IMG/VR virus record: IMGVR_UViG_3300030382_002497
Location: 1-20,736 of that record
Strand: one strand, 5' to 3'
Length of the DNA: 20,736 nt
DNA from: a virus
Below the pieces are notes generated by a model. The model did no database searches. It had not been told where the DNA came from and was given only the letters and a program-made list of their open reading frames with translations. Position numbers and translations under genes: made by a program. Positions 1-20,736 of the stretch are shown piece by piece (within the stretch, counting starts at the first letter, position 1; every line of letters begins with the position of its first letter).

Positions 1-1
1 A

Positions 2-427
2 AAAAAGAAGGATTTAAAACCAACATTTAGATTAAACGCCTATTCTGATATAAGGTGGGAAAATGATATAATTACAGATAATAAAAATATCTTTGAATTA
101 TTCCCTAGTATCACTTTTTACGATTATACGAAAGTTCCCAACAGAAAAACCCCTAAAAACTACGAATTGACATATTCACATTGGGGAAAATGGGAAACCA
201 CAAACAAAAAATTGAAAAAAGGGCATAATGTAGCCATGGTTTTCAATAAAAATAATAAATTGCCAGATATTTTTCAGAATAAAAAAGTAGTTAATGGGGA
301 TAAAACCGACCTAAGAACCAGAGAAAATGATGGTGATGGTGTAATTGTTGGGTTACTTGCGAAAATGTCCAAGGAAAAAATAGAAAATGAATTGAAAAAA
401 GATGTTTCATTCATAGTAAAAAGTTAA
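2..427 (+). CDS. Gp88-like phage protein, C-terminal part (gene runs off left edge)
   Basis: The reading frame is open from the first bases of the window to the TAA at 425-427, so only the last 141 residues are seen and the true start lies outside. The visible part has the order RLNAYSDIRWE, then FYDYTKVPNR, then YELTYSH, then NVAMVF, then VVNGDKTDLR, then GVIVGLLAK. This order of short motifs matches, from memory, the C-terminal half of the phage family named after mycobacteriophage gene product 88, whose biochemical role is not established. The internal TTG at 167 is not a credible start because coding continues upstream of it. The next gene follows 25 bases later, with a GTTAAAC palindrome overlapping the stop codon. 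Confidence 0.72.
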   Translation, partial: KKKDLKPTFRLNAYSDIRWENDIITDNKNIFELFPSITFYDYTKVPNRKTPKNYELTYSHWGKWETTNKKLKKGHNVAMVFNKNNKLPDIFQNKKVVNGDKTDLRTRENDGDGVIVGLLAKMSKEKIENELKKDVSFIVKS

Positions 428-435
428 ACTTTAAC
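423..435. promoter_or_regulatory. Palindrome copy 1, GTTAAA-C-TTTAAC, over a stop codon
   Basis: A perfect 13-bp palindrome with a central C. It contains the TAA stop (425-427) of the preceding gene and lies just upstream of the AAGGAG of the next gene. It belongs to a set of five similar sites in the window, all at gene ends. The dyad shape and repeated placement suggest a protein-binding site. The role is inferred. Confidence 0.6.
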
Positions 436-452
436 AAAAAAAGGAGAAAAAA

Positions 453-596
453 ATGAGAGAGTTAATAATAAGTGCATTAGAGAGGCTAATAAATTCCGAT
501 TCTCGGAATATTAAAAGGGACACTATAGACGAACTTACTTATTTGTCGGATGTGACATTGCTTAACCTATATGACAAATTAAAAAGGAGTAAATAA
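453..596 (+). CDS. Small hypothetical protein, 47 aa
   Basis: This short gene begins at ATG 453, six bases after a strong AAGGAG (441-446), and ends at TAA 594-596, overlapping the next start as TAATG. The 47-residue product begins MRELIISALERLINSDSR and ends KLKRSK. It looks soluble and helical, with leucines and isoleucines spaced as in an amphipathic helix, and has no cysteine and no membrane span. I do not recognise a family. The ribosome binding site and coupling to its neighbour make it a probable real gene of the early small-gene cluster. Confidence 0.6.
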   Translation: MRELIISALERLINSDSRNIKRDTIDELTYLSDVTLLNLYDKLKRSK

Positions 597-715
597 TGGA
601 TCAAATTATAAAAGAACTGGAATTTTTATTAGAAAATGATGGTGAAAAAATAAAAACAAATGATATGGTGCAAGTAATTAAAAGAATAATAATAAGAATA
701 AAAGAGGAAAAATAA
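596..715 (+). CDS. Small hypothetical protein, 39 aa
   Basis: ATG 596 overlaps the preceding TAA (TAATG) and has its own AAGGAG at 584-589, inside the end of the upstream gene. The 39-residue product (start MDQIIKELEFLLENDGEKIK) is charged. It has an acidic N-terminal helix and a C-terminal stretch rich in arginine, lysine and isoleucine. No known domain is recognised. Tight spacing on both sides indicates a shared transcript with 453-596 and 717-800. Confidence 0.55.
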   Translation: MDQIIKELEFLLENDGEKIKTNDMVQVIKRIIIRIKEEK

Positions 716-716
716 T

Positions 717-800
717 ATGTGGATCACATTATTCGAGATAGCAATTATAATAAGTGGATTTATTTTTATGGTTATAATTGGTAATGAAATTGACCTGTAA
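717..800 (+). CDS. Tiny single-span membrane protein, 27 aa
   Basis: ATG 717 follows the preceding TAA by one base, with AGAGG at 703-707 as a plausible ribosome binding site. The 27 residues consist almost entirely of one hydrophobic segment (roughly residues 4-22, ITLFEIAIIISGFIFMVII) followed by a short polar tail NEIDL. This is the composition of a phage membrane micropeptide. Function is unknown. It is the last gene before the promoter at 809-837. Its small size leaves some doubt, but its position in an overlapping gene chain and its composition argue for translation. Confidence 0.5.
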   Translation: MWITLFEIAIIISGFIFMVIIGNEIDL

Positions 801-808
801 AAAAGTAC

Positions 809-837
809 TTGACAAGGTCATTTAATGGTTATAATTT
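809..837 (+). promoter_or_regulatory. Strong sigma70-type promoter
   Basis: TTGACA at 809-814 is a perfect -35 element. Seventeen bases later comes TAATTT (832-837), and a register shifted two bases gives a perfect TATAAT at 830-835 with a 15-bp spacer. Either way, transcription would start near 842-845, giving a leader of about 25 bases before ATG 869 that includes the AGAGG ribosome binding site. It lies in a 68-base gap between genes, the natural place to start a new transcript for the small-gene block that follows. Confidence 0.7.
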
Positions 838-868
838 CAGGCAACAATAAAAGACAAGAGGCAATACA

Positions 869-1096
869 ATGATGATATTAAACTACAAATCGAAAAAACA
901 AATCAAAGAATCTATTGGGAAAACCCTAGATTATACTGAAACATCATTTTTCGGGAACGAATATAAATCTGATGGTACTTTTTGCGGGTGCAATAGACCC
1001 TATTCCCCGGAATATCCAAAATTTGAGCAACGCAAAGGTCGTGAATTTTTCGCTGAGATCACAATGGAAAATGACTTAATAAAGGGCGTAAAATGA
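869..1096 (+). CDS. Conserved hypothetical phage protein, 75 aa
   Basis: This is the first gene after the promoter at 809-837, with AGAGG (857-861) seven bases before ATG 869. The product has a pattern I associate with short conserved proteins of marine tailed phages: an NYKSKKQIKESIGK start, then YTETSFFGNEYKSDG, then GREFFAEITMENDLIKGVK. No function is known to me for these. There is a CGC pair in the middle (around residues 39-41), and no membrane segment. The TGA overlaps the next start as ATGA, implying translational coupling. Confidence 0.7.
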   Translation: MMILNYKSKKQIKESIGKTLDYTETSFFGNEYKSDGTFCGCNRPYSPEYPKFEQRKGREFFAEITMENDLIKGVK

Positions 1097-1194
1097 TAGA
1101 TTATATTTTAAACCCATATTTTTTAATAAACGTACTTTGGATGATTACATTTATAATTATATCCAAAGTAATAACCACAAAGGACACAAAATGA
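1093..1194 (+). CDS. Tiny membrane protein, 33 aa
   Basis: ATG 1093 overlaps the preceding stop (ATGA), and GGG at 1084-1086 is a usable ribosome binding site. The 33-residue product has a hydrophobic segment at roughly residues 10-26 (FLINVLWMITFIIISKV) and a short polar C-terminus ending KDTK. Its TGA again overlaps the next ATG at 1191. Function is unknown. The double ATGA coupling supports translation despite the small size. Confidence 0.55.
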   Translation: MIDYILNPYFLINVLWMITFIIISKVITTKDTK

Positions 1195-1361
1195 AAATCA
1201 AATTGAAAGAACTAGAAAAAAACATACCTGACCGGATCACCGGAATGGAAACAGTAGGGGAAAAGGTCGTTGTATCTTTCCCAAATGGTCGATTGGTTAT
1301 ATTGCCAGATGATCAAAAACCACAAATGGGTTATTCTCTCAGAAAACAATCTAGGAAATAG
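1191..1361 (+). CDS. Small hypothetical protein, 56 aa
   Basis: The start at ATG 1191 is chosen because it overlaps the upstream TGA and has AAAGGA at 1179-1184, six bases upstream. A longer reading from TTG 1137 would run across the membrane micropeptide gene and lacks a ribosome binding site. The product (MKIKLKELEKNIPDRITGMETVG...) contains a beta-rich centre, KVVVSFPNGRLVILPDD, and a basic tail. It is soluble and not recognised. The next gene starts nine bases after its stop. Confidence 0.6.
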   Translation: MKIKLKELEKNIPDRITGMETVGEKVVVSFPNGRLVILPDDQKPQMGYSLRKQSRK

Positions 1362-1370
1362 GGGTTATAA

Positions 1371-1565
1371 ATGATGCCTAAAATTTGGACAAAAAAACAC
1401 ACCCAGAAAACCCTAAGAAAGCTCAGAAAATGGGGATATGATGTGCAAAAAATACATGATGGCTTTTACAAGGCATACTTGAACGATACATTGGTATTCT
1501 CTGCTTTGCGTGGTCGGAATAGTTATATTTGTAGATTGAACCCAGAATTCTTTGAAAAAAGTTAA
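1371..1565 (+). CDS. Small basic hypothetical protein, 64 aa
   Basis: ATG 1371 is followed directly by a second ATG at 1374, with a G-rich AGGGG about six bases upstream. The N-terminal half is strongly basic (KIWTKKHTQKTLRKLRKWGYDV), with a short beta-like segment after it (GFYKAYLNDTLVFSAL). This resembles the outline of a small nucleic-acid-binding protein, but no family is recognised and the role is open. The stop codon lies inside the variant palindrome GTTAAG-G-CTTAAC at 1561-1573. Confidence 0.6.
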   Translation: MMPKIWTKKHTQKTLRKLRKWGYDVQKIHDGFYKAYLNDTLVFSALRGRNSYICRLNPEFFEKS

Positions 1566-1573
1566 GGCTTAAC
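1561..1573. promoter_or_regulatory. Palindrome copy 2 (variant GTTAAG-G-CTTAAC) over a stop codon
   Basis: A perfect 13-bp palindrome with central G. It differs from the GTTAAA-N-TTTAAC form by one symmetric substitution (A to G with matching T to C), so the dyad is preserved. It contains the TAA (1563-1565) of the preceding gene. Its AAGG also seems to serve as the ribosome binding site of the gene at 1577, so protein bound there could affect both transcription and access to that start. Confidence 0.5.
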
Positions 1574-1576
1574 AAT

Positions 1577-1939
1577 ATGAAAATGAAATTAGTACAAAGA
1601 CCAATGACCGCCCAGATTATGGATCGTGATACGCACGATTTTACAGGCTGGGAATGGAAAAACTTGGGTTTAATCTGTAAGGGTGTGCAAAATGATGAAG
1701 GCTACTGCAATGTTTATGCACATTTAGGACGACCAGATAAGGATTCGGATTTTATAATTATCCGCATTCGTGAAAAATACTTTTACACCCTATCTGGCAA
1801 TCCGCACCATATCGATGAAGTGACTTGGGATTGGTGCGGTGATCTAGATTTTTATATTAATGAATATAAAGGTGAAGATAAACGTACTTGGGATGGTGCG
1901 TTCACTGGATCACATACAGGGGGCTTTCGTAAGATATGA
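1577..1939 (+). CDS. Hypothetical protein, 120 aa
   Basis: ATG 1577 (second ATG at 1583) follows AAGG at 1564-1567, part of the palindrome. The 120-residue product is soluble and rich in aromatic and acidic residues. Notable stretches are HDFTGWEWKNLGL, NVYAHLGRPDKDSDFIIIRI, VTWDWCGDLDFYINEYKG and a glycine-rich end FTGSHTGGFRKI. No catalytic motif or known domain is recognised. It overlaps the next gene by an ATGA at 1936-1939. It is clearly coding by length and codon flow, but of unknown function. Confidence 0.68.
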   Translation: MKMKLVQRPMTAQIMDRDTHDFTGWEWKNLGLICKGVQNDEGYCNVYAHLGRPDKDSDFIIIRIREKYFYTLSGNPHHIDEVTWDWCGDLDFYINEYKGEDKRTWDGAFTGSHTGGFRKI

Positions 1940-2187
1940 AATTAAAAACACTCTACCATGTAATGCGTGAAATTTCAGAAGTGAAAAATAAACTTATATC
2001 AATAGGTAGAACATGGTATCCTGAAGATTATATAGAAATTCGTAAATTATCATGGCTATGTGAACAACTAGAGCCACTTTGCGAAGGGGTCGATCCAGTA
2101 AATTTAAGATTTGAAAAAGGGGAATTCATCTGGGATGAACATTTGGATATTTTTGAAAACCAAGAGGAGAAAGAAAATGATACTTGA
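1936..2187 (+). CDS. Hypothetical protein, 83 aa
   Basis: It starts at ATG 1936 inside an ATGA overlap with the previous gene, with GGGGG ending at 1923 as a distant ribosome binding site. The product appears mainly helical (YHVMREISEVKNKLISIGRTW, then EIRKLSWLCEQLEPLCEG) with an acidic C-terminus (EEKENDT). Two cysteines are present, but there is no metal-binding pair. No family is recognised. The gene overlaps the next start at 2177 by 11 bases. Confidence 0.62.
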   Translation: MKLKTLYHVMREISEVKNKLISIGRTWYPEDYIEIRKLSWLCEQLEPLCEGVDPVNLRFEKGEFIWDEHLDIFENQEEKENDT

Positions 2188-2326
2188 ATTAATATTGGGA
2201 ATAATAATTTGTGTACCTATTTTTTGGTGCTTTAAATTGAAAACTGATTTGAACATAGCAAACCACAAATTGGATAAGTGGCGTGATACTGCAATTAAAT
2301 TAAATAAGGAGAAACAATGCAACTGA
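2177..2326 (+). CDS. Small N-terminally anchored membrane protein, 49 aa
   Basis: The start at ATG 2177 is chosen because an AGGAG (2165-2169) precedes it, and because a longer reading from 2111 would lie almost wholly within the upstream gene. The protein has a hydrophobic N-terminal helix (residues 2-19, ILELILGIIICVPIFWCF) followed by a lysine-rich, probably helical cytoplasmic or periplasmic part ending NKEKQCN. The shape recalls small phage inner-membrane proteins, but it is too short to be called a spanin or holin. It overlaps the next gene by ten bases. Confidence 0.55.
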   Translation: MILELILGIIICVPIFWCFKLKTDLNIANHKLDKWRDTAIKLNKEKQCN

Positions 2327-2595
2327 GAAAAGTTAGAGAAGTCTATGCAAAAGCCGATATTGAGGGCAAACTGACAGATTCACAAGTACACTACTGTGAA
2401 TCGTGCAACCGATGTTGGGAATCTGCCAAAATATTCAAATGGAAAGGGAGAGTGAGAAAACCAGTTCAAGGTTATTATTTCTATGAAGATTTCCCAACTT
2501 GGGGTAAAAAGCGTGTTATATGCTCAGATTGTAGTGGTGCTAAATTGCAAGTCCGAGAGTATAGAGGGATGCTTTTATGGGAAGTAGTGGAGTAG
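2317..2595 (+). CDS. Zinc-ribbon-like hypothetical protein, 92 aa
   Basis: ATG 2317 follows AAGGAG (2307-2312). The product carries two cysteine pairs, YCESCNRCW (around residues 27-34) and VICSDCSGAK (around residues 69-76), spaced as in a zinc ribbon. A basic, aromatic stretch lies between them (KWKGRVRKPVQGYYFYEDFPTWGKKR). This suggests a small metal-stabilised nucleic-acid- or protein-binding domain, although no specific family is recognised. It is the last gene before an intergenic block containing three TGTACT/AGTACA elements. Confidence 0.66.
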   Translation: MQLRKVREVYAKADIEGKLTDSQVHYCESCNRCWESAKIFKWKGRVRKPVQGYYFYEDFPTWGKKRVICSDCSGAKLQVREYRGMLLWEVVE

Positions 2596-2598
2596 AGT

Positions 2599-2637
2599 GT
2601 ACTTATTATTAATTTTTAGTACATAGGTGTGTACTAA
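2599..2637. promoter_or_regulatory. Three TGTACT/AGTACA elements forming a hairpin
   Basis: The 62-base gap between two genes holds TGTACT (2599-2604), AGTACA (2618-2623) and TGTACT (2630-2635). The last two form a perfect 8-bp stem, TTAGTACA / TGTACTAA (2616-2623 and 2630-2637), with a 6-nt loop. The element sits just upstream of the AAGGAG of gene 2658, so it could be an operator or an mRNA hairpin in that leader. It is not followed by a T-run, so it is not a classical terminator. Confidence 0.45.
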
Positions 2638-2657
2638 TTATAAAAAAGGAGAATAAA

Positions 2658-2990
2658 ATGAGAAAAATAATGGTCAGCATAGATGATGAGGGGTACACCA
2701 AAGAGGATAGTAATGTATATGTGGATAGAGTTCTAAATGAACTGAGAAAAGAATATGAAAACTGTTCGGACATATGGTTTGATGAGTGGAAAAAATCTGA
2801 CGAACTGGAACTTACAATCCCTGAAAGGGTCAAGTCCTATGATAGATTGGCAATGGTGGTTAGTGACATTGACATTTCAAAGTACAACCAAAAAGAGTAC
2901 AGAGATATTGTACAATCGGTTGTAAATGAACTTAATCTTGAATGGGAAGGGTTTCTTGGCAATCCTTTTGTGGGTATCCATTGGGATTAA
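2658..2990 (+). CDS. Hypothetical acidic protein, 110 aa
   Basis: A strong AAGGAG precedes ATG 2658. The 110-residue product is acidic and mostly helical: DDEGYTKEDSNVYVDRVLNE, then YENCSDIWFDEWKKSDELEL, then SDIDISKYNQKEYRDIVQSV, ending with the aromatic tail GFLGNPFVGIHWD. It has no membrane segment or metal site, and I do not recognise a family. The stop codon TAA (2988-2990) touches the 21-bp palindrome at 2990-3010, and the structured RNA follows directly. Confidence 0.65.
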   Translation: MRKIMVSIDDEGYTKEDSNVYVDRVLNELRKEYENCSDIWFDEWKKSDELELTIPERVKSYDRLAMVVSDIDISKYNQKEYRDIVQSVVNELNLEWEGFLGNPFVGIHWD

Positions 2991-3010
2991 ATTGTTAAAG
3001 TTTAACAATT
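2990..3010. promoter_or_regulatory. Palindrome copy 3, 21-bp perfect dyad after a stop codon
   Basis: This is the longest of the five palindromes. Its 17-bp core TTGTTAAAGTTTAACAA (2992-3008) is extended by two matching bases on each side. It begins on the last base of the preceding stop codon. Its last two bases are the first two bases of the stem that closes the RNA element at 3009-3108, so the two elements abut. Confidence 0.65.
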
Positions 3011-3108
3011 GGGGAAGAATGATTAACTGCTACGGTGAGTTGTTCAGCAGGGGTAACGGATTTGTTAGGTTCACACCCCGGCACACTAACACTTCCCCAA
3101 ATTTTTTT
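3009..3108 (+). ncRNA. Candidate structured RNA with terminator-like end
   Basis: TTGGGGAAG (3009-3017) pairs perfectly with CTTCCCCAA (3092-3100), and seven T follow (3102-3108). Inside the closing stem are two more helices: CTGCT/AGCAG (3027-3031 with 3046-3050) and TGTTAG/CTAACA (3063-3068 with 3086-3091). The second stacks directly on the closing stem. GGGGT (3050-3054) can pair with ACCCC (3075-3079) in the loop of the second hairpin, a possible pseudoknot. The element is clearly less AT-rich than its surroundings. It is not a tRNA and matches no riboswitch or ribozyme consensus I know. It could be a free small RNA ending in its own terminator, or a leader controlling the gene at 3128. 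Confidence 0.5.
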
Positions 3109-3127
3109 AAAATAGCTGGAGGAAAAA

Positions 3128-3358
3128 ATGAAACTAACTAAAAAACAAACTGAAGAACTTCAAAAACATGGGTACGATCCTTGCGTAAAGCACCTGAATT
3201 TATATCCAGAGGATTTCATGCAGGACTTGAACGTATGGAACCAAGTGTGTCAATGCTTGGGTATAGACCCTAGTGATGTGCCTTGGCGTAGTGGAGTTGT
3301 ATTGGCAATAGTTGGAGTTAAAATAGAGCAATTACTTTGCGAAGTGGAGGAAGAATGA
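3128..3358 (+). CDS. Hypothetical protein, 76 aa
   Basis: ATG 3128 follows GGAGG at about 3118-3122. The product begins with a charged helix (MKLTKKQTEELQKHGYDPC) and continues with HLNLYPEDFMQDLNVWNQVCQCLGID, then a hydrophobic stretch SGVVLAIVGVKIEQLLCEV and an acidic end. Four cysteines are present but not paired as in a zinc ribbon. No family is recognised. The gene follows the structured RNA directly, so it could be regulated by it. It overlaps the next gene by ATGA at 3355. Confidence 0.62.
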   Translation: MKLTKKQTEELQKHGYDPCVKHLNLYPEDFMQDLNVWNQVCQCLGIDPSDVPWRSGVVLAIVGVKIEQLLCEVEEE

Positions 3359-3501
3359 TTATATTTGAAACAAACTGGATATTGGAATTTCTGGTATTCA
3401 CGGTAACTTGTCTTGGATTATCCCTGTCACTTCTGGCTATGGGTTTTTCATTCTTAATTTTCTTGCATATTGCAAATAAAATAAATAGGAGTAGGCGATG
3501 A
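3355..3501 (+). CDS. Small membrane protein, 48 aa
   Basis: ATG 3355 overlaps the preceding TGA and has GGAGG at 3346-3350. The 48-residue product is dominated by hydrophobic residues 9-40 (ILEFLVFTVTCLGLSLSLL, then AMGFSFLIFLHIA), long enough for one long or two short membrane spans, and ends in a positively charged tail NKINRSRR. That charge pattern suggests a cytoplasmic C-terminus. It could be a small phage membrane effector, or a holin-like protein in the broadest sense, but no lysis genes are nearby. Its TGA overlaps the next ATG at 3498. Confidence 0.58.
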   Translation: MIIFETNWILEFLVFTVTCLGLSLSLLAMGFSFLIFLHIANKINRSRR

Positions 3502-3785
3502 AAGAACAGGAATTTGCAAAATACTGTGAGCGATTAAATCATTTAATTTGTGATGCAATGAATAAGTTTATTGATGGGTGTAATATTGAAGAAATTAGTG
3601 AGGATGAACTTGCAAATGTTACGTCAGCCGTGTTAAGTGAAACTCATCTTTCTCACTTTGCCTTTTACTTTTTTGAGGATACGAATGATATTGATTCGTA
3701 TATGGAATTTTTAAAAAAGGAACTGGAGCAAAAGTGTTTAGTGCCGATGACTATACTTTCTAAAGAAATTGTTGGGAGGGCGTAA
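3498..3785 (+). CDS. Hypothetical acidic helical protein, 95 aa
   Basis: ATG 3498 is part of an ATGA overlap and is preceded by AGGAG at about 3487-3491. The product is acidic and likely all helical: EFAKYCERLNHLICDAMNK, then EEISEDELANVTSAVLSETH, then FAFYFFEDTNDIDSYMEFLK. It has no recognisable domain. The gene is in the middle of a chain of coupled genes (3355-4475), each overlapping the next by one to four bases, so it is almost certainly translated as part of the early operon. Confidence 0.62.
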   Translation: MKEQEFAKYCERLNHLICDAMNKFIDGCNIEEISEDELANVTSAVLSETHLSHFAFYFFEDTNDIDSYMEFLKKELEQKCLVPMTILSKEIVGRA

Positions 3786-4012
3786 TGGAATTTACCTGCA
3801 TAAAATGTGAATTTAAGTTTCACGAAACTAATATGGATACAGATGAGCGTATGTGTTATGATTGTCTTGATGAAGACGAAACAGAACCTACTAGAGAGCC
3901 AGTTGTTGGTTCACAACCTTACCCAGAATGGGATTGTGAAAAAGGTTGTTATATTTTGCCTATGAAAAGAAGAATAGAGGTAGAAATAACATATGAGGGG
4001 GAAGAAGAATGA
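3785..4012 (+). CDS. Small zinc-finger-like acidic protein, 75 aa
   Basis: ATG 3785 overlaps the preceding TAA (TAATG), with GGGAGGG immediately upstream. The N-terminus has CIKC (residues 5-8) and CYDC (residues 24-27), the spacing of a compact zinc-binding ribbon. An acidic linker (DEDETEPTREP) and a beta-like tail (RIEVEITYEGEEE) follow. It may be a small protein-interaction or regulatory factor. No specific family is recognised. An ATGA overlap leads into the next gene. Confidence 0.62.
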   Translation: MEFTCIKCEFKFHETNMDTDERMCYDCLDEDETEPTREPVVGSQPYPEWDCEKGCYILPMKRRIEVEITYEGEEE

Positions 4013-4293
4013 ATAAATCATATATTAAGGACGATATATTTTACAAACACGAAAAAGAATCTGGGAAACTGCGATTATCTGGTGGATCATGGACTATTAA
4101 TTTAGATAAACAAAGCCTTGACTCAATCAATTATATAGTGTATATTACAAGCCAATATAGGTACAAAATTAGCTGTAAAGATGCACTTGACAAGGGTTAT
4201 ATTAGAAATTTTAAAGGTGAAAATAAGTTAATCGTGCCAATAAAACATTGGGATAAAATGCGGATTTGGTTCAGAGGAAAGGGATGTGTGTAA
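4009..4293 (+). CDS. Hypothetical protein, 94 aa
   Basis: ATG 4009 overlaps the previous stop and has a purine-rich GGGGGAAGAAG just before it. The product has alternating basic and hydrophobic residues. Stretches include FYKHEKESGKLRLSGGSWTI, INYIVYITSQYRYKISC and the C-terminal ENKLIVPIKHWDKMRIWFRG. This looks like a small mixed alpha/beta protein, but I recognise no catalytic motif. Its stop overlaps the next ATG (TAATG at 4291-4295). Confidence 0.62.
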   Translation: MNKSYIKDDIFYKHEKESGKLRLSGGSWTINLDKQSLDSINYIVYITSQYRYKISCKDALDKGYIRNFKGENKLIVPIKHWDKMRIWFRGKGCV

Positions 4294-4475
4294 TGCCGTA
4301 CCCATTTAAAAAAAAGGAGAATATAGTGAAGAAAAGAGTAGACAAAACAAATAGGGAGCTTGCAAAAGACATGGGATGTACTCCCCGTCAAATATCCAAA
4401 TCCCGAAAGCGTGGCTGGATATGGAGAGATGATAAAAAAGTCAAGTACAAAGCACCGCTACCAGTACAATTATAG
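4293..4475 (+). CDS. Small helix-turn-helix DNA-binding protein, 60 aa
   Basis: The product contains an HTH-like core, TNRELAKDMGCTPRQISKSR, followed by a basic, tryptophan-rich patch KRGWIWRDDKK. It resembles the N-terminal DNA-recognition unit seen in small phage regulators and in some terminase small subunits. Two starts compete. ATG 4293 is coupled to the upstream stop and gives a typical MPYPFKKKE opening. GTG 4326, in the same frame, lies six bases after a perfect AAGGAG (4314-4319) and would give 49 residues. It is a candidate for the protein that binds the palindromes in this genome, but nothing links them directly. Confidence 0.6.
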   Translation: MPYPFKKKENIVKKRVDKTNRELAKDMGCTPRQISKSRKRGWIWRDDKKVKYKAPLPVQL

Positions 4476-4483
4476 GAGGTTAT

Positions 4484-4687
4484 ATGCTTAGAATGAACCG
4501 ATCTAAAACAAACATACCAAAAAGTAAATGTGCCAATTATAATACTGATGGGAAATGTTTGGGGATTATGATTGATAAAAAACTCAACCAATGGAGAGAT
4601 GTTAATAAATCTGGTAAACGATGCTTGGTAATAAAAGGCGAAGAGTGTGATTATTATAATATATGCGTAAAGCCTATTGTAAGTTGA
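4484..4687 (+). CDS. Cysteine-rich small phage protein, 67 aa
   Basis: A strong AGGAGG lies just before ATG 4484. Five cysteines are arranged as CANYNTDGKCLG (residues 16 and 25), GKRCLV (around 47) and EECDYYNICVKP (around 55 and 62). I associate this pattern with short metal-binding phage proteins that have C-ANY-G-KC and C-YF-C segments, whose function is undefined. Zinc or iron-sulfur binding is an inference from the cysteines. The gene ends 44 bases before the next start. Confidence 0.62.
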   Translation: MLRMNRSKTNIPKSKCANYNTDGKCLGIMIDKKLNQWRDVNKSGKRCLVIKGEECDYYNICVKPIVS

Positions 4688-4731
4688 CAAAAAAAATTAT
4701 TAACTTGGACGCATAAAATGGAGACTTTAAA

Positions 4732-4932
4732 ATGAATGACGAAAACTATTTATCCGAATGTTGCGATGCTCTGCCATTATTGGATGTTAACGAATGTGAC
4801 GGTGATATCATGGGTGAGTGTTCATTGTGTAAGAAGTGGGTGGAATTTTATTACAGCCTTTTCTACCGTGAAGACATGATAGATTGGCAAGATGAACTTG
4901 AATACATAGCTAAAAAACTGGAGGATTTATGA
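4732..4932 (+). CDS. Small zinc-ribbon-like protein, 66 aa
   Basis: ATG 4732 has GGAG at 4720-4723, eight bases upstream. The N-terminal half carries SECCDALP (residues 8-13) and GECSLCKKWVEF (around residues 29-38), giving two cysteine pairs as in minimal zinc ribbons common in phage genomes. The C-terminal half is acidic and helical (WQDELEYIAKKLEDL). It overlaps the replication initiator start by ATGA at 4929-4932, so it is translationally coupled to replication genes. Confidence 0.64.
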   Translation: MNDENYLSECCDALPLLDVNECDGDIMGECSLCKKWVEFYYSLFYREDMIDWQDELEYIAKKLEDL

Positions 4933-5729
4933 AATTTGGATATTACGGTTATATCCCAGCATTGGTAAGACATAATAAAGAGCTTACACCTATGGCAAAG
5001 TTGGTGTATGCAGAGATCACAGCGAACATGGAAGAACAAGGTTACTGCAAAAAAAACAATGCCTACTTTGCCCGTATTTTAAATTCATCAAAAACTACTG
5101 TAACCGCTTGCATTACCAAGTTGCGGGAAAAAGGAATGATTGATGTAATCATTGAAAATGAAAAAGAAACTAAAAAATTTATGAACCGTTATATTACCAT
5201 CACCCCACCTTGTTTTCTGGGTGGGGTAGCTAATCAAAGCGGATTGTACCATACCAGATTATCGGGTGGGGTAGAATTGGATGTAGACGACAAAATTACC
5301 AAAAATGGCTCTAGGTATGCCGAAAATCCGGGTTCATTATTATTACATAATAATGTTACTTATATATATTCTTATAAGAATGGTGCTATCAAATTGGACA
5401 TGAGTATAAATAAACAACAATTGGCATATTTAAAAAATATAGTTATGAAATTCTATTCCGAAAAACGAAAAGCATTCCCAGAAACCATAGGCATTGATTG
5501 GGAAAAGGACGGGGATTTGGTTAACGGCTCTATAAATACTCTGTACGAATTAATCACTAGGGATAAGTGGGATGAATCAGATGTCAAAAATGTTATCCAT
5601 TGGTCTTTATTCCATCCATTTTGGATGCAGAATTTATTCAGCCTGAGAACCTTGCGTAGTAAATCTAATAACGGGAATAGTAAGTTTACCAATTTATTTA
5701 ACCAATGGAACAAAGATAGGGGTAACTAA
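4929..5729 (+). CDS. Phage replication initiator (replisome organiser), 266 aa
   Basis: The N-terminal 80 residues form a winged-helix domain. PMAKLVYAEITANM is followed by the recognition region NAYFARILNSSKTTVTACI and wing KLREKGMIDV (about residues 43-73), as in phage replication initiators of the HTH_36 type. Residues 92-150 are a low-complexity linker. The C-terminal part ends with IHWSLFHPFWMQNLFSLRTLR (224-244) and FTNLFNQWNK, matching the FW-then-LR signature at the C-terminus of phage replisome organisers, which load the helicase. The linker-coding DNA holds repeated GGTGGGGT boxes and an AT-rich palindrome, as lambda O carries its origin. The stop overlaps the primase-helicase start (TAATG). 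Confidence 0.78.
   Translation: MKFGYYGYIPALVRHNKELTPMAKLVYAEITANMEEQGYCKKNNAYFARILNSSKTTVTACITKLREKGMIDVIIENEKETKKFMNRYITITPPCFLGGVANQSGLYHTRLSGGVELDVDDKITKNGSRYAENPGSLLLHNNVTYIYSYKNGAIKLDMSINKQQLAYLKNIVMKFYSEKRKAFPETIGIDWEKDGDLVNGSINTLYELITRDKWDESDVKNVIHWSLFHPFWMQNLFSLRTLRSKSNNGNSKFTNLFNQWNKDRGN
5201..5390 (+). other. Candidate replication origin inside the initiator gene
   Basis: GGGTGGGGTAG occurs exactly twice (5219-5229 and 5264-5274), and an inverted ACCCCACC lies at 5202-5209. That gives three GGTGGGGT boxes in a gene that is otherwise AT-rich. The first two form an 8-bp inverted repeat with a 10-nt gap. About 60 bases further on is a perfect palindrome with 9-bp arms CATTATTAT / ATAATAATG (5335-5355), then a run of TATATATATT (about 5361-5371). 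Iterons beside an easily melted segment within the initiator gene are the architecture of lambdoid origins. Function here is inferred. Confidence 0.5.
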
Positions 5730-7402
5730 TGACATTTGAAGAGCATGGAATATTTCTCAGGGATTCTTCAGGGCAATCAAAGGTGCAATGTCCTAAATGT
5801 TCCCATAGGAGAACTAAAACATCTGATCCTTGCCTATCAGTAAATATTGATGAGGGTGTGTGGCATTGTCATCATTGCGGATGGAAAGGATCATTGAAGA
5901 AAAAATTTAAGCCCTTAACAATTTCCGAAACAGAAAAACCTATTTTCAAGCATAAGACGGAACTTCCAAAGAAAATCTATAAGTGGTTTGAAGATCGTGG
6001 CATTTGTAAAACCGTTGTTGATGCAGAAAAGATTGGATACAGTAATCGATGGATACAATTCCCGTTCTATAAGGATGGTGAAGTTGTTAATATCAAATCC
6101 AGAACTGCTGATAAAAAATTCCGTCAATCCAAAAATGCTGAAAAATGTTTCTATAGATTTGACTACATGAAAGGAATGGAGACAATTATAATTACAGAAG
6201 GAGAAATGGATGCCTTGTCACTTGTACAAGTTGGCTTTACCAATGTTATATCGGTTCCAGACGGGGCAACAGCACCAAACTCAAATCCTAGTGATAGAAA
6301 ATTTAGTTACTTGCTCTCAGCGGAAGAGCATTTAATGAACGCTAAGACTGTTATATTATGTACAGATAGTGATGGTGCTGGCAATCATCTTAGGGATGAA
6401 TTATCCAGACGTATAGGTAGGGAAAAATGTTTTAGGGTCAACTACCCAGATGATTGTAAGGATATGAATGATGTGCTGATTAAGTACGGTGAAGATAAGG
6501 TTACAGATATCGTTAGCAATGCCTATCCCTACCCCATAGATGGCGTTGTAATGGTTCAGGACGTAGAAGATGATGCAATAGATTTATTATTAAGACCCGA
6601 ACAAATGGGGTTATCAACTGGATGGTCAGGTCTTGATGGGGTCTACAGGGTAAGTAAATCCGAAGTTACAGTTGTAACTGGCATCCCCAATATGGGAAAA
6701 TCAGAATGGGTTGATGCGTTAATGATCAATATGGTTCAGGATTATTCTTGGAACTTTGGTATATTCTCTGCTGAAAATTTTCCCGTAAAACACCACCTGT
6801 TAAAATTGGTAGGTAAATTTACTGGGAAACCTTTTTGGGGTGAAGAACGGATGGGGGAAAATACAGCCAGAACTGCAATGCAGTTATTGAATGACCACAT
6901 CAAATTTATAGGGACTCAGGAAGATACAGTAACCGTAGAATCTATATTGGAGCAATCTAGGTTACTTAATTATAGATACGGATTAAATGGATTAATAATT
7001 GATCCTTGGAATACAGTTGAACATAAATTCAGGGATGGGGAAAATGAGACTAATTATGTCTCTAGAATTCTAGCTAAATTAAATACGTTTGCTAAGGTAA
7101 ATGAAATGCACATATGGGTAGTAGCACACCCACGAAAGATGGAAAATGGCGTTGATAGAAAACCGCTTGTACCAACACCTTATGATATATCCGGGTCAGC
7201 AAACTGGTTTAATAAGTGTGATAATGCGATCACTATACATCGGCATAGAAACGAAGAGCAAGATTATGTTGGCGTTCATGTTAATAAGATCAGATTCCAG
7301 CATAAGAACGGTAAACCGGGGACTGCCAAATTAAGGTACAACCTAAAAAACGGGAAATACAATGAATACATCGAGGAATTTAAAGAAAATCTATTTAGAT
7401 AG
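5729..7402 (+). CDS. Primase-helicase fusion (T7 gp4 / Twinkle type), 557 aa
   Basis: Three domains are visible in order. An N-terminal zinc ribbon (C21, C24, C47, C50) recognises template in primases. A TOPRIM domain has TEGEMDAL (156-163) with catalytic E157, and the metal-binding DSDGAG (213-218). A RecA-like hexameric helicase follows, with STGWSGLDGVY (296-306), Walker A GIPNMGKS (318-325), SAEN with the likely catalytic glutamate E349, Walker B LIIDPWN (422-428), then VVAHPRKM and DISGSANWFNKCDNAI. It would unwind the fork and prime lagging-strand synthesis. Length is normal for the family. ATG 5729 overlaps the initiator stop, with GGGG upstream. No DNA polymerase gene lies in this window. 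Confidence 0.92.
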   Translation: MTFEEHGIFLRDSSGQSKVQCPKCSHRRTKTSDPCLSVNIDEGVWHCHHCGWKGSLKKKFKPLTISETEKPIFKHKTELPKKIYKWFEDRGICKTVVDAEKIGYSNRWIQFPFYKDGEVVNIKSRTADKKFRQSKNAEKCFYRFDYMKGMETIIITEGEMDALSLVQVGFTNVISVPDGATAPNSNPSDRKFSYLLSAEEHLMNAKTVILCTDSDGAGNHLRDELSRRIGREKCFRVNYPDDCKDMNDVLIKYGEDKVTDIVSNAYPYPIDGVVMVQDVEDDAIDLLLRPEQMGLSTGWSGLDGVYRVSKSEVTVVTGIPNMGKSEWVDALMINMVQDYSWNFGIFSAENFPVKHHLLKLVGKFTGKPFWGEERMGENTARTAMQLLNDHIKFIGTQEDTVTVESILEQSRLLNYRYGLNGLIIDPWNTVEHKFRDGENETNYVSRILAKLNTFAKVNEMHIWVVAHPRKMENGVDRKPLVPTPYDISGSANWFNKCDNAITIHRHRNEEQDYVGVHVNKIRFQHKNGKPGTAKLRYNLKNGKYNEYIEEFKENLFR

Positions 7403-7577
7403 AGTAAATGCGATGCCATCCGTTTCAGATCAAAGTATGGATCGGCATATCAGAAAAATGCGTACCAGATTATGGGAAGAGTTTGACGATATATGGTTAC
7501 GGTACGAGAAAGGTAAGGCATCATTTGAACTATGGGAGAAATCCCTTGACAGATGGTTAAAAGCGGAGTTATTATGA
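7362..7577 (+). CDS. Small hypothetical protein, 71 aa
   Basis: ATG 7362 lies 41 bases inside the end of the primase-helicase gene, with CGGGAA upstream. ATG 7413, in the same frame and just past that gene, is an alternative start that would give 54 residues. The conserved-looking part is a helical, tryptophan-rich segment, MRTRLWEEFDDIWLRYEKG followed by FELWEKSLDRWLKAELL. No known domain is recognised. The TGA overlaps the metallophosphoesterase start (ATGA at 7574), so it belongs to the replication operon. Confidence 0.58.
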   Translation: MNTSRNLKKIYLDRVNAMPSVSDQSMDRHIRKMRTRLWEEFDDIWLRYEKGKASFELWEKSLDRWLKAELL

Positions 7578-8338
7578 AAGTAAAAAGATATGTAGTCACA
7601 CCAGACAAGCATTTCCCAATAGCGGATATGAAAGCTATTAGTGTTGTCTGTCAGGCTATAGAAATTATAAAGCCAGATGGTTACATCACATTAGGTGACG
7701 ATTTTGAAGGCTCTTCAGTATCGCACTGGCAGTGGAAGAAAAAGAAACGACCACCGCTAGAATACCAGTTGCCGATGGTTTATAAGGAGATTGAGGAGGC
7801 AAATGCTGGGATGGATATAATCGATGAATCGATAGATAAGGCTGGGGTAAAAGAGAAACACTTCATCGAGGGAAACCATGAAGAGTGGCTGAATAGCTTT
7901 GTAGCAGAGAACCCATTTTTAGCGGATAAACTAGCAGTACACAAAGCATTTTCCCTGAAAGATCGGGGTTATAAATACCATAAGTTCGGTAAGATGCTTA
8001 AAATAGGTAAGCTAAACTTCTACCACGGTCATCATTTTGCAGGTATAAATCACACCAGAAATCATCTTTTACGTCTAGGTGGGAATATCATGTATGGACA
8101 CCATCACGACATCCAGCAATCATCCGTAACTCACATTGATGGGGTTAAATCTGCATGGTCAATAGGATGCTTAAAGGACATGAGTGCGGATGCGAATGAA
8201 TGGCTTGGGAACAGGCAACACAACTGGCAACACGCTTTTGCTATAGTAGATTTCTACTCTACTGGATTTTTTACGGTTCATGTGGTGCAGATTATAAATG
8301 GAAGGACTTCATTATGGGGAGAATTAATTACAGGCTAG
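7574..8338 (+). CDS. Calcineurin-like metallophosphoesterase, 254 aa
   Basis: The protein carries the ordered metal-binding motifs of the calcineurin-like phosphoesterase superfamily: DKH (D11, H13), LGDDFEG (D42, D43), EGNHEEW (N101, H102), HGHH (H151-H154) and YGHHHD (H176-H178). Such enzymes use two metal ions to cleave phosphodiesters or phosphomonoesters. In phage genomes they often sit among replication genes, and the substrate is usually unknown. ATG 7574 is chosen because it overlaps the upstream stop and has GGAG six bases upstream. A reading from 7553 would add seven residues without a ribosome binding site. The promoter at 8341 begins right after its TAG. Confidence 0.88.
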   Translation: MKVKRYVVTPDKHFPIADMKAISVVCQAIEIIKPDGYITLGDDFEGSSVSHWQWKKKKRPPLEYQLPMVYKEIEEANAGMDIIDESIDKAGVKEKHFIEGNHEEWLNSFVAENPFLADKLAVHKAFSLKDRGYKYHKFGKMLKIGKLNFYHGHHFAGINHTRNHLLRLGGNIMYGHHHDIQQSSVTHIDGVKSAWSIGCLKDMSADANEWLGNRQHNWQHAFAIVDFYSTGFFTVHVVQIINGRTSLWGELITG

Positions 8339-8340
8339 TA

Positions 8341-8370
8341 TTGACTTGTATGATAATTAATACTTAAATT
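8341..8370 (+). promoter_or_regulatory. Promoter for a leaderless mRNA
   Basis: TTGACT (8341-8346) and TAAATT (8365-8370) are separated by 18 bases. They directly follow the TAG of the phosphoesterase gene. The ATG of the next gene (8376) is only five bases past the -10 hexamer, so transcription would start at or beside the start codon. No ribosome binding site precedes that ATG. The same arrangement, with the same GCT before the ATG, recurs at 9739-9767. An AGTATT/AATACT inverted pair (8337-8342 and 8359-8364) overlaps the -35 and spacer. Confidence 0.6.
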
Positions 8371-8375
8371 AAGCT

Positions 8376-8576
8376 ATGAAATTCATAATAGAAACAAAAG
8401 ACAAAAAGTTTATAAAAGCACTTTCGGAAACTATATCTAGAAAAGGTTACACAATCTATGAAAAACTAGGTGGATATGGGGTCTATGATCTTGAACAAAA
8501 GGATCAGAATTTTCTAAAGAATATGGTAGCCCAGTTGTGCAACCATTACAATGTAAATTACAGGGTTAAATGTTAA
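8376..8576 (+). CDS. Small basic hypothetical protein, probably from a leaderless mRNA, 66 aa
   Basis: ATG 8376 has no Shine-Dalgarno sequence but lies five bases after a -10-like TAAATT, so a leaderless transcript is likely. The 66-residue product is basic with a predicted alpha/beta pattern: MKFIIETKDKKFIKALSETI, then GYTIYEKLGGYGVYDLEQ, then FLKNMVAQLCNHYNVNYRV. No domain is recognised. Its stop TAA (8574-8576) falls inside palindrome copy 4. A separate promoter in the middle of the replication module suggests different timing from its neighbours. Confidence 0.62.
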   Translation: MKFIIETKDKKFIKALSETISRKGYTIYEKLGGYGVYDLEQKDQNFLKNMVAQLCNHYNVNYRVKC

Positions 8577-8585
8577 ACTTTAACA
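8571..8585. promoter_or_regulatory. Palindrome copy 4, TGTTAAA-C-TTTAACA, over a stop codon
   Basis: A perfect 15-bp palindrome with central C containing the TAA (8574-8576) of the preceding gene, 14 bases before the ATG at 8600. It has the same core as copies 1, 3 and 5. Confidence 0.6.
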
Positions 8586-8599
8586 AATTGGGAGTTTAT

Positions 8600-8902
8600 A
8601 TGGCAACAGAAAACTGGAAATATAGAGAAATGGATAAGAATGCCCTTAATGAAAAAGATTATTACTGGGCAAGTATTGCATGGGATGGATATAGCGAAGA
8701 AACAGAGGGTGAGCAAACAATAATGAGATATAAGATTGAATATTTATTCGAGGATGTTGCTTACTATTTAGATAAATTTAAAGGAAGAGATGCTTATTTG
8801 GCTTGTGCATCACATGAATTTAATGGCGAAGAAAAGGATATAACATCATTGGTTTTGAACGCAATTTCAACAAAAAAAGAAAAGGATAAACATGGAAAAT
8901 AA
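8600..8902 (+). CDS. Hypothetical protein, 100 aa
   Basis: ATG 8600 is chosen because GGGAG (8589-8593) lies just upstream. An in-frame ATG at 8570 would start inside the palindrome and the previous gene and has no binding site. The acidic product contains DYYWASIAWDGYSEETEG, MRYKIEYLFEDVAYYLDKFKG and a lysine-rich tail KKEKDKHGK. It is soluble, with no recognised domain. It overlaps the start of the SSB-like gene by 11 bases, and may act with it, but this rests only on position. Confidence 0.62.
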   Translation: MATENWKYREMDKNALNEKDYYWASIAWDGYSEETEGEQTIMRYKIEYLFEDVAYYLDKFKGRDAYLACASHEFNGEEKDITSLVLNAISTKKEKDKHGK

Positions 8903-9386
8903 AGACAATCTAAAGATAGCAGTAAATACTGATAACATTGTCGAGTTTATGTACGATACACCCAAGCAAGGCACAAACAATTATGGTGCTTGGTTCTTGT
9001 ATGGTCTAAGACAAGGCGATAAGGAGGTCGGTTTATTTGCTACTGAAACTCTCCATAAAAAATTGCAATTCTACGGGATTGGAGATAAGGTTAATATCCG
9101 AAAAGAAGAGATTGACAATGGCAGAGTAGCGTGGAATGTGATACCACAAGAAGGTACTACCGCAAAATATAATGGCAGTCCGAATCTTGCACCTCCTAAA
9201 TTGGACAATAGGACACACGACATACATAAACAGGTTTGCCTGAAGTTAGCCGTAGACAACATGGAAAAAAGCGGTAAGTGTTACACGAGTGGTGAACTGG
9301 TGGTGATAGAAGCTAATATGTATGCCCTGCTCGATGTTCTAGAAGGCTCTGCTGGTAGTCAAGAAAAAGAAGAAGTACCGTTCTAA
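8892..9386 (+). CDS. ssb: Probable single-stranded DNA-binding protein, 164 aa
   Basis: The C-terminus is QEKEEVPF. This is the short acidic tail ending in Pro-Phe that bacterial and phage SSB proteins use to recruit replication partners, preceded by a low-complexity linker. The N-terminal part has the beta-rich pattern expected of an OB fold (NYGAWFLYGLRQGDKEVGLFA, then YGIGDKVNIRKEEI, then GRVAWNVIPQ). The length of 164 residues fits the family. The gene sits between replication genes, with AAAAGGA just before ATG 8892. Assignment rests on tail, size and context rather than a recognised OB sequence signature. Confidence 0.6.
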   Translation: MENKDNLKIAVNTDNIVEFMYDTPKQGTNNYGAWFLYGLRQGDKEVGLFATETLHKKLQFYGIGDKVNIRKEEIDNGRVAWNVIPQEGTTAKYNGSPNLAPPKLDNRTHDIHKQVCLKLAVDNMEKSGKCYTSGELVVIEANMYALLDVLEGSAGSQEKEEVPF

Positions 9387-9731
9387 ATGAAGAAATCATT
9401 ATCTAAGAAACTGGACAACGCTTGGTCTGCAAAAGTCAGGGAATATGGAATGTGCGAATATTGCCACAAAACGAAAAGGCTGAATTCCCATCATTTCTTT
9501 TCCAGATCATGTTTATCGGTACGCTGGGACTTGGATAATGGATTTTGCCTTTGTGTTGGATGCCATGTTTTCTCATCGAAATTCTCTGCACATAAAACTC
9601 CAGCAGAATTTTGTGAATGGGCTATTGAAAAGCGTGGCATCCAATGGTATGAGGCTCTAAGAGAGCGTAAAAATAACATTGTGAAATGGAAAGACGATGA
9701 CTACAATTTCATTAAGTGTTATTTAAATTAA
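9387..9731 (+). CDS. HNH/NinG-like zinc-binding nuclease or recombination protein, 114 aa
   Basis: The motif order is CEYC (23-26), LNSHHFF (32-38), SVRWDLDNGFCLC (44-56) and CVGCHVF (56-62). This is the CxxC, HH, N, CxxCH arrangement of HNH-type treble-clef nucleases and of the lambda NinG (Rap) group, followed by the helical segment AEFCEWAIEKRGIQWYEAL. Such proteins cut or resolve branched DNA during phage recombination. The start codon follows the SSB-like stop with no gap. Together with the NinB-like gene at 10923 it gives the module a nin-region flavour. Whether it is catalytically active cannot be judged from sequence alone. Confidence 0.7.
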   Translation: MKKSLSKKLDNAWSAKVREYGMCEYCHKTKRLNSHHFFSRSCLSVRWDLDNGFCLCVGCHVFSSKFSAHKTPAEFCEWAIEKRGIQWYEALRERKNNIVKWKDDDYNFIKCYLN

Positions 9732-9738
9732 CATACAC

Positions 9739-9767
9739 TTGACTTAACGAAAAATTATTGGTAAATT
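9739..9767 (+). promoter_or_regulatory. Second promoter for a leaderless mRNA
   Basis: TTGACT (9739-9744), a 17-bp spacer and TAAATT (9762-9767) are followed by five bases (TAGCT) and ATG 9773. Hexamers, downstream pentamer length and the GCTATG junction match the promoter at 8341-8370. It begins seven bases after the stop of the HNH-like gene. A weak AAGTGT/ACACTT inverted pair (9715-9720 and 9735-9740) overlaps its upstream edge. Confidence 0.62.
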
Positions 9768-9772
9768 TAGCT

Positions 9773-10075
9773 ATGGATAAAAAAGAACAAAATATACTCG
9801 AATCTCTAGAGAAACTTCAGAATAAACTAACAAATATCTGGAATCATACAGAACTAGAGATGGACGATTTTTCCACTACTGGTCTTAAAAAAGAATTAAA
9901 CAAAATTAGCAATATTGTGAATGATCTAGTTGGGGATTCTGAAAATATTATAATGAAAATGAATATGAATTTCCAAGAGAAGAATCATAAATCATATTGC
10001 TCTCATTGTCAAAGCGATAAAGTTTTTGTGTGTGAGCCTTGCTTGGAAAAAATGGCTGAACACTACGGGGAGTAG
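9773..10075 (+). CDS. Hypothetical helical protein with C-terminal zinc-binding pair, 100 aa
   Basis: The start is placed at ATG 9773 because it sits five bases after a -10 element and continues MDKKEQNILESLEKLQNKL. The in-frame TTG at 9758 would lie inside the promoter spacer. No ribosome binding site is visible, consistent with a leaderless message. The first 70 residues are strongly helical and possibly coiled-coil, and the C-terminus has CSHC and CEPC (around residues 76-92), a likely zinc site, ending EKMAEHYGE. No family is recognised. It may be a small scaffold or regulator expressed separately from its neighbours. Confidence 0.62.
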   Translation: MDKKEQNILESLEKLQNKLTNIWNHTELEMDDFSTTGLKKELNKISNIVNDLVGDSENIIMKMNMNFQEKNHKSYCSHCQSDKVFVCEPCLEKMAEHYGE

Positions 10076-10088
10076 GAGATTTTATAAT

Positions 10089-10211
10089 TTGGGGATATCG
10101 TTGATTGAATCATTTTTTAAACATATTTGGTATGTTTGGAGGATGTTTAGGTTGACAAATGAATGGCTGATATCCCCGAAGACTTTAAAAAAGGAGAAAG
10201 TAAATGGATAG
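10089..10211 (+). CDS. Possible small gene with TTG start, 40 aa
   Basis: This is a weak call. TTG 10089 lies ten bases after AGGAG (10074-10078), and the reading frame runs to TAG 10209-10211, overlapping the next ATG (10204) by eight bases. The product would be ISLIESFFKHIWYVWRMFRL followed by a basic tail, an amphipathic, aromatic peptide. The gap of 128 bases between confident genes in such a compact genome makes a gene here likely. The same stretch carries a 9-bp inverted repeat (10091-10099 and 10169-10177), so it could instead be regulatory. Confidence 0.35.
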   Translation: MGISLIESFFKHIWYVWRMFRLTNEWLISPKTLKKEKVNG

Positions 10212-10413
10212 TCTATGGTACTACACACTAGAGTTGTTTGTGAGTCCTGAAAACAATGCTTGGATACTAAATGTTATGATCACTTGCGTAGCATTTATAG
10301 TTTTCATGTTTAGCAATATGCAGATTAGAAATTCTATATGGAGAATGGAAAGCGGTGAAGGTGCTGATTATAAAGTTTCAATCTGGTCTGATATAAAGCA
10401 ACTTTTCTATTAA
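10204..10413 (+). CDS. Small single-span membrane protein, 69 aa
   Basis: AAGGAG (about 10191-10196) precedes ATG 10204. A hydrophobic segment covers roughly residues 19-38 (AWILNVMITCVAFIVFMF), flanked by an acidic N-terminal part (LELFVSPENN) and a basic-then-mixed C-terminal part (RNSIWRMESGEGADYKV). The charge distribution favours the C-terminus in the cytoplasm. No family is recognised. Its TAA overlaps the next gene (TAATG at 10411-10415), which therefore needs no ribosome binding site of its own. Confidence 0.6.
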   Translation: MDSLWYYTLELFVSPENNAWILNVMITCVAFIVFMFSNMQIRNSIWRMESGEGADYKVSIWSDIKQLFY

Positions 10414-10727
10414 TGAAAGTAGATGATTTCAAGAAATGGGCAGAGTCCGTACAGAAAGAAGAAAATAGGATCATGCTCGTTAAAGGAAAAGAGTACACTG
10501 TTTCTGATGAAGATAAATTCAAGAACTTTAAGAGCATAGCTGAAAGGCTTGGCTTAACATCTGAATTAATTTGCCTTGTTTATCTATTGAAACATATGGA
10601 CTCTATTCGTAATTATGTGCTGACGGGGACTGAGGTATCTGAAGAACCTATTGTTACTAGGATACAGGATGCACGAAACTATTTATTACTGCTAGGTGGG
10701 ATCATTGAAGAAAGAAAAGGGTTTTGA
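10413..10727 (+). CDS. DUF1599-like protein (nucleotide modification associated domain 1 type), 104 aa
   Basis: The sequence follows the DUF1599 pattern from memory: NRIMLVKGKEYTVSDEDKFKNFKSIAERLGL, then LKHMDSIRNYV, then a variable loop with SEEP, then TRIQDARNYLLLLGGIIEER. The family is helical and has been linked by gene context to phage nucleotide and DNA base modification. A related MazG-like fold would suggest handling of nucleoside triphosphates. There is no Shine-Dalgarno sequence, and translation is probably coupled to the preceding membrane protein through TAATG. No other base-modification enzyme is visible here, so the role remains inferred from the family. Confidence 0.6.
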   Translation: MKVDDFKKWAESVQKEENRIMLVKGKEYTVSDEDKFKNFKSIAERLGLTSELICLVYLLKHMDSIRNYVLTGTEVSEEPIVTRIQDARNYLLLLGGIIEERKGF

Positions 10728-10953
10728 GGATAGCTCCATACAATGGGTTATTGATGCATTAGGAAATCGGTTAGTGGAAAAGAGGTCGAGGGAGAATCAC
10801 AAAATGGACGAAATAAGGGCTGACGTGATTCTCTCTTGGTGTCCAGTATGCTGTAGGAAATGGAATTTATTCGAGGGGAGATTATGGAGTTCCCCAGATA
10901 ACAAACTTTGGAAAGAAAAAATATGCCCAGATTGCGATTCCCTTGTTCAATAA
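10705..10953 (+). CDS. Small zinc-binding hypothetical protein, 82 aa
   Basis: The start is uncertain. TTG 10705 has GGTGG just upstream, GTG 10696 is another option, and both lie within the end of the previous gene. The distinctive region is the C-terminal half, SWCPVCCRKWNLFEG and KICPDCDSL, two cysteine pairs about 30 residues apart that fit a zinc ribbon. The N-terminal half is basic and probably helical. No family is recognised. The C-terminal coding sequence overlaps the NinB-like gene start by 31 bases. Confidence 0.58.
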   Translation: MKKEKGFEDSSIQWVIDALGNRLVEKRSRENHKMDEIRADVILSWCPVCCRKWNLFEGRLWSSPDNKLWKEKICPDCDSLVQ

Positions 10954-11279
10954 AAAACGGTAAAATGTTTATATTGGATAGGGAAGGTTTTAACAGGGCA
11001 ATATCCAATCTTGACGGTGATTACTATTTAGAGTTAAAAGAAACAAAAGTTAGATCGTCACAGCAAAATAATTACTACTGGAATATTGTAAGAATACTGG
11101 CAGATGAATTAGGTTATACAGAAAGAGAAATGCATGAAACAATAAAAAATCATTTCTCAATACAAAGTACAAAGACCTTATCTACAAAGGAATTTGGTGA
11201 TTTTATAGAAAAATTAATTAGGATGTGTGCTATAGAGTTAGATGTTGTTATTCCTGACCCCACTACTATATGCCAATAA
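10923..11279 (+). CDS. NinB-like recombination protein, 118 aa
   Basis: The central motif KVRSSQQNNYYWNIVRILAD (about residues 41-60), followed by GYTEREMHETIKNHF, is close to the R-S-Q-Q-N-Y-W signature and following EMHE helix of NinB-type phage proteins. In lambda, NinB (Orf) assists Red recombination by loading on SSB-coated DNA. The length of 118 residues is slightly below lambda NinB. ATG 10923 is preceded by GGAAAG; a later ATG at 10965 lacks a good site. This is the last gene of the plus-strand module, 13 bases before the terminator hairpin. Confidence 0.55.
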   Translation: MPRLRFPCSIKNGKMFILDREGFNRAISNLDGDYYLELKETKVRSSQQNNYYWNIVRILADELGYTEREMHETIKNHFSIQSTKTLSTKEFGDFIEKLIRMCAIELDVVIPDPTTICQ

Positions 11280-11291
11280 AATGTTTTACGC

Positions 11292-11320
11292 AAAAAAACC
11301 TTAGCCTAGTGGGGGTTTTT
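11292..11320. terminator. Bidirectional intrinsic terminator between convergent arms
   Basis: AAAAACC (11294-11300) pairs with GGTTTTT (11314-11320) around a 13-nt loop. On the plus strand the hairpin ends in five T; on the minus strand it ends in seven T (11292-11298). It lies directly after the NinB-like stop and 40 bases beyond the last minus-strand stop, exactly where both operons need to end. The stem is only two G-C pairs plus A-T pairs, so efficiency may be modest. Confidence 0.68.
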
Positions 11321-11340
11321 GAGCAAGAAAGCACGCTGGA

Positions 11341-11359
11341 ATTGTTAAAGTTTAACAAT
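11341..11359. promoter_or_regulatory. Palindrome copy 5, 19-bp perfect dyad next to a minus-strand stop
   Basis: The 17-bp core TTGTTAAAGTTTAACAA, identical to that of copy 3, with one matching base added on each side. It abuts the stop codon (11360-11362) of the last minus-strand tail gene. Here it follows a gene on the opposite strand from the other four copies, which argues for a position-specific role at gene ends rather than an effect tied to one operon. Confidence 0.62.
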
Positions 11360-12466
11360 CTACCAAGTCTCCACAAAGTCAAGACCAACATTCCAAGTCC
11401 TATGGGCGAACTGCTTGGCTTTAAATCCATTGTTGGATAATCTGTAATATCCATAGTCTCCTTCTGCTGTTGAATCTCCATCTAATGTAAATATAAACGG
11501 GTGATGCGAGCCTAATGTTTTTCTAAGAAATCTCCCGAATAGAGAATCATCATCCCATACTTGATTGGTTGCACTATTATCCAGAAATTCTGATTCTGCA
11601 AAAGTATCCGTATCAGCCATTATATCAAATTTAAGCGAGTGTGATTTTCTTCCATATCTTTGTGCAAATGTGTATGTGCTTGCATTACTGCCATCACCCC
11701 AATAATTAGACCAAGCAGGAACTCTGTACCACATCGGAACTCCTAAATTAGATGCATTAGAATAAGTATAACCCCCATCACTTGTGACCGGAGAGATGCC
11801 ATCGTAGTCATAAGAAGTTGATACATCTAATGATACTGGCTGAAAGTCATGGTACTCACCCCAGCAGATAGACCCAATTATTAAATCTTCATCGTAATCT
11901 GTAGCACTGCTTGTGTCATGCTCAATTATAATTCTTAAAAATTGGTTGTTTGTGCCTTCTCTTACAGGGTAAGTAATAAGAGTCCAGCCATCATAAGCGG
12001 GATCAATATAATCAGCAGTAGCATCGGCGGCGGCATTTATTACTTTGGTGTGATTTCCAGTTGTTGATATAACATCATTACTGGTCATGTTATACACATC
12101 ATCAATTGAAACTTTGAATACAGCACTTGCTGATGCAAAATTATGATTCAATATTGCTAAAAAACTTGTCCCAGACATTGCATTTGGAGAGTCCAACCCA
12201 GTATTTAAAGTAATCCAAAACTTCTTTGTAGTGGTAGCCACCTGAATATAATTATTAGGATGACCGTCAAATAAGTTCATTATATGACCTGAATCAAGAA
12301 CAACCGCTGATGTTCCATCATCCTGTATTAAGTTAGCACCGGGAGTGTTTGCTATATCTGTTCCCGTTCCATAACCTAGATTCCCCGTTGTAGCCCATCC
12401 ATTTGAATACAGAAACTGCATCATATCAACATAAGCTCTTGGTGTGCCTATTCTATTGTAACCCAT
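11360..12466 (-). CDS. Distal tail / tail-tip structural protein, 368 aa
   Basis: This is the last gene of the tail operon, starting one base after the upstream gene ends. The product has the composition of a secreted beta-rich virion protein: many Ser, Thr, Asp, Gly and Tyr residues, few lysines, few cysteines and no membrane span. Recurrent stretches such as YVDMMQFLYSNGWATTGN, TSFLAILNHNFASASAVFKV and RTWNVGLDFVETW suggest beta-sandwich folds. Position downstream of the tape measure and tail-tip genes in siphovirus-type phages usually marks baseplate or receptor-side components. No specific domain is recognised, so the exact role is inferred from context. Confidence 0.65.
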   Translation of the reverse strand: MGYNRIGTPRAYVDMMQFLYSNGWATTGNLGYGTGTDIANTPGANLIQDDGTSAVVLDSGHIMNLFDGHPNNYIQVATTTKKFWITLNTGLDSPNAMSGTSFLAILNHNFASASAVFKVSIDDVYNMTSNDVISTTGNHTKVINAAADATADYIDPAYDGWTLITYPVREGTNNQFLRIIIEHDTSSATDYDEDLIIGSICWGEYHDFQPVSLDVSTSYDYDGISPVTSDGGYTYSNASNLGVPMWYRVPAWSNYWGDGSNASTYTFAQRYGRKSHSLKFDIMADTDTFAESEFLDNSATNQVWDDDSLFGRFLRKTLGSHHPFIFTLDGDSTAEGDYGYYRLSNNGFKAKQFAHRTWNVGLDFVETW

Positions 12467-12467
12467 A

Positions 12468-14783
12468 TTAATTATCCACCTTTATTGCGGTAATGGAACA
12501 TCCTTTTACAGACTTACTTATATCCTTTATTATGAAGTAATCAGTCGTTGCCATTGCTGTTCCATACAGTTTTATTTTTGAATCCCAATTCTTAAATGAG
12601 ATTATATCTGTTATTTCTAGATCGTTATACATTGGTCTTGTACAATCAAATTTTATAATTACTTTACGATCTTTCATTATATTTTTGTAAGCATCAGCCA
12701 GTTTTTGTGCTGTATCTTCATCTAGGATCGCATCTGCTACCAATTCAAGTTTTAAACCATCTGAATAGTTATATCCATCAACAGTTGTCCCCTTGCTTGT
12801 AGAATCGGCTGAGTTTACCAGTTTAAGTGGCTGTTGTTGTATATGATCATATCTATAGTTTATATCTATATCATTCCTAACATTATTCAAAGGTGTCCTT
12901 GATATTGATTTGAAAATTATATCATTATAATCAACAACTTTATCTGCTGTAAATGTGCTTGTAGGAAGTAGGGCAGACCTTACTTTAAGTCTACCATCTC
13001 CACTCGCCCATACCCAGCAAAGTGACTGTCTGCATATCTTGTTTATTAAATCCTGCGAATCAATAAATTTATTTTGAGAAAGAGCATACTTTATATTGCT
13101 TACCCCATAATTAAGGACTACCCCTATTTCACCATCTGTAGTATTCCCCGCTGTATCAAATAAAGCATAGTCAATCTCTGAAGAAGTCAAACTAAGCTCT
13201 GTTCTTAAAACATCTTCTATCATGTATATAGGATTGGGTATAAGATCACCACTATCATAACCATTATTTCTAGAATCAGCATCTACCCAAGAACCAAACT
13301 CCCTACCCTTACCCGAGGCAAAAAGGTAATCAGTACTTCCGGGTGATTCACCTGCAATAGTTTGTACAATTGTTTTTCTTTTATCAATAGGAAGACCTGC
13401 TAAATCCGATTTATCATAAAAAGGACTAACCGTAGTAGACACAGACATTTCTTTTATACTAGAGAAAAAATGAGTAAATGTCTGACTTGGCTTTACCTGA
13501 AATTCTAATCCTACTTCATTAATTAGAACACTCATATTACCAGAACCACCAGTATTATCAATTGTTAAAAAGACTTCTGTTTCAATGTCCCAGGCTGTTT
13601 GATCGTCGCTACCAAAAAGTCCAGTAACTGTTGGATCATCATCCCCACCATTCCAAGTAATTGTATCTTTAACATCTCCCCCAGCACCAGCACCGCCAGA
13701 TGCTCTAAAACTAACTTCTGGGGCTGATCCTGTAAAACTCCCAAAGTCACATAATAATTTTACAGCAGTCAACACACCAAGATTTGGGAGTTTGCCTATC
13801 CTAAAACCAACAGATGTTGCCCCATCCCCACTTTGTGCTAAATTATATGGAGAACCTGAAAAGCTACTATCAATCATATTAGCATAGTTTGCTCCACCGT
13901 CATATGTACCATGAGACTGTAAAGGAACATAAACCTTCCAATCTACTCCAGTAGCAGTCACATAAGCACCAATTGCTGATGCAGAAACATTCGATGAATT
14001 ACAAGCACCATAAAAATTATCAATTTTCATATAGACTTTCCCTGTATCGGTAGTATTAATAATAACTCTATCGATAAGGGCTTTCACTCTAGCATTATCC
14101 TCGTCCCACTGATCTACTACTATAGCTGGGAATTTATGTGTAAAGTGTCTATCAAAATTTGCACCAGATGTGGGTATTGTACCAACATCTTCCCTATCAT
14201 GGAAACTGCCATATGACATGGGGATTGGTTTATTTATATTCTTCTCAGGTGCATTAGGATAATAATAATCATCACCAGATTCTGTATTTTGAATAATAGC
14301 TGTGGGCAATTGTTTATGATATCTCACACCATTATCTAATAAAGATAATGTAATATATTTTGTATCATATTCTATATTGCCAGAAATAATACCCATACCA
14401 ATCATCCTTGTTGAAGTATCATAAGTCCCAACCGAATTAGTATTTAAAAACAACTCCCACTTTCTATTAGCAAAGTTCAAAGTGGAAAATAGATCCGAAA
14501 ATCTACCGCCCTGAATAGAGTTTTCAGTATTAATTATCTTAACAGACATACTACCAATAGATGTAGTAAAGCTAAAAAAATCAAGGGACTGCGAATATCT
14601 ACCCCAGCTAGATACTAACCCATGGTATATATCACTGCCATCTACCCTATGCTGATCGCTGACTCCAATAAAATCTGTAGCAGATTCATCAGTATGGTAT
14701 AATTTTAATACCCAAAAAGCACTTGTACTGCCAAGTTTTAAGGAATCTGATAATGCTGTATCAAAGCCATCGTTATTAAGCAT
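12468..14783 (-). CDS. Large tail-tip / baseplate hub-like protein, 771 aa
   Basis: The gene directly follows the tape measure gene and overlaps it by eight bases. In tailed phages this position encodes the distal tail or hub protein that closes the tube. The N-terminal 200 residues (GSTSAFWVLKLYHTDESATDF, then RKWELFLNTNSVGTYDTS, then ISGNIEYDTKYITLSLLDNG) look like a beta-rich tail domain. The middle is glycine- and serine-rich, with a stretch of GASGG-like residues near 370-380. The C-terminal part (DLINKICRQSLCWVWASGDGRLKVR, then IDINYRYDHIQ) resembles the hub region of siphophage tail proteins. Assignment is by order, size and composition. Confidence 0.66.
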   Translation of the reverse strand: MLNNDGFDTALSDSLKLGSTSAFWVLKLYHTDESATDFIGVSDQHRVDGSDIYHGLVSSWGRYSQSLDFFSFTTSIGSMSVKIINTENSIQGGRFSDLFSTLNFANRKWELFLNTNSVGTYDTSTRMIGMGIISGNIEYDTKYITLSLLDNGVRYHKQLPTAIIQNTESGDDYYYPNAPEKNINKPIPMSYGSFHDREDVGTIPTSGANFDRHFTHKFPAIVVDQWDEDNARVKALIDRVIINTTDTGKVYMKIDNFYGACNSSNVSASAIGAYVTATGVDWKVYVPLQSHGTYDGGANYANMIDSSFSGSPYNLAQSGDGATSVGFRIGKLPNLGVLTAVKLLCDFGSFTGSAPEVSFRASGGAGAGGDVKDTITWNGGDDDPTVTGLFGSDDQTAWDIETEVFLTIDNTGGSGNMSVLINEVGLEFQVKPSQTFTHFFSSIKEMSVSTTVSPFYDKSDLAGLPIDKRKTIVQTIAGESPGSTDYLFASGKGREFGSWVDADSRNNGYDSGDLIPNPIYMIEDVLRTELSLTSSEIDYALFDTAGNTTDGEIGVVLNYGVSNIKYALSQNKFIDSQDLINKICRQSLCWVWASGDGRLKVRSALLPTSTFTADKVVDYNDIIFKSISRTPLNNVRNDIDINYRYDHIQQQPLKLVNSADSTSKGTTVDGYNYSDGLKLELVADAILDEDTAQKLADAYKNIMKDRKVIIKFDCTRPMYNDLEITDIISFKNWDSKIKLYGTAMATTDYFIIKDISKSVKGCSITAIKVDN

Positions 14784-17682
14784 TTACCCTCGTCCCTAAT
14801 GATGTTGCTTTATTCAATGCAGGGATTAACTCATTCCTAACATAATCATCTTGAACTATCCCGCCATTTATATTTACTGTAATTTGATTTGGGCTGTTCC
14901 CTTGGTTAATCTGGTTCATAGCCTCAATAGCTATGGATTGAACTGCCTTATGAGGTGTTACAGTTCGTCTGTCATTATTAACATTATTTGTTACTAATCC
15001 ACCTTCTTTGAATATCTCTACTAAACCACCCTTCTCATATACTTCCTTATTAACATTATTTGTTACTAATCCACCTTCTTTGAATATCTCTACTAAACCA
15101 CCCTTCTCATATACTTCCTTTGAAGAATTGTAATACTGCTGAACTAATCCACCCTTCTCAAACTTCTCTACCTTTTCTTTTATTAATTCTGTATCCCCGC
15201 TATTAATAGCATTCATTGCAGGGAGTCCAAATTTTTCAACAATATCTCTTTTTATAATAAATTCACCCTGTTCAGCTTCGATCAATGTTCCACCCTGAGA
15301 ATGTCTCCTACCGCCAATTAAACCGCCTTCTTCCAGTTTTTCTGCCTCAGCCATAGCCTTTACTGCGGCTATACTTGCCATCACACCTGCTGTACCTGCT
15401 GTAGCCGCTTGACCAAAACTTGCTGTTGATGCTAATGCGGCTGGAACTGCATATGCACTCGCTATTAATGCTCCAGTAGCCTTTGCAGATACTATTGAAG
15501 ATGCCTGAGATGCTTTTGATATAATCTGTTCTGCTATAATTTGTTTTATCTTCTCTTTTATCATCTCCCCTAAGAATCCTATAAAAGCATTTTTGGTAGC
15601 TTCAAGCACTTGCTTACGTCTTTCAGCACCATGCATATCCATATCAGTCATAGAGCGAATAAAAGTATCATACCCAGCTAAAAATGAATTATAGGCAATA
15701 TTTGTTTTTTCAAGATTCTTTATTACAACATCATGTTTTGCTTGTTCCACAAATTCTGTAATAGCTAATTCATTGAGTTTCATATCTCTAAATTTTTGAG
15801 CCTGTAAGTCAATTTGTAAAAACTGAAACTCTAAGTTCTCTTTATATATTTCTGCCTGAGCAGTTGCTATTTCTTTAAATGCGGCTAAATTTTCTTGATC
15901 TAATTGCTTCTGAAATGCCGCAATATCTTTTTCTAATTTAAGTTGATCTTCCTTAGCTTTTTTGTTTTTATTAGCCCACTCTTCTTGCTTTTTCTGTGCT
16001 TGTTCTTCTGTAAAATTCATACTGGTCAATTGCTCTAACCGTTCTGTAAATGCTTTCTTCACGGCTTCAGCATTTTTCTTTGCAAGCTCTATATCTTTTT
16101 CCTGTATTGCCAATTTCTTCTTCATTTCTTCTGAAACTTTATCAGAAGTTGCCACCACATTATAAGCGTGTTGTTTATCAATTAACTTTTCTATAAGAGC
16201 TTTTAATCTTAAAAAGACTGTCTGATTTTTCATTCCAACAGCGTCTTGCAAATCTTTTAAATTATCAGAAAGTGATTTTGTTTTATCTGCTGTAAATTCA
16301 AATTTTTTACCATATGTTTCTAATGCTTTCTCACCAGCTTCTGTAGCCTCAGCAAATTTCAAGTTTGTAGATTTCGCCTTAGTAGCAAAATTAATAAGCT
16401 CTGTCAAATCCTGTATCCAGCTAGATGTATGCTTAGACATTTTTTCAAAAAGTGGAGCTAATGCTGTCCCTAATGCAGTCGCAAGATTTTGTGAAGATGC
16501 ACCTAATTCATCAAGCGTATCTCTGGTGGCTAATTGCTCATCGCCAAGTGCCTGTACTTTACTCCTTGCGGCTTCCATTGTAGCATTAAGAAATGCTTGC
16601 TTTCTATCAGCATCAGATAATTTATCTTCCGCTATACCTAACTTTTCTGCATATGATTCATATGCTTGATCTGCCTTTACAATAATGCCAATATTATCTA
16701 ACATCAATCTTGACTGTCTGCCTATACCAGTAATAAGAGACTCAACAGCACTTGCTGTATCCCTCCCCAATGCTCTACCTAGCCTCTGGGCAATATCAAA
16801 CATTTCAGCCATTTCATCTGAGTTTTTGGTAATCCCAAGAATCATAGCATTATTCGCCTGTTGAAACAAATCAAAATCAGACATTGTATTATTTGTTGCT
16901 TTTTTTAGCTTACCTAATGCTATAGAATAGCTTTCTGTTGACCCAGCTAAGGTATTGAAAGCAGTTTCCATTGCATCCACTTTAGTAGCTTCTGATACCA
17001 TTCTAATTAATTGCCGAATCCCAAGACTCATAGCAAAGGAAACCAATAATAATTTAGATCGTAAAACAGCAAAAGCACCGCCAAGTATTCTTGTACTATG
17101 GGCTGTATCCATCATCCCTTTACCAGCAGTACCCTGTTGTATGGCTAGTCTCATCATTTCTGCCCTGACTTTTCTTATGGCTACAGCATTCCCTTTAAAT
17201 GCTCTAGTCAGAACACCAGTTTCCAGCCTTAAATGCTTAAAACTCTTTATCCCATTCTTTTTTATCTCAATATAAAGTTTGCGAGAAATATTCCGTTGTT
17301 TTTCTGTAGCTATACTTTGCTTTTCTATAGCCATACGTTGTTTTCTTAATGAATCTATATGCTCACTAACCGCTATCCTTAGCTTTTTGATAGCCACACG
17401 GTCACCATCCGATGCTTTTTTATATAACTCCGATTTTACGGCAACATCTTTTAAATTAGCTCCCTGTTTTTTTAATTGATAATTCAATCCAAGAAGTAAA
17501 ACCTCATGGCTTTTCTTACTGGCTTTTACTTTTTTCTCACTAGCCTCAGATTTTTTATTAAAATCTACAATTTTTGCTTGAGTATTTAGTAAGTTTTTTG
17601 TAGCCTTATCTAATGCCTTGATAGCATTAACTAATAATTGATCGCCATCTGGTTTAAATTGAATTGTTATTTCATTCTGCAT
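14776..17682 (-). CDS. Tail tape measure protein, 968 aa
   Basis: Length, order and composition mark this as the tape measure protein, which sets tail length and is ejected with DNA. The N-terminal 190 residues and residues about 500-680 are lysine/glutamate-rich helices with coiled-coil character. There are two hydrophobic stretches, about 200-226 (GGAFAVLRSKLLLVSFAMSL) and 728-781 (Ala-rich). A glycine-rich end follows (EEGGLIGGRRHSQGGTLIEAEQGEFII, then repeated EKGGLV units). Residues 855-878 and 879-902 are an exact 24-residue tandem repeat (KEVYEKGG...VTNNVN), encoded by a perfect 72-bp duplication. It overlaps the chaperone GT end by 11 bases. Confidence 0.88.
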   Translation of the reverse strand: MQNEITIQFKPDGDQLLVNAIKALDKATKNLLNTQAKIVDFNKKSEASEKKVKASKKSHEVLLLGLNYQLKKQGANLKDVAVKSELYKKASDGDRVAIKKLRIAVSEHIDSLRKQRMAIEKQSIATEKQRNISRKLYIEIKKNGIKSFKHLRLETGVLTRAFKGNAVAIRKVRAEMMRLAIQQGTAGKGMMDTAHSTRILGGAFAVLRSKLLLVSFAMSLGIRQLIRMVSEATKVDAMETAFNTLAGSTESYSIALGKLKKATNNTMSDFDLFQQANNAMILGITKNSDEMAEMFDIAQRLGRALGRDTASAVESLITGIGRQSRLMLDNIGIIVKADQAYESYAEKLGIAEDKLSDADRKQAFLNATMEAARSKVQALGDEQLATRDTLDELGASSQNLATALGTALAPLFEKMSKHTSSWIQDLTELINFATKAKSTNLKFAEATEAGEKALETYGKKFEFTADKTKSLSDNLKDLQDAVGMKNQTVFLRLKALIEKLIDKQHAYNVVATSDKVSEEMKKKLAIQEKDIELAKKNAEAVKKAFTERLEQLTSMNFTEEQAQKKQEEWANKNKKAKEDQLKLEKDIAAFQKQLDQENLAAFKEIATAQAEIYKENLEFQFLQIDLQAQKFRDMKLNELAITEFVEQAKHDVVIKNLEKTNIAYNSFLAGYDTFIRSMTDMDMHGAERRKQVLEATKNAFIGFLGEMIKEKIKQIIAEQIISKASQASSIVSAKATGALIASAYAVPAALASTASFGQAATAGTAGVMASIAAVKAMAEAEKLEEGGLIGGRRHSQGGTLIEAEQGEFIIKRDIVEKFGLPAMNAINSGDTELIKEKVEKFEKGGLVQQYYNSSKEVYEKGGLVEIFKEGGLVTNNVNKEVYEKGGLVEIFKEGGLVTNNVNNDRRTVTPHKAVQSIAIEAMNQINQGNSPNQITVNINGGIVQDDYVRNELIPALNKATSLGTRVNA
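14975..15120 (-). repeat. Perfect 72-bp tandem duplication in the tape measure gene
   Basis: Two copies, 14975-15046 and 15047-15118, are identical base for base, and two further bases of identity continue after the second. Because the unit is a multiple of three the frame is kept. The absence of any synonymous difference indicates a recent duplication or ongoing homogenisation. An assembly artefact is possible but would have to be in frame by chance. Confidence 0.9.
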
Positions 17683-18115
17683 CTTTTATTGCCTTTGCTT
17701 TTTGCCTTTCAACTAAGTTTGTAAGCATAAAACTCTTGTCCACCCACTTTTTGGGTTGATCTCCATAAGACCCCTTATGGGGAGATATTTTAAATTGTCT
17801 TGAGTACATAAATCTTTCTATATCTTTCTGTGCATTCCTATCTAATATTATGTTCTTGCAAGCAAAAAAGGGTAGTTGAGTCATTACCGCCATGGCGACA
17901 TTGAAACTCCTACCCTCTTTATTGATTTCATCTGTTTCCTGCTTTATTAGCTCAATAACTTCCCAAACATCATCATTTGATGTAAATGTACGGACTTCAT
18001 ATTTGCCATCGATTAAGACAGGAATTTGAGCCTTATAAGGGTATGTATGAAACCTACATCCCCCACAGCTATTATCTATTAGGAAGTTAGTTTCAAGCGT
18101 GAGGGCTTCTACTCC
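17672..18115 (-). CDS. Tail assembly chaperone GT extension, made by -1 frameshift
   Basis: This reading frame is open from 18115 to the stop at 17672-17674. It has no ATG, GTG or TTG in frame until about ATG 17893, although about 74 codons upstream of that are open with sensible protein sequence (NSCGGCRFHTYPYKAQI, then DVWEVIELIKQETDEINKEG). It lies -1 relative to the upstream chaperone gene and overlaps its end. Read through the G5 run it gives a fusion of about 230 residues, 83 from G plus 147 from this frame. This is the G/GT arrangement that precedes tape measure genes in siphophages. A 73-residue product from ATG 17893 alone is the less likely reading. Confidence 0.78.
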   Translation of the reverse strand, partial: GVEALTLETNFLIDNSCGGCRFHTYPYKAQIPVLIDGKYEVRTFTSNDDVWEVIELIKQETDEINKEGRSFNVAMAVMTQLPFFACKNIILDRNAQKDIERFMYSRQFKISPHKGSYGDQPKKWVDKSFMLTNLVERQKAKAIKDAE

Positions 18116-18123
18116 CCCAAGCG
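18109..18123 (-). promoter_or_regulatory. Programmed -1 ribosomal frameshift site
   Basis: On the coding strand the zero frame reads CGC TTG GGG GAG TAG. The G5 run occupies 18114-18118. Slipping back one base gives CTT GGG GGA GTA GAA and enters the GT frame just before the TAG. The P-site GGG can re-pair perfectly in the -1 frame, so the site is slippery in the sense known for tail chaperone genes, although it is not a classical X-XXY-YYZ heptamer such as lambda's. Confidence 0.7.
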
Positions 18124-18363
18124 TTGAAACTCCTGAACCGCTAAAGACAGTTCATTTTTTTCATCCTCAGTTAAGGATTTGATAAATTCATCATCAGCAT
18201 TTTCAACGCCTTTTCGCATCCAAGCGGTTCTTGCTTTCGCAAGATTAGTGATAGCCACAATTTCATTCCCCTCATATCTCATTTGAGGAATGTCATTGCA
18301 AGAGTCGATCTCGTCAACTGACATCTCTTTCAGCTTGACTTCCTTACCTGTAGATAACTTCAT
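18109..18363 (-). CDS. Tail assembly chaperone G-like protein, 84 aa
   Basis: A small acidic helical protein lying between the major tail protein and the tape measure gene, the standard position of chaperone G. It starts MKLSTGKEVKLKEMSVDEID and ends KNELSLAVQEFQRLGE, with no cysteine pair or membrane span. Its ATG overlaps the tail protein stop (TAATG), so translation is coupled. Most ribosomes would stop at TAG 18109-18111. A fraction should shift at the G5 run to make the GT fusion, the two forms together holding the tape measure protein during tail assembly. Confidence 0.78.
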   Translation of the reverse strand: MKLSTGKEVKLKEMSVDEIDSCNDIPQMRYEGNEIVAITNLAKARTAWMRKGVENADDEFIKSLTEDEKNELSLAVQEFQRLGE

Positions 18364-19352
18364 TAAGCTAAATCAAAGGCTATAGGAGCATGATCTCCAG
18401 TAACAGCTTTCATAGCAACATCCAGCATCATCATATCACCTTCGTTGAAAGTAACATCAGTTAGTATACCATCTGGTATTGCAATAGAGCAATCAGTTGC
18501 AGTCCCTTGAGTCATTGTAAAGAAATCTTCTTCTTTATGATCAGTTTGGGTATTGAAATTATGATATAAAGGTCTTGTAGCCGAATCATATTTAACAGTT
18601 GCATTCGCAGTGATAGCTATTTCTTCTCCTCTTCCAAATGCCTCATACCCATTAGCATTAAACCCAGTATAAACAGCAGGACTTTCTACAGTTACATCAA
18701 AAGCAGACATTATAACATCTATACCATAAACTTTTTTAGCACTTAATGAAGAAATTCCAATTAGTCCAGTACCATAAGCCGTACCAGCCTCTGCGGTTGC
18801 ATCGTTTGTTGTGGGATTGAATCCAGTTGATAAAGTAGCACTCCATTTATAAACTCCACCATCCGTGCCTGAGTCAGCAGATACAGTAAAACTTGTACAT
18901 AAGCAACCAGTTAAAACTGTATTATAACCATCTGTCGTATCCGGTGGTGCTAATATAAGTGTAAATGTTTTATCCCCTGCTGTTTCTCCATATTTTCCAG
19001 TAACTCCAGTAGCGGCTACTGCAACAGTAACATCAGCAACACTTGCTGGTGTTAGAGAATTTCCAGCAACACTTTGCATCAACATAACATGACCGCCATC
19101 ATTATGAAAAGTTCCAGATAGAGAAACTTCTACTGCTTTCATATCATTATCTTGAAAAAAGTCATCTTGGTGCAATACTCTGCCACTTCTTGACCTTACT
19201 CCTGCAACTTGGTTTGGACTAAGGCTTGGGAAGGCAACTGAATCTACATCTAATTGATAACAACCGGAGGATATATCTACGGCTGTACCCGGAGCCGCTT
19301 CCTCCTTTACCCATGCTTTAAAATCTTTTGGTGAAAAAACTGCGTTTGCCAT
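18363..19352 (-). CDS. Major tail (tube) protein, 329 aa
   Basis: Gene order (head-tail and tail terminator genes upstream, G/GT chaperones and tape measure downstream) identifies this as the tail tube subunit. The product is beta-rich with high Gly, Ser, Thr and Asp, opening MANAVFSPKDFKAWVKEEAA. It contains VEVSLSGTFHNDGGHVMLMQS and a closing part VTFNEGDMMMLDVAMKAVTG. The single domain plus an Ig-like middle (VTVAVAATGVTGKYGETAGD) is common in such proteins. A strong AAGGAG precedes ATG, which overlaps the stop of the 59-residue gene upstream (TAATG). Confidence 0.75.
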   Translation of the reverse strand: MANAVFSPKDFKAWVKEEAAPGTAVDISSGCYQLDVDSVAFPSLSPNQVAGVRSRSGRVLHQDDFFQDNDMKAVEVSLSGTFHNDGGHVMLMQSVAGNSLTPASVADVTVAVAATGVTGKYGETAGDKTFTLILAPPDTTDGYNTVLTGCLCTSFTVSADSGTDGGVYKWSATLSTGFNPTTNDATAEAGTAYGTGLIGISSLSAKKVYGIDVIMSAFDVTVESPAVYTGFNANGYEAFGRGEEIAITANATVKYDSATRPLYHNFNTQTDHKEEDFFTMTQGTATDCSIAIPDGILTDVTFNEGDMMMLDVAMKAVTGDHAPIAFDLA

Positions 19353-19531
19353 TATTTATCTCCTTTTTTGGAATTTTGTTTTTGTTCATCTGTTTTACCA
19401 TCTAATTGTTTAGGCACTGCTTCAAGCTCAACGCTCTTCCCTTGATTGAGTGCCACCCATTTATCATAGGGCAAGTTGCAATAATTGAAATTTGATGACA
19501 ACTTCTCCCCCTTTTTTAATTTAACTTTCAT
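19352..19531 (-). CDS. Small basic tail-operon protein, 59 aa
   Basis: ATG (19531-19529) follows AAGGAAT, and the TAA (19352-19354) overlaps the tail protein start. The product opens MKVKLKKGEKLSSNFNYCNL, has a middle LPYDKWVALNQGKSVELEAV and a lysine- and glutamine-rich end. The centre looks like a small beta domain. It fills an otherwise empty 200-base stretch between two structural genes and is coupled to the major tail gene, so it is probably a minor assembly factor. No family is recognised. Confidence 0.62.
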   Translation of the reverse strand: MKVKLKKGEKLSSNFNYCNLPYDKWVALNQGKSVELEAVPKQLDGKTDEQKQNSKKGDK

Positions 19532-19548
19532 ATCTATTCCTTATTACT

Positions 19549-19992
19549 TTAAGATACGTTTCCTAAGTGCATTCCTCTCCACTCCCATCTCATCACATTA
19601 AGACCATCAATCGTATTTTCTTCATCAGTTTTTTCATTAATACGACAAGTAGTCAATCTTCCATTAAAGTAAGCATTGCTACTTCCATCCATATTATCGT
19701 GGAAAAGAGCTTCTATATGCGATACCTGACGCAATATATGCTCCCAAGTATCCTTTTTTACCATTTTCTCTTTGAATGTGTATGACACATCCAAAATGTA
19801 TTCCCTAGTTTCTGAAGATGCTGTATGCCCAACTAAATCAGAACCTACAGGATTAAGACGTATGGACTGATTGCCCATATCCTTAAAATCTCCTGTGTAA
19901 ATCGGGATGCTACCTGCAAATTCATTATTTAAGAATGTGCGGATAGTATCCAAAATTTTTGTTTCCCATATATTGACAAATGTAATTGCCAT
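19549..19992 (-). CDS. Tail terminator/completion-like protein, 147 aa
   Basis: It lies between the head-tail connector and the small basic gene that precedes the tail tube gene, the usual place of the tail terminator. Its size and pattern fit: an N-terminal helix (FVNIWETKILDTIRTFLNN), then IRLNPVGSDLV, a central beta strand motif REYILDVSYTFKEK, a helix HILRQVSHIEALF and a final beta strand MRWEWRGMHLG. Terminators cap the tube and join it to the head. Its ATG overlaps the connector stop (TAATG). The family is judged from position and pattern, not a diagnostic motif. Confidence 0.6.
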   Translation of the reverse strand: MAITFVNIWETKILDTIRTFLNNEFAGSIPIYTGDFKDMGNQSIRLNPVGSDLVGHTASSETREYILDVSYTFKEKMVKKDTWEHILRQVSHIEALFHDNMDGSSNAYFNGRLTTCRINEKTDEENTIDGLNVMRWEWRGMHLGNVS

Positions 19993-20735
19993 TATCTACG
20001 GGTCATCCTTATGGAATACGGCATACCCGCATCCAATACAGATTCATTTTTGCCAAAAAACTCTACTTCCCATTTGTCATTTAAAGTGGCTGTGTCTGCT
20101 GTATCCCCTGCAAACCTAATATCAACACTCCCTGCCAATGGCTGATATTGACCATTGATTGTTTGAATATAATCTGCTGTATCGCCATTATTCATTCTTT
20201 CAGCACCAAGATTATCTGCATCCTTTTCCCAGACAGAATACTTAGCAGTCCCAAATGCTCCTGCGGTAGTAATCTTAACGCCTACTCTGTCATAAACATC
20301 GTGGTACTGACCTCTGGTATCAACTAAACGAACATTGCCAGCAACTGAGACTTCCCTAATAACTCCTTGAGAAGAATCACCGCTGACCTGCCAAGACAGC
20401 TTTGTACTGCCCTCATTCAATGACAGTATGTTTTTCTCAGCTTCTTCAAATAGAGAGTCTGCAATTTGAGAAATAGGATCAGATGCCCTAATTAAGAAAG
20501 AACAAGCCAGCAAGGCTGTAGTTCTGACAAGGATATAATCATAGTTGCCATCCTTGTCCTTAAATTGTTTTCTGGGTAGCCTACCGTCCAACCTAGAATC
20601 AAGGTATTTTTCAGCATTAGAGATATATCGTGTTTTTAGAGTTGCCCAATCATCTCCAGACTCCATTAGCATATCGTTAGGATTGGTAGCACTATTATAG
20701 TAATAAACAGCATCCAGCGTGGATTCATAAAACCA
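19992..20735 (-). CDS. Head-tail connector/adaptor-like protein, N-terminus beyond right edge
   Basis: The frame is open past the ATG at 20672 to the end of the window (preceding residues WFYESTLDAVYYYNSATNPN), so the gene begins outside and 247 codons are visible. DMLMESGDDWATLKTRYISN, then KYLDSRLDGRLPRKQF, then ILVRTTALLACSFLIRASDP form a helical bundle like the gp6-type head-tail connectors. The C-terminal half is beta-rich (VSVAGNVRLVDTRGQYHDVY and GSVDIRFAGDT). Position at the head side of the tail genes supports the call. The role is inferred from order and fold pattern. Confidence 0.6.
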   Translation of the reverse strand, partial: WFYESTLDAVYYYNSATNPNDMLMESGDDWATLKTRYISNAEKYLDSRLDGRLPRKQFKDKDGNYDYILVRTTALLACSFLIRASDPISQIADSLFEEAEKNILSLNEGSTKLSWQVSGDSSQGVIREVSVAGNVRLVDTRGQYHDVYDRVGVKITTAGAFGTAKYSVWEKDADNLGAERMNNGDTADYIQTINGQYQPLAGSVDIRFAGDTADTATLNDKWEVEFFGKNESVLDAGMPYSIRMTRR

Positions 20736-20736
20736 C

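Follow-up and report, generated by a model that had tools for sequence, protein, structure and literature searches.

A predicted orphan RNA domain with a terminator-like closing stem and pseudoknot potential in an uncultured phage, and a family of tRNA-like minihelices in intergenic gaps of other phages

The gap between two small genes of an uncultured phage contains an element, at positions 3009-3108, that is, as read from its sequence, an orphan RNA domain. A perfect stem of 9 bp (P1), followed by a T tract, encloses an insert of 74 nt that could fold into a pseudoknot. The anatomy of this element exceeds chance and is unlikely to be a product of it, whereas its bulk fold stability does not stand out. 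Our leading, though tentative, explanation is a cotranscribed cis element that acts as a messenger end or as a read-through switch in front of the gene at 3128. The window, i.e. the whole stretch of DNA that was analyzed, is the entire 20.7-kb virus record (20,736 nucleotides) and probably a fragment of the genome. Its plus strand carries the early region with small, tightly packed genes, while the late genes are found on the minus strand. As the preliminary description had placed it, the element sits in a gap of 137 nt that runs from the end of a 110-aa gene at 2990 to the start of a 76-aa gene at 3128 (Table 1). Elsewhere in the window, a promoter-like sequence, ttgacaaggtcatttaatggttataat, was seen at 806-840, upstream of a 75-aa gene at 869. 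The homologues of the latter gene in three related loci (L008, L017, L054) are 80-87% identical to it, far above the neighbouring small genes.

All parts listed in the preliminary description were found in the sequence: the perfect 9-bp stem, the second helix flush with it (S2), a third hairpin (P2), the GGGGT/ACCCC pairing (S1) and the T7 tract. The element is also less AT-rich than its flanks, as had been claimed, with a G+C content of 45/92 over 3009-3100 versus about 35% in the surroundings. Together, S1 and S2 make up a potential H-type pseudoknot, in which the connectors measure 8, 6 and 6 nt and the S2 loop 17 nt; only in this pseudoknotted form can the two helices coexist. The nested fold of minimum energy retains P1 and S1, lacks S2 and folds 3020-3046 into an alternative hairpin that competes with P2. 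Since G3050 is common to P2 and S1, one of these helices loses a pair. The GC-rich stem is followed within 1-2 nt by a U tract, as in intrinsic terminators, and there is an acceptor-like stem with a second helix flush on its 3' side (3092-3098 contiguous with 3086-3091). The GGGG of the P1 5' arm could double as a ribosome binding site (RBS) for an ATG at 3019.

Table 1. Coordinates of the element, of its gene context and of minihelix copies in loci of related and other phages (L numbers).
Feature	Sequence record	Position	Strand	Remarks
Upstream gene, 110 aa	window	2658-2990	+	ORF, function unknown
Palindrome AATTGTTAAAGTTTAACAATT	window	2990-3010	+	GTTAA-N3-TTAAC; overlaps P1 by 2 nt; 1 of 5 window copies
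P1 5' arm TTGGGGAAG	window	3009-3017	+	9 perfect pairs with 3092-3100
Alternative ORF, 40 codons	window	3019-3141	+	RBS-like GGGG; weak codon signal, no homologue
P2 hairpin	window	3027-3050	+	CTGCT 3027-3031 / AGCAG 3046-3050, 14-nt loop
S1 5' arm GGGGT	window	3050-3054	+	pseudoknot partner is 3075-3079
S2 5' arm TGTTAG	window	3063-3068	+	pairs with 3086-3091
S1 3' arm ACCCC	window	3075-3079	+	within S2 loop
S2 3' arm CTAACA	window	3086-3091	+	flush with P1 3' arm, zero gap
P1 3' arm CTTCCCCAA	window	3092-3100	+	pairs with 3009-3017
T7 tract	window	3102-3108	+	just 3' of P1
Downstream gene, 76 aa	window	3128-3358	+	ORF, function unknown; RBS GGAGG 3118-3122
Replication initiator	window	4929	+	early region
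Primase/helicase	window	5729	+	early region
Minihelix	L007	1110-1153
Minihelix	L009	5616-5659
Minihelix	L009	5726-5770
Minihelix	L013	5463-5506
Minihelix	L062	5512-5555
Minihelix	L018	5960-6006
Minihelix	L124
Minihelix	L133
Minihelix	L165

The closing stem and its tail are rare. For a 9-bp stem (at least 5 GC) with at least five T the expectation was 0.015 per window-sized Markov sequence, both strands counted, and the same stem with a T7 tract did not occur in any of 400 simulated windows. On the plus strand of the early region (1-11300) the T7 run at 3102-3108 is the only one. Within the insert, a 6-bp helix flush with P1 was recovered in 0.93% of 40,000 dinucleotide shuffles, and the flush helix combined with a GC-rich pseudoknot in 0.04% of 40,000; the rarity of S2 plus S1 is overstated by these values, because the thresholds were set post hoc with the sequence already seen. 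S1 alone is common (12.6% of shuffles). The folding z of the element varied with the stretch chosen, from -1.8 to -3.0, which puts it at about rank 13 when 224 mostly coding windows from the early region are compared. We therefore dropped the thermodynamic z-score as proof of structure, since it is ordinary among windows.

We searched widely for relatives of the element. A scan of the window with Rfam 15 revealed no family at or above its gathering threshold, and no tRNA was found at the element by ARAGORN or Rfam RF00005. These scans support the reading as a structured RNA outside the tRNAs, the Rfam families and the known riboswitch classes. The best look-alike in Rfam, BTncRNA_FopS (RF04319), shares a 3' hairpin and a U tract, but the hairpin of our element contains a 74-nt insertion, and the score was at chance level (20.9 bits versus a gathering threshold of 56, E 0.48). 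Matches to miRNAs were likewise at chance level. A tRNA reading with TTCACAC as T-loop was rejected, position 58 being a C and the stem unpaired. The element was not recovered by blastn and nhmmer in 80 related loci collected via the primase, most of them 70-79% identical. A single-sequence covariance model, R1, gave no match in the whole records of 49 relatives, nor in loci with relatives of the upstream gene. Partial relatives of this gene occur in 12 viral contigs, none of which (0/12) carries the element. Blastn against phage and plasmid records, core-pattern scans of viral and genome collections and a route via protein neighbours all yielded no homologue, in a searched set that possibly does not include the records closest to the window. 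The pattern of the closing stem had seven matches, with different folds and located elsewhere; where relatives have a closing stem with a T tract, these matches appear unrelated, as do the remaining matches of a stacked-helix and pseudoknot scan over 2.1 Mb.

The nucleotide search that the preliminary description had proposed for homologous loci came back empty. Its central claim, a structured RNA with a possible pseudoknot, gains from the rarity against shuffles but not from conservation. With pseudoknotted leader riboswitches and attenuators the element shares an aptamer-like, closed pseudoknot domain upstream of a gene, but it lacks an Rfam match, a known conserved core and homologues. A leader function for the gene at 3128 had also been suggested. 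It is possible, but upstream of the homologues of this gene (L011, L051-L053) the structure is absent.

Directly upstream, the element abuts a palindrome, copies of which lie at 421, 1559, 2992, 8570 and 11342 of the window. The motif GTTAA-N(3-5)-TTAAC was found at 115 sites in 0.93 Mb (window and relatives, L006-L069), far above two control motifs. Its spacer is 3, 4 or 5 nt long and mostly constant per phage. The sites lie before RBSs, upstream of promoter-like sequences and, in many relatives, at a fixed place in the primase gene; about half of the 115 sites have an RBS and an ATG no more than 75 nt downstream. By this distribution the palindrome looks like a dispersed, putative stoperator-type operator or repressor site. 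In five relatives (L008, L017, L018, L048, L054) a hairpin that is terminator-like or strong comes next, and in L007, L124, L133 and L165 a tRNA-like minihelix with an RBS behind it. Structured elements thus recur at this intergenic position in the group.

We favour, tentatively, the cis element described above, since a U7 tract is flush with a GC-rich stem and the insert could hold the distant arms of this stem together. The folded insert would draw the arms of P1 toward each other, with S2 stacking on P1 and the S1 pseudoknot locking the insert. P1 and U7 would then terminate a fraction of the transcripts after the 2658-2990 gene, and read-through into the 3128 gene and later genes would be lowered or conditional. 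We infer that the helices form in the RNA, that termination or formation of a messenger end follows and that this is regulated. The RBS and ATG just 3' of the element, within the same intergenic gap, are in line with such a role. A GC-rich stem flush with a U tract is the hallmark of intrinsic termination; a further resemblance to an intrinsic terminator is the position of the element on the coding strand, with a gene on either side. However, the loop of a typical intrinsic terminator is short, about 3-10 nt, whereas the stem found here spans 74 nt and closes an insert with a possible pseudoknot. The terminator tail ascribed to the element earlier is supported in part only, by its U tract. A terminator scan with loops of 3-8 nt did not list the element. 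The early region held only 2 terminator-like sites, compared with 6.2 expected from shuffles, and a mid-operon terminator would be atypical there unless regulated. The ordinary fold energy and the lack of a homologue also speak against a cis element.

The minihelices of the related phages proved to belong to a larger family. A minihelix of about 44 nt consists of an acceptor stem, a short, D-loop-like AATGGTTT linker and a T-arm (TTCGATT); D and anticodon arms are absent. The L007 copy reads GGGCA-AATGGTTTCAG-TTAGG-TTCGATT-CCTAA-CC-TGCCC-ACCA. Minihelices occupy intergenic gaps of diverse phages, with more than 100 further viral loci (L089-L208). The pattern of their invariant parts was present in at least 120 viral stretches and in 61 contigs of bacterial genomes, where part of the matches are chance hits inside long reading frames. 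Covariation is strong in both stems. Of 107 distinct viral copies, 95 form all three free T-stem pairs, compared with 9.6 under permutation, and 52 form at least six of seven acceptor pairs, compared with 13.5. In a 22-sequence alignment, which was picked for paired stems, 97.9% of the cells were paired versus 54% after shuffling, with a covariation of 1.11 versus 0.19. As 5' and 3' arms covary across phages, we do not favour a reading of the minihelices as attP-like 3' remnants of tRNAs. Rfam at its thresholds has no family matching the minihelices in the loci tested, ARAGORN misses them, and no description was found in the literature searched, preprints and most subscription papers being outside its scope. 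The family is apparently undescribed so far. Three minihelix-like copies within 300 nt were also noted on the minus strand of a Draconibacterium MAG contig (L238, about 3160-3457); by a simple count these have only 4-5 acceptor pairs.

In the mycobacteriophage Indlulamithi (L282, NC_048824.1 34000-46000), minihelices fill most gaps of an early operon. The family model detects ten copies that are complete, at E <= 0.001. With variants read by eye included, a minihelix or tRNA-like sequence is present in about 12 of the 14 gaps that measure at least 60 nt and lie between 34.9 and 43.6 kb, and the rest of the 71.5-kb genome has no minihelix at E <= 0.01. About seven were seen in Fowlmouth (L286, NC_048734.1), again in a region of this kind. 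In both phages the minihelices are unannotated, lie in many 85-100-nt gaps of one operon, in Indlulamithi in almost all of them, and are followed by a small hairpin and an RBS. They are candidates for a tRNA-punctuation system cut by RNase P.

This raises the question whether the element itself is a tRNA-like messenger-processing site, cut by host RNase P or a tRNA 3' nuclease, a reading that we consider unlikely. Here, GGGGAAG/CTTCCCC and S2 would mimic the stack of acceptor stem and T-arm, and the pseudoknot would replace the elbow of D-loop and T-loop. The coaxial two-helix geometry without a gap (7+6 pairs from G3011) fits, as does the arrangement in L007, L124, L133 and L165, where the GTTAANNNTTAAC palindrome lies directly upstream of minihelix and RBS. 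Cleavage of pseudoknot RNAs by RNase P, which also supports this reading, has been reported (PMC12710915). Like tRNAs and the minihelices of L007, L009, L124, L133 and L165, the element has a stem of 7-9 bp with a second helix flush on the 3' side and, like the minihelices, it lies between palindrome and RBS. By contrast, it lacks a TTCRANN T-loop, a AATGGTTT linker, a CCA and an anticodon arm, it measures 89-92 nt instead of about 44, and its T7 tract is not a minihelix feature. ARAGORN reports no tRNA, and the minihelix in the relatives precedes a different gene. The covariance model of the family, R2, run on the window with filters off, found nothing at 3009-3108 (best E 1.7, elsewhere in the window), and we rejected membership of the element in the family. 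What it shares with the family is confined to the gap-free stack of two helices and its place between palindrome and RBS. That it nevertheless works like a minihelix is unlikely. Improbable, too, is the joint proposal that phages possess a widespread, apparently undescribed tRNA-punctuation system of short tRNA-like RNAs without anticodon arm, placed in polycistronic gaps and cut by host tRNA-processing enzymes, and that the element represents a diverged variant of it with a pseudoknot.

Less likely than a processing site is a small protein gene at 3019-3141, starting from GGGGAAGAATG after the palindrome, with the structure incidental or hiding the RBS. The start of this frame is preceded by GGGGAAGA, which is RBS-like and also the P1 5' arm. 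The stretch 3011-3021 (GGGGAAGAATG) resembles the start of a neighbouring gene, GAGGAAGAATG, and the frequent RBS and ATG behind the palindrome agree with a gene here. Its codon usage lies above 91% of stop-free shuffles (p = 0.09), but it misses the p <= 0.05 that 84% of real gene pieces of 40 codons attain, and no protein relative was found in phage records or related loci. The coding reading is not favoured. We give an even lower probability to chance, with complementary G/C blocks present by accident in an AT-rich gap of the phage. The missing homologue, the ordinary folding energy and the post hoc choice of features would suit it, but the expectation for stem and T tract is low, and stacked helix plus pseudoknot are independently rare. 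The preliminary description had also considered a phage small RNA. Least probable is such an RNA as an independent transcript of about 90-100 nt that has a promoter and a terminator to itself: compact fold, U-rich 3' end and size are right, but no sigma-70-like promoter was found on the plus strand at 2850-3010, the palindrome looks more like a dispersed site of protein binding than like a promoter, and there is no conservation.

The element, a well-formed orphan, would exemplify a folded phage pseudoknot domain inside a terminator-like stem. The broader yield is the family of about 44-nt minihelices, with more than 100 distinct, strongly covarying viral copies and a presence in most gaps of one operon of an isolated mycobacteriophage. 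Punctuation of messengers by tRNAs is known from mitochondria. Phages, among them this phage of Mycobacterium smegmatis, would share that strategy if the minihelices serve as sites of processing by RNase P.
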